This document shows, in pieces, positions 1-49,831 of a stretch of DNA of 49,831 nt; position 1 is the stretch's first letter; each line of letters starts with the position of its first letter. The notes under the pieces are model-generated. The model had not been told where the DNA came from. It saw nothing but the letters and a program-made list of their open reading frames with translations, and did no database searches. A program made the translations under genes and the position numbers. Location: contig JAAZVP010000017.1 in the NCBI GenBank assembly GCA_018623495.1, positions 1 to 49,831 of the forward strand. Reading direction: 5' to 3'. Origin of the DNA: Halothiobacillus sp. (GTDB lineage Bacteria > Pseudomonadota > Gammaproteobacteria > JAAZVP01).

Positions 1-3
1 AGG

Positions 4-402
4 GTGCTGTTCGGGCCGGAACCCCGCACCGGGGGAGGTTCCCGCCGCCAGGCCGGGACTGCGCCCCCTCACCCCGACCCTCTCCCCGCCGGGGAGCGGG
101 TGCTGTTCGGGCCGGGACCACGCGCCGGGGAAGCTTCCCGCCGCCAGGCCGGGACTGCGCCCCCTCACCCCGGGCCGTTCCCCGGCGGGGAGAGGGTGCT
201 GTTCGGGCCGGGACCACGCGCCGGGGGAGGTTCCCAACGCCAAGCCGGGACTGCGCCCCTCACCCCGACCCGCTCCCCGGCGGGGAGAGGGTGCTGTTCG
301 GGCCGGAACCCCGCACCGGGGGAGGTTCCCGCCGCCAAGCCGGGACTGCGCCCCCTCACCCCGGGCCGTTCCGCGGCGGGGAGCGGGTGGCGCTCGGGCC
401 GG
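4..402. repeat. four tandem mosaic ~96-bp repeats plus a decayed fifth
   Basis: Four consecutive units begin with GTGCTGTTCGGGCC at 4, 100, 196 and 291; a degenerate fifth starts at 387. The unit is 96 bp, except the third at 95 bp. Each unit ends with an inverted repeat of the form CTCCCC-GGC-GGGGAG (unit 4 carries mismatches). Units 1 and 4 share one version of the left half and units 2 and 3 another, while units 1 and 3 versus 2 and 4 share the right-half variant, so the array is a mosaic. The CTCCCC/GGGGAG core resembles non-coding repeats common between genes of GC-rich proteobacteria. Open frames through it arise because 96 is a multiple of 3 and are not taken as genes. The array lies just past the 3' end of rsgA and holds no recognisable gene. 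Confidence 0.9.
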
Positions 403-432
403 CGGTGGGGCGTCTGAACGGTATGCCGTCTG

Positions 433-1437
433 CTACGACCCCGGCTCCCCCAGCTGCCGCGGGCCGGTCTCCAGTTCGTCGAGCATGCGCAGGTAGTTGG
501 CGTAGCGTTCGGGTGCGATCTCGCCGGCGTCCATGGCGGCCTTGACGCCGCAACGCGGCTCGTGGCGGTGGCTGCAGTTGGCGAACTTGCAGGTCTGGCG
601 GGGGCGGGCGAATTCGGGAAAGGCGCGTTCCACCTGGCGGGGCTCGGCGTTCCACAGTCCGAAGTCGCGCACCCCGGGGGAGTCGATCAGGTCGCCGCCG
701 GTGGCGAGGTGATAGAGGGTGCTGGTCCGGGTGGTGTGCCGGCCCTCGTCGGTGGCCTCGGAAAGCTCGCCCACGCGGACTTCGGCCCGGGGCAGCAGTG
801 CGCGGACGATGGCGGATTTGCCCACCCCCGACTGACCCACGAGCACGCTGCAGTGGGCGGCAAGGTGCCCGGTCAGCGGGTCGAGGCCGTGGGCGGTTCT
901 CGCGCTGACGCGCAAGACGGGATAGCCGATCCCGGCATAGCGGGTCTCGAGATCGGTCATCGGCGGTTCGCCGGCGGCCGGGAGGTCGGTCTTGTTGATC
1001 ACGATCAGGGGATGGATGCCGCTGATCTCGGCCGCTACCAGGTAGCGGTCGACGAGGTAGTCGTTGGGCGCGGGGCGCGGGGCGATGACCACCGCCAGCT
1101 GGTCGATGTTGGCGGCGACGGCCCTCGGCTTGCCGTAGGCATCCGGGCGCTGGAGGATGGTCTCGCGGTCGGCCACGGCCATGATGCGCCCGGGGCTCTC
1201 GCCGTCACCGGCCTGCCAGCGCACGCGGTCGCCGGTGAGCACCTGCCCCACGCGCCCGCGGGCCACGCAGGGATGCGTCGCCCCGTCGGCGTCCTCGACG
1301 AGGAATTGCTTGCCGTGGTGGGCGACCACCCGCCCCTCGGGGAGGCGGTTGCCGGAGTCGGCGGGGGTTTCCAGGAGGGCCCGGCTGCGATGCTGGATGC
1401 GGCGCTTCTGCTGCTTGCTCAGTCGTCTCCGGGCCAT
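433..1437 (-). CDS. rsgA: ribosome small subunit-dependent GTPase A
   Basis: This is a circularly permuted GTPase that acts in late maturation of the 30S ribosomal subunit. The 334-residue product starts with a basic stretch (MARRRLSKQQKRR). An OB-fold-like domain spans roughly residues 35-100. The G motifs appear in permuted order: G4 NKTD at 148-151, the P-loop GQSGVGKS at 201-208 and G3 DSPG at 252-255. A C-terminal zinc knuckle uses C283, C288, H290 and C296. The ATG at 1437 is preferred; an in-frame TTG at 1452 would add five residues. It lies 21 bp behind the cytochrome gene and is probably last in the operon M48 protease-cytochrome-rsgA. In many gammaproteobacteria rsgA sits beside a divergent orn, and here two genes are inserted between them. 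Confidence 0.95.
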   Translation of the reverse strand: MARRRLSKQQKRRIQHRSRALLETPADSGNRLPEGRVVAHHGKQFLVEDADGATHPCVARGRVGQVLTGDRVRWQAGDGESPGRIMAVADRETILQRPDAYGKPRAVAANIDQLAVVIAPRPAPNDYLVDRYLVAAEISGIHPLIVINKTDLPAAGEPPMTDLETRYAGIGYPVLRVSARTAHGLDPLTGHLAAHCSVLVGQSGVGKSAIVRALLPRAEVRVGELSEATDEGRHTTRTSTLYHLATGGDLIDSPGVRDFGLWNAEPRQVERAFPEFARPRQTCKFANCSHRHEPRCGVKAAMDAGEIAPERYANYLRMLDELETGPRQLGEPGS

Positions 1438-1458
1438 GCAGGGGGCGGGCAATCCGCG

Positions 1459-1743
1459 TCAGTCGAAGTGGTAGTACTTCTGGTTCAGGTAATGGGCGAC
1501 GGCGTTGACCTCGTCGTCGAACCAGGCCAGATCGAAGTTGTTCTGGCAGCCCCGCACCATGGTCCGCAGGCTGTCGATGTCGTCGATCCGGCTTTCTTCG
1601 CGAGTGTACATGGAACTGTCGTGGCAGCGCACGCAGTTGTTGTCGTGGAGTTCCTTGCCCAGTTCGAACGTCTCGCTGTTGGCGCTCGCGGCCCCGGCGA
1701 ACAACAGGCACCCGAGGCTGACGGTGGGAATCAGGGTCTTCAT
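1459..1743 (-). CDS. small periplasmic c-type cytochrome
   Basis: A 94-residue monoheme cytochrome c. Residues 1-21 form a Sec signal peptide (basic start, hydrophobic core, cleavage after an ASA-type motif), so the protein should be periplasmic. A single heme-binding motif, CVRCH, lies at about residues 37-41. Candidate methionine axial ligands are at about 45 and 62; I cannot decide between them. The mature part is only about 73 residues, near the smallest class I cytochromes, and ends in an aromatic tail (NQKYYHFD). The gene sits 32 bp after the M48 protease gene and 21 bp before rsgA, so co-transcription is likely. It presumably carries electrons between respiratory partners, but no partner is encoded here. 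Confidence 0.85.
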   Translation of the reverse strand: MKTLIPTVSLGCLLFAGAASANSETFELGKELHDNNCVRCHDSSMYTREESRIDDIDSLRTMVRGCQNNFDLAWFDDEVNAVAHYLNQKYYHFD

Positions 1744-1775
1744 GGCCTTGTCTCCGCGTTTTCCGACTGAATTGG

Positions 1776-3029
1776 TCAGTTACCGAGACTAGACGAAATA
1801 TGGTCGATGCGCACCGCGGCCGGCGGATGCGAGTGGTGCACGGCGGAGTAGAGCGGATCGGGGGTCAGCGTGGCGGCGTTCTCCCGGTAGAGCGCGAGCA
1901 GGGCGGCGATCAGCTGCTGGCCGTCGGCGTGGGCCACGGCATAGTCGTCGGCCTGGAACTCGTCCCGGCGGGAGAGCCAATTCCCCACGGGTTCGAGGGG
2001 AAAGGTGACGGCGGGCGCGAGCATGCCCAGCAGGATGATGCCGGTGGCCGGGCCGGGATGGTCCAGGCCGAGGCCGGCCAGCACGGCGGGCCTGTCCAGC
2101 AGCCAGGCGAACAGGGCGAAGGCGGCGAGGCCGATGAGCCCGCTCAGCAGGAGCCGCTTGAGGATGTGGCGGTGGTGGAAGTGGCCGAGCTCGTGGGCCA
2201 GCACGGCCTCCACCTGGTCGGCGTCCAGGTGCTCGAGGAGGGTGTCGAAGAAGACGATCCGCTTGTTGCGTCCGAGGCCGGTGAAGTAGGCGTTGCCGTG
2301 GCTCGAGCGACGCGAGCCGTCCATCACGTAGACGCCGCGGCTGGAAAAGCCGCACCGCTGCAGCAGCCGTTCGATACGCCGGCGCAGTTCCGGGTCGGCC
2401 AGCGGCCGGAAGCGGTTGAACAGCGGGGCGATGAAGCGGGGGAACGCCCAGCCGACCAACAGGGTGAAGCCCATCCAGGTGGCCCAGGCCCAGAGCCACC
2501 ACAGGCCACCGCCGGCCGATTCCAGCCAGAGGATGGCGGCGAACACGGGTGCGGCGAGAACGGCGACCAGCAGCGCGGTACGCAGCAGGTCGGCGAAAAA
2601 GAGCCCCGGCGTGGTGCGGTTGAAGCCGTGCCGTGCCTCCACCCCGAAGGTCCGCCAGGCGGTGACGGGGAGTCGGACCAGCCCGCCGATGGCGAGCACG
2701 GCCAGCAGCAGCGCCACCCCGCCCGCGATTCCGTCGATGCCCGCGCCCACCAGCATCCCGTTCAGCGCGTCGAGACCGCCGCCCACCGACCAGCCCAGCA
2801 ACAGCAGGGTGGACAGCGTTGCCGATACCGCCGCCACGCGCGCCCGGTCGGCGGTGTAGTCGGCCGCCTTGCGGTGCTGGGCGAGGCCGATCCGGCCCTC
2901 GAAGGCCGGCGGGACGCGGTCGCGGTGGGTAAGGACGTGACGGGCCTGGCGGCGCAGCAGCCAGAGCTCCCAGCCGAGTCCGGCGAGCAGGACGAGGACG
3001 AGCAGGAGGGTCAGGCGGTCGGGGGGCAT
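1776..3029 (-). CDS. M48 family (Ste24/CAAX-protease-like) membrane metalloprotease
   Basis: A 417-residue polytopic membrane protein of peptidase family M48, subfamily Ste24. The zinc site HELGH is at residues 279-283, and the third ligand is probably E357 in RRDEFQADDYA. Hydrophobic segments lie near residues 6-22, 67-87, 100-120, 148-168, 176-200, 295-311 and 326-345. Bacterial members are thought to take part in membrane-protein quality control; their substrates are mostly unknown. The ATG at 3029 is used. A start 14 codons further upstream is possible but would reach into the 62-bp gap shared with divergent orn. It is first of a likely three-gene operon with the cytochrome gene and rsgA. 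Confidence 0.9.
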   Translation of the reverse strand: MPPDRLTLLLVLVLLAGLGWELWLLRRQARHVLTHRDRVPPAFEGRIGLAQHRKAADYTADRARVAAVSATLSTLLLLGWSVGGGLDALNGMLVGAGIDGIAGGVALLLAVLAIGGLVRLPVTAWRTFGVEARHGFNRTTPGLFFADLLRTALLVAVLAAPVFAAILWLESAGGGLWWLWAWATWMGFTLLVGWAFPRFIAPLFNRFRPLADPELRRRIERLLQRCGFSSRGVYVMDGSRRSSHGNAYFTGLGRNKRIVFFDTLLEHLDADQVEAVLAHELGHFHHRHILKRLLLSGLIGLAAFALFAWLLDRPAVLAGLGLDHPGPATGIILLGMLAPAVTFPLEPVGNWLSRRDEFQADDYAVAHADGQQLIAALLALYRENAATLTPDPLYSAVHHSHPPAAVRIDHISSSLGN

Positions 3030-3091
3030 TGTAGGATTCCCTCGCGGTGGCAGTATGGGGGCTTTCGACATTCACCGAACGGAGGTGTGCC

Positions 3092-3637
3092 ATGGCCCGG
3101 GACAAGGGCAACCTGGTGTGGCTGGACCTGGAGATGACCGGCCTCGACCCCGACAACGACCGGATCATCGAGATCGCCACCATCGTCACCGACAGTGAAC
3201 TCGAGATCCTCGCCGAGGGGCCGGTGATGGCCATCCACCAACCGGACGCGACGCTGTCCGGCATGGACGAGTGGAACACCCGCCAGCACGGCGAATCGGG
3301 CCTCACCCGCCGGGTCCGCGAGAGCGGGATCGACGAGCGGGAGGCCGAACGCGAGACCCTCGCCTTCCTGCGCGAGTGGGTGCCCGGCCGAACCTCGCCC
3401 ATGTGCGGCAACACCATCTGCCAGGACCGGCGTTTCATGGCGCGCTGGATGCCCGAGCTCGAGGCCTTCTTCCATTATCGCAACCTGGATGTGTCCACCC
3501 TCAAGGAGCTGGTGCGCCGCTGGCGGCCGGAGATCGCCGAGGGGGTCGGGAAGGGCAGCAGCCACCGCGCCCTCGACGACATCCGCGACTCCATCGCGGA
3601 GATGCGCTACTACCGCGAACACGTGTTGACCATCTGA
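3092..3637 (+). CDS. orn: oligoribonuclease
   Basis: A 181-residue 3'-5' exoribonuclease of the DEDDh superfamily that degrades two- to five-base RNA fragments, including pGpG from c-di-GMP turnover. The Exo I motif WLDLEMTG supplies D12 and E14. The ExoIII region is [12 protein letters not shown], with the catalytic His and Asp. Length and sequence match gammaproteobacterial Orn closely. The ATG at 3092 follows a GGAGG at 3081; an upstream in-frame start at 3047 lacks such a site and overlaps the promoter region. Divergent from the M48 protease gene and convergent with the sulfurtransferase gene, with 4 bp between the stop codons. Confidence 0.96.
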
Positions 3638-3641
3638 GGGC

Positions 3642-4463
3642 TCAGGTCTCGATCGGGGTGTCGTCGCGGTTGCCCCAGTCGGACCAGGCGCCGGGGTAGC
3701 CGCGCACGGACTCGAAGCCCAGGGCCCGCAGGACCACGTAGACCAGCGACGACCGGCGGTGGCTCTGGCAGTAGGCCACCAGCCGCCGCTCGCCGGTCAC
3801 GCCGAGCGCGGCCAGGTCGGCGCGGATCGATTCCAGCGGCCGCAGGTGGCGCGGGTCGGCGGGATCGAGCAGGGCGGTCCAGTCGTAGTGGAGCGCCCCG
3901 GGAATGTGGCCGCCGTGGCGCGAGCGCCGGTCGAATCCGCGGTATTCCGCCTCGGAGCGGGTATCCAGGATCACCAGGTCGGGATCGTCCAGTTCCGCCC
4001 GGATGTCCTCCGCGGTGGCGACGCCCTCGCCGGTGAAGGCCAGTGGCCGGGTCGCCGGCTCGGGGTCGGCCGGGGCCGTTTCCCGTTCGGCCCCGGCGGC
4101 CTGCCAGGCGCCCATCCCGCCGTCCAGCAGGGCCCAGTCGTGCAGGCCGAAGGCATCCAGGGTCCAGAGCAGGCGCCCTGCCTTGAGCCCGGCACTGTCG
4201 TCGTAGGCCACCACCCGGCTGTCCCGGCCGATCCCCAGCCGGGCCATTCGCTCGCCGAAGGCCTGCCGATCGGGCAGCAGGCCCGCCCTGGGAGCGTCCT
4301 CGCCGACGATCGCGTCGTAATCCAGGGCAACGGCACCCGGAACGTGGCCGCGCCGATAGGCGTCGGTCTCGGACAGGTCCACCACCACCAGGCGCGGATC
4401 CTCGAGGAGGGTCTCGAGCGTCCCGGGGTCGACGAGGCGGGGCAGGGGCGTGGAGCGGCTCAT
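3642..4463 (-). CDS. two-domain sulfurtransferase (thiosulfate/3-mercaptopyruvate type)
   Basis: A 273-residue tandem-rhodanese protein. The N-terminal rhodanese domain (about 8-125) has YDDSAG where the active loop would be and no cysteine, so it is the inactive half. The C-terminal domain (about 145-273) carries the catalytic C232 in the loop CQSHRRSS. That loop is neither the CRKGVT of thiosulfate sulfurtransferases nor the CGSGVT of mercaptopyruvate sulfurtransferases, so the sulfur donor cannot be read off. There is no signal peptide, so it should be cytoplasmic. The ATG at 4463 opens onto a 159-bp divergent region shared with dapB. Confidence 0.9.
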   Translation of the reverse strand: MSRSTPLPRLVDPGTLETLLEDPRLVVVDLSETDAYRRGHVPGAVALDYDAIVGEDAPRAGLLPDRQAFGERMARLGIGRDSRVVAYDDSAGLKAGRLLWTLDAFGLHDWALLDGGMGAWQAAGAERETAPADPEPATRPLAFTGEGVATAEDIRAELDDPDLVILDTRSEAEYRGFDRRSRHGGHIPGALHYDWTALLDPADPRHLRPLESIRADLAALGVTGERRLVAYCQSHRRSSLVYVVLRALGFESVRGYPGAWSDWGNRDDTPIET

Positions 4464-4523
4464 GGTTCTGGCAACCTCGTTTGGGCGTTGGCGCCATCCT
4501 ATCAACGCCGGTGGCGCTGTTAA

Positions 4524-5426
<903 letters not shown>

Positions 5427-5530
5427 ACGCGACGCCCCCGCACGGCCCGAGGAAAAAAGGCGCGGGGCCGCCGTTTGCGCGCGCTTCCCGATAGACAGCC
5501 AAGGGCCGGCTCGGTTATTATTGCGCGCCG

Positions 5531-5594
5531 TTGACAGCAGCGATTCCGGAGCTGGCAGACCGGAGGGGTGGAGCCGACGTGTTCCGCCCTTTTT
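5531..5594 (+). terminator. intrinsic terminator or attenuator upstream of carA
   Basis: The stem GGGTGGAGC (5566-5574) pairs with GTTCCGCCC (5581-5589), giving nine pairs including two G-U. It has a six-base loop and is followed by five T (5590-5594). This is a canonical Rho-independent structure, ending 64 bp before the proposed carA start. A TTGACA -35-like hexamer at 5531-5536 lies just upstream, with only a weak -10 match 17 bp on. If that promoter is real, the hairpin would be a leader attenuator of carAB; if not, it ends dapB transcription about 140 bp past its stop codon. The remainder of 5427-5658 shows nothing else I can name. Confidence 0.6.
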
Positions 5595-5658
5595 GCATGT
5601 CTGAACGGGGTTTTCCGGATTGAGCCGGCCGACCGGACCCGAATCCTTGGAGGCAGCC

Positions 5659-6795
5659 TTGAAGATACCCGCGGTCCTCGCTCTCGAAGACGGCAGCGTC
5701 TTCCACGGTACGTCCATCGGCTTTACCGGCCAGACGACCGGTGAGGTGGTGTTCAATACCGCCATGACCGGCTACCAGGAGATCCTGACCGATCCGTCCT
5801 ACACTCGCCAGCTGGTGACGCTGACCTATCCCCACGTGGGCAACGCGGGCGTGACGCCCGAGGACGAGGAATCCGGCGGCGTGCGGGCCGGCGGGCTGAT
5901 CATCCGCTCGCTCTCGCCGGTGGTCAGCAACTGGCGGGCGAAGGAGTCCCTGCCCGAGTACCTCGAGCGCCACAAGGTGGTGGCCATCGCCGACATCGAC
6001 ACCCGCCGCCTGACCCGCATCCTGCGCGAGAAGGGTGCCATGGCCGGCTGCATCGCCGCCGGCGACGGCACCTCCGAGCAGGAGGCCCTGGAGGCCGCGC
6101 GCCAGTTCCCCGGCCTGGCGGGCATGGACCTGGCCCGCGAGGTCACGGTCGCCGAGGCCTACGAGTGGCGCGAGGGCAGCTGGCGGCTGGGCGAGGGGCA
6201 CCCGACCTTCGCCGACGACCAGCTTCCCTACCACGTCGTGGCCTTCGACTACGGCATCAAGCGCAACATCCTGCGCATGCTCGCCGACCGGGGCTGCCGG
6301 GTCACCGTGGTGCCGGCCCGGACCCCGGCCAGCGAGGTGCTGGCGAAAAAGCCCGACGGGGTCTTTCTCTCCAACGGCCCCGGTGACCCCGAGCCCTGCG
6401 ACTACGCCCAGCAGGCGGCCCGCGAGGTGATGGCGGCCGACGTCCCGCTGTTCGGCATCTGCCTCGGTCACCAGATCCTGGGCCTGGCCTCCGGCGCCCG
6501 GTCGGTGAAGATGAAGTTCGGTCACCACGGTGCCAACCACCCGGTGCAGGACCTCGACTCCGGGCAGGTGATGATCTCCAGCCAGAACCACGGCTTCGCC
6601 ATCGACGCGGACAGCCTGCCGGACAACCTGCGGGCCACGCACAAGTCGCTGTTCGACGGCAGCTCCCAGGGGATCGAGCGTACCGACTGCCCGGCCTTCG
6701 GCTTCCAGGGCCACCCCGAGGCCAGTCCCGGCCCCCACGACGTCGGACCGCTGTTCGACCGTTTCATCGACATGATCCGCGAACACCGGTCATAA
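5659..6795 (+). CDS. carA: carbamoyl-phosphate synthase small (glutaminase) subunit
   Basis: The class I glutamine amidotransferase subunit of carbamoyl-phosphate synthase, which releases ammonia from glutamine for the CarB subunit in arginine and pyrimidine synthesis. The TTG at 5659 is chosen because GGAGG sits at 5648-5652 and the resulting 378-residue protein begins [12 protein letters not shown], aligning with known CarA N-termini. An upstream in-frame TTG at 5620 would add 13 residues. The nucleophile is C268 in GICLGHQ, and the triad is completed by H352 and E354 in [10 protein letters not shown]. It is first of carA-carB-greA. Confidence 0.96.
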
Positions 6796-6838
6796 GTCCG
6801 CCCGCCAGCGGCCCAGCAGAGGACACGACGGACACGCC

Positions 6839-10062
<3,224 letters not shown>

Positions 10063-10066
<4 letters not shown>

Positions 10067-10539
10067 GCAAGACCCCCATGACCGTCGAGGGCGCCGCGCA
10101 GCTCGAGGAAGAGCTCAAGCGCCTGAAGACCGAGGACCGTCCGCGGGTGATCGCGGCGATCTCCGAGGCCCGCGAGCACGGCGACCTCAAGGAGAACGCC
10201 GAGTACCACGCCGCGCGCGAAGAGCAGAGCTTCATCGAGGGCCGGATCAAGGAGATCGAGGCCAAGCTCTCGCACGCCCAGGTGATCGACGTCACCCAGA
10301 TGCCCAATACCGGCAAGGTGATCTTCGGCGCCACGGTGGACCTGCTCGACGAGGACACCGAGGAGGAGTTCACCTACCGGATCGTCGGCGACGACGAGGC
10401 CGACATCAAGAACCGCCTGGTCTCGGTGAACTCGCCCATCGCCCGCGCCCTGATCGGCAAGGAAGAGGGCGACGTGGTCGATTTCCAGGCGCCCGGGGGG
10501 ACCCGGGTCTACGAGATCCTCGAAGTCCGCTACGAGTAA
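10063..10539 (+). CDS. greA: transcription elongation factor GreA
   Basis: A 158-residue factor that enters the RNA polymerase secondary channel and promotes cleavage of backtracked transcripts. The N-terminal coiled coil (about 1-75) carries the acidic tip in [21 protein letters not shown]-terminal FKBP-like domain follows (about 80-158). The GTG at 10063 overlaps the carB stop in GTGA and gives the same length as well-studied GreA proteins; an internal ATG at 10078 would shorten it by five residues. The position after carB is an old gammaproteobacterial arrangement. Confidence 0.96.
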
Positions 10540-11838
<1,299 letters not shown>

Positions 11839-11840
11839 CG

Positions 11841-12095
11841 ATGGCCGGGCAAGTGACGCTGGAGACCCTGCGCGACATCCTCGCCGAGGCCCTGCAGGTG
11901 GAGGCCGATCGCCTGCCCGCGGAGCCCGGTACCGCGCTCCTCGGCGAAGTGGCGGAACTGGACTCCATGGGCGTGGTGGCCGTGCTCACCGGCATCGAGC
12001 AGCACCTCGGCATCACCATCCCGGACGACGCGATCGACGCCGAGGCCTTTGCCACCCTGGGGGAACTCCAGCGCTTCGTCGAGCGTCTCTCCTGA
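11841..12095 (+). CDS. acyl carrier protein (phosphopantetheine-binding)
   Basis: An 84-residue acidic helical protein with the carrier signature ELDSMGVV. S42 is the predicted 4'-phosphopantetheine attachment site. It is not the housekeeping AcpP, which has DSLDTVE; the DSMG form is typical of dedicated carriers in specialised pathways. It starts 2 bp after serS and ends 25 bp before uup, an unusual position. The nearest enzymes that could load or use it are the AMP-forming ligase and PLP decarboxylase at 18.5-21.3 kb; exosortase-A-associated sets of those two enzymes often include such a carrier. That link is inference. Confidence 0.85.
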   Translation: MAGQVTLETLRDILAEALQVEADRLPAEPGTALLGEVAELDSMGVVAVLTGIEQHLGITIPDDAIDAEAFATLGELQRFVERLS

Positions 12096-12120
12096 CACTC
12101 CCAACGACAGAACACGCCCC

Positions 12121-14028
12121 TTGGCCCTCCTGAACCTCTCCGACATTTCCCTGCAGATCGGTGAACGCACCCTGTTCGACGGCGTCACCCTGGGCCTGGA
12201 GGCGGGCAGCCGGGCCTGTCTGCTGGGCCGTAACGGCGAGGGCAAGTCCACCCTGCTCAAGGTGATCGCCGGCGAGATCGTGCCCGAGGGCGGCGAAATG
12301 CGCCTGGAGGCCGGCCGCCAGGTGGCCTACCTGCCCCAGGAACCCGAGCTGCCCGGCGCGCTCTCGGTCTTCGACGCCGTGGCCGAGGGCATCGGCGAAC
12401 TGGGTTCGCTGGTGACCGACTACCACCGCCGGGCGGCCGCGGTCGCCACCGACCCCTCCGAGGCCAACCTCGACGCCCTCCAGCGCCTGCAGCAGGAGTT
12501 GGAGGCCCGCGACGGCTGGCGCCTGGAGCAGCAGGTGGAGAGCGTGGTCTCGCGCCTGGAGCTGCCCGCGGACGCCCGGGTGGACACGCTGTCCGGGGGC
12601 TGGCAGCGGCGCGTGGCCCTGGGCCGGGCGCTGGTGGCCGAGCCCGATCTCCTGCTGCTCGACGAGCCGACCAACCACCTGGACATGGAGTCGGTGGCCT
12701 GGCTCGAGCAATTCCTGGTCGAGGCCGGGATCACGCTGCTGTTCATCAGCCATGACCGGCGTTTCCTGGATGCCGTGGCCACCGAGATCTGGGAGCTCGA
12801 CCGGGGAGCGCTCACCCGCTGGCCGGGCAACTACAGCCGTTACCTCGAGCTCAAGGAGGCCCGCGAGGCCGAGGAGGCCCGCCACGCGGCCGCCCTGGAC
12901 CGCAAGCTGGCCCAGGAGGAGGCCTGGATCCGCCAGGGCATCAAGGCCCGGCGCAAGCGCAACCAGGGCCGGGTGCGGGCCCTGCACGCCCTGCGCGAGC
13001 AGCGGCGCCAGCGGGTGGAACGCCAGGGCAACGCCCGCATGCGGATCGAGGCGGCCGACACCTCCGGCAAGCGGGTCTTCGAGGCCGAGCACGTGGACAA
13101 GCGGCTGGGCGGAAAGCCCATCCTCGCCGACGTCTCCCTGCGCCTGCTGCGCGGCGACCGGGTGGGGCTGATCGGACCCAACGGCGCGGGCAAGACCACG
13201 CTCCTGCGCGTGCTGCTCGGCGATCTCGACCCCGACCGCGGGCGGGTGCGGCGGGGTACCCACCTCGAAGTGGCCTACTTCGACCAGCACCGCGAACAGC
13301 TCGATCCCGAAAAGACCCCCGTGGACGTGGTCGCCGAGGGGGCCGAGCACGTCGACGTTGGCGGCCGGCGCCGCCACGTCATGGGCTACCTGCAGGACTT
13401 CCTCTTCACGCCCGAGCGGGCGCGCACGCCGGTGCGGGTCCTCTCCGGCGGCGAGCGCAACCGGCTGCTGCTGGCGCGGCTGTTCACCCGGCCGGCCAAC
13501 CTGCTGATCCTCGACGAGCCCACCAACGACCTCGATCTCGAGACCCTGGAGGTGCTCGAGTCGCTGCTGGCCGACTATACCGGCACGGTGCTCATCGTCA
13601 GCCACGACCGGGCCTTCCTGGAGAACACCGTCACCGGGGTCTGGGCCTTCGAGGGCGGGGGCCGGGTGCGCGATTACGTCGGCGGCGTGGACGACTGGCT
13701 GCGACAGCGCCGCGAACGCGAGGCGGAGCAGGCCCGGTCGGCCCAGCGGGCAACGGCGAAGAAGGCGTCCGCGTCCCGGGGACCGGGCAAGGCCCGGCCG
13801 AAGAAGCTCGGCTACCGGGAACAGCGCGAACTGGAGGCGCTGCCGGCCGAGATCGAGCGCCTGGAGAACGAGCTCGACGCCCTGCAGCGGCAATCCGGGG
13901 AGCCGGACTTCTACCGGCAGGACGCGGAAACCATTCGCGAGCACATGGCCCGCATGGAGACCGTCGAGGCCGAGCTGGCGACCGCCTTCGACCGCTGGGA
14001 GACGCTGGAGGCCGAAGGGGGCGCGTAA
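12121..14028 (+). CDS. uup: ABC-F family ATPase, Uup-like
   Basis: A soluble twin-cassette ABC protein without membrane segments. The first cassette has Walker A GRNGEGKS (36-43), signature LSGGWQRR and Walker B LLLLDEPTNHLD. A charged linker follows. The second cassette has GPNGAGKT, LSGGERNRLL and LILDEPTNDLDLETLE. The C-terminus (about 545-635) is a charged coiled coil resembling the DNA-binding C-terminal domain of Uup. ABC-F proteins act on ribosomes or, for Uup, also suppress transposon precise excision. The TTG at 12121 gives 635 residues, the usual Uup length, but no clear Shine-Dalgarno precedes it, so the start is less certain. Confidence 0.88.
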   Translation: MALLNLSDISLQIGERTLFDGVTLGLEAGSRACLLGRNGEGKSTLLKVIAGEIVPEGGEMRLEAGRQVAYLPQEPELPGALSVFDAVAEGIGELGSLVTDYHRRAAAVATDPSEANLDALQRLQQELEARDGWRLEQQVESVVSRLELPADARVDTLSGGWQRRVALGRALVAEPDLLLLDEPTNHLDMESVAWLEQFLVEAGITLLFISHDRRFLDAVATEIWELDRGALTRWPGNYSRYLELKEAREAEEARHAAALDRKLAQEEAWIRQGIKARRKRNQGRVRALHALREQRRQRVERQGNARMRIEAADTSGKRVFEAEHVDKRLGGKPILADVSLRLLRGDRVGLIGPNGAGKTTLLRVLLGDLDPDRGRVRRGTHLEVAYFDQHREQLDPEKTPVDVVAEGAEHVDVGGRRRHVMGYLQDFLFTPERARTPVRVLSGGERNRLLLARLFTRPANLLILDEPTNDLDLETLEVLESLLADYTGTVLIVSHDRAFLENTVTGVWAFEGGGRVRDYVGGVDDWLRQRREREAEQARSAQRATAKKASASRGPGKARPKKLGYREQRELEALPAEIERLENELDALQRQSGEPDFYRQDAETIREHMARMETVEAELATAFDRWETLEAEGGA

Positions 14029-14034
14029 GGGCCC

Positions 14035-14061
14035 GCCGCCGACCGGGATCGTTCCGGCGGC
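14035..14061 (+). terminator. GC hairpin after uup
   Basis: A perfect 7-bp inverted repeat, GCCGCCG (14035-14041) and CGGCGGC (14055-14061), with a 13-base loop begins 7 bp after the uup stop. There is no T-run, so it may be a weak or Rho-assisted terminator, or chance in such GC-rich sequence. Confidence 0.35.
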
Positions 14062-14108
14062 CGGCATCCGTGGTTTAATGGTCCCGAAGCCGCCCCGGAG
14101 CCCGTCGG

Positions 14109-16742
14109 ATGGACACCCAAGAGAGAACGGCCTGGCACACCCGCGGGATCGACGCGGTCGTCGCGGCCCTGGCGACGGACCTCGAGCAGGGGCTCGGCGA
14201 GGCGGATGCGGCCGGCCGCCTGGCGAGCCACGGCGCCAACGCCATCCGCGAGGGCCGCCGGCGGGGGCTGCTCCCCATGTTCGCCGGCCAGTTCCGGGAT
14301 TTCCTGGTCGCCATCCTGCTGGTCGCGGCCGCCGTCTCCGGGGCCGTGGGGGAGGTCGCCGATGCGATCACCATCCTGGTGATCGTCGCCCTCAATGCCG
14401 TCATCGGCACCATCCAGGAGTACCGCGCCGAGAAGGCCGTGGCCGCCCTCAGGCAGATGGCCGCGCCCTCGGCCCGGGTGCGCCGGGAGGGCGGGCTCCG
14501 CGAGATCCCCGCCTCCGAGCTGGTACCCGGGGACGTGGTCCTCCTCGAGGCGGGCAACGGGGTGCCCGCCGACCTGCGGCTGGTGGAGACCCGCGACCTG
14601 CGCGTGGACGAGTCGGCCCTGACCGGCGAGTCGCAGGTGGTCGCCAAGCTCACCCATGCCCTGGAGGATCCCGGGGCAGTCATCGGCGACCGGCTGAACA
14701 TGGCCTACAGGGGGACCCTGGTGGCCCACGGACGCGGCCTCGGGGTGGTCGTGGAGACGGGCATGGACACCGAGCTGGGGCGGATCGCCGCCATGCTCGG
14801 GGGTGGCATCGGTCAGACGCCGCTGCAAAGGCGCCTGGCCCGCTTCGGCCGGCGGCTGGGCGGGGTGGTACTGGTCATCGCCGCCGTGCTGCTGGTGGCG
14901 GGCCTGGCCCGCGGCGAACCCCTGCTGCTGATGTTTCTCACGGCGGTGAGCCTGGCGGTGGCCGCCGTTCCCGAGGCCCTGCCGGCGGTGGTGACCATCG
15001 CGCTGGCGCTCGGGGCGCGGCGCATGAGCCGCCACCATGCCCTGATGCGCCGGCTGCCGGCGGTGGAGACCCTGGGCTCGGTGTCGGTGATCTGCGCCGA
15101 CAAGACCGGCACGCTGACCCAGAACCGCATGCGCCTGGAGCGCTACTGGCTGGGAGGCCGCCAGCGCGGCGCGGAGGAGGAGCCCGACCTCGATCACGCG
15201 GGGCTGCGCTTCGCCCAGGCACTGGCCCAGAGCAACGATGCCACCCGGGGTCGCGACGGCGGCTGGCAGGGCGATCCCACCGAGATCGCCCTGGTGGAGG
15301 CCGCCGAGGCATTCGGCATGGATCGCCGGGCGCTCGAGGCGGAATACCCCCGCGTCGGCGAGTTGCCCTTCGACGCCGACCGCAAGCGCATGACCACCCT
15401 GCATGCCGACGACGACCGCTACCTGGCCCTGGTGAAGGGGGCGCCGGAGGAACTGTTGCCGTGTTGCCGCGATCGCCTGGAGGGCGAGGGGGCCGTCGAG
15501 CTGGACCGGGCAGGGCTGATGGCCGAGGCCGAGTCCCTGGCCGACCAGGGGTACCGGGTGCTGGCCCTGGCCTGCCGGCACTTCGAGGTCGAGCCGGCAC
15601 TGACCGTCGAGGCCATCGAGACCGACCTCGGCCTGCTGGGCCTGGTCGCCCTGATCGACCCGCCGCGCGAAGCGGTCCCCGGCGCGGTGGCCGACTGCAT
15701 CGCCGCCGGCATCCGGCCGGTGATGATCACCGGCGACCACCCCGGGACCGCCCGGGCGATCGCCGGCCGGCTCGGCATTCCCGCGGACGACGGCGTGCTC
15801 ACCGGCCGCGAGCTGGGCACCATGGACGACGCGCGGCTCGCCGAGGTCGTGCCCGCGACCCGGGTCTTCGCCCGGGTGGCCCCGGAGCAGAAGCTGCGGA
15901 TCGTGGAGATCCTCCAGGCCCGGGGCGACTTCGTCGCCATGACCGGCGACGGGGTCAACGACGCGCCGGCGCTCAAGCGCGCCGATATCGGTGTCGCCAT
16001 GGGCGAGAAGGGGACCGACGTGGCCCGCGAGGCCGGCGACATGGTGCTGCTGGACGACAACTTCGCCTCCATCGTGCGCGCCGTGCGCGAGGGCCGGCGA
16101 ATCTACGACAACATCCGCAAGTTCATCCGCTATACCCTCACCAGCAACTTCGGCGAGATCCTCACCCTGTTTCTCGCGCCCTTGCTGGGCATGCCCCTGC
16201 CGCTGCTGCCCATCCAGATCCTGTGGATCAACCTGGTCACCGACGGCCTGCCGGGGCTGGCCCTGTCCGTGGAGCCCGGCGAACGGGGTTCCATGCACCG
16301 CCCGCCGCGGCCGCCGGAGGAGAGCGTGTTCGCGCGCGGGCTGTGGTGGCAGGTCCTGTTCATCGGCGCCCTGATCGGCGGCCTGTCGCTCCTTGCCCAG
16401 GCCTGGGCCATCGAGACCGGCTCCGAGCGCTGGCAGACCATGGTCTTCACCACGCTGACCCTGGCGCAGATGTTCAACGTGATGGGCATCCGCTCCGAGC
16501 GCGAATCCCTGTTCACCATCGGCATCCTCAGCAACCGATTCCTTTTCTGGGCGGTGCTCCTGACCGTGGGCCTGCAGCTGATGGTGATCTACACCCCCGC
16601 TTTCAACGCCATCTTCCACACCCGTCCGCTGACCGCGTCAGAACTGGCCATGTGCTTTGGCCTGGCATCGCTGGTGCTGGTGGCCTCCGAGCTGCAGAAG
16701 GCGATCCGCCGGGCGCGTCATCCCCTCGTTCAGGCCACGTGA
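14109..16742 (+). CDS. P2A-type cation-transporting ATPase (Ca2+-like)
   Basis: An 877-residue P-type ATPase. The phosphorylated aspartate is D331 in DKTGTLT; the actuator motif TGES is at 172-175 and the hinge [15 protein letters not shown] near 600. M4 has [10 protein letters not shown] (about 285-294), M5 TSNFGEI and M6 [13 protein letters not shown]. These match the ion-binding residues of SERCA/PMR1-type calcium pumps at M4, M5 and M6. The M8 position that is glutamate in SERCA appears to be glutamine (TLAQMFN), so one of the two calcium sites may be absent. The ion could be Ca2+ or Mn2+. Ten membrane segments are expected. It stands alone, 80 bp after uup and 53 bp before trmJ. Confidence 0.9.
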
Positions 16743-16795
16743 TAGGATTGCCCTGCCCACGCCCAGGCGGGGATCGGTCAACACAGGGGAATCGC

Positions 16796-17545
16796 GTGCT
16801 CGGCAATATCCGCGTCGTCCTGGTGGAAACCTTCCACCCCGGCAATATCGGTTCCGTGGCCCGGGCCATGAAGACCATGGGGCTGCACGACCTGGTGCTG
16901 GTGAGCCCCCGGGTGTTTCCCAGCGAGACCGCCACCCGGCTTGCGGTCGGTGCCGCGGACATCCTGGAAAGCGCCCGGGTCGTGGAGAGCCTGGCAGAGG
17001 CCATCGCCGACTGTCGGCTGGCGGTGGCGGCCAGCGCCCGGCGCCGGGGCCACGAGTGGCCGCTGCTGGACGCCGCCGGCTGCGGCAGGCAGATGGTGGC
17101 CGAGGCCCGGCAGGCCCCGGCGGCCCTGGTGTTCGGGCCCGAGCGGATGGGGCTGTCCAACGAACAGTTGCAGTCCTGTACCCACCGGGTGGAAATCGCC
17201 GCCAATCCCGAATACAGCTCGCTCAACCTGGCCGCCGCGGTACAGATACTGACCTACGAGATCCGCCAGGCCCACCTGGCCCTGGAAGGCAAGGGAAGCG
17301 GGGACGCGACGGGCGAGCTCCCGGAGTACCCGAGCAGCGAGGCCATGGAGCATTTCTACGCCCACCTCGAACAGACCCTGCGCGACACCGGCTTTCTCAT
17401 CCGCCAGCACCCGGGCGAGCTGATGGTGCGCCTGCGAAGGCTGTTCAACCGGGCCCGTCCCGAGGCCATGGAGCTCAACATCCTGCGCGGCATCCTCTCC
17501 TCGGTGCAGAAGGCCGCCGGGGTCCGCTCCCGGGACGATTCATGA
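16796..17545 (+). CDS. trmJ: tRNA (cytidine/uridine-2'-O-)-methyltransferase TrmJ
   Basis: A 249-residue SPOUT (trefoil-knot) methyltransferase that modifies the ribose of tRNA position 32. SpoU motifs are visible: HPGNIGSVARAMKTMG (about 14-29), LVFGPERMGLSNEQL (about 112-126) and the knot PEYSSLNLAAAVQIL (about 139-153). The extra C-terminal helical region (about 185-249) distinguishes TrmJ from the shorter TrmL. The GTG at 16796 follows AGGGGA. Downstream lies the 80-bp promoter region of the PstS-like gene. Confidence 0.93.
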   Translation: MLGNIRVVLVETFHPGNIGSVARAMKTMGLHDLVLVSPRVFPSETATRLAVGAADILESARVVESLAEAIADCRLAVAASARRRGHEWPLLDAAGCGRQMVAEARQAPAALVFGPERMGLSNEQLQSCTHRVEIAANPEYSSLNLAAAVQILTYEIRQAHLALEGKGSGDATGELPEYPSSEAMEHFYAHLEQTLRDTGFLIRQHPGELMVRLRRLFNRARPEAMELNILRGILSSVQKAAGVRSRDDS

Positions 17546-17625
17546 CCGCATAAACCGATTTGTTCCGGGCACCGGTCGGGGCGGCGTTACACTCCCGTCA
17601 TTCGCAACCAATCGGAGGAAGGCCC

Positions 17626-18504
17626 ATGCGGCGAAACATCCACCGGTCGCTGGCCGCCGTCCTGGCGCTGCTGGCAGGAATGGCGGCGCCAATGCAGGTT
17701 GCCGCGGCCGACAAGGAACTCGACTGGGGCGGCTGCGGGATCACCAAGAAGGCCTTCATGGCCGAGCTGGCGTCGGCCTACGAGCAGGAGACCGGCGTCC
17801 ACATCAATCTCCAGGGCGGCGGGGCCACCTTCGGCATCCGCGGCGTGGCGGACAAGGAAATCGACATGGGCGGTTCCTGCCGGATGCCCCTGCCCATGAG
17901 CGATCCCCGCGAGGACCGGGTGGCCGTCCATCCCGTGGCCTGGGATGCCCTGACGGTCATCGTCCACCCGGACAACCCCGTGGACCACATCACCAGTGAC
18001 CGCCTGCGGCGGGTCTATCTCGGCGAGATCACCAACTGGCGCGAGCTGGGTGGCCCGGATGCCCCCATCGAGCTCTACGTGCGCAACAGCCCCATTTCCG
18101 GGGTCGGCTTCGCCCTGCGCCAGTACTTGTTCGAGGACACCGGGGTGGAATTCGCCTCCGAGCGACGCGTCCCCTCGAGCGGCCCGCTGGAGGAGGCAGT
18201 GGAGTTCAACCGTTTCGCCATGGGCGTGACCGGCTACTCCAGTGCCCAGAAGCGCGACATCAAGATGCTCGAGCTCGACGGCCACGACCCGAACTTCGAG
18301 TCGATCAAGAACGGCAACTACAAGATGTACCGGCCGCTCTACCTGGTCACGCCACGCAACATGACACCGGTGGTGGACCACTTCGTGCGCTTCGCCCAGT
18401 CCCGCGAGGGCCGCGCCATCCTGCGCAAGGCCGGCACCGTCCCCTACCGCGACGCGCCCGAGCTCATGTCCAAGATGACCATCTACGGCTTCGGGACGTA
18501 CTGA
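17626..18504 (+). CDS. PstS-like phosphate/anion substrate-binding protein
   Basis: A 292-residue periplasmic binding protein of the PstS/PBP2 superfamily. Residues 1-27 are a Sec signal peptide ending AAA. The early GCGIT...QGGGATFGIRGV region and VAWDALTVIVHPDNPVD resemble the ligand-contacting segments of PstS-type proteins. The ATG at 17626 follows CGGAGGAAGG. A TTACACT sequence about 40 bp upstream could be a -10 element. No pstCAB permease genes are near. It may feed a transporter elsewhere, act as a scavenger or sensor, or bind another oxyanion. The gene is convergent with the decarboxylase gene, 19 bp apart. Confidence 0.8.
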   Translation: MRRNIHRSLAAVLALLAGMAAPMQVAAADKELDWGGCGITKKAFMAELASAYEQETGVHINLQGGGATFGIRGVADKEIDMGGSCRMPLPMSDPREDRVAVHPVAWDALTVIVHPDNPVDHITSDRLRRVYLGEITNWRELGGPDAPIELYVRNSPISGVGFALRQYLFEDTGVEFASERRVPSSGPLEEAVEFNRFAMGVTGYSSAQKRDIKMLELDGHDPNFESIKNGNYKMYRPLYLVTPRNMTPVVDHFVRFAQSREGRAILRKAGTVPYRDAPELMSKMTIYGFGTY

Positions 18505-18523
18505 AGCCCGAAGCCCGGCGCGG

Positions 18524-19744
18524 TCAGACCAGCCGCTCGACCGGGGCGGGGTGGGAGAGGAACTGCTGGGGACTGGCCGTGGCGCCGTAGGCGCCGGACT
18601 GGAACACCGCGAGGACATCCCCCGGCCCGGCCCAGGGCAGCTCGACGCCCTTGCCGACGATATCCAGCGGGGTACACAGCGGGCCATGGATGTCGACGGT
18701 CTCGACCGGTCCCTCCAGGCGGTCGGCGAGTGCCAGGAAGTAGTTCTTGCGCAGGACCTGGCCGAGGTTGCCCGACAGGGCGAGGTGGTGATGCATGCCG
18801 CCGTCGGTGACCAGGATGGTGTGTCCCCGGGAGACCTTCCGGTCCACGACCCGGGTGAGATAGACGCCCGCCTCGCCCACCAGGAAGCGTCCCAGCTCCA
18901 TCACGATGCGGGTGTCGGCGAGCCAGTCGGCATGCCGCTCGATCAGATGCCGGAGAGGATTCCCCACGGCTTCCGGTTCCAGCGGCGCCTGGCCGGGGAA
19001 ATAGGGGATACCCAGGCCGCCGCCCAGGTTGAATTCGGGCAGGCTGCGCCCGTTTTCCTCCACCAGGCGCCGTCCCAGCTCGAAGGTCGCGTCGAGGGCC
19101 TCGGCGATGGCCCCGGCATCGAGGTTCTGCGAGCCCGCGAAGACGTGGATGCCGGCGAATTCGAGTTCGAGCCGCTCGACCAGGCCGAGGGCGGCCCCGG
19201 CGCGCTCGGCGTCGATGCCGAAGGGCTGCGGGCCGCCCCCCATCTGCATGCCGGAGGCCTTGAGGACGAAATCGGGGTTGAGGCGCAGGGCGACCCGTGG
19301 TCGGCGGCCGAGCCCGGCACCGATGCGGTGGATGCGCAGGATCTCGCCCTCGGACTCGGCGTTGAAGGCGATCCCCGCGCGGATGCCCGCGGCGATCTCG
19401 GCATCGCGCTTGCCGGGTCCGGCAAAGCTCACCGGTTGCCCGGGACGGCGGTGGGGGAGGACGCGTTCCAGCTCCCCGGCCGAGGCCACGTCGAACCCGT
19501 CCACGAGTCCGGCGAGGTGGGCGAGCAGGGGGCCGAAGGGATTGGCCTTGACCGCGTAGTGGAGCGCGACGCGTTCGGGCAGGGCGGCCCGCAACCGGTC
19601 CACCCGCCGCGCCACCATCTGCCGGTCGTAGACGAAGGCCGGCGTGCCCAGCGCGTCGGCCCAGTCGACCGCGGGCCGCCCGCCGATCCACAGGCGGTTG
19701 TCGGCCTGCCGGAAACGGGTCCGGGGGTGGAAGGCCCGGGTCAT
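18524..19744 (-). CDS. PLP-dependent decarboxylase, exosortase A-associated type
   Basis: A 406-residue fold-III (alanine racemase/LysA-like) decarboxylase. The PLP lysine is K66 in HYAVKANP. The phosphate-binding glycine loop is GGGLGIPY (about 258-265), and the C-terminal active-site region includes GPLCTPLD. It resembles diaminopimelate/ornithine decarboxylases but has the features of the family found with exosortase A loci, where it pairs with an AMP ligase. Its start (ATG at 19744) overlaps the ligase stop in ATGA, so the two are translationally coupled. Substrate unknown; the housekeeping LysA role is an alternative, less likely given its partner. Confidence 0.82.
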   Translation of the reverse strand: MTRAFHPRTRFRQADNRLWIGGRPAVDWADALGTPAFVYDRQMVARRVDRLRAALPERVALHYAVKANPFGPLLAHLAGLVDGFDVASAGELERVLPHRRPGQPVSFAGPGKRDAEIAAGIRAGIAFNAESEGEILRIHRIGAGLGRRPRVALRLNPDFVLKASGMQMGGGPQPFGIDAERAGAALGLVERLELEFAGIHVFAGSQNLDAGAIAEALDATFELGRRLVEENGRSLPEFNLGGGLGIPYFPGQAPLEPEAVGNPLRHLIERHADWLADTRIVMELGRFLVGEAGVYLTRVVDRKVSRGHTILVTDGGMHHHLALSGNLGQVLRKNYFLALADRLEGPVETVDIHGPLCTPLDIVGKGVELPWAGPGDVLAVFQSGAYGATASPQQFLSHPAPVERLV

Positions 19745-21330
19745 GATGCCGGGCCTTCCCCGCCGTGCCCGGCCCGCAGGCGGTGGCGGTCGATCTTGCC
19801 GTGGTGGGTGTGGGGCAGCGAGTCCAGCACGCGGATCTCGCGGGGCTGCATGTAGTTGGGCAGCTGTTCGCGGCAGACCGCGCGCAGGGCCGCCTCGACC
19901 TCCGCCTCGCCGGTGGCCGGCTGGACGGCCAGGGCGATGGCCTCGCCGTTGACCGGATCGGGCACGCCGTAGGCCGCCGCCTCGCGCACGTGCCCGCTGG
20001 CGTAGACGGGTTCCTCGATCTCGGCCGGGCTCACCCGGTAGCCGCTGGCCTTGATCATGTCGTCGTCGCGGCCGAGGAAGTACAGGTAGCCCTCGGCGTC
20101 GCGCCGGACCCGGTCGCCGGACCACACGGCGACCTCGGGCAGCGGCGTGCGCGAGAGGGCGGCGGGCAGGGGCCGGAAGCGCTCGGCGGTCCGCGCCGGG
20201 TCGCCCCAGTAGCCCCGGGCCACGTGGCAGCCGCGGTGGACCAGCTCGCCCGGTTCGCCGTCGGCGCAGGGCTCGCCGTCGGCATTGACCACCAGGACCT
20301 CGGCACCGGGAATGGGACGGCCGATGGAATCGGGCCGGCGATCCACCTCCGCGGGGGGCAGGTAGGTGGAGCGGAAGGCCTCGGTGAGCCCGTACATCAG
20401 GTAGAGATCGGTGTTGGGCAGGCGCGCCCGCAGGTCGCGGACCAGGGCGGGGGCGAGCGTGCCCCCGGAATTGGTGATGTAGCGCAGCCGGCCGTCGAAG
20501 GCCCCCAGCCAGTCCTGGGCGGCGAGCTGGTGCCAGAGCGTGGGCACCCCGGCAAGGCCGGTGATGGCCTCGTCCTCCAGGGCGCGGCGGACGTCGGTGG
20601 GCAACAGGTAGTCCCGCAGCACCGCGGTGGCCCCGGCCCGGAAGGCGGTGGTTACCTGGCTCAGCCCGTAATCGAAGGACAGCGGCAGCAGGCAGAGGAT
20701 CCGGTCCCCCGGTTCGTTGCCCAGGTAGTCGATGACGCTCTCCGCCCCGCTGACCAGGTTGGCATGGGTCAGCACCACGCCCTTGGGGCGGCCGGTGCTG
20801 CCGGAGGTGTAGAGGATGGCCGCGGGGTCCTGGTCGATCACCGGCGCGGGGGCGGGCACGTCGCCGGTCCCGGCGAGCTCCGTCCAGGCGACCCATTCCG
20901 GGGCGCGATGATCGGTGGCCGGGGCCGGTGTCTCGTCCTCCAGCGTGACCAGCCAGCGCAGGTCGTGGCAGTCGGCGAGATCCCCGGCCAGCTCCTCGGC
21001 CCGCGCGCGGGTGGTCACCAGCAGCCGGACGCCGCAGTCGCGCAGGATGTGGCGTACCTGGCGGGGTTTCAGGACCGGGTTGACGGGCACGAAGATCGCC
21101 CCGGCGCGGCTGGCGGCCAGCAGGGCCACCACCGCCGCGTTCACCTTGGGCAGCATCACCGCCACGCGCTCGCCGCGCTGCACGCCCAGCCGGGCCAGCC
21201 CCGCGGCCACGCGGGCGACACGGCGATCCAGCTCGGCATAGTCCAGGCGCTCGTGCTTGTCGACCAGGGCCTCGGCCCCGGGCCGGGCGTCGGCGACGAA
21301 CCCCGGGAGTTCGTGGATCAGTCTCGGCAT
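19741..21330 (-). CDS. AMP-forming acyl-CoA/acyl-ACP ligase, exosortase A-associated type
   Basis: A 529-residue member of the ANL adenylate-forming superfamily. The P-loop motif YTSGSTGRPKGVVLTH lies near residue 170. A middle motif, YGLTEAFRSTYLP, occurs near 310. The adenylate-binding and hinge sequences GDRVRRDAEGYLYFLGRDDDM lead to the C-terminal lysine region ending GKIDRHRL. It activates a carboxylic acid as acyl-AMP and transfers it to CoA or a carrier thiol. The ATG at 21330 is used; another ATG nine bases upstream is equally possible, and neither has a strong ribosome site. It is first of a two-gene operon with the decarboxylase. The acyl carrier protein at 11.8 kb is a possible acceptor. 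Confidence 0.83.
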   Translation of the reverse strand: MPRLIHELPGFVADARPGAEALVDKHERLDYAELDRRVARVAAGLARLGVQRGERVAVMLPKVNAAVVALLAASRAGAIFVPVNPVLKPRQVRHILRDCGVRLLVTTRARAEELAGDLADCHDLRWLVTLEDETPAPATDHRAPEWVAWTELAGTGDVPAPAPVIDQDPAAILYTSGSTGRPKGVVLTHANLVSGAESVIDYLGNEPGDRILCLLPLSFDYGLSQVTTAFRAGATAVLRDYLLPTDVRRALEDEAITGLAGVPTLWHQLAAQDWLGAFDGRLRYITNSGGTLAPALVRDLRARLPNTDLYLMYGLTEAFRSTYLPPAEVDRRPDSIGRPIPGAEVLVVNADGEPCADGEPGELVHRGCHVARGYWGDPARTAERFRPLPAALSRTPLPEVAVWSGDRVRRDAEGYLYFLGRDDDMIKASGYRVSPAEIEEPVYASGHVREAAAYGVPDPVNGEAIALAVQPATGEAEVEAALRAVCREQLPNYMQPREIRVLDSLPHTHHGKIDRHRLRAGHGGEGPAS

Positions 21331-21351
21331 GGGCGGCATTGTAACCGAGAG

Positions 21352-21382
21352 CGGGGGCGGGCGCGGCAGACCCCCGCCCCCG
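21352..21382 (-). terminator. 10-bp perfect inverted repeat between DUF3817 and ligase genes
   Basis: CGGGGGCGGG (21352-21361) pairs exactly with CCCGCCCCCG (21373-21382) across an 11-base loop. It sits between the stop of the DUF3817 gene and the start of the ligase gene on the same strand. There is no T-run on either side, so it is a possible stalling or Rho-assisted site rather than a classic terminator. The adjoining CCCCCGGGGAGAGGG resembles the core of the repeats at the left edge of the window. Confidence 0.45.
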
Positions 21383-21398
21383 GGGAGAGGGACGGGCC

Positions 21399-21689
21399 TC
21401 AGGCGTAGACCTTCTTGAGCTGGTGGTCGGCGATGAAGGCGCCCAGGGGAAAGAGCGAGGCGACGAACATCATCAGGCCGTGTACGGGTCGCAGGCCGCC
21501 CCGCGTGACGGCGAGTGCCAGGTTGACCAGCAGCCAGAGGAAGAGGACACCGTGCAGCGGGCCGAGCACGGAGACGGCGACGGGCATGCCGGCCAGGTAC
21601 TTGAGGGGCAGGCCGAGGGCGAACAGGGCGAGCAGGGCGACACCGTCCAGCAGGGCGGCGATGTAGAGTCGGCGGATGTGCGGGTTCAT
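21399..21689 (-). CDS. DUF3817 family small membrane protein
   Basis: A 96-residue integral membrane protein with three predicted hydrophobic helices (about 10-28, 38-63 and 70-87). The GPLHGVLFLWLLVNL segment is characteristic of DUF3817 proteins. Function is unknown. It has its own divergent region with aroC (176 bp) and lies 68 bp upstream of the ligase gene. The basic start MNPHIRRLY suggests a cytoplasmic N-terminus. No catalytic motif is visible. Confidence 0.82.
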   Translation of the reverse strand: MNPHIRRLYIAALLDGVALLALFALGLPLKYLAGMPVAVSVLGPLHGVLFLWLLVNLALAVTRGGLRPVHGLMMFVASLFPLGAFIADHQLKKVYA

Positions 21690-21808
21690 GGCGAGTCCTC
21701 GGGTTGCGTGTTTCTGGATAATCCCATCTTATGCGGCATCAGTAAACCGGAATCGTTCGCATTGGCCGGTCGCGCGCGCGGGTATCGGCCGGTCGGCCGC
21801 CCTCCCGG

Positions 21809-21837
21809 CTGCCGGGCCGGGGACAAGCTGTTAGAAT
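21809..21837 (+). promoter_or_regulatory. possible sigma-70 promoter for aroC
   Basis: The -10 element TAGAAT (21832-21837) matches five of six consensus bases. CTGCCG (21809-21814), 17 bp upstream, is a weak -35. The aroC start follows 28 bp downstream behind GGTGAGG at 21854. No clear promoter for the divergent DUF3817 gene is seen in the same 176-bp gap. Confidence 0.45.
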
Positions 21838-21865
21838 CGCGCAATCCCAAGTCGGTGAGGCATCC

Positions 21866-22966
21866 ATGGCGGGCAATACCTTCGGCAAGCTGTTCACGGT
21901 GACCACCTTCGGCGAGAGCCATGGTCCGGCCCTCGGCGCGATCGTGGACGGCTGTCCGCCGGGCCTGGGGCTCACCGAGGAGGATCTCCAGCACGATCTC
22001 GACCGGCGCCGGCCGGGCACCAGCCGCCACACCACCCAGCGGCGCGAGCCCGACCGGGTACGGATCCTGTCCGGGGTGTTCGAGGGCGAGACCACCGGCA
22101 CGCCCATCGGGCTGCTGATCGAGAACGTCGACCAGCGTTCCAAGGACTATTCCGAGATCGCCGCCCGTTTCCGTCCCGGGCATGCCGACTACAGCTACCA
22201 GCAGAAGTACGGCCGGCGCGACTACCGTGGCGGCGGGCGCTCCTCGGCGCGGGAGACGGCCATGCGGGTGGCCGCCGGCGCCATCGCCCGCAAGTACCTG
22301 GCCAGCCAGGGCGTGCGCATCCGCGGCTACCTCTCCCAGCTGGGCCCCATCCGCCCGCAGCGCCATGTCTGGGAAGAGGTGGGCAACAACCCCTTCTTCT
22401 GCCCGGATCCCGACAAGGTGCCCGAGCTGGAATCGTTCATGGACGCCCTGCGAAAGTCCGGGGATTCCATCGGCGCCCGCGTCTCGGTGGTGGCCGAGGG
22501 CTGTCCGCCGGGGTGGGGGGAGCCGGTCTTCGACCGCCTGGATGCCGACCTCGCCAAGGCCCTGATGGGGATCAACGCCGTCAAGGGCGTGGAGATCGGC
22601 GACGGCTTCGGCTGCGTCGAGGCGCGGGGCACCGAGTTCCGCGACGAACTCACCCCCGAGGGCTTTCTCGCCAACCACGCCGGCGGGGTGCTGGGCGGGA
22701 TCAGCACCGGCCAGGACCTGGTGGCCCACATCGCCCTCAAGCCCACCTCCAGCATCCGCCTGCCCGGGCGCTCGGTGACCACCGAGGGCGAACCGGCGGA
22801 GGTGGTCACCAAGGGGCGCCACGACCCCTGCGTGGGCATCCGCGCCACGCCCATCGCCGAGGCGATGATGGCCCTGGTGCTGATGGATCACCTGCTGCGC
22901 CAGCGGGCGCAGAACGCGGACGTGGCGACCCCCACGCCCGTGATCCCCGCCGCCCCGGAGGATTGA
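21866..22966 (+). CDS. aroC: chorismate synthase
   Basis: A 366-residue enzyme that converts 5-enolpyruvylshikimate 3-phosphate to chorismate using reduced FMN, the last step of the shikimate pathway. Family signatures are visible: [18 protein letters not shown] (about 17-34) with a catalytic histidine, [19 protein letters not shown] (about 120-138) and the C-terminal [18 protein letters not shown] (about 315-332). Length is standard. It is followed after 7 bp by an MFS permease gene, so the two may be co-transcribed. Confidence 0.98.
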
Positions 22967-22973
22967 GGCCTCC

Positions 22974-24143
22974 ATGGTAGTCGACGCGAGGGTGCCGTAC
23001 TGGCGCCTCTCCGGCTTCTACTTCTTCTTCTTCGCCATCCTCGGGGCGATGATGCCCTACTGGGGTGTCTACCTGCGCCAGGAGGGCTTCGCCTCCGCCG
23101 AGATCGGCGCCCTGCTGGCGATCCTGGTCCTCACCAAGCTGATCGGGCCCAACACGCTGGGCTGGATCACCGACCACGTGGGCCAGCGCAGTCGCCTGAT
23201 CCGCGCCGCCAGCCTGCTGGCCTTCGTCACCTTCCCCGGCGTGTTTCTCGCCGACGGTTTCTGGAGCCTGGCGGCGGTGATGGTGGTGTTCTCGTTTTTC
23301 TGGAACGCCACCCTGCCGCAGTTCGAGGCCCTGACCATGAACCACCTGGGCCGCGACACCCACCGTTATTCCATGATCCGGCTATGGGGCTCGGTGGGTT
23401 TTATCGTCACGGTGGTGGGCATGGGCTGGCTGATGGACCTGTTCGGCCACGGCGCGATGCCCTGGGGCGTGATGGTGCTGTTTCTGGGGATCTTTCTCGC
23501 CAGCCTGGCGGCCCCCGACCACGACGGCCAGCGGCGCCAGCGGGCCTCGGGCTCGATCCTGGGGGTCCTGCGCCGGCCGGAGGTGATCGCGCTGTTCGCG
23601 GTCTGTTTCCTGATCCAGGCCAGCCACGGGCCGTACTACGCCTTCTTCTCCATCTACCTGGAGGACAACGGCTACAGCAAGGCGGCCACCGGCGGGCTCT
23701 GGGCGCTGGGCGTGGTCGCCGAGATCCTGGTCTTTCTGGTCATGCACCGGCTGATCCCGCGATTCGGTGCCTTTCGCCTGCTGCTGGTCACGCTCCTGCT
23801 CACCGGCCTGCGCTGGGTCCTGACCGCCTATTTCATCCAGTCCGTGCCGGTGCTGCTGTTCGCCCAGACGCTGCACGCCTTCAGCTTCGGCGTCTACCAC
23901 GCCGTGGCCATCGACCTGATCCACCGCTTCTTCACCGGCCCCCACCAGGGCCGCGGCCAGGCCCTCTATTCCAGCCTGAGTTTCGGCCTCGGCGGGGCGG
24001 CCGGCACCTACCTGAGCGGGCTGACCTGGGACGGCCTCGGCCCGGCGCTCACCTTCGACCTCGCCGCCGCCTTCGCCTTCGGCGGCGCGGTGATCGTGGC
24101 GACGATGATGCGCGGCGTGGACCGCACCCCCGGCCGGGAATAG
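22974..24143 (+). CDS. MFS transporter, phenylpropionate-permease-like
   Basis: A 389-residue, 12-helix membrane protein. It begins with a short YWRLSGFYFFFFAILGAMMPYWGVYL segment, the aromatic-rich first helix typical of the HcaT/phenylpropionate permease and LacY-like branch of the major facilitator superfamily. A cytoplasmic loop near residues 180-192 separates two six-helix halves, and a charged tail follows the last helix. Substrate cannot be read from the sequence; an aromatic acid would fit the family but is unproven. It is 7 bp behind aroC and convergent with hypE (26 bp apart). Confidence 0.85.
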   Translation: MVVDARVPYWRLSGFYFFFFAILGAMMPYWGVYLRQEGFASAEIGALLAILVLTKLIGPNTLGWITDHVGQRSRLIRAASLLAFVTFPGVFLADGFWSLAAVMVVFSFFWNATLPQFEALTMNHLGRDTHRYSMIRLWGSVGFIVTVVGMGWLMDLFGHGAMPWGVMVLFLGIFLASLAAPDHDGQRRQRASGSILGVLRRPEVIALFAVCFLIQASHGPYYAFFSIYLEDNGYSKAATGGLWALGVVAEILVFLVMHRLIPRFGAFRLLLVTLLLTGLRWVLTAYFIQSVPVLLFAQTLHAFSFGVYHAVAIDLIHRFFTGPHQGRGQALYSSLSFGLGGAAGTYLSGLTWDGLGPALTFDLAAAFAFGGAVIVATMMRGVDRTPGRE

Positions 24144-24169
24144 CCGGACCGGGACCGGCCCGGGGGCGG

Positions 24170-25180
24170 CTAGCAGATCCGCGGCAGGGGATCGTCTTCG
24201 AGTTCGGGCAGGACCCGGCGCCCGCCCAGCTCGGTGACCAGCTCCACCCGCGCCGGCCCCGGGTGCACCGCGCCGATCTCGGCCGCGGCCTCGCCGGCCG
24301 GCAGCGCGCGCCAGGCCGCGAGGACCGCCGCGGCGGCCCCGGGCGCGGCGACGGCCACCACCCGCCCCTCGCAGGCCAGGTAGAGCGGGTCGAAACCCAG
24401 CAGCTCGCAGACCCCGCGCGCCGCGGGGGAGACGGGGATGGCCGATTCGTCGAGCCGAACCGTCCGCCCGCAGCCGGCGGCGATCTCGTGGGCGACGGTG
24501 GCCAGCCCGCCGCGGGTGGGGTCGCGCATGAAGCGCAGGCCGGCCGATTCCAGGGCCGCCGCGCACAGCGGCCAGACCCCGGCACAGTCCGAGGCGAGAT
24601 CGCCGCGGATGCCGAAGGCCTCGCGGGCGAGCATCACCGCCGCCCCGTGGTCCCCCACGGGGCCGCTGACCAGCACGCGGTCCCCCGGCTCGATGCCCGC
24701 CATGCCCGGCAGGGGGCGCTGGCACTCGCCCACGCCGCTGCTCGCCAGGAACAGCCCGGGGACCTCCCCGCGACCCACCACCTTGGTGTCGCCGGTGACC
24801 ACCGCGACCCCGGCGGCATCCGCCGCCGCGGCGACGGATGCCGCCACGCGTTCCAGGTCGGCCAGGGCGAAACCCTCCTCGACGATGGCGTTGAGGCTCA
24901 GCCAGCGGGGCCGGGCGCCACTCACGGCGAGGTCGTTGACGGTCCCGTTCACCGCCAGGCTGCCGATGTCGCCGCCGGGGAAGAACAGCGGTCGCACGGT
25001 GAAGCTGTCGCTGGTGAAGGCGATCGGGCCGCCCGCCGGGAGCCGCGCGGCGTCCGCGCCGGTGTCGTTGCCCAGCCGGGCGGCGAAGACCGAGTCCACC
25101 AGCCGGCGGCTGCGGCGTCCGCCGTTGCCGTGGGCGAGGGTGATGGCGTCGTGCGGGTCGCGGGAATCGTCGTCGATCAT
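24170..25180 (-). CDS. hypE: carbamoyl dehydratase HypE, hydrogenase maturation
   Basis: A 336-residue PurM-like ATPase. HypE dehydrates the carbamoyl group placed on its C-terminal cysteine by HypF, giving the thiocyanate that becomes an iron-bound cyanide of the [NiFe] site. The terminal residues PRIC supply that cysteine (C336). The N-terminal LAHGNGGRRSRRLV and the VTGDTKVV motif (about 130-137) are the ATP-binding features. It overlaps the hypF stop in ATGA and is last in the hypC-A-B-D-F-E operon. Confidence 0.97.
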   Translation of the reverse strand: MIDDDSRDPHDAITLAHGNGGRRSRRLVDSVFAARLGNDTGADAARLPAGGPIAFTSDSFTVRPLFFPGGDIGSLAVNGTVNDLAVSGARPRWLSLNAIVEEGFALADLERVAASVAAAADAAGVAVVTGDTKVVGRGEVPGLFLASSGVGECQRPLPGMAGIEPGDRVLVSGPVGDHGAAVMLAREAFGIRGDLASDCAGVWPLCAAALESAGLRFMRDPTRGGLATVAHEIAAGCGRTVRLDESAIPVSPAARGVCELLGFDPLYLACEGRVVAVAAPGAAAAVLAAWRALPAGEAAAEIGAVHPGPARVELVTELGGRRVLPELEDDPLPRIC

Positions 25181-27426
25181 GGTGCCGTGGCCTCGATGAC
25201 CTGGCCGAAGGCCAGCCCGCCGTCGTTGACCGGCAACCGGGCCGGCAGGACCGGCTCGAAGCCGGCCTCCGCGAGCTGGCGGACGGCGAGCTCGGCCAGT
25301 CGCCGGTTCTGGAACACGCCGCCGGTGAGTCCCACGCGCCGGATTCCCGTCCGCTGCCCCAGCCGCCGGGCCAGCGCGACGATGCTCGCCGCCAGGGCGG
25401 CGTGGAATGCCCCCGCGCGCTCGGCGACCGGGCGGCGACCATCGCCGAGCATGGGCACCAGGGGCGCCCAGTCGATCACCAGGCCACCGCTCTCGTCCGC
25501 GTGGAGGGGCAGGGCATCGGCCCGTCCCGGGACGTTGGCGACCGATTCCAGCCATTGGGCGGCCTGGCCCTCGAAACTGGCCTGGCGGAGCAGGCCGCAG
25601 AGGCCGGCGGCGGCGTCGAAAAGCCGGCCGATGGAGGTGGTCTCCAGGCTGTTCACACCGCGTTCCCAGGCCTGGTGGAGCAGGGCATCGTCCGCCCCGG
25701 AGGGCCCTTCGCCCAGGGTCCAGCGAAGCCCGCGCGCCGAGCGCCAGGGCTGTTCCGAGGCCTTGCCGGTGCCCGGGATGCGAAACGGCCGCAGATGAGC
25801 GGCCCGTCGCCAGTGGCCCGGACGGCCGGTGAAGGTCTCGCCGCCCCAGAGGCGGCCGTCGTCGCCCAGGCCGAAACCGTCCCAGACGAACATCAGCCAG
25901 TCGCCCTCGGGATCGACCTCGCCGGCAAGCGCGCTGGCATGGGCCCGGTGATGGCCCACGGTGACCGAGGGCAGGCCGGCATCGGCCGCCCAGCGGGTGC
26001 TGGCGTAGTCCGGGTGGCGATCGGCGATCAGCGACCGGGCACGCACGCCGTAGAGGGCCTCGAGCGTGTCGATCGTGGCCCGGAAGGCGTCCAGGCTGCG
26101 GGGGGCCTCCAGGTCGCCGACGTGGGGCGAGACCACCACGCGCTCGTCCCAGGCCAGCGCGACGGTGTTCTTGAGGTGGCCGCCCACGGCCAGGACGGGG
26201 CAGTCGACGCTCCAGGGCAGGCCCAGCTCCAGCGGCGCGATCCCCCGGGCCAGGCGCAGGGGGCGGGCATGGCCGGCCACCACCTGGACCACGGAATCGT
26301 CCACCGGGCGGCGGATGGGCCGGTCGTGGTCGAGTACGCCGTCGAGGCAATCGCCCAGTTCCGTCTCCAGGGTAGCCCGCTCGTGGATCAACGGGTCGCC
26401 GCCGAGGTTGGCGGAGGTGAGGACCAGGGGCCCGTCCACCGCCTCGGCCAGCAGGTGATGGAGGGGGTTGCCCGGGAGCAGGGCCCCCACCCGGTCGAGC
26501 CCCGGGGCGATGCCCGTCGCCAGCTCGCTCCGGGCCGATTGGGGCAGCAGGACGATGGGACGCGCCGGATCCTGCAGGGCCTCGGCGGCGGGGGCGTCGA
26601 TCTCGCAGTGGCGGGCCACGGCCGCCAGCCCGTCCTCGCCCGCCTCGGGGAAGAGGACGGCCAACGGCTTGTGCGGGCGGCGCTTGCGTTGTCGCAGGGC
26701 GTCTACCGCGGCCCCGTCGCGGGCGTCACAGGCCAGGTGGTAGCCGCCCACGCTACGGACCGCGAGGATGCCGCCCTGCGCCAGCGCCCGGCCGGCAAGC
26801 TCGAGGGCCTCGGCGTTGCCCCGGGTGGTCGCACCCGGCCCGGTAAAGGACAAAACCGGGCCGCAGTCGGGGCAGGCCAGTGGCTGGGCGTGGAAGCGCC
26901 GGTCGAGCGGGTCCCGGTACTCGGCCCGGCACGCCGGGCAGAGGGCGAAGCCCGCCATGGCGGTCTGCGACCGGTCCCAGGGCAGGGCATCGAGGATGGA
27001 ATAGCGCGGGCCGCACTGGGTGCAGTTGATGAACGGGTAGCCGTGACGACGGGCGGTGGGATCGCGCAGCTCGGCGAGGCAGTCGTCGCAGACGAACTGG
27101 TCGGGCGGGACGTGCACGTGGCCACGGTCGCTGCACTCGCTGCCGAGGATGTGGAAACCCTCGATGGGGCGCGGCACGCGGGCCTGGCTGGCCGCGATCC
27201 GGGGTCGTGCCAGGGGCGGGGCCTCTTCCAGCAGTTTCTCGCCGTAGCTCGCCAGGCGCTGCGGGTCGCCCTGGGCGAAGACCTGCAGCCAGCCCCCGTG
27301 ATTGCGCACCCAGCCGGCCAGGCCGAGGCGATGGGCCAACCGGTAGGTGAAGGGGCGGAATCCCACGCCCTGGACCCGGCCGCGGAGGTGCCATTCGCGG
27401 GCCTCGACGCCCTCAGTCCACGGCAC
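25177..27426 (-). CDS. hypF: carbamoyltransferase HypF
   Basis: A 749-residue multidomain protein that makes carbamoyl-AMP from carbamoyl phosphate and moves the group to HypE. Domains in order: acylphosphatase (about 8-95, GRVQGVGFRPFTYRLA); two CxxC-x18-CxxC zinc fingers (about 110-185); a YrdC-like domain (about 205-390) with the KRRPHKPLAV motif; and a Kae1-like carbamoyltransferase domain with HHRAHASA. The GTG at 27426 gives the normal family length and has GGGAGG six bases upstream; it overlaps hypD by 14 bp. Longer upstream reading would only be antisense-like sequence within hypD. Confidence 0.95.
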   Translation of the reverse strand: MPWTEGVEAREWHLRGRVQGVGFRPFTYRLAHRLGLAGWVRNHGGWLQVFAQGDPQRLASYGEKLLEEAPPLARPRIAASQARVPRPIEGFHILGSECSDRGHVHVPPDQFVCDDCLAELRDPTARRHGYPFINCTQCGPRYSILDALPWDRSQTAMAGFALCPACRAEYRDPLDRRFHAQPLACPDCGPVLSFTGPGATTRGNAEALELAGRALAQGGILAVRSVGGYHLACDARDGAAVDALRQRKRRPHKPLAVLFPEAGEDGLAAVARHCEIDAPAAEALQDPARPIVLLPQSARSELATGIAPGLDRVGALLPGNPLHHLLAEAVDGPLVLTSANLGGDPLIHERATLETELGDCLDGVLDHDRPIRRPVDDSVVQVVAGHARPLRLARGIAPLELGLPWSVDCPVLAVGGHLKNTVALAWDERVVVSPHVGDLEAPRSLDAFRATIDTLEALYGVRARSLIADRHPDYASTRWAADAGLPSVTVGHHRAHASALAGEVDPEGDWLMFVWDGFGLGDDGRLWGGETFTGRPGHWRRAAHLRPFRIPGTGKASEQPWRSARGLRWTLGEGPSGADDALLHQAWERGVNSLETTSIGRLFDAAAGLCGLLRQASFEGQAAQWLESVANVPGRADALPLHADESGGLVIDWAPLVPMLGDGRRPVAERAGAFHAALAASIVALARRLGQRTGIRRVGLTGGVFQNRRLAELAVRQLAEAGFEPVLPARLPVNDGGLAFGQVIEATAP

Positions 27427-28510
27427 GGGCCTGCCTCCCTGCGCGGATGCCGGCCTCCCACCAGATGCGACAGGCCCCCTCGTCGGAGACCATGCACGGC
27501 CCCACGGGTCGATCGGGCCGGCAGGCGCGACCGTAGAGGGGGCAGCCGTCGGGCCGCCGCCGTCCCAGGACCACCTCGCTGCACTGGCAGCCAGGCGGCA
27601 TGGCCGTGGTGGACGCCCCCGTCCCGGGCCCGTCCGCCGGGTGCAGCGCCCGGCGGGCGTGTTCGCCGGCAAGCGCGTACCCGGACCCCGGCAGGCGGCC
27701 GATGCCCCGCCAGTCGGCGTCGGCCACGGAAAACACCGTGTCCAGCAAGGTCCTCGCGTGCCGGTTGCCCAACGGGCGCACGGCCGCCGGGTAGGCGTTC
27801 TCCAGGCGGGCCTCGCCGGCCCGCATCTGCGCCAGGACCGCCTCGATACCGGCCAGCAGGTCCCCGGTGGAAAAACCCGCCACCGCGGTGGGGATGCCGT
27901 GTTCCTCGGCGACGAAACGCCATTGTTCGCTGCCCATGACGGTGGCCACGTGCCCGGGGGCGATCAGCCCCTCGAAGCCCGCCTCGCCGCCATCCAGCAG
28001 GTGGGCCACCGCCGGCCAGGTCAGCCGGCCGGCCAGCAGCAGCGCCAGGTTCTCCGGCACACCCTCGGCGAGCATGGCGGCCACCGGGGCCATGGTGGTC
28101 TCGAAACCCGCGGCGAGAAAGACCACCGGCCGGTCGGTCCCCTCCGCCAGCGCCCGTACCTCGACCGGCGAGGCCACGGGGCGGACGTCGGCGCCGGCCG
28201 CACGGGCCCCTTCCAGGGTGCGCGGGTTCGATCCGAGGACGGGCACGCGGAGCATGTCGCCGAAGCTCGCTAGGATCACCCCGGGATCGCCGAGCGCCCG
28301 GTCGATGGCGGTGGCCAGGACGTTCTCGGGACAGACGCAGACCGGGCAGCCCGGCCCGGGGATCAGCTCGACGGTCTCGGGGAGCACGTCGCGCAGCCCG
28401 GCACGGGTGATGCTGCGCTCGTGGCCCCCGCAGACATTGAGAATCCGTACCCGCCGGCGCGGGGCCAGCGCGTGGATGCGTGCCAGTCGTTCGCGGGCCC
28501 GCTGGCTCAT
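27413..28510 (-). CDS. hypD: hydrogenase formation protein HypD
   Basis: A 365-residue scaffold protein with a [4Fe-4S] cluster on which, with HypC, the Fe(CN)2CO unit is assembled. Conserved motifs: VCGGHERSITRAG (about 26-38) with the iron-binding cysteine, the GPGCPVCVCP redox segment (about 54-63), GFETT (about 146) and the cysteine-rich C-terminus with PPGCQC, GCPLYGRAC and GPCMVSDEGAC. The ATG at 28510 overlaps the hypB stop (ATGA). Confidence 0.96.
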   Translation of the reverse strand: MSQRARERLARIHALAPRRRVRILNVCGGHERSITRAGLRDVLPETVELIPGPGCPVCVCPENVLATAIDRALGDPGVILASFGDMLRVPVLGSNPRTLEGARAAGADVRPVASPVEVRALAEGTDRPVVFLAAGFETTMAPVAAMLAEGVPENLALLLAGRLTWPAVAHLLDGGEAGFEGLIAPGHVATVMGSEQWRFVAEEHGIPTAVAGFSTGDLLAGIEAVLAQMRAGEARLENAYPAAVRPLGNRHARTLLDTVFSVADADWRGIGRLPGSGYALAGEHARRALHPADGPGTGASTTAMPPGCQCSEVVLGRRRPDGCPLYGRACRPDRPVGPCMVSDEGACRIWWEAGIRAGRQARAVD

Positions 28511-29280
28511 CGGGCGGCGAACCGCTCCCCGGCGGCGGGCAGGGCGCTCCAGTGCGCCCGCAGCCAGTCGATCCAGGGCCCCAGGGTGGCGGGCTCCCGG
28601 CTGCTCACCGCGTCCACCGGGACGGCGTTGGCCAGCTCGGCGAGCCGGTGCTCGACCCGGCCGCGGTCGAACTCGGGGAAGTGCTCGGCCAGGTCGGCCT
28701 TGGTGACCAGTACCCGGTCGGCGGCGCGGAAGAGCACCGGGTACTTGGCGGGCTTGTCGTCGCCCTCGGTGACCGAGAGCAGGGCGACGTCGAGCTGCTG
28801 GCCGAGATCGAAACTCGCCGGGCAGACCAGGTTGCCCACGTTCTCGATGAACAGCACGTCGACCGCCTCGAGGTCCATGGCGTGCAGGGCGTCGTGGACC
28901 ATGTGGGCATCGAGGTGGCAGGCGGTGTCGGTGCAGATCTGCACGGCCTCGATGCCGGCTTCGCGGATGCGCCGGGCGTCGTTCTCGGTGGCCAGGTCAC
29001 CCACCACCGCCGCCACCCGCAACCCGTCGGCCATGGCCCGGGCGCTGGCCTCCACCAGGGCGGTCTTGCCGGCGCCCGGCGAGGACATCAGGTTGACGGC
29101 CAGCACCCGGTGGCGGGCGAAGTGCTCGCGGTTGTGGGCGGCCTGGTGATCGTTCTCGGCCAGCAGGCCCTCCAGCACGTGCACGGACTCGTGGCCGCCG
29201 GGCGTGCGATGCAAATGCCCGCCGGGCTCCACCAGCGCGCGGTTGCCGGGGGTCAGGTTGCAGCCGCAGGTGTCACACAT
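28507..29280 (-). CDS. hypB: hydrogenase nickel incorporation GTPase HypB
   Basis: A 257-residue GTPase that helps load nickel into the hydrogenase large subunit. The N-terminal MCDTCGC is the high-affinity metal site seen in E. coli-type HypB; only a few histidines follow, not a long nickel-storage His stretch. The P-loop is MSSPGAGKT (about 63-71). The G-domain metal site retains adjacent Cys-His in TACHLDAHM (about 130), although the usual GKG before the cysteine is replaced by DTA. Later motifs: ENVGNLVCP and TKADL. It overlaps hypA by 8 bp. Confidence 0.96.
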   Translation of the reverse strand: MCDTCGCNLTPGNRALVEPGGHLHRTPGGHESVHVLEGLLAENDHQAAHNREHFARHRVLAVNLMSSPGAGKTALVEASARAMADGLRVAAVVGDLATENDARRIREAGIEAVQICTDTACHLDAHMVHDALHAMDLEAVDVLFIENVGNLVCPASFDLGQQLDVALLSVTEGDDKPAKYPVLFRAADRVLVTKADLAEHFPEFDRGRVEHRLAELANAVPVDAVSSREPATLGPWIDWLRAHWSALPAAGERFAAR

Positions 29281-29623
29281 CGTCTTCCACCTCGATCTCG
29301 GTGAGCAGGAGTTCGTCGCCGCCGGCGACCCGGGTATCCGGGCTGTTGCAGGACGGGCAGGCGAGCCGCTCGAGGCTGGCCTCCCCGGTATGGCCGCAGG
29401 CGGGGCAGTCGACCCGGATCGGCACCCGTTCGACGGTCAGCCCGGCATCCGCGGCCAGGGTGCCGGCCCGGGCCACCGGGAAGGCACGCTCGACCAGCTC
29501 GGGCACCACGCCCGAGAGCGGGCCGATGCGGATCACCACCCGGGTCACCCGCGCGGCGCCCCGCTCGCGGGCGATTGCCTCCACCCGCCGCAGCATCCCC
29601 CGGCAGACCGAGAGCTCATGCAT
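29273..29623 (-). CDS. hypA: hydrogenase nickel metallochaperone HypA
   Basis: A 116-residue nickel chaperone that works with HypB. The start MHELSV supplies the conserved His2 nickel ligand. A structural zinc site is formed by CPAC (about 73-76) and CPSC (about 88-91). The C-terminus (GDELLLTEIEVE) is typical. It overlaps hypC by 8 bp and hypB by 8 bp, suggesting tight translational coupling and balanced synthesis. Confidence 0.95.
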   Translation of the reverse strand: MHELSVCRGMLRRVEAIARERGAARVTRVVIRIGPLSGVVPELVERAFPVARAGTLAADAGLTVERVPIRVDCPACGHTGEASLERLACPSCNSPDTRVAGGDELLLTEIEVEDDV

Positions 29624-29849
29624 CGGTGCCGGCCCGGGTCATGGCCCGCCAGGTCGCCTCCATGGCCTCGGCCTCGTCGGGCCGCAGCCGCTGGATGGCA
29701 TAGCCGACGTGCACCAGCACGCGGTCACCGGGGGCCGGCGGATCGTCGGCGAGCAGAAAGAGATTGACCGTGCGCTCCACGCCCTGGTGGCGGCAGCGGG
29801 CCTCGTGGCCCTCGATGCCGAGGATTTCCATGGGGATGGCGAGGCACAT
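29616..29849 (-). CDS. hypC: HypC/HybG family hydrogenase chaperone
   Basis: A 77-residue small OB-fold chaperone. The N-terminal MCLAIPMEI carries the essential Cys2 that contacts HypD and the large-subunit precursor. Other family signatures: PGDRVLVHVGYAIQRL (about 41-56). It is first in the hyp operon, which reads leftwards to hypE. Its upstream region is shared with divergent hupE. Confidence 0.95.
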   Translation of the reverse strand: MCLAIPMEILGIEGHEARCRHQGVERTVNLFLLADDPPAPGDRVLVHVGYAIQRLRPDEAEAMEATWRAMTRAGTDA

Positions 29850-29932
29850 GCGCGGGGCGATCCTGACGGTGTCTATACTGCATGGAATCTAGCCCAGTTC
29901 GATTACCCTTGCCGCACTGCTGGAGGAGAACC
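29850..29932. promoter_or_regulatory. divergent promoter region hypC / hupE
   Basis: An 83-bp gap between two divergently transcribed starts. TATACT at 29874-29879 is a good -10 match on the plus strand (hupE direction) without a clear -35. On the minus strand the same place reads as a possible -10. No sigma-54 -24/-12 element or FNR box was found by eye. GGAGGA at 29922-29927 is the hupE ribosome site. Confidence 0.4.
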
Positions 29933-30487
29933 ATGGCCTTTTCCCCCTTACGCCTGGCCCTGCTCACCGTGTTGTTGCTTCCCGCGACCGCCTGGGCCCA
30001 CGGCGGTCATGGCGTGGATGCCGGGCTGCTTCATCCCCTCACGGGCATCGACCACTGGCTCGCGGCGCTGGCCGTGGGCCTGTGGGCCGGGGCCGGGAGG
30101 GGGCCGCACCCGGCGTTCGCGCCACTGGCCTTCGTGGTCGTCATGCTGGCCACGGCGACCATCGCCGTCGGCGCCGGGATCCCGGTGGCCGAGACGGGGC
30201 TGGTGCTCTCCCTGCTGGTCCTGGGCGGGCTGCTGCTGGCCGGACGGCAGGTGTCCTCGCTGGCGGGCATCCTGCTGGTGGCGGCGGCGGCCGCCTTCCA
30301 CGGCTGGGCCCACGGTGCGGAGATGCCGGCCGGGACCGGGACGGGCGTCTACCTCGCGGGGCTCGGCGTCACCACCCTGGGCCTGCACCTCGGGGGCATC
30401 GGCCTGGCCCGCCTGCTCTCCGCCGAGCGGGCCCGCTGGACCGGCCTCCCGGTGATGGGCACCGGGCTACTCCTGCTCCTGGGCTAG
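29933..30487 (+). CDS. hupE: HupE/UreJ family nickel (or cobalt) permease
   Basis: A 184-residue membrane protein with a signal-peptide-like first segment (cleavage after AWA, about residue 20) followed by a mature N-terminus HGGHG. Six or so hydrophobic helices follow. Family motifs are HPLTGIDHWLAAL (about 31-43), which holds the metal-selecting histidine, and FHGWAHG (about 121-127). HupE proteins take up nickel for hydrogenase. The ATG at 29933 is preceded by a strong ribosome site. Its 3' end overlaps the convergent maturation protease gene by 21 bp. Confidence 0.93.
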   Translation: MAFSPLRLALLTVLLLPATAWAHGGHGVDAGLLHPLTGIDHWLAALAVGLWAGAGRGPHPAFAPLAFVVVMLATATIAVGAGIPVAETGLVLSLLVLGGLLLAGRQVSSLAGILLVAAAAAFHGWAHGAEMPAGTGTGVYLAGLGVTTLGLHLGGIGLARLLSAERARWTGLPVMGTGLLLLLG

Positions 30488-30925
30488 TCCGGCCAGGATC
30501 GCCTTCGCCGCGGCCCGGATCTCCGCCTCCCCGGGCGGTGGCCCGGCGCTTCCCGACGCGTCGCCGGAGACCCGGATGCCGGCGATGCGCAACCGCCCGG
30601 GCAGGGCCCCCAGGCTCTCGGCCAGCGCGAGGGCCTGGGCCAGGCCGAAGCCGTGGCTGGAACAGGTACGCCCCCCGGTCGGCAGGGATCCGGGGGACAG
30701 CCAGCGGACCTCGCCGGGGGTGCCGCCGTCGAGCAGGGCATCGATGATCACCACCTCGGTCGCGCCCCTGAGGTGTTCCACCAGCGCCGCGCCGGGTCGG
30801 TCCAGGTAGCGCACGGGTCCGTCGAGCCGTTGCGCGAGCGGGGCCTGGATCCGTTCCGCCACCCGCCAGGCGATGCGGTCGGCCCCCAGGGGCGAACCCA
30901 CGGCCAGCAGGCGCAGGCCGCTCAA
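30467..30925 (-). CDS. hydrogenase maturation endopeptidase
   Basis: A 152-residue HycI/HyaD-type protease that removes the C-terminal tail of the large subunit after nickel insertion. Visible features: GSPLGADRIAWRVAERI (about 9-25) in place of the usual GNPLRGDDGVG, whose acidic residue binds nickel; VVIIDALLDG (about 60-69) with the second aspartate; and SSHGFGLAQALALAESLG (about 90-107) with the conserved histidine. The TTG at 30925 overlaps the large-subunit stop as TTGA and has GGAG upstream. It is last in the hydrogenase operon and overlaps the convergent hupE by 21 bp. Confidence 0.85.
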   Translation of the reverse strand: MSGLRLLAVGSPLGADRIAWRVAERIQAPLAQRLDGPVRYLDRPGAALVEHLRGATEVVIIDALLDGGTPGEVRWLSPGSLPTGGRTCSSHGFGLAQALALAESLGALPGRLRIAGIRVSGDASGSAGPPPGEAEIRAAAKAILAGLAQEQE

Positions 30926-32220
30926 GACCCGCGCTCCACCCGCAGGTCGATGAAGTGGGTGGCGCAGGAGATGCAGGGGTCGTAGTTGCGGATCACCGTC
31001 TCGGCGTGCCGGCGCAGGGCATCGTCCGGCCGGTCCAGCCCGCCGGCCCGCAGTGCGGCGTGGAGGTCCTGCTCGATCCGGGCCTGGTTCTGGCTGGTGG
31101 GGGGCACGATCCGGGCATGGCGGATCAGGCCCGCGTCGTCGGTGCGGTAGCGGTGCCAGAGCAGGCCCCGCGGGGCCTCGGTGGCACCGGCGGCGTCCCC
31201 GGCCCGGGGGCTGGCGGCGACCCAGGGGGAGTCCGGTTCCCGGTAGCCGGCCAGCAGGTCGCGGGCCTCGCGGACGGCGAACAGGATCTCCACGGCCCGG
31301 GCCACCACGCTGTGGTACATGTTGGCGCTGGGAAAGCCGATGCCGGTCTCCGAGAGTACCGCGGCGACCGCTGCGGGCAGTCGGTCGCGGTTGAGGTTGA
31401 GACGGGCCAGCGGCCCCACCAGGTAGGGCTCGCCGTCGATGGCCGCGAACAGCGCCGTGGAATGGGGCTCGTGGCGCTCTTGCATGTGCTCGTCGAAGGC
31501 CTCGGCGGCCACGTCCAGCCCGGCGCTGGAGACGATCCGCCCGGCAACCATGGGGTATTCGCGCTCGTGGCGCAGGGCCACGCTGGTGAACTCCTGGGCC
31601 TCGTCGGGCAGGGGCAGTTCGGCGGTCCAGCGAACCAGTGCCTCGGCCTCGGGGATGGCGGCCTCCAGGCGCTCCACCAGGGCAGCCACCTCGGCCGGGG
31701 TGGGGGCATGGTGGAATCCCCCCACGCGGGCGCCCACGGGATGGACCGAGCGCGCACCGAACAGGGCGATCAGCGCGTTGCCGAGGCCCTGGAGGGACAG
31801 GCCGCGGTTCACGGTCGCCGGGTGTTCGCGGGCCATGGCCATCACGTCGTCGAAACCGAGAAAGTCGGGGGCGGCGAGCAGGTGGATGTGCAGGGCATGG
31901 CTCTGGATCCACTCGCCGCAGTAGAAGACCCGGCGCATCGCCTCGACCCACGGGCTCGGCCGGATGCCGAAGGCGCTCTCCAGGGCCTGGACCGCGCTCA
32001 TCTGGTAGGCCACCGGGCAGATGCCGCAGATCCGCGCCACCGTGTCGGGTACCTCGCTGTAGTGGCGGCCCTCGAGGAATTTCTCGAAGTAGCGGGGCGG
32101 CTCGAAGATGTCGAGGTGGAGCCGGTGGATGCGATCACCGCGGATGTCGACGTCCAGCCGGCCCTCGCCCTCGACCCGCGTGAGCGCGGGGGTCTCGATG
32201 CGGATGCGTCGCTCGCTCAT
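30922..32220 (-). CDS. hydA: group 3b [NiFe] hydrogenase large (alpha) subunit
   Basis: A 432-residue catalytic subunit. The nickel-iron site cysteines are in L1 RICGICP (C65, C68) and L2 DPCISCATHF (C416, C419). Sequence after L2 (IDLRVERGS) is short, consistent with the small tail removed by the neighbouring protease. EGRLDVDIR at the start and the overall length match cytosolic bidirectional NADP-linked (sulf)hydrogenases of group 3b. It overlaps hydD by ATGA and the protease gene by TTGA. Expected activity: reversible H2 oxidation with NADP(H), possibly also sulfur reduction; the direction in vivo is not known from sequence. Confidence 0.93.
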   Translation of the reverse strand: MSERRIRIETPALTRVEGEGRLDVDIRGDRIHRLHLDIFEPPRYFEKFLEGRHYSEVPDTVARICGICPVAYQMSAVQALESAFGIRPSPWVEAMRRVFYCGEWIQSHALHIHLLAAPDFLGFDDVMAMAREHPATVNRGLSLQGLGNALIALFGARSVHPVGARVGGFHHAPTPAEVAALVERLEAAIPEAEALVRWTAELPLPDEAQEFTSVALRHEREYPMVAGRIVSSAGLDVAAEAFDEHMQERHEPHSTALFAAIDGEPYLVGPLARLNLNRDRLPAAVAAVLSETGIGFPSANMYHSVVARAVEILFAVREARDLLAGYREPDSPWVAASPRAGDAAGATEAPRGLLWHRYRTDDAGLIRHARIVPPTSQNQARIEQDLHAALRAGGLDRPDDALRRHAETVIRNYDPCISCATHFIDLRVERGS

Positions 32221-33020
32221 CGCGCTTTCCCCGGGATGATGCCGGCGGCCTCGTTGCCGGCACCGGTGAACGGTTCCTGGCCGCTGTGGATGAAGTGGAA
32301 GCGACGGGCGACGGCCTCGGGGGCCAGGCCCAGACCTTCGAACCGGTGGGCCAGGCTGGTGGTGTTGGCCCCCTCCGCCGGGCCGTAACAGGCGTAGCAG
32401 TCCCGCCCGAAACGGGGACAGAGCGCGCCGCAGCCGGTGCGCGTGACGGGACCCATGCAGGGCTCGCCACGGGCGACCATCACGCAGACGGTCTGGTGGC
32501 GCTTGCATTCCAGGCACACCTTGTCGCGTTCCTCCACCGGCGGCACCCCGAACAGCAGGGCACGGACCGCGGCAAGGACCTGGCGACCGTCGACCGGGCA
32601 GCCCCAGAGCTCGAGATCGACACGGGCGTGCTCGCGGATGGCGGTGGCATGGGCCAGCGAGTCGATGTACTCCGGCCGGGCGTAGATGGCCTCGCGCCAC
32701 TCGCTCTCCGAGTCGCGCAGGTTGCGCAGGGCCTGCAGGCCGCCCGAGGTGGCGCAGGCACCGATGGTGACCAGGAAACCGCTGTGGGCCCGGATGCGCC
32801 GGAGCCGTTCACGCTCGTCGGGCGTGGATACCGAGCCCTCGATGAAGGCGATGTCCACGTCGGCATCGGGGTTCGAGGGGCCCGCCTCGGCAAAATGGAC
32901 GATCTCCACCAGCTCGGCGAGCCGGAGCAGGTCCGGGCCCAGGTTGAGAAAGGCCAGCTGGCAGCCGTCGCAGGAACTGAACTTGTGGACCGCCACCCGC
33001 GGCTTGCGTTCGTCGGTCAT
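32217..33020 (-). CDS. hydD: group 3b [NiFe] hydrogenase small (delta) subunit
   Basis: A 267-residue electron-transfer subunit. The proximal cluster ligands begin with SSCDGCQ (C17, C20) and include GACATSGG and WGCPVDG. The C-terminal cysteine-rich part (CLECKRHQTVC, GEPCMGP, GCGALCPRFGRDCYACYGP) should hold two further [4Fe-4S] clusters. There is no Tat signal, unlike membrane-bound uptake hydrogenases, so the enzyme is cytoplasmic. The ATG at 33020 follows GAGGTCC. Confidence 0.93.
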   Translation of the reverse strand: MTDERKPRVAVHKFSSCDGCQLAFLNLGPDLLRLAELVEIVHFAEAGPSNPDADVDIAFIEGSVSTPDERERLRRIRAHSGFLVTIGACATSGGLQALRNLRDSESEWREAIYARPEYIDSLAHATAIREHARVDLELWGCPVDGRQVLAAVRALLFGVPPVEERDKVCLECKRHQTVCVMVARGEPCMGPVTRTGCGALCPRFGRDCYACYGPAEGANTTSLAHRFEGLGLAPEAVARRFHFIHSGQEPFTGAGNEAAGIIPGKAR

Positions 33021-33117
33021 CGGGGACCTCGCTTTGTATCGTGTGCCGGTGAGCCGGGATGGCCCGGGGGCTCGCCGAGCGGTCGGGCCCTTGCGCACGG
33101 GCCCGTGAAACAGGGGG
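33021..33117 (-). other. 97-bp intercistronic region within the hydrogenase operon
   Basis: The only sizeable gap in an otherwise overlapping operon. It contains the perfect 12-bp palindrome CACGGGCCCGTG (33096-33107) and a second GGGCCC at 33085-33090. These could fold as a hairpin in the mRNA and affect processing or the relative expression of the hydBG and hydDA halves. No promoter is evident and no small ORF is convincing. Confidence 0.45.
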
Positions 33118-33951
33118 CTAGAAGCCCCGGACACCGAGCAGCCCGGCGACCTCGGGATAGTGGAAGACCGGACCGTCCCGGCAGACGAAACGCGGGCCGA
33201 ACTGGCAGTGGCCGCAATGGCCGGCCGCGCACTGCATGTTGCGCTCCATGCTCAGCCAGATCCGGCCGGCCTCGACGCCGTCGTCCACCAGACGGCGGGC
33301 GCTGGCCACCATCATCGGCTCCGGGCCGCACATCATCACCGTGGCCCGCCCGCGGTCGAACTCGGCCTGGTCGAACAGGGTGGTGATCAGGCCCTGCTGG
33401 CCGGTCCAGCCGGGGCGGGCCTGGTCGGCGGCGAGCAGGACCCGGGTGTCCGGCGCCTCGCGCCAGCGGGCGTACTGCTCGGCCCAGATGAGATCGTCGC
33501 TGTGCTTGACACCCTGCATGATCACCAGCCGCCCGAAACGTTCGCGGTTGGCGAGCACGTGGTGAACCACGGTCACGGCGGGCGCGCAGCCGAGCCCGCC
33601 GGTGATCACGACCACGTCGCCGCCCTCGGCCAGCTCCAGTGGCCAGCCCCGGCCGAACGGGCCGCGGATGCCCAGGCGGTCGCCCGCCCGGAGCTCGGCC
33701 ATCGCCCGGGTCACCCGGCCCACGGGACGGATGGTGTGGGCGAAATCGGCATCTTCCCCGCGCAGCCGGACCACCGAGATGGGTACCTCGCCCACCCCGA
33801 ACAGGTAGACCATGTTGAACTGCCCGGGGGCGAAGGCGTAGTCCGCCCGGGCCCGGGGATCGGTGAGCGCCAGGCGCAGGCTGAAGATCGAGCCGGCCTC
33901 GTCCACCCGCTCGAGGATCTCGGCCTCCCGGGGGAGGTAGGGATCAGTCAT
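33118..33951 (-). CDS. hydG: group 3b hydrogenase FAD/NAD(P)-binding (gamma) subunit
   Basis: A 277-residue flavoprotein of the ferredoxin-NADP reductase superfamily, similar to dihydroorotate dehydrogenase electron-transfer subunits. FAD-binding sequence is around [20 protein letters not shown] (about 41-60). The NAD(P)-binding motif [15 protein letters not shown] is near 118-132. A C-terminal [2Fe-2S] site is built from [17 protein letters not shown] (about 240-256). It passes electrons between NAD(P)(H) and the Fe-S chain. It overlaps hydB by 8 bp and is separated from hydD by 97 bp. Confidence 0.92.
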
Positions 33952-35053
33952 CGCCGGCCTCCGCGCAGATCACGGTGGCTTCCTCGGTGAGGTCGATGCC
34001 CACCGGGCACCAGGTGATGCAGCGCCCGCAGCCCACGCAGCCGCTGCGCCCGTACTGGTCGTGCCAGGAACCCAGCTTGTGCGTGAGCCACTGGCGATAG
34101 CGCTCCGGTGTCTCCGCGCGGATGACGATGCCGTGGATGTAGCTGTGACCCTCGGTGAAACAGGAATCCCACTGGCGCAGGTGTTCGCTGGTGCGACCGT
34201 CGAGGTCGGGCACCTCCTCGTGGGAATGACAGAAGCAGGTGGGACACACCGAGGTGCAGTTGGCGCAGGACAGGCAGCGTTCGGCCACCGCCTGCCAGCG
34301 TTCGTGGTCGAGGTTGGCGAACAGGGCGTCGCGCAGGTTGCGCCCGGGGAGGGCGCGTTGCTGGGCGTCGATGGCCGCCCGCTGCTGGTCGCGACGGGCC
34401 GCCTCCTGCTCCTCGCCGACCGGCAGGAGGGGCAGGCGCGCGGCGACCCGCTCGCCGGCCTCGCTGCCGGCATGGACGATGAAACCGTCGTCGAGCTCGT
34501 GCAGGGCCAGGTCGAAGCCCGACTCGCAGGCCGGCCCGTCACCGGTCGAGTGGCAGAAACAGGTCTCGGCGGGATGGGTGCAGTCCACGGCCACCAGGAA
34601 AAGCCCCGCGCGCCGTTTCCGGTAGCCGGGATCGGGTTCGCGCTCGAGAAAGTGGGCGTCCTGCAACCGCAGGGCAGCCAGGTCGCAGGCCCGGACCCCG
34701 ATGGCCGCCAGCGGCCGGTCATCGGCGGGCGAACCGGTCTCGAAATACAGCCGGCCATCGTCGTCCCGCCGGCTGCGCCAGAGGGTCTCGCGGGGCGTGA
34801 AGAGCCAGGACTTGAGCCCCTGGGGGCCCACCGCCCAGGCGAACAGCCGCTCGTCCTCCCGCTCCCCCAGCCGGTAGTGCGCGGGCCGCTGCTCGTCCCC
34901 GACCCCGCGGGGGAGGTCGTCGATCGAGGTCAGCTCGCCGAAGGTCACCGCACCCTCCCGCACGCGGGGCCCGATACAGCGGTAGCCCGCCTCGTTCAGG
35001 CACTCGGGCAGCTGCTTGAGCGCGCTCCGGTGGAGGAAGCCGTATATCGACAT
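33944..35053 (-). CDS. hydB: group 3b hydrogenase 4Fe-4S (beta) subunit
   Basis: A 369-residue iron-sulfur protein like the beta subunit of archaeal sulfhydrogenase and anaerobic sulfite reductase subunit A. Two cluster-binding segments near the C-terminus are [16 protein letters not shown] (about 260-275) and [14 protein letters not shown] (about 340-353). An additional cysteine pair is in [17 protein letters not shown]. The ATG at 35053 ([17 protein letters not shown]) is favoured over an upstream TTG. It opens the hydBGDA-protease operon, the order known from Pyrococcus hydrogenase I. Confidence 0.9.
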
Positions 35054-35063
35054 GCTCGGGTCG

Positions 35064-35112
35064 CCTGTCTGGTTACCCAACAGGGTGTAGTCGGCGACAG
35101 GCCGGCTGGCAA
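35064..35112 (-). promoter_or_regulatory. predicted hydrogenase-operon promoter with overlapping palindrome
   Basis: On the minus strand, TTGCCA (35107-35112) and TACACC (35084-35089) are spaced by exactly 17 bp and lie before hydB. Immediately downstream, overlapping the expected transcription start, 35064-35084 is an imperfect palindrome with the pattern CCTGT-N2-GGT-N-ACC-N2-ACAGG. It is too long and symmetric to ignore and could be a repressor or redox-regulator operator. It is not an FNR box (TTGAT-N4-ATCAA). The rest of the 75-bp gap behind polX holds nothing else obvious. Confidence 0.45.
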
Positions 35113-35128
35113 GTGTGGATGGTCTCGC

Positions 35129-36847
35129 TCAACGTGCCAGCGCGCTCACGAGATCCTTCAGCGACAGGGTGTTGAGCACGTCTGCTGCCTCCAGCCAGCC
35201 GCGCCGGGCCTGGTTGATGCCGAAGCGCATGAAGTCGAGGTGGCCGGCCTGGTGGGCGTCGGTGGAGACGGGCACCTTCAGCCCCAGCTCGCGGGCCTGC
35301 ATGCAGCCATCGTCGTCGAGGTCGAGGCGGTTGGGGTTGGCGTTGAGCTCGACGAAACAGCCGCGCTCGGCGGCGCCCTCGAGGACGGCCTGCAGATCGA
35401 GGGGGTAGGGGCCGCGCTTGTTCAGCAGCCGACCGGTGGGGTGGGCGAGGATGTTGAACAGCGGATTGTCCATGGCCTTCAGGATGCGCGTGGTCTGCTG
35501 CTCCCGCGACCGGTCCTGGCCGTAGTGGACCGCGCAGACACGCAGGTCGAGCCGTTCGAGGATGGCGTCGGGCAGGTCCAGGCTGCCGTCCTCGAGGATG
35601 TCCACCTCGATGCCCTTGAGCAGCGTGATCCCGTCGAGCTCGTCGTTGAGGGCATCGATGGCGTCGATCTGCCGGGCCAGCCGCTCGGGGTCCAGGCCGT
35701 TGGCCATGGACACCCGCCGCGAATGGTCGGTGATGGCCAGGTAATCGTAACCGCGCCCGGCGGCGGCCTCGGCCATTTCCGCGAGGCCATGGCGGCCGTC
35801 GGTGGCATCGGTATGACAGTGCAGGTCGCCGCGGATGTCGTCCAGGGTCACCAGCTCGGGCAGGCGGCCTTCCCGGGCGGCGTCCACTTCGCCGCGGTTC
35901 TCGCGCAACTCCGGGGGGATCCAGGCGAGGTCGATGGTCCCGTAGACCCCGGCCTCCGTTTCCCCGGCGATCCGTTCGTCGTCCTCGAACACCCCGTACT
36001 CGTTGATCTTGTAGCCCTTGCCGTTGGCGATCCGGCGAATGGCGATGTTGTGGGCCCGGGACCCGGTGAAGTAGACCAGCGCGGCGCCGAACGCGGCGGT
36101 GTCCACCCGCCGCAGGTCCACCTGCAGGCCCGAGCGCAGGATGACCGTGGACCGGGTGTCGCCCTGCGAGACCACCTCGGCGACCGCCTCGAAGCCCACG
36201 AAGGCCTGCATCACCGGCGAATCGGCGGCCGCGCGCACCAGGATGTCGATGTCGCCGACGGTCTCCTTGCAGCGGCGGTAGCTGCCGGCGATCTCGACCT
36301 GCTCCACGCCCTCCACCGCGCCGAGGGCCTCGACCAGCGGAGCGGCCAGTGCCTCGGCGCGGGCCAGCCCGGTGCGCTTTTCCTCGCCCTGGCGCTGCTC
36401 GATGTGGCGCAGGATGCTGGCCTCGGTCTTTTCGCCGAAGCCCTCGAGCTCGCGGATGCGCCCGGCCTCGGCGGCCTGGCGGAGATCCTCCAGGCTGTCC
36501 ACGTCGAGGGCCTCGTGCAGTGCCTTGACCCGCTTGGGCCCCAGCCCCTTCAGGTGCATGATCTCCACCAGGGCCGGCGGGGTGCGCCCGCGGACCTCCT
36601 GGAGCAGTTCGAGATCGCCTTTGGCCACCATTTCGGCGATCTTGTCGGCCAGGTCGTCACCGATTCCGGGGAGTTCGGTCAGGTCCTCGCCGGCCTCGAT
36701 GCGGTCGGCCATGGCGCGGGTCTGGCCCCGGACCAGCTGGGCGGCGTTGCGGTAGGCACGCACCCGGAAGGGATTGGCGCCCTCGATCTCGAGCAGATCG
36801 GCGAGTTCCTCGAAGCGGTCGGCGATCTCGGTGTTCTGCAGGGTCAT
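35129..36847 (-). CDS. polX: DNA polymerase/3'-5' exonuclease PolX
   Basis: A 572-residue family X polymerase with a PHP domain, used in base-excision and gap repair. The N-terminal 8-kDa-like and helix-hairpin-helix region spans about 1-160 (LPGIGDDLADKIAE, LKGLGPKRVKAL). The nucleotidyltransferase motif AGSYRRCKETVGDIDILV lies at about 180-197, with the metal-binding DxD. The PHP domain starts near 335 with GDLHCHTDATDG, then ITDHSRR, EVDILEDG, LAHPTGR and STDAHQ, all with conserved His/Asp/Glu. Its ATG overlaps the stop of the preceding membrane-protein gene (ATGA). It is last in a seven-gene minus-strand run. Confidence 0.95.
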   Translation of the reverse strand: MTLQNTEIADRFEELADLLEIEGANPFRVRAYRNAAQLVRGQTRAMADRIEAGEDLTELPGIGDDLADKIAEMVAKGDLELLQEVRGRTPPALVEIMHLKGLGPKRVKALHEALDVDSLEDLRQAAEAGRIRELEGFGEKTEASILRHIEQRQGEEKRTGLARAEALAAPLVEALGAVEGVEQVEIAGSYRRCKETVGDIDILVRAAADSPVMQAFVGFEAVAEVVSQGDTRSTVILRSGLQVDLRRVDTAAFGAALVYFTGSRAHNIAIRRIANGKGYKINEYGVFEDDERIAGETEAGVYGTIDLAWIPPELRENRGEVDAAREGRLPELVTLDDIRGDLHCHTDATDGRHGLAEMAEAAAGRGYDYLAITDHSRRVSMANGLDPERLARQIDAIDALNDELDGITLLKGIEVDILEDGSLDLPDAILERLDLRVCAVHYGQDRSREQQTTRILKAMDNPLFNILAHPTGRLLNKRGPYPLDLQAVLEGAAERGCFVELNANPNRLDLDDDGCMQARELGLKVPVSTDAHQAGHLDFMRFGINQARRGWLEAADVLNTLSLKDLVSALAR

Positions 36848-37515
36848 CGTCGGTGCCGAAAGATGTGCGGGTTCTTGTCGACGAAGGCACGGATGACCCG
36901 CGCCCCGATCAGTGAATCGCCGTCCTTGACGTAGAAATAGCCCACGGAGGCGGCGGCCAGGGCACCGATGGTGTCCACGAGCAGGTCGGTCATGGTGTCG
37001 TTGAGGCTGCCGCGCTGCATGTGCAGGCCGAACAGCAGGTCCATGAAGTACTCGAACAGCTCCCAGAGGGTCCCCAGGGTGACGGCGAAGCCGAAGGAGA
37101 CCAGCGCCACCAGCGATGGCGACATGTGGATGCGCTGGGTCATGTGGAAGATGTAGGTGAGCACGAAGCCGGTCAGTCCCAGGACCACGGCGGAGAGGCT
37201 GTGGAGCATCAGGTCCCACCACCAGAAGCGTTCGTAGAACTGGCGCACCTCGCCGAGCCCGAAGGCGGCGTAGAGAAAGACGGTGTTGAACAGCGTCAGC
37301 TCCACCGGCAACTGGACGCCCAGCTGCCGCTCCAGCACGGCCGGCAGGAAGGTCAGGCCGAGCACCAGGGCGGCGACGAAGGCCAGTAGCCAGCGGCCCT
37401 CGAACAGCGCCCCGGCCAGCACCGCGGCGATGGCGAGCTGGAGCACCAGGACCAGGCCGAGCTGGAGACGCTCGGCCCAGTCACCGGGTATCCGTCGGCG
37501 CAGCCGATCAGCCAT
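36844..37515 (-). CDS. DUF2238/YjdF-like membrane protein
   Basis: A 223-residue protein with about six hydrophobic segments. The conserved motifs WDLMLHSLSAVVLGLTGF (about 98-115), GTLWELFEYFMD (about 147-158) and NDTMTDLLVDTIGAL (about 172-186) resemble the DUF2238/YjdF family of inner-membrane proteins, whose function is unknown. The acidic residues within membrane segments recall transport or lipid-modifying proteins, but nothing specific can be claimed. The ATG at 37515 has AGGTGA five bases upstream. Its start overlaps the universal stress gene by 8 bp and its end overlaps polX by four. Confidence 0.75.
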   Translation of the reverse strand: MADRLRRRIPGDWAERLQLGLVLVLQLAIAAVLAGALFEGRWLLAFVAALVLGLTFLPAVLERQLGVQLPVELTLFNTVFLYAAFGLGEVRQFYERFWWWDLMLHSLSAVVLGLTGFVLTYIFHMTQRIHMSPSLVALVSFGFAVTLGTLWELFEYFMDLLFGLHMQRGSLNDTMTDLLVDTIGALAAASVGYFYVKDGDSLIGARVIRAFVDKNPHIFRHRR

Positions 37516-38293
37516 CGTCACCTGCCGGCCGACCCCGAACGATCAGCGTGGGACAGGGCAGGGCGGCGGCCTGGAGGGCGCGCAGGCTGCGATCCTCGAT
37601 GATGTCCTCGTTGGCGCCCACCAGCAGGGCCCGCGGGGCGGTCTCCCGCGCGACCTGCCAGACCTCGCCGAAGTCCGACGGTCCCAGGTGGTGGATATCG
37701 ACCCGGCCGCGTCCGGCCAGGCCTTCGGCGGGCGCGTCGCCGACCTGCAGCACGATCAGCCAGTCGTCGACGGCCTCGGCCAGTCGCAGCGCGGTCGCCA
37801 GCGCCTGGCGGGCCGAGGGCGAGCCGTCGAAGACCACGGCGATGCCCGAGAGCCGCGGGGGGCTCGCCGTTCCCAGCAGGCTGGAGAGGTTGGCCGGGGC
37901 GGCACCGATCACCAGGATGTCGGCCGCCGGGCTTTCCTGGTGGATCAGGCCCACGGCATCCGCCTCGACTCGGCGGAATCGCCAATCGGCGCCCAGCTCG
38001 CGGGCCGCCTCGGCGAGGGCATGTTCGGCGCGGCGGGCCCGGACCCGCCTTTCCATGGCCAGGTCCGCGGGCTCCAGGCGCCGCGGGCTGTGGGTCAGCC
38101 GCGAGAACTCCCGGGTGAAGGGCAGCCCGAGCGCCCGCGCGAGCCCGGGATCCTCCACGTAGAGGCCGGTGAACTCGGCCGGCAGGTCCATGGCCAGCCG
38201 GGTGATCAGGGCCAGCATGGCCCGGTCGGCGCGCGTGCCGCCGAGGACGATGGAGATGCGCAGACGGATTTCCGCCGGGGGTCGCTCGCCCAT
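37508..38293 (-). CDS. two-domain universal stress family protein
   Basis: A 261-residue cytoplasmic protein with two UspA-like halves. The first (about 10-135) has ISIVLGGTRADRAML at strand 1 and ILVIGAAPANLSSLL at the nucleotide loop. The second (about 145-255) has IAVVFDGSPSARQALATAL and RALLVGANEDIIEDRSLRALQ. The canonical ATP motif G-x2-G-x9-G-S/T is degenerate in both halves, so nucleotide binding is uncertain. Its ATG shares one base with the Lon-type protease stop (TGATG), which argues for translational coupling. Confidence 0.8.
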   Translation of the reverse strand: MGERPPAEIRLRISIVLGGTRADRAMLALITRLAMDLPAEFTGLYVEDPGLARALGLPFTREFSRLTHSPRRLEPADLAMERRVRARRAEHALAEAARELGADWRFRRVEADAVGLIHQESPAADILVIGAAPANLSSLLGTASPPRLSGIAVVFDGSPSARQALATALRLAEAVDDWLIVLQVGDAPAEGLAGRGRVDIHHLGPSDFGEVWQVARETAPRALLVGANEDIIEDRSLRALQAAALPCPTLIVRGRPAGDDG

Positions 38294-40716
38294 CAATCGG
38301 CCTCGTGCTCGTCGCTGGAAGAGAAGGCCTGGCGCTGCTCGGCCAGCTGCACGAGGCGATCGGCGATTCGCCGGTTGATGCTGCCCTCGGGAAACCCGCC
38401 TCGTGCGTCGCGCTCGCCGGCCGGCAGGCCGGTGAGCAGTTCCAGGGCATCGTCCACCGTGTCCACCGCGTAGACGTGGAACGCGCCCCGGTCGGCGGCC
38501 TCGCGCACGTCGCGCCGAAGCATCAGGTGCTTGACGTTGGCCCTTGGGACGAGAACGCCCTGGTCGCCGGTGAGCCCCCGTGCCTGGCAGATGTCGAAGA
38601 AGCCCTCGATCTTCTCGTTCACGCCGCCGATGGCCTGCACCCGGCCGCGCTGGTTGACCGAGCCGGTAATGGCCAGGTCCTGGCGCAGCGGGGTGTCGGC
38701 GATCGCCGAGAGCAGCGCGCAAAGCTCGGCGGTGGAGGCGCTGTCACCCTCGATCCCGCCGTAGGACTGCTCGAACACCAGGGTCGCCGACAGCGACAGC
38801 GGGCGGTCGGTGACGTAGTTGGCGGCGAGGAAACCGGCCAGGATCATCACCCCCTTGGAATGGATCGGGCCACCGAGCTCCACCTCGCGCTCGATGTCCA
38901 CCACCTGGCCGGACCCCATGGCGATGCGGGCGGTAATCCGGCTGGGCTTGCCGAAGGCGGAGTCCCCGAGCATCAGCACCGAGAGCCCGTTGACCTGGCC
39001 CGTGGCCTTGCCGTCGGTGTCCACCAGGATGGTCTCGCGCAGGATCTCCTCGTGCAGGCGGTCGCGGATCCGTCCCGAGCGGCGCAGACGGGCGTCGATG
39101 GCGGCCTGGACGTCGTCCGCCGAGACCCGGTCATGGCCGGCCTCGGCCGCCCAGAAATGGGCCTCGCGAACCACGTCCGCGGCGTGCCGGACCTCGGCGC
39201 TGAGTTTCGCGGCATCACCGGCATGCCGGGCGCTGTGTTCCACGACCCGGGCGACGGCATCCCGCGTCAGGGGCAGCAGTTTCTCCTCGCGGGCGATATT
39301 GCCCAGAAGGCGGGCGAAACCGTGGACGTTGTCCGGGTTGCGATCCATCTGGTCGTCGAAGTCCGCGGCGACCTTGAACAGCTTGTCGAACTCGGGATCG
39401 AGCGCCTGGAGCAGGTAGTAGAGCCAGCGGTCACCGATCAGCACGATCTTGACGTCGAGCGGGATCGCCTCGGGCTCCAGCGAGACCGTGGAAATCAGGC
39501 TGTAGGCCTGCCCGGGTGACTGGATGCGCAGCTCGCCGGCCTTGAGGATGCGCTTGAGGGCGTCCCACGAGAAGGGCTCGGTGAGCACGCGGCGGGCGTC
39601 GAGGACCAGGTAACCGCCGTTGGCCTGGTGCAGGGCGCCGGCCTTGATCAGGCTGAAGTCGGTGATCAGCGTGCCCATGTGGGAGATGTGCTCGACCTGG
39701 CCGACCAGGTAGTTGTGCGTCGGGTGGTCCTCGAACACCACCGGCGCACCGCCGTTGTCGGCGTGGTCGACGATCAGGTTGACGGCGTAGCGCTGGGCCG
39801 CGGGAGAGCCGTCGGCGCCCGCAAGCGCCTGCAGCTGCTCCTGCTCCTCCTCGCTGCCCTCGCCCTGGCCGATGAACAGCTTCACGTTGTCGACGATGTC
39901 CTGCTGCATGGCCTCGAGGTGCTCGACCACCGGCGCGAGGTCCTGGTAGCGCTCACGCAGCTCGTCGATCAGGCTGCCCACGGCGAAGACCGTCACCTCC
40001 CGGTTGAGCTCGCGGATCTTCTTGCGCACCGCCCGGGTGCGCTTGGGGGCCTCGCGCATCACCTGGCGCAGTTCCTCGCCCAGCTTCTCGGTCTCCTTCT
40101 CGATGCGCTCCCGCTCGTCCTCGGGCAGCTCCTGGAACTCCTTGGGCGAGAGCGTCTCGCCGTCGCGGATCGGCGCGAAGGCGAAACCCGTGGGCGTGGG
40201 GATGATGCCGATGTTCTTTTCCCGGGCATGTTCCTGGATCTCGTTGATCGCGTTCTGCTGCTCCTCCTTGAGCTCCTCCTCGATGGCTGACCGGCGTGTC
40301 TGGTAGTCCTCGCTCTCGAAAGCGGCGGGGATGGCCGAACGGGCCTCCTCGATCAGGTGCTCGATGTCCTCGCGGAACGCCCGTCCCATGCCGGCCGGCA
40401 GGGACAGGGCCCGCGGGGCTCGCGATTGCTCGAAGTTGTTGACGTAACACCAGTCGCGGGGCCGGGATTCGGCCGCCGCGCGGCGCTCGAGGAACTGGCG
40501 CACGAAGCTGTGGCGGCCCGAGCCCGGTGGTCCCAGGACGAACAGGTTGTAGCCCTCCAGGGGAATGCCGGCCCCGAAATGGACCGCCTCCACCGCGCGC
40601 TCCTGGCCGAGGACCTCGTCGAGGGGCTCGAGGTCGTCGGTGGTCTCGAAGCCGAGCGCGTCGAGATCACAGGGGGTGTAGAGCTCGGTGGCCTTCAACG
40701 GCTGATGCGCGGGCAT
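38293..40716 (-). CDS. Lon-type ATP-dependent protease, YcbZ/LonB-like
   Basis: An 807-residue AAA+ protease distinct from housekeeping Lon: it lacks the long LAN domain. The P-loop is GPPGSGRHS (about 61-69), with arginine instead of the usual lysine (GSGR in place of GSGK). A long charged coiled-coil insertion follows (about 130-270). The Lon catalytic dyad is S659 in GDSAS and K702 in GGVNEKIEG, 43 residues apart as in E. coli Lon. The ATG at 40716 follows AAGGAGG. Relatives are annotated as YcbZ or Lon-related proteins. It is in the middle of the encapsulin operon. Confidence 0.88.
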   Translation of the reverse strand: MPAHQPLKATELYTPCDLDALGFETTDDLEPLDEVLGQERAVEAVHFGAGIPLEGYNLFVLGPPGSGRHSFVRQFLERRAAAESRPRDWCYVNNFEQSRAPRALSLPAGMGRAFREDIEHLIEEARSAIPAAFESEDYQTRRSAIEEELKEEQQNAINEIQEHAREKNIGIIPTPTGFAFAPIRDGETLSPKEFQELPEDERERIEKETEKLGEELRQVMREAPKRTRAVRKKIRELNREVTVFAVGSLIDELRERYQDLAPVVEHLEAMQQDIVDNVKLFIGQGEGSEEEQEQLQALAGADGSPAAQRYAVNLIVDHADNGGAPVVFEDHPTHNYLVGQVEHISHMGTLITDFSLIKAGALHQANGGYLVLDARRVLTEPFSWDALKRILKAGELRIQSPGQAYSLISTVSLEPEAIPLDVKIVLIGDRWLYYLLQALDPEFDKLFKVAADFDDQMDRNPDNVHGFARLLGNIAREEKLLPLTRDAVARVVEHSARHAGDAAKLSAEVRHAADVVREAHFWAAEAGHDRVSADDVQAAIDARLRRSGRIRDRLHEEILRETILVDTDGKATGQVNGLSVLMLGDSAFGKPSRITARIAMGSGQVVDIEREVELGGPIHSKGVMILAGFLAANYVTDRPLSLSATLVFEQSYGGIEGDSASTAELCALLSAIADTPLRQDLAITGSVNQRGRVQAIGGVNEKIEGFFDICQARGLTGDQGVLVPRANVKHLMLRRDVREAADRGAFHVYAVDTVDDALELLTGLPAGERDARGGFPEGSINRRIADRLVQLAEQRQAFSSSDEHEAD

Positions 40717-40741
40717 CGAAATGCCTCCTTTTCGATGGCGT

Positions 40742-42385
40742 TCATGAATCGGGCGAGATCCCCGGTGGCTGCGGATGGCGGCTCGACAGGTCTCCCAGGA
40801 CCCGCGCCGAACGCACGGCGCGCCGGGCGATGCGGCGTCCCAGGGCCATCAGGTCCATGGCCGACTCGAGGCCGGCCAGATCGAGGTCCTGCTCGGCACC
40901 CACGCGCAACACCATGGCCCGCAGTTCCCGGGTGTTCTCCTCGAAACCGGCAAGCCGGTTGCCCGCGGCCTCGGGATCGAACCCGCCGTCGCCGGGCAGG
41001 GAGCGCAACAGGATCTCGTCGAGGTCTTCCCGCCAGGCCCGCAGCCGGCGCTCCAGCACGCCATCGCCCAGGTCCAGGCTGGCGCCCCTGAGGCGGGCCG
41101 CGTCCCCGATCATGGCCAGCATGGCACGGTAGTCCTCCACCGCGCCCAGGGCCTCGCCGATGCCCTCGGCCACCGGCCCGGGCAGGGACTGGCGACCCAG
41201 CCGCCCGACCTGGCGGGTGATGGCCCGCGCCAGGCCCTCGGCCCCTTCGGCCGTGCGGCAACCGGCTTCCAGGGAGCCCCCGCCGAACGCCTCGCGGCCG
41301 GTGCCGACGGCGGCCTCGGCCAGCCGCCGCAACTCGGCGGCGAGGGCATCGAGCGCCAGGTCGGGCACGGCGAGCACGTTGTCGTCGAGGTGGCGCAGCC
41401 GGGCCAGGGCCTCGCCGGGCACCACGAACCGCCCCGCGAGCCAACGCTCCAGGTGCGGCGCGAGCGGCACCATCAGCAAGATCCCGAGGCCGTTGAAGAG
41501 CGTGTGAAACAGCGCCAGGGCCACGGCCGCGGTCAGGCCCTCGGCCCCCTCCAGCCGGAACATCCCCAGCCCCCAGGCCCACAGGGGCATCAGTGCCAGG
41601 GCCACCGCCGCGGCGACGAGGTTGAAGGCGACGTGCCCCGTGGCCACGCGACGGGCGTTGGCGGTGGCCCCCAGCGCGCCCAGTACCGCGGTCGACGTGG
41701 TGCCCACGTTGGCGCCGATCACGGCCGCGGCGGCGGATTCCAGGGGCAACACCCCGCCACCGGCGGCGGTGATCACCACCGCGATCGCGGCACTCGACGA
41801 CTGCATGACCACGGTCATCGCGAACCCCAGGGCGAGCATGGCCAGCATGCCGGCGATCCCGGGGAGGGCGGTCACGGCGCCCTCGAGCATCGGCCCGGCG
41901 CCGACGAAGCCCTCGCGCAGCATGTCGATGCCGGCGAACAGCAGGCCGAATCCGGCCAGGGCGGTCCCCAGGGCCCGCAGGCGCACGCCGGGGGCGAGAA
42001 TGCGCATCAGGGCACCGATACCGATCAGGGGCAGGGCCAGCGCGTCGATCTCGACCCTGAAACCCAGCCCGGCCACCAGCCAGCCGGTCAGCGTGGTGCC
42101 CAGGTTGCTGCCGAAGATCGCCCAGAGGGCCTGGTTCAGCGTCAGCAACCCGGCGTTGACGAAGCCGATGGTGGCCAGGGTGATGCCGCTGGAGGACTGG
42201 ACCGCCGCCGTGCTGATCAGCCCCGTGAGCAGGGCGCGCGCGGGTGTCGAGGTCCAGCGCGCGAGGACGCGTTCCAGCGCGCGACCGGCGGCGAGCTTGA
42301 GGCCGTCGGTCATCAGCGCCATGCCGATGAGAAACAGCCCCAGACCGCCGAGCACCGGGATGGCCGGGGAAATCGCTTCTTCCAT
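40742..42385 (-). CDS. Na/Pi-cotransporter family protein (PhoU-domain C-terminus)
   Basis: A 547-residue protein. The N-terminal half has two inverted repeats of a NptA/SLC34 fold, each with the QSSS signature (AVQSSSGIT at 62-70 and VMQSSSAAI at 193-201). GSNLGTTLTG and GANVGTTSTAV occur downstream of these. The C-terminal 200 residues are helical and charged, as in PhoU-like regulatory extensions. It probably mediates sodium-coupled phosphate movement across the inner membrane, though several bacterial members have been linked to phosphate efflux. It starts 12 bp after the encapsulin gene. Confidence 0.88.
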   Translation of the reverse strand: MEEAISPAIPVLGGLGLFLIGMALMTDGLKLAAGRALERVLARWTSTPARALLTGLISTAAVQSSSGITLATIGFVNAGLLTLNQALWAIFGSNLGTTLTGWLVAGLGFRVEIDALALPLIGIGALMRILAPGVRLRALGTALAGFGLLFAGIDMLREGFVGAGPMLEGAVTALPGIAGMLAMLALGFAMTVVMQSSSAAIAVVITAAGGGVLPLESAAAAVIGANVGTTSTAVLGALGATANARRVATGHVAFNLVAAAVALALMPLWAWGLGMFRLEGAEGLTAAVALALFHTLFNGLGILLMVPLAPHLERWLAGRFVVPGEALARLRHLDDNVLAVPDLALDALAAELRRLAEAAVGTGREAFGGGSLEAGCRTAEGAEGLARAITRQVGRLGRQSLPGPVAEGIGEALGAVEDYRAMLAMIGDAARLRGASLDLGDGVLERRLRAWREDLDEILLRSLPGDGGFDPEAAGNRLAGFEENTRELRAMVLRVGAEQDLDLAGLESAMDLMALGRRIARRAVRSARVLGDLSSRHPQPPGISPDS

Positions 42386-42397
42386 GCGCGGCCCGGG

Positions 42398-43243
42398 CTA
42401 GGCGGGTTCGAGGGTGACCACGGCGCCCGGACGCTTGATCCGCAACGCCAGCGATTCCAGCACCCGCAGGCGCAGGTTCATGTTCTCCGGGCCGAGGGCA
42501 CCGACCACGATGTCCTGGCCGATGGCCAGGTCCATGTTCTGCGCGCCCACGGAGACCACCAGCGCCCGGTCGGCGGGAATCACCGGCGAGCGGAAGACGC
42601 CCGCGGTGGTGAGTTCCTCCACGTTGCGGATCTCGAGCACGCCCGTGCGCTCGTGCACGCCGTGCATGTTGGCGTAGAGGGTGGGCGAGACCGCCAGGGC
42701 GTAGGGCCCGAAGAAACCGCGCTCGCCGAGATGGGCAATGGCCCGCGAGACGCCCTCGAAGGCACTGCCCACCTCGCTCCAGTCGCCCAGCGGCAGGGTT
42801 TCCCGGCCGTCGACGGTGAGCAGGCCGTCGAGCCCCAGCGCGGCATCGCCGTGAAAGATCAGCTCGTCTTCCCGGCGCGCGGCGAAGGCCGCCGCGGCCG
42901 CGGCCGGTGCCATGTCCAGCGGCAGGCCCTGTTCCGTGGCGGCCACGTTGCGCCAGGGGATCTGGAAGTCCTTGTGCACCAGGGGCAGCGGGATGAAGCG
43001 GGCCCCGCTGGTGTGGATGGTGCCGCTGTCGGTCTCGCCGGTGAGATCGGCGACCCCCGGCTCGGCGCCGGCCACGTCGGCCAGCGGCACCGCCTGGGTC
43101 CCGGCCCCCAGGGGGCCATAGACGGGGATGAAGCGCCGGCCCACCAGGCTGCGCCGGGCCGTGTTCACGACGGTCTCGTCGAGTGCGGCCCACTGTCGCT
43201 GGTCGAGAGGCAGCGAGCCGCGGTCGAGGAATGCGTCCATCAT
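42398..43243 (-). CDS. family 1 encapsulin shell protein
   Basis: A 281-residue HK97-fold protein of the linocin M18/CFP29 family that self-assembles into a nanocompartment. It has the usual N-terminal helix (LDQRQWAALDETVVNTARRSL), which in the family lines the interior and binds cargo tails. Other family features are the GRRFIPVYGPLGAG segment, FQIPWRNVAATEQG and the C-terminal DIVVGALGPENMNLRLRVLESLALRIKRP. The ATG at 43243 has GGAGG six bases upstream and shares one base with the ferritin stop (TGATG); a GTG three bases before and an ATG three bases after are alternatives. Confidence 0.95.
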   Translation of the reverse strand: MMDAFLDRGSLPLDQRQWAALDETVVNTARRSLVGRRFIPVYGPLGAGTQAVPLADVAGAEPGVADLTGETDSGTIHTSGARFIPLPLVHKDFQIPWRNVAATEQGLPLDMAPAAAAAAFAARREDELIFHGDAALGLDGLLTVDGRETLPLGDWSEVGSAFEGVSRAIAHLGERGFFGPYALAVSPTLYANMHGVHERTGVLEIRNVEELTTAGVFRSPVIPADRALVVSVGAQNMDLAIGQDIVVGALGPENMNLRLRVLESLALRIKRPGAVVTLEPA

Positions 43244-43623
43244 CACTGGCCTCCGCGTGATTGTTCAATCAGGCTGCCGACGGTGAGCGCGCCCGGGGCG
43301 GAGCCGCCCCCCGCTTCGTCGGGGCCCGGGTCGTCCTCGAGGGCGGTGATGTCGCCCTCGCTGAACAGGTAGGTACGCAGCACCGCGTCCCAGCGGGCAT
43401 CCCGCCGCCGCAGCCATTCCAGCATCATGGCCGCGTGCTCCTTTTCCTCGTCGCGATTGTGCGCGAGGATGCGTTTCAGGGCCTCGTCGTGACTGGCATC
43501 GATGCGCTGCTGGTACCAGTCGATGGCCTCGATCTCCTCCTGGAGGGAGACCAGCGCTCGGTGGGTGTCGCGCGTCTCGTCGGCGAGCTCGCCGACCGGT
43601 TCGTGGTAACCGTCACCAGCCAT
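43243..43623 (-). CDS. encapsulated ferritin-like protein (EncFtn)
   Basis: A 126-residue cargo protein of encapsulins that oxidises Fe2+ for storage in the shell. The ferritin-like two-helix unit (about 10-90) shows the ferroxidase residues E30, E60 and H63, equivalent to E32/E62/H65 of the Rhodospirillum rubrum protein. The channel-entry residues E29, E32 and W36 are also conserved (EEIEAIDWY). After a flexible acidic/Gly stretch, the C-terminal GALTVGSLIEQS is a classic encapsulin targeting peptide. The ATG at 43623 follows GGAGG. It heads the seven-gene run. Confidence 0.95.
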   Translation of the reverse strand: MAGDGYHEPVGELADETRDTHRALVSLQEEIEAIDWYQQRIDASHDEALKRILAHNRDEEKEHAAMMLEWLRRRDARWDAVLRTYLFSEGDITALEDDPGPDEAGGGSAPGALTVGSLIEQSRGGQ

Positions 43624-43727
43624 GCCGGACCTCCGGGTGTGGGTTGGAATGTCACGTTTTCGAGTCTAGCAGTTGCCGGCAAACGGCTATGCTCCCGATC
43701 GGGTCAGGCCACTTGGAGAAGACGGAT
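43624..43727. promoter_or_regulatory. divergent region encFtn / zntB
   Basis: A 104-bp gap between the encapsulin operon and zntB. It contains a perfect 10-bp palindrome TTGCCGGCAA (43673-43682), which could be an operator, and TATGCT (43688-43693) as a weak -10 for zntB. I see no Fur-box-like sequence (GATAATGATAATCATTATC) or OxyR-like site. GGAGA at 43715-43719 is the zntB ribosome site. Confidence 0.35.
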
Positions 43728-44681
43728 TTGAACGCACAGCCCCTGGTTCACCGGGTCCTCGACGGGGCCGGCGGTGCCCGCTTCGGCGCGGGTGCGCCGG
43801 GGGAAACCGACGCGCCCACCTGGATCCACCTCGACTGGATGGATGCGAGTGCCCGCGAGTGGGTCGAGGCCCGGGGTTTCGACCCCATCGCCCTGGAGGC
43901 CCTGCTGGCCGAGGACACGCGTCCACGAGCTACCGCTTTCGAGGAAGGGGTGCTGGTCAACCTTCGGGGCGTGAATTTCAACCGGGGGCAGCCGCCGGAA
44001 TCGCTGATCTCGCTGCGGATCTGGTTCGTCGCCGACCGGCTCTACACCGCGGCCCGCCAGGACCTGCGTACCGTCACCACGATCACCCGGCAACTGGAGC
44101 GCGGCCGGGGTCCGGAATCGCTGGCGGCGCTGGTCCTGGCCCTGGTCGAGGGGCTCAACGACGGTGCCGAGGCGATCGTCGAGGACATCGAGGAGGCCGT
44201 GGACGGCCTGGAGGCCGACCTGCTCGCCGAGCCCGACCGTACCCTGCGCAACCGGGTCGCCGAGACCCGCCGCGAGATCGTGGTCCTGCGCCGCTACCTG
44301 GCCCCGCAGCGCGATGCCCTGGTGCGCCTGAGCGGGCTGAGGACGGGGCTTTTCGACGAAGGGGAGCGCCTGGAGCTGCGCGAGCAGGCCGACCGCCTGA
44401 CCCGCCTGGTCGAGGACCTGGACATGGCCCGGGAACGGGGTGCCATGATCCACGAACAGCTGCTGGGGCTGCTCTCGGATGCCATGAACGCGCGCATGTA
44501 CCTGCTTTCCATCGTCGCCGCGGTCTTTCTCCCGCTGGGCTTTCTCACCGGGCTGTTCGGCATCAACGTCGGCGGCATGCCCTGGACCGAGCGGCCCTGG
44601 GGGTTCGCGCTGGTGGCCGTTATCATGGTGGTGCTGGGGGGCCTCCAGTGGTGGTGGCTCAAGCGCAGGAGCTGGCTTTGA
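43728..44681 (+). CDS. zntB: ZntB-type zinc/divalent cation transporter (CorA superfamily)
   Basis: A 317-residue membrane protein of the CorA/ZntB family. It has a large N-terminal cytoplasmic domain with a long helical coiled stalk (about 130-250) and two C-terminal membrane helices (about 255-278 and 290-310). The loop between them carries GINVGG, the ZntB variant of the CorA GMN motif. ZntB in E. coli moves zinc with protons. The TTG at 43728 is used because of the GGAGA eight bases before it and the normal family length. It overlaps the next gene by TTGA. Confidence 0.88.
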
Positions 44682-45145
44682 ACCCGCAACGAGAACGTGT
44701 CGGCTGGCGCGAGTGGGTCAACCTGCCTGATTTGTGCCTGGACCACGTCAAGGCCAAGGTGGACACGGGCGCACGCACCTCGGCCCTGCACGCCTTCTTC
44801 ATCGACCCCTACCGCGAGGGTGGGGCACCCTGGGTACGTTTCGGCATCCACCCGGTCCAGCACTCGCGCGCGGTGGAGGCGGTGTGCCACGCTCCGGTGA
44901 TCGACGAGCGGCCGGTCACCGATTCCGGCGGTCACCGCGAGGTGCGCTACTTCATCCGCACCGACCTGGTGATCGGCCGGCACCGCTTCGCCGTGGACAT
45001 GACCCTCACCAACCGGGACACCATGCGTTTCCGGATGCTGCTGGGCCGGCGCGCGCTGGCCCGTCGCTTCGTCGTCTGGCCGGAGAAGTCCTATCTCCAG
45101 GGCCAGCCATCGCATCCGTCCAACCAGGAGGACGCGGGCCAGTGA
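44678..45145 (+). CDS. RimB-type retropepsin-like (ATP-dependent zinc protease family) protein
   Basis: A 155-residue soluble protein of the PF05618 family, often annotated ATP-dependent zinc protease. The sequence [12 protein letters not shown] (28-39) supplies an aspartic-protease-like D29-T30-G31 active site, as in retropepsins. The later segments [11 protein letters not shown] and [12 protein letters not shown] match the family. In Pseudomonas the homologue RimB acts with RimK on ribosomal protein S6 glutamylation. The TTG at 44678 overlaps the zntB stop, and its own stop overlaps rimK by GTGA. Confidence 0.85.
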
Positions 45146-46047
45146 ATATCGTCATCATGTCGCGCAACAGCCGCCTGTATTCCACCCGTCGGCTGGTCGA
45201 GGCCGGCCGGGAACGGGGTCACGAGATCCGGGTGGTCAACCCGCTGCGCTGCTACATGAATATCGCCTCGGATCGCACCGAGATGCACTACCGCGGCGAG
45301 AACCTCACGGGCATCGACGCGGTGATTCCGCGGATCGGCGCCTCCATCACCTTCTACGGCACCGCCGTCCTGCGCCAGTTCGAGATGATGGGGGTGTTCC
45401 CGGTCAACGAGTCGGTGGCCATCACCCGCTCGCGGGACAAGCTGCGCAGTCTGCAGCTGCTCTCGCGCAAGGGCGTGGGCATGCCGGTCACCGGCATGGC
45501 CAATTCCCCGGACGACATCGACGACCTGCTCAAGCTGGTGGGCGGCCCGCCGGCGGTGATCAAGCTGCTGCAGGGTACCCAGGGCGTGGGCGTGGTCCTC
45601 GCCGAGACCAAGAAGGCGGCGGAGAGCGTCATCCAGGCCTTCATGGGGCTCAACCAGAGCATCCTGGTGCAGCAATACATCGGCGAAGCCGGCGGTTCCG
45701 ACATCCGCTGCTTCGTGGTCGGCGAGCGCGTGGTGGCGGCGATGAAACGCCAGGCCCCCGAGGGCGAGTTCCGCTCCAACCTGCACCGCGGGGGCAGCGC
45801 CTCGCTGGTGCGCATCACCCCCGAGGAGCGCAGGACCGCGGTGCGCGCGGCCAAGATCATGGGGCTCAACGTCTGCGGGGTGGACCTGTTGCGCGGCGAA
45901 TCCGGCCCCCTGGTGATGGAGGTGAACTCCTCGCCGGGGCTGGAGGGTATCGAGACCGCCACCCAGAAGGACGTCGCCGGCATGATCATCCGTTTCATCG
46001 AGAAGAACGCCCGCCCATACCGGACGCGAACCCGTGGCAAAGGGTAG
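45142..46047 (+). CDS. rimK: ribosomal protein S6 glutamate ligase RimK
   Basis: A 301-residue ATP-grasp ligase that adds glutamates to the C-terminus of ribosomal protein S6. The start is [24 protein letters not shown]-grasp features: [18 protein letters not shown] (about 141-158), [18 protein letters not shown] (about 174-191) and the metal site [13 protein letters not shown] (about 258-270). The GTG at 45142 overlaps the upstream gene (GTGA), and length equals E. coli RimK. It overlaps the next gene by 14 bp. Confidence 0.95.
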
Positions 46048-47062
46048 AACCATCGACATCGACGGCCACCCGGTCGCGCCGGGCACCACGGCCACCATCG
46101 ACCTGGACCTGGGCCGGCTGTATACCCACACGCCGGTCACCATCCCGGTGCAGGTGGTCAACGGCCGCCGCGATGGCCCGGTACTGCTGGTGAGCGCCGC
46201 GGTGCACGGCGACGAGCTCAACGGCGTGGAGATCATCCGGCGACTGATCCAGCGCCGCTCGCTGGCCCGGCTCAAGGGCACGCTGATCGCCGTCCCGGTG
46301 GTCAACGTCCACGGGCTGCTGTCGCACAGCCGCTACCTGCCGGACCGACGCGATCTCAATCGCAGCTTCCCGGGCTCGGAACAGGGCTCGCTGGCCCGGC
46401 GGGTGGCCCACCGGTTTCTCAACGAGATCGTGAAAAAGGCCACCCATGCCATTGATCTGCATACCGGCGCGGCGCACCGCTTCAACCTGCCCCAGATCCG
46501 TTCCGACCTCGACGTGGACGAGGGCGACACGCTGGCGATGGCCGAGGCCTTCGGCGCCCCGGTGATCCTCAACTCCAACATCCGCGACGGCTCGCTGCGC
46601 GAGGCCGCCACCGACGCCGGCATCCCCATGCTGGTCTACGAGGCGGGCGAGGCCCTGCGTTTCGACGAGATGTCGATACGCGGCGGTGTGCGGGGCATCG
46701 TCAACGTCATGCGGCATCTCGGCATGCTGCGCCCGGACCGCCGCAAGCAGAAGGTCTACAAGCCCCTGGTGGCCCGCTCGAGTGCCTGGGAGCGGGCACC
46801 GGACAGCGGCATCTTCCGCAGCTACTGCCAGTCCGGCGAGCGCGTGCAGAAGGACAAGACCCGCCTGGGCGTGATCTCCGACCCCTTCGGCGAGCGCGAC
46901 ACCGAGGTGATGGCCACCACCAGCGGCATCATCATCGGCCAGACCCTGCTGCCACTGGCCAACGAGGGCGACGCGCTCTTCCACATCGCCCGGTTCGGGC
47001 GCACCGACCGGGCCATGGAACGCGTCGAGAGCTACCAGGATCTACTGGAATCCGAGGGGTGA
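46034..47062 (+). CDS. succinylglutamate desuccinylase/aspartoacylase family zinc hydrolase
   Basis: A 342-residue member of the M14-like AstE/ASPA family. The zinc motif is HGDE (58-61) with the third ligand at H143 in AIDLHTG, and [10 protein letters not shown] (about 105-114) is the substrate-binding segment. It is a predicted amidohydrolase of N-acyl amino acids or a carboxypeptidase. Its position overlapping rimK and downstream of the RimB-type gene suggests a role in glutamate-tail trimming, but this is only inferred from context. The GTG at 46034 is the only suitable start. Confidence 0.86.
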
Positions 47063-47147
47063 TTCCCACCCGGCAAGGGGCGTGAATCCACTACCTTCAA
47101 GGCAAGGCGCGAGCCCCGGATCGAATCGAAACCGGAGGAGGTGGACG

Positions 47148-47813
47148 ATGATCGAGCGACTGTTGACGGGAACCCTGCTCGTGGCAACCCTGGCATCGGG
47201 CGCCGTCGCGGCGGAAAACGGCGAGGAGTTGCGGGTCAAGATCACCAAGGAACTGCCCTCGGTCACCGTGGAACACGGCGGCGAGCCGGTGACCATCCGC
47301 CGCGACCAGGACCCCGAGGCCCGGATCGACGACGAGTACGCCAGGACCAGCCGCAACTGCCCGCCGTTCTGCGTCCAGCCGATGCAGCTGCTGCCGGGGG
47401 TAACCACCATCGGCGAGATCGAGATGCTGGAATTCCTCCGGCGCAAGTCCGAGGGGGACGATTCCATCCTGGTGATCGACTCGCGCACCCCGGACTGGGT
47501 CGCCCGCGGCACCATCCCCGGCGCGGTCAACATCCCCTGGACCCGGCTCCACCGCGGGGCCTCCACCTACGACCCCTTCCTGGTGGAAAACCTGCTGATC
47601 GATCGCTTCGGGGCCGAACTCGACGGCACGGTCTGGGATTTCCGGGATGCCAGGACGCTGGTGCTGTTCTGCAATGGACCCTGGTGCGGGCAGTCGCCCA
47701 CCAACATCAAGGCACTGGTGAGCATGGGCTACCCGGCCCACAAGATCCACTGGTATCGCGGGGGCATGCAGGCCTGGCAGAGCCTCGGGCTCACCACCGT
47801 CCAGCCGGAGTAG
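47148..47813 (+). CDS. exported rhodanese-like protein
   Basis: A 221-residue protein with a Sec signal peptide (residues 1-22, cleavage near AVAA). A rhodanese domain occupies about 88-220: ILVIDSRTPDWVARGTIPGAVNIPW is a typical strand/loop, and the active loop is CNGPWCGQS with C175. A second cysteine, C180, in the same loop and the upstream pair CPPFC (71-75) add unusual thiols, which could form disulfides in the periplasm. The ATG at 47148 follows GGAGGAGGT. It stands alone, with a strong hairpin 3 bp after its stop. Confidence 0.88.
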   Translation: MIERLLTGTLLVATLASGAVAAENGEELRVKITKELPSVTVEHGGEPVTIRRDQDPEARIDDEYARTSRNCPPFCVQPMQLLPGVTTIGEIEMLEFLRRKSEGDDSILVIDSRTPDWVARGTIPGAVNIPWTRLHRGASTYDPFLVENLLIDRFGAELDGTVWDFRDARTLVLFCNGPWCGQSPTNIKALVSMGYPAHKIHWYRGGMQAWQSLGLTTVQPE

Positions 47814-47816
47814 GGG

Positions 47817-47848
47817 GCAATCGCCGCCGCCGTTGCGGCGGCGATTGC
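47817..47848. terminator. perfect 14-bp hairpin after the rhodanese gene
   Basis: GCAATCGCCGCCGC (47817-47830) pairs perfectly with GCGGCGGCGATTGC (47835-47848) across a 4-base loop CGTT. It lies between the convergent rhodanese and patatin genes and is probably a shared bidirectional terminator. There is no clear T-run on either strand. The rest of the 78-bp gap (to 47891) shows nothing else. Confidence 0.7.
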
Positions 47849-47891
47849 ACAGGTTGGTCCATCCCGTTGACCTGCAAGGGCTTTCCGGCGG

Positions 47892-48815
47892 TCATCGGCC
47901 GAGCAGTGCGGCCAGGTCGCGCCGCAGCCGGGCCGCGGCGGGACGCGACTGCGCGAACACCTCGTCGGCACGGTGGAATTCCAGTGCGCGGATGTCGGTC
48001 ACGGCCGGTTGCACCAGGATGTCGGGCCGCTTGCGGGCGAGTTTTTCGCGGATGATGCTCTGCTGCAGGATCTTGGCAGTGTTGAAGAGGTTCTCGAAGT
48101 AACCCGGGATGCGGGAATCGCCCGGGGTGCGCACGCCCAGGACGTTGACGGCGATGGTGAGATCGCAGTCCTCGAGCAGATCGTAGGGCAGCGGGTTCAC
48201 CGTGCCGCCATCCACCAGGATGCGGCCCCGGTAGTCGACCGGCTCGAAGACCCCGGGGAGCGCCATGCTGGCCTGCAGGGCCGGCACCAGGGGCCCGGCA
48301 TCGAGCACCACCGGTTCGCGTTGCCAGAAGTCCGCGGCGACCACGGTCAGGGGAATCGCCAGATCCTCGAAGCGGCGGCTTTCGAGTTCGCCGTAGAAGA
48401 AATCCAGGATCCGCCGGCTGTCCACCAGGCCGCCGTGACCGATCTCGGGGTCGAGCAGCTCCAGCCAGCGAAAGGCATCCGGGTCCAGCGCGAAGCCGTC
48501 CTCGGGCCCGGTGGCCAGGATCCGGCCGAGTCGTTCGCGGATGGCCCGGCCGGAGTACCCGGCGGCGTAGAGGGCACCGATGAGCGCACCGATGCTCGAG
48601 CCGGTAATGTGCGCGGGCCGCACGCCGAGCTCGTCGAGCACCTCCAGCATGAGCACGTGAGCCAGGCCGCTGGCACCTCCGGAGCCGAGCGCGAGACCGA
48701 CGGTGGGCGGTGCCGACTCCTGCGCGGTGACGGTCGAGGTGCTCCCGCACGCGACCAGGGCGACCGCGAGCCGGAGAAACCGGCGCCGGTCCGGGGCATG
48801 GCGGTTCACTGGCAT
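47892..48815 (-). CDS. patatin-like phospholipase, predicted Tat/lipoprotein
   Basis: A 307-residue patatin-family hydrolase. The oxyanion motif GSGGASG (44-50), the nucleophile elbow GSSIG with S74, and the DGG dyad aspartate D202 are all present, so it should be a Ser-Asp lipid acyl hydrolase. The N-terminus has a twin-arginine-like RRRFLRL (10-16) followed by a hydrophobic stretch ending in LVAC (lipobox, C23). It is therefore predicted to be exported, possibly by Tat, and lipid-anchored. The ATG at 48815 is used; a GTG two codons later is possible. Confidence 0.85.
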   Translation of the reverse strand: MPVNRHAPDRRRFLRLAVALVACGSTSTVTAQESAPPTVGLALGSGGASGLAHVLMLEVLDELGVRPAHITGSSIGALIGALYAAGYSGRAIRERLGRILATGPEDGFALDPDAFRWLELLDPEIGHGGLVDSRRILDFFYGELESRRFEDLAIPLTVVAADFWQREPVVLDAGPLVPALQASMALPGVFEPVDYRGRILVDGGTVNPLPYDLLEDCDLTIAVNVLGVRTPGDSRIPGYFENLFNTAKILQQSIIREKLARKRPDILVQPAVTDIRALEFHRADEVFAQSRPAAARLRRDLAALLGR

Positions 48816-48870
48816 TATCGGCTGCAGCCCTCCGGTGAAAAATCGCGGGGTGCGGGTGGCACGGGACCGC

Positions 48871-49831
48871 TCAGGGGGAATCGGGGGCGTCACCGACCCG
48901 CAGGCGTTCGGCGAGGCGCCCGATGTCGCGGTAGAGCGGCCGGTCATCCTCCAGGAAGTCGGCGGATTCCCTGACCCAGTCGCGAAGCACCCGGCTGCCC
49001 GTCCCGAAGCCCTTTCCCGACAGGTCGATGGCCTGGGCGGCCACCAGCGCACCGATGGCCAGCAGTTCCTCCAGGCATTCCAGCACCCGGGCGGCCTTGC
49101 GTGCGGCGATCGTCCCCATGGTATTGACGTCCTGGTTGTCGGCATTGGTGGAAATGGCCTGGATCGAGGCCGGGTGGGCCAGCGAGCGCATCTCGGCCAC
49201 CAGCGCCGAGGCACTGACCTGGGCGCCCATGAAACCGCTGTTGATTCCCGTGTCCCGGCCCTGGAGGAAGGCGGGGAGGGCGCCGTTGCGCGTTTCGTCG
49301 GTGATCCGGGCGACCAGCCGTTCCACCTGGATGCCCAGTTTCACCAGGGCATTGACCAGCGCATCCGAGGCGAAGGCGACGTGCTGGCCGTAGAAGTTTC
49401 CGCCGTGGAGGATGCGATCCGTGTCGGGGAAGAAGACCGGGTTATCGGTGACGGCGTTGATTTCCCGGTCGACCGTGGTGTCGTGAAACGCGAGCACGTC
49501 GAGTACTGCGCCCAGCAGTTGCGGGGCACAGCGCAGGGTGTAGGGATCCTGGGGCAGCCCCGCGCCACGCCCAACCGCCGATGCCGTGTCCGCCAGTCGC
49601 GCGCCGATGGCGGTGCGCAGCCGCCGGCTGGATTCGGCCAGTTCCAGCAGCCGTCGCTGGGCGGCCTGCTGACCGGGGTGGGGACGCACCGCCGAGATTT
49701 CCGGTTGCCAGGCCTCGGTCCGGCCGTTCAGGCAATCCGCGACCGCCACGGTGATCCGGGTCACCATGTCGGCGGCCCGACGGGCCCCGCGGGCATTGAG
49801 CGACGCGATCCCGGTCATCGCCGCGGTTCCA
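48871..49831 (-). CDS. aromatic amino acid lyase (HAL/PAL/TAL family), 3' part
   Basis: The C-terminal 319 residues of an MIO-dependent ammonia lyase or aminomutase; the gene continues past the right edge, so the MIO-forming ASG triplet is not in the window. The visible part starts GTAAMTGIASLNA, as in the middle of this family. It includes QDPYTLRCAPQLLG, the DNPVFFPDTDRILHGGNFYGQHVAFA region, and STNADNQDVNTMGTIAARKA. The NQD motif is the phenylalanine/tyrosine-lyase type rather than the EDHVSM of histidine lyases, so phenylalanine or tyrosine is the more likely substrate, but this is not certain. Confidence 0.88.
   Translation of the reverse strand, partial: GTAAMTGIASLNARGARRAADMVTRITVAVADCLNGRTEAWQPEISAVRPHPGQQAAQRRLLELAESSRRLRTAIGARLADTASAVGRGAGLPQDPYTLRCAPQLLGAVLDVLAFHDTTVDREINAVTDNPVFFPDTDRILHGGNFYGQHVAFASDALVNALVKLGIQVERLVARITDETRNGALPAFLQGRDTGINSGFMGAQVSASALVAEMRSLAHPASIQAISTNADNQDVNTMGTIAARKAARVLECLEELLAIGALVAAQAIDLSGKGFGTGSRVLRDWVRESADFLEDDRPLYRDIGRLAERLRVGDAPDSP

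Follow-up and report, generated by a model that had tools for sequence, protein, structure and literature searches.

The locus analyzed here raises the question of what an exosortase-associated enzyme pair does where no exosortase accompanies it. The stretch of DNA under study (the window; 49,831 nucleotides from a Halothiobacillus sp. genome, hereafter the host genome) encodes an AMP-forming ligase and a PLP decarboxylase. The original prediction assigned both to the kind found in exosortase A/PEP-CTERM loci and proposed that they may work on their own, making an acylated amine or an unusual precursor. Our analysis points instead, with a probability of about 0.63 and from sequence comparisons, to a putative three-part module for carrier-bound decarboxylation, kept without its usual exosortase companion.

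The overlapping ligase and decarboxylase genes

The ligase, a stand-alone adenylation enzyme, is encoded at 19741..21339 on the minus strand, and the PLP decarboxylase (406 aa) at 18524..19744 on the same strand. The two are coupled as originally described, since the ligase stop and the decarboxylase start, read from the sequence, overlap in an ATGA at 19741..19744. The ligase reading frame opens at 21339 (532 aa); a second ATG at 21330 (529 aa) better suits the N-terminus usual in the family and is the likelier start. A profile search gave the ligase 705.8 bits against TIGR03098 (cut-off 592.35) and the decarboxylase 505.5 bits against TIGR03099 (cut-off 478.45, a slim margin), so both exceed the curated cut-offs and the pair is indeed of the exosortase A-associated kind. 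General families scored lower, none above its cut-off: the next family for the ligase, and the best general one among the matches listed (best 25 of 108 families), was the long-chain acyl-CoA ligase family PRK06187 (325.8 bits; cut-off 476), while the decarboxylase reached 226.8 bits against the lysA family TIGR01048 (cut-off 297.9). Because the TIGR03098 and TIGR03099 scores lead, a reading of the pair as a general acyl-CoA synthetase and a LysA is not favoured.

NCBIfam lists TIGR03098 and TIGR03099 as hypothetical equivalogs, and their names say no more than "exosortase A system-associated". Their accessions and family names occurred in no open-access paper searched, and no open-access paper was found that joins exosortase, decarboxylase, acyl-CoA ligase and PEP-CTERM. 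The main text of Haft et al. 2006 (PMC1569441) does not use the words ligase, decarboxylase, acyl carrier, hydrolase, acyltransferase or pyridoxal, and the available parts of PMC9850573 yielded nothing on the ligase-decarboxylase pair. Likewise, a link between the pair and carrier-bound decarboxylation was not met in the open-access literature examined, insofar as the available parts of those papers go; subscription papers lay mostly outside it.

A carrier protein and the predicted chemistry

An 84-aa carrier protein with a DSM phosphopantetheine-type site (Ser42) is encoded on the plus strand at 11841..12095, 2 bp after serS (10561..11838, plus strand), and thus 6.4 kb from the pair and on the opposite strand. 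It matched a profile built from 13 carriers that neighbour such pairs elsewhere (84.8 bits, E 9.2e-24) and Pfam PP-binding (34 bits), and the host genome held a single further match to the carrier profile at E ≤ 1, with 25 bits. Judged by its sequence, this carrier is the third component of the system, overlooked in the original prediction.

The gene order around the three genes recurs elsewhere. At locus L139 the run is aroC, ligase, decarboxylase, carrier, serS, greA and carB, which equals the window order minus four genes and a small DUF3817 gene; its serS, adjoining the carrier, is 67% identical to that of the window. On the ligase side, aroC (21866..22966 in the window, plus strand) adjoins the ligase both at L139 and in a Halothiobacillus locus (L169), where it stands beside the pair and the carrier is absent from the flanks examined. 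In genomes G253 and G322 the ligase is located elsewhere, and the carrier and decarboxylase still adjoin with about 60 bp between the matches; in G253 (L198), aroC lies a few kb from them. The DUF3817 gene of the window (21399..21689, minus strand; TIGR03954 62.7 bits, PF12823 62.1 bits) lies about 60 bp upstream of the ligase in the same direction and is possibly co-transcribed with it. We rejected it as a conserved partner, as tblastn gave no match at E ≤ 1e-3 in loci L039 to L201. A TrmJ-like gene was read by eye at 16657-17545.

Among solved structures, the closest to the decarboxylase was BtrK (2j66/7ru7), at 237 bits versus 156 for the best diaminopimelate decarboxylase, and near the C-terminus the two share GPLCTPxDxxGK and HPxPxE. 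The residues K66, H200, E283, C357-TPLD-361 and Y386 agree with the family. The available portion of PMC7857480 describes the BtrK substrate as a carrier-bound amino acid, BtrI-S-glutamate. The butirosin system thus resembles the window in its decarboxylase and in having a small dedicated carrier. It differs in its ligase: BtrJ is an ATP-grasp ligase, whereas the window ligase is AMP-forming, and no aminoglycoside genes were seen.

For the ligase, VinN was the best single-domain match. Over the full length its lead was narrow, at 7-8 bits (209.4 bits, versus 202.0 for a fatty-acyl-CoA synthase and 201.6 for a feruloyl-CoA synthetase); with the core fragment it reached 120 bits, whereas acyl-CoA synthetases scored 96 and the top single domain of gramicidin synthase 72.8, and with the pocket fragment only VinN passed E ≤ 1e-8. 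The features set out for VinN in the portion available of PMC11253843 are D230, which binds the amino group, a bulky residue at 231, S299, K330/R331 and a shortened beta13-beta14 loop. The window ligase has D, Y, S, F and R at these positions and a loop ungapped relative to VinN, and so agrees with VinN in D230, the bulky aromatic 231, S299, R331 and loop length. Across the 44 ligases compared, the D230 position is Asp in 43, position 231 is Tyr in 39 and Ala in 5, position 299 is S/T in 43, and the R331 position is Arg in all 44, with no gap around 330/331. The K330 position is Phe in 43 of 44, the window included, so that binding of Asp in the fashion of VinN is not assured. The sequence of the pocket region clearly argues that the ligase carries the pocket of a VinN-like amino-acid adenylating enzyme.

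VinO is a PLP enzyme. We compared sequences with VinN alone, and set VinO and VinL beside the window decarboxylase and carrier by description. In vicenistatin biosynthesis the adenylation enzyme loads a stand-alone carrier and a decarboxylase then acts, according to the part available of PMC10662134. Apart from the Phe at the K330 position, the window differs from that system in that no polyketide synthase was seen.

Because the decarboxylase is nearest BtrK and the ligase pocket nearest VinN, we infer a route of carrier loading followed by decarboxylation. The ligase would adenylate an amino acid at a carboxyl group, most likely an acidic amino acid at its side chain, and attach it to the carrier by way of the phosphopantetheine arm. 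The decarboxylase would then strip the bound amino acid of its free alpha-carboxyl, in the way that BtrK acts on BtrI-S-glutamate; the resulting carrier would bear an omega-aminoacyl group, either beta-alanyl from Asp or GABA from Glu. At a guess, a transferase might finally pass the aminoacyl group to a glycan, a lipid or a small molecule; no candidate transferase or acceptor emerged from the analysis. Of the two products first suggested, an unusual precursor stays plausible, whereas an acylated amine is disfavoured by the VinN-type pocket and the BtrK-like decarboxylase. With the carrier and these likenesses, two families of obscure job acquire a concrete, testable reaction.

Distribution of the three genes with and without an exosortase

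The host genome, which comprises 2.46 Mb in 110 contigs and is 98.97% complete, was searched for the remainder of an exosortase system. Exosortase PF09721 gave no match at E ≤ 1, and no protein exceeded the cut-off of PEP-CTERM PF07589; the best match (18.3 versus 20.7 bits) fell in a frame of 784 codons and covered positions 3-15 of the 24-position profile. Hydrolase 1 (TIGR03100) had no match at E ≤ 1e-15. The reported absence of an exosortase and a PEP-CTERM protein from the window therefore extends, at these thresholds, to the whole genome. The reported lack of polysaccharide genes is also in keeping with our scan, as no glycan or EPS gene was seen among the part of the window ORFs covered by Pfam or by eye. 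A tblastn search of the window with 29 hydrolases and 3 exosortases recovered no remnant (best E 0.004, in unrelated places). The window thus shares with exosortase A (XrtA)/PEP-CTERM loci both enzyme families, their overlap and the carrier type, and differs from them in these absences and in the position of the carrier, 6.4 kb away beside serS.

In the class sample of 369 genomes, 44 were ligase-positive and 325 ligase-negative, and an exosortase match was present in 36/44 versus 89/325. Six of the eight ligase-positive genomes lacking an exosortase match, the host included, hold all three genes (6/369 of the sample); where the trio persists with neither exosortase nor hydrolase, its chemistry is set apart from protein sorting. 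We rejected hydrolase 1 as a core part, since it follows the exosortase (25/27 trio genomes with an exosortase versus 2/6 without; p 0.005).

The carrier and decarboxylase were counted in 76 genomes, comprising the 44 ligase-positive and 32 ligase-negative ones. A strong carrier match, defined as E<1e-15 by a line set after the output was seen, occurred in 33/44 versus 0/32, and TIGR03099 at E ≤ 1e-80 in 35/44 versus 0/32. Among the 44 ligase genomes, 33 had both decarboxylase and carrier, two the decarboxylase only, none the carrier only and nine neither (Fisher p 8e-8); both decarboxylase-only genomes are incomplete (75% and 81%). As 13 of the 33 carrier-positive genomes had supplied the carrier profile, we also counted without them, obtaining 20, 2, 0 and 9, respectively. 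A genome with one of the two, decarboxylase or carrier, thus almost always has the other. The nine genomes with neither, three of which show weak carrier matches, indicate that the ligase can serve without them. In 33 of the 44 sample genomes the ligase has a TIGR03099-family decarboxylase close by; in a second set, the best 80 ligase loci from named genomes, the stretch at hand contained the decarboxylase in 72 and the carrier in 38. That the pair acts on its own is not supported, because a matching carrier is present 6.4 kb away, the order is shared with L139 and the decarboxylase and carrier are so closely tied.

In a ligase tree of 44 rows, the window grouped with G253 and G274 (98/81) and these with G196 (92/80). 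After seven rows were added and the long branches G331 and G274 removed, the resulting tree of 49 rows placed the window in a poorly resolved, weakly supported set; the former grouping was lost, and we therefore claim no exosortase-less ligase clade. Rows lacking an exosortase do not cluster in the decarboxylase tree (33 rows) either. Both window proteins sit on long branches (44-row ligase tree and decarboxylase tree).

Alternative readings of the locus

The trio could be a relic of a lost exosortase-A/exopolysaccharide locus, drifting to loss with no present function. The missing exosortase, over-cut-off PEP-CTERM protein and hydrolase 1, the tie of the ligase to the exosortase in the class sample, the long branches, and a decarboxylase that departs from the family, represented by 31 relatives, in 16 of its 140 conserved columns (counted without the partial decarboxylase of G094 and without G331) all fit such a history, as does G184, where the neighbouring hydrolases have decayed. 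Beside those hydrolases, however, the trio of G184 is intact, and its dN/dS against G044 is 0.02-0.06, like that of four neighbouring genes, which indicates purifying selection averaged over both lineages. In the window, the ligase, decarboxylase and carrier frames are full length, retain their catalytic motifs and have GC3 of 0.89-0.94, like their neighbours; the tblastn search recovered no hydrolase or exosortase remnant in the window, and trios without an exosortase match recur in the sample. We consider a relic unlikely. The proposal of an acylated amine, in which a carboxylic acid, fatty or otherwise, is activated by the ligase and joined to a free amine made by the decarboxylase, draws on PRK06187 being the second-choice family of the ligase and on the closeness of acyl-CoA synthetases to VinN in the full-length structure scores. 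It has to contend with the amino-acid-type pocket and its nearly invariant amino-binding Asp, with a carrier and decarboxylase that are nearly inseparable, and with the BtrK-like decarboxylase, and seems less likely still.

Another possibility is a route like D-alanylation, in which DltA, an AMP-forming enzyme, loads an amino acid on the small carrier DltC. The ligase and carrier would here supply a surface glycan with an amino acid, leaving the decarboxylase as a side branch or later modifier. By description the enzyme types correspond, and glycan-type acyltransferases neighbour the ligase in four of the eight examined genomes without decarboxylase and strong carrier (an MBOAT in G274; hexapeptide-repeat transferases in G306, G203 and G312); moreover, the trio of Micromonospora costi lies amid glycosyltransferases, a polysaccharide deacetylase and a Wzy_C protein. 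The other four genomes (G077, G211, G331 and G349) had no such transferase among the ligase neighbours scanned, no glycan-type acyltransferase was seen beside the window genes, the window ORFs that were scanned include no MBOAT, and the additional decarboxylase is central rather than peripheral because it and the carrier are tied to each other. This makes a Dlt-like role for the ligase and carrier improbable. We give very little weight to ordinary metabolism, in which an ordinary acyl-CoA synthetase would have ended up by chance beside a second diaminopimelate/ornithine decarboxylase. Both enzymes do belong to those superfamilies, and the decarboxylase shares the PLP-lysine region of LysA, but it falls below the lysA cut-off, the host has a separate LysA with CETGD in place of CTPLD, and family decarboxylases lie near the ligase in most loci of both genome sets.

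The three-part carrier-bound decarboxylation module may, tentatively, be one instance of a wider exosortase-independent pathway of TIGR03098, TIGR03099 and carrier, in which a carrier-bound omega-amino acid of the beta-alanyl or GABA type would decorate surface glycans and which exosortase-A loci would have recruited. If so, it would be a decarboxylating counterpart of D-alanylation, and some lineages, including the host and perhaps actinomycetes, would operate it with no exosortase. Among the matches listed, the trio stands in tandem in two Micromonospora.

Ligase and decarboxylase in a genome without exosortase matches

The two genes of the original prediction, their ATGA overlap, and their family assignments were confirmed in the sequence and by profile scores. 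The ligase (19741-21339, minus strand) clearly passed the TIGR03098 cut-off (705.8 bits vs. 592.35), and the decarboxylase (18524-19744, minus strand) scored 505.5 bits against TIGR03099 (cut-off 478.45). As a lysA family member, the alternative that had been named for it, the decarboxylase scored below the cut-off (226.8 vs. 297.9 bits); LysA is encoded separately, elsewhere in the host genome. The claim that no exosortase accompanies the pair was likewise borne out: PF09721 gave zero matches at E≤1 in the host genome, a profile search detected no PEP-CTERM match above the cut-off, and the exosortase-associated hydrolase 1 (TIGR03100) had no match at E≤1e-15. The window is one complete contig of this 2.46-Mb, 98.97% complete genome. 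As far as this completeness and the sensitivity of PF09721 allow, the lack of an exosortase thus holds for the genome as a whole and not just for the window.

We analyzed 369 genomes of the host's class, evenly drawn from a larger group, in which the host genome alone represents its order. The ligase was present in 44 (E≤1e-150; 43 above cut-off) and an exosortase of any type in 125 (PF09721, E≤1e-5), a count subject to incomplete assemblies and to divergent exosortases that the profile may overlook. Exosortases occurred in 36 of the 44 ligase genomes vs. 89 of the 325 others (Fisher p = 4e-12). Eight ligase genomes had no exosortase match: the host (G000), G052, G104, G120, G184, G196, G253, and G274. 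The absence is weak in G104 and G120 because these genomes are 85% and 94% complete; G184 is a single-contig genome.

A carrier protein accompanying the pair

A small carrier protein recurs close to ligase/decarboxylase pairs of other genomes. We built a profile from 13 such carriers, none of them from the host genome. Its top host match (84.8 bits, E = 9.2e-24) lay inside the window, and the only other match up to E = 1 scored 25 bits. The gene (11841-12095, plus strand) encodes 84 amino acids with a DSM site and starts 2 bp after serS; it is easily missed because the mechanically called ORF begins 225 bases upstream. In a compact gammaproteobacterial locus (L139, MAG_9), aroC, ligase, decarboxylase, carrier, serS, greA, and carB form one run, with DapB beyond. 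The window has the same order (identities: aroC 82%, serS 67%, greA 65%, carB 79%), plus four genes between carrier and decarboxylase: an ABC-F ATPase, a PBP-superfamily binding protein, and, read by eye, a P-type ATPase and a TrmJ-like methyltransferase. A DUF3817 gene stands between ligase and aroC. Another Halothiobacillus locus (L169) has the aroC-ligase-decarboxylase order, but the carrier profile reached no more than 6.6 bits in the flanking sequence, and no carrier was found there. The ligase of G253 is on a separate contig from its carrier and decarboxylase, which are located within a few kb of aroC and an MFS gene; in this genome and in G322, the carrier adjoins the decarboxylase even with a distant ligase.

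The carrier, TIGR03099, and TIGR03100 profiles were run on 76 genomes, namely the 44 with the ligase and 32 without it (14 with and 18 without an exosortase, picked non-randomly by low handle number). At a threshold set after the results were seen (E<1e-15), strong carrier matches occurred in 33 of the 44 ligase-positive and 0 of the 32 ligase-negative genomes; weaker matches were found in G077, G211, and G306 among the former and in G045 (7e-14) and G080 (5.9e-8) among the latter. The decarboxylase (E≤1e-80) was present in 35 of the 44 (34 above cut-off; partial in G094) vs. 0/32. Within the ligase genomes, 33 had both decarboxylase and carrier, 2 the decarboxylase only (G008 and G038, 75% and 81% complete), 0 the carrier only, and 9 neither (p = 8e-8); removing the 13 carrier-positive genomes that supplied the profile left 20, 2, 0, and 9. 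The trio was complete in six of the eight exosortase-less ligase genomes, G120 and G274 lacking decarboxylase and carrier. Hydrolase 1, above cut-off in 28 of the 76 genomes, tracks the exosortase, as it occurred in 25/27 exosortase-bearing trio genomes vs. 2/6 exosortase-less ones.

Among the best 80 ligase loci of named genomes, the surrounding stretch contained a decarboxylase at 72 loci and a carrier at 38; hydrolases were present at 25, and a three-seed profile detected an exosortase at 1. At 35 loci, the stretch had a decarboxylase with neither carrier nor hydrolase. Since these stretches cover ≤10 kb per side and many contigs are short, carriers unseen there do not count as absences.

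Predicted chemistry and alternative readings

The nearest solved structure to the decarboxylase was BtrK of the butirosin pathway (237 bits; best DAP decarboxylase, 156), which is described as decarboxylating glutamate carried by BtrI (PMC7857480). The best single-domain match of the ligase was VinN, the amino acid adenylation enzyme of the vicenistatin pathway. Its lead was slim at full length (209.4 bits vs. 202.0 for a fatty-acyl-CoA synthase and 201.6 for a feruloyl-CoA synthetase) and clearer for the core fragment (120 vs. 96 bits for acyl-CoA synthetases), and VinN was the sole match of the pocket fragment at E≤1e-8. VinN is described as adenylating 3-methylaspartate as a beta-amino acid (PMC11253843), and in VinN-type clusters the enzyme is described as loading a stand-alone carrier before a decarboxylase acts (PMC10662134). 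Across the 44 ligases, in VinN numbering, D230, Tyr231, S/T299, and Arg331 occurred in 43, 39, 43, and 44, respectively, but position 330 was Phe in 43; the window ligase follows the family consensus at these positions.

The likeness to BtrK and VinN and the pocket residues make a load-decarboxylate-transfer scheme the likeliest. The ligase would load an amino acid onto the carrier via the side-chain carboxyl, the decarboxylase would act on the carrier-bound amino acid, and the omega-aminoacyl group would then be handed on from the carrier. The obvious candidate substrates are Asp, which would give a beta-alanyl group, and Glu, which would give GABA; Phe at position 330 makes either choice less certain. 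We place carrier-bound decarboxylation by the trio, as judged from sequence, at a probability of about 0.63; VinN's small full-length margin over acyl-CoA synthetases keeps it there. That margin also leaves a slight chance that ligase and decarboxylase yield an acylated amine. Of the original proposal, which had the pair working alone toward such an amine or an unusual precursor, the absence of an exosortase stood and an unusual precursor is still plausible, whereas a carrier-based trio would explain the pair better than independent work toward an acylated amine.

Somewhat less improbable, yet still unlikely, is that the trio is left over from a lost exosortase system, a reading kept alive by the window decarboxylase, which departs from its family at 16 of 140 conserved columns, and by the long branches of both window proteins in the first trees; in a later ligase tree, the window branch (1.08) was no longer flagged as long. 

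We compared two genomes of one genus, the exosortase-bearing G044 and G184, in which no exosortase was found. G044 carries two hydrolases between carrier and decarboxylase. At the same spot, G184 has only hydrolase remnants (74 residues matching hydrolase 1 at 53% and 18 residues of hydrolase 2); its ligase, decarboxylase, and carrier are all intact, and it retains a FemAB-type gene (TIGR03019). The dN and dS values between the two were 0.088 and 1.50 for the ligase, 0.071 and 2.11 for the decarboxylase, and 0.016 and 0.90 for the carrier. The ratios resemble those of four neighboring genes and, because dS is near saturation and both lineages are averaged, speak to constraint on the trio and not to its timing. 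Overall, the trio is real and recurrent, probably serves carrier-bound decarboxylation, and can persist without an exosortase system. The enzyme families were already known; within the searches made, the reaction proposed for the enzymes and their exosortase-free use would be new.

Possible destination of the aminoacyl group and neighboring genes

No gene in the window indicates an acceptor. In Micromonospora costi, the trio sits amid glycosyltransferases, a polysaccharide deacetylase, and a Wzy_C protein (20 ORFs scanned). An MBOAT or hexapeptide transferase lay beside the ligase in four of the eight genomes without decarboxylase and strong carrier whose neighbors were scanned; in the other four, the neighbor was LpxB, an NAD synthase, an HI0933-like protein, or a protein without a match. 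Our best guess is that the carried group decorates a surface glycan. In G274, which lacks decarboxylase and carrier, an MBOAT acyltransferase (locus L045, 7714-9123, plus strand) lies directly upstream of the ligase, an order that resembles the Dlt arrangement.

Actinomycetes with the ligase included Amycolatopsis taiwanensis (L183), Micromonospora craterilacus (L188), and M. costi (L191). The trio is in tandem in the two Micromonospora, and at VinN position 231 the actinomycete ligases share Ala with one proteobacterial subgroup. In the exosortase-less G196 (locus L200, contig C77, 9548-12259, minus strand), both exosortase-type hydrolases adjoin a condensation and adenylation protein, which scores 38.7 bits against the carrier profile as well, hinting that these hydrolases act on carrier-bound groups.

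Elsewhere in the window, hydrogenase maturation and hydrogenase-type genes occupy approximately 24170-33951 (minus strand); HypE/HypF/HypD were read by eye, and CobW/HypB-type, HycI protease, Oxidored_q6, and NAD-binding subunits were identified by Pfam. A LonB/LonC-like protease (38293-40716, minus strand) and an encapsulin-family shell protein (42398-43246, minus strand; PF04454, 222 bits) are also encoded. A Zn-protease, a RimK-type ATP-grasp ligase, and an AstE/AspA-type hydrolase are consecutive at 43673-47062 (plus strand), and an aromatic amino acid lyase (48871-49818, minus strand; PF00221, 271 bits) lies at the contig end, matching from profile position 191 of 466.
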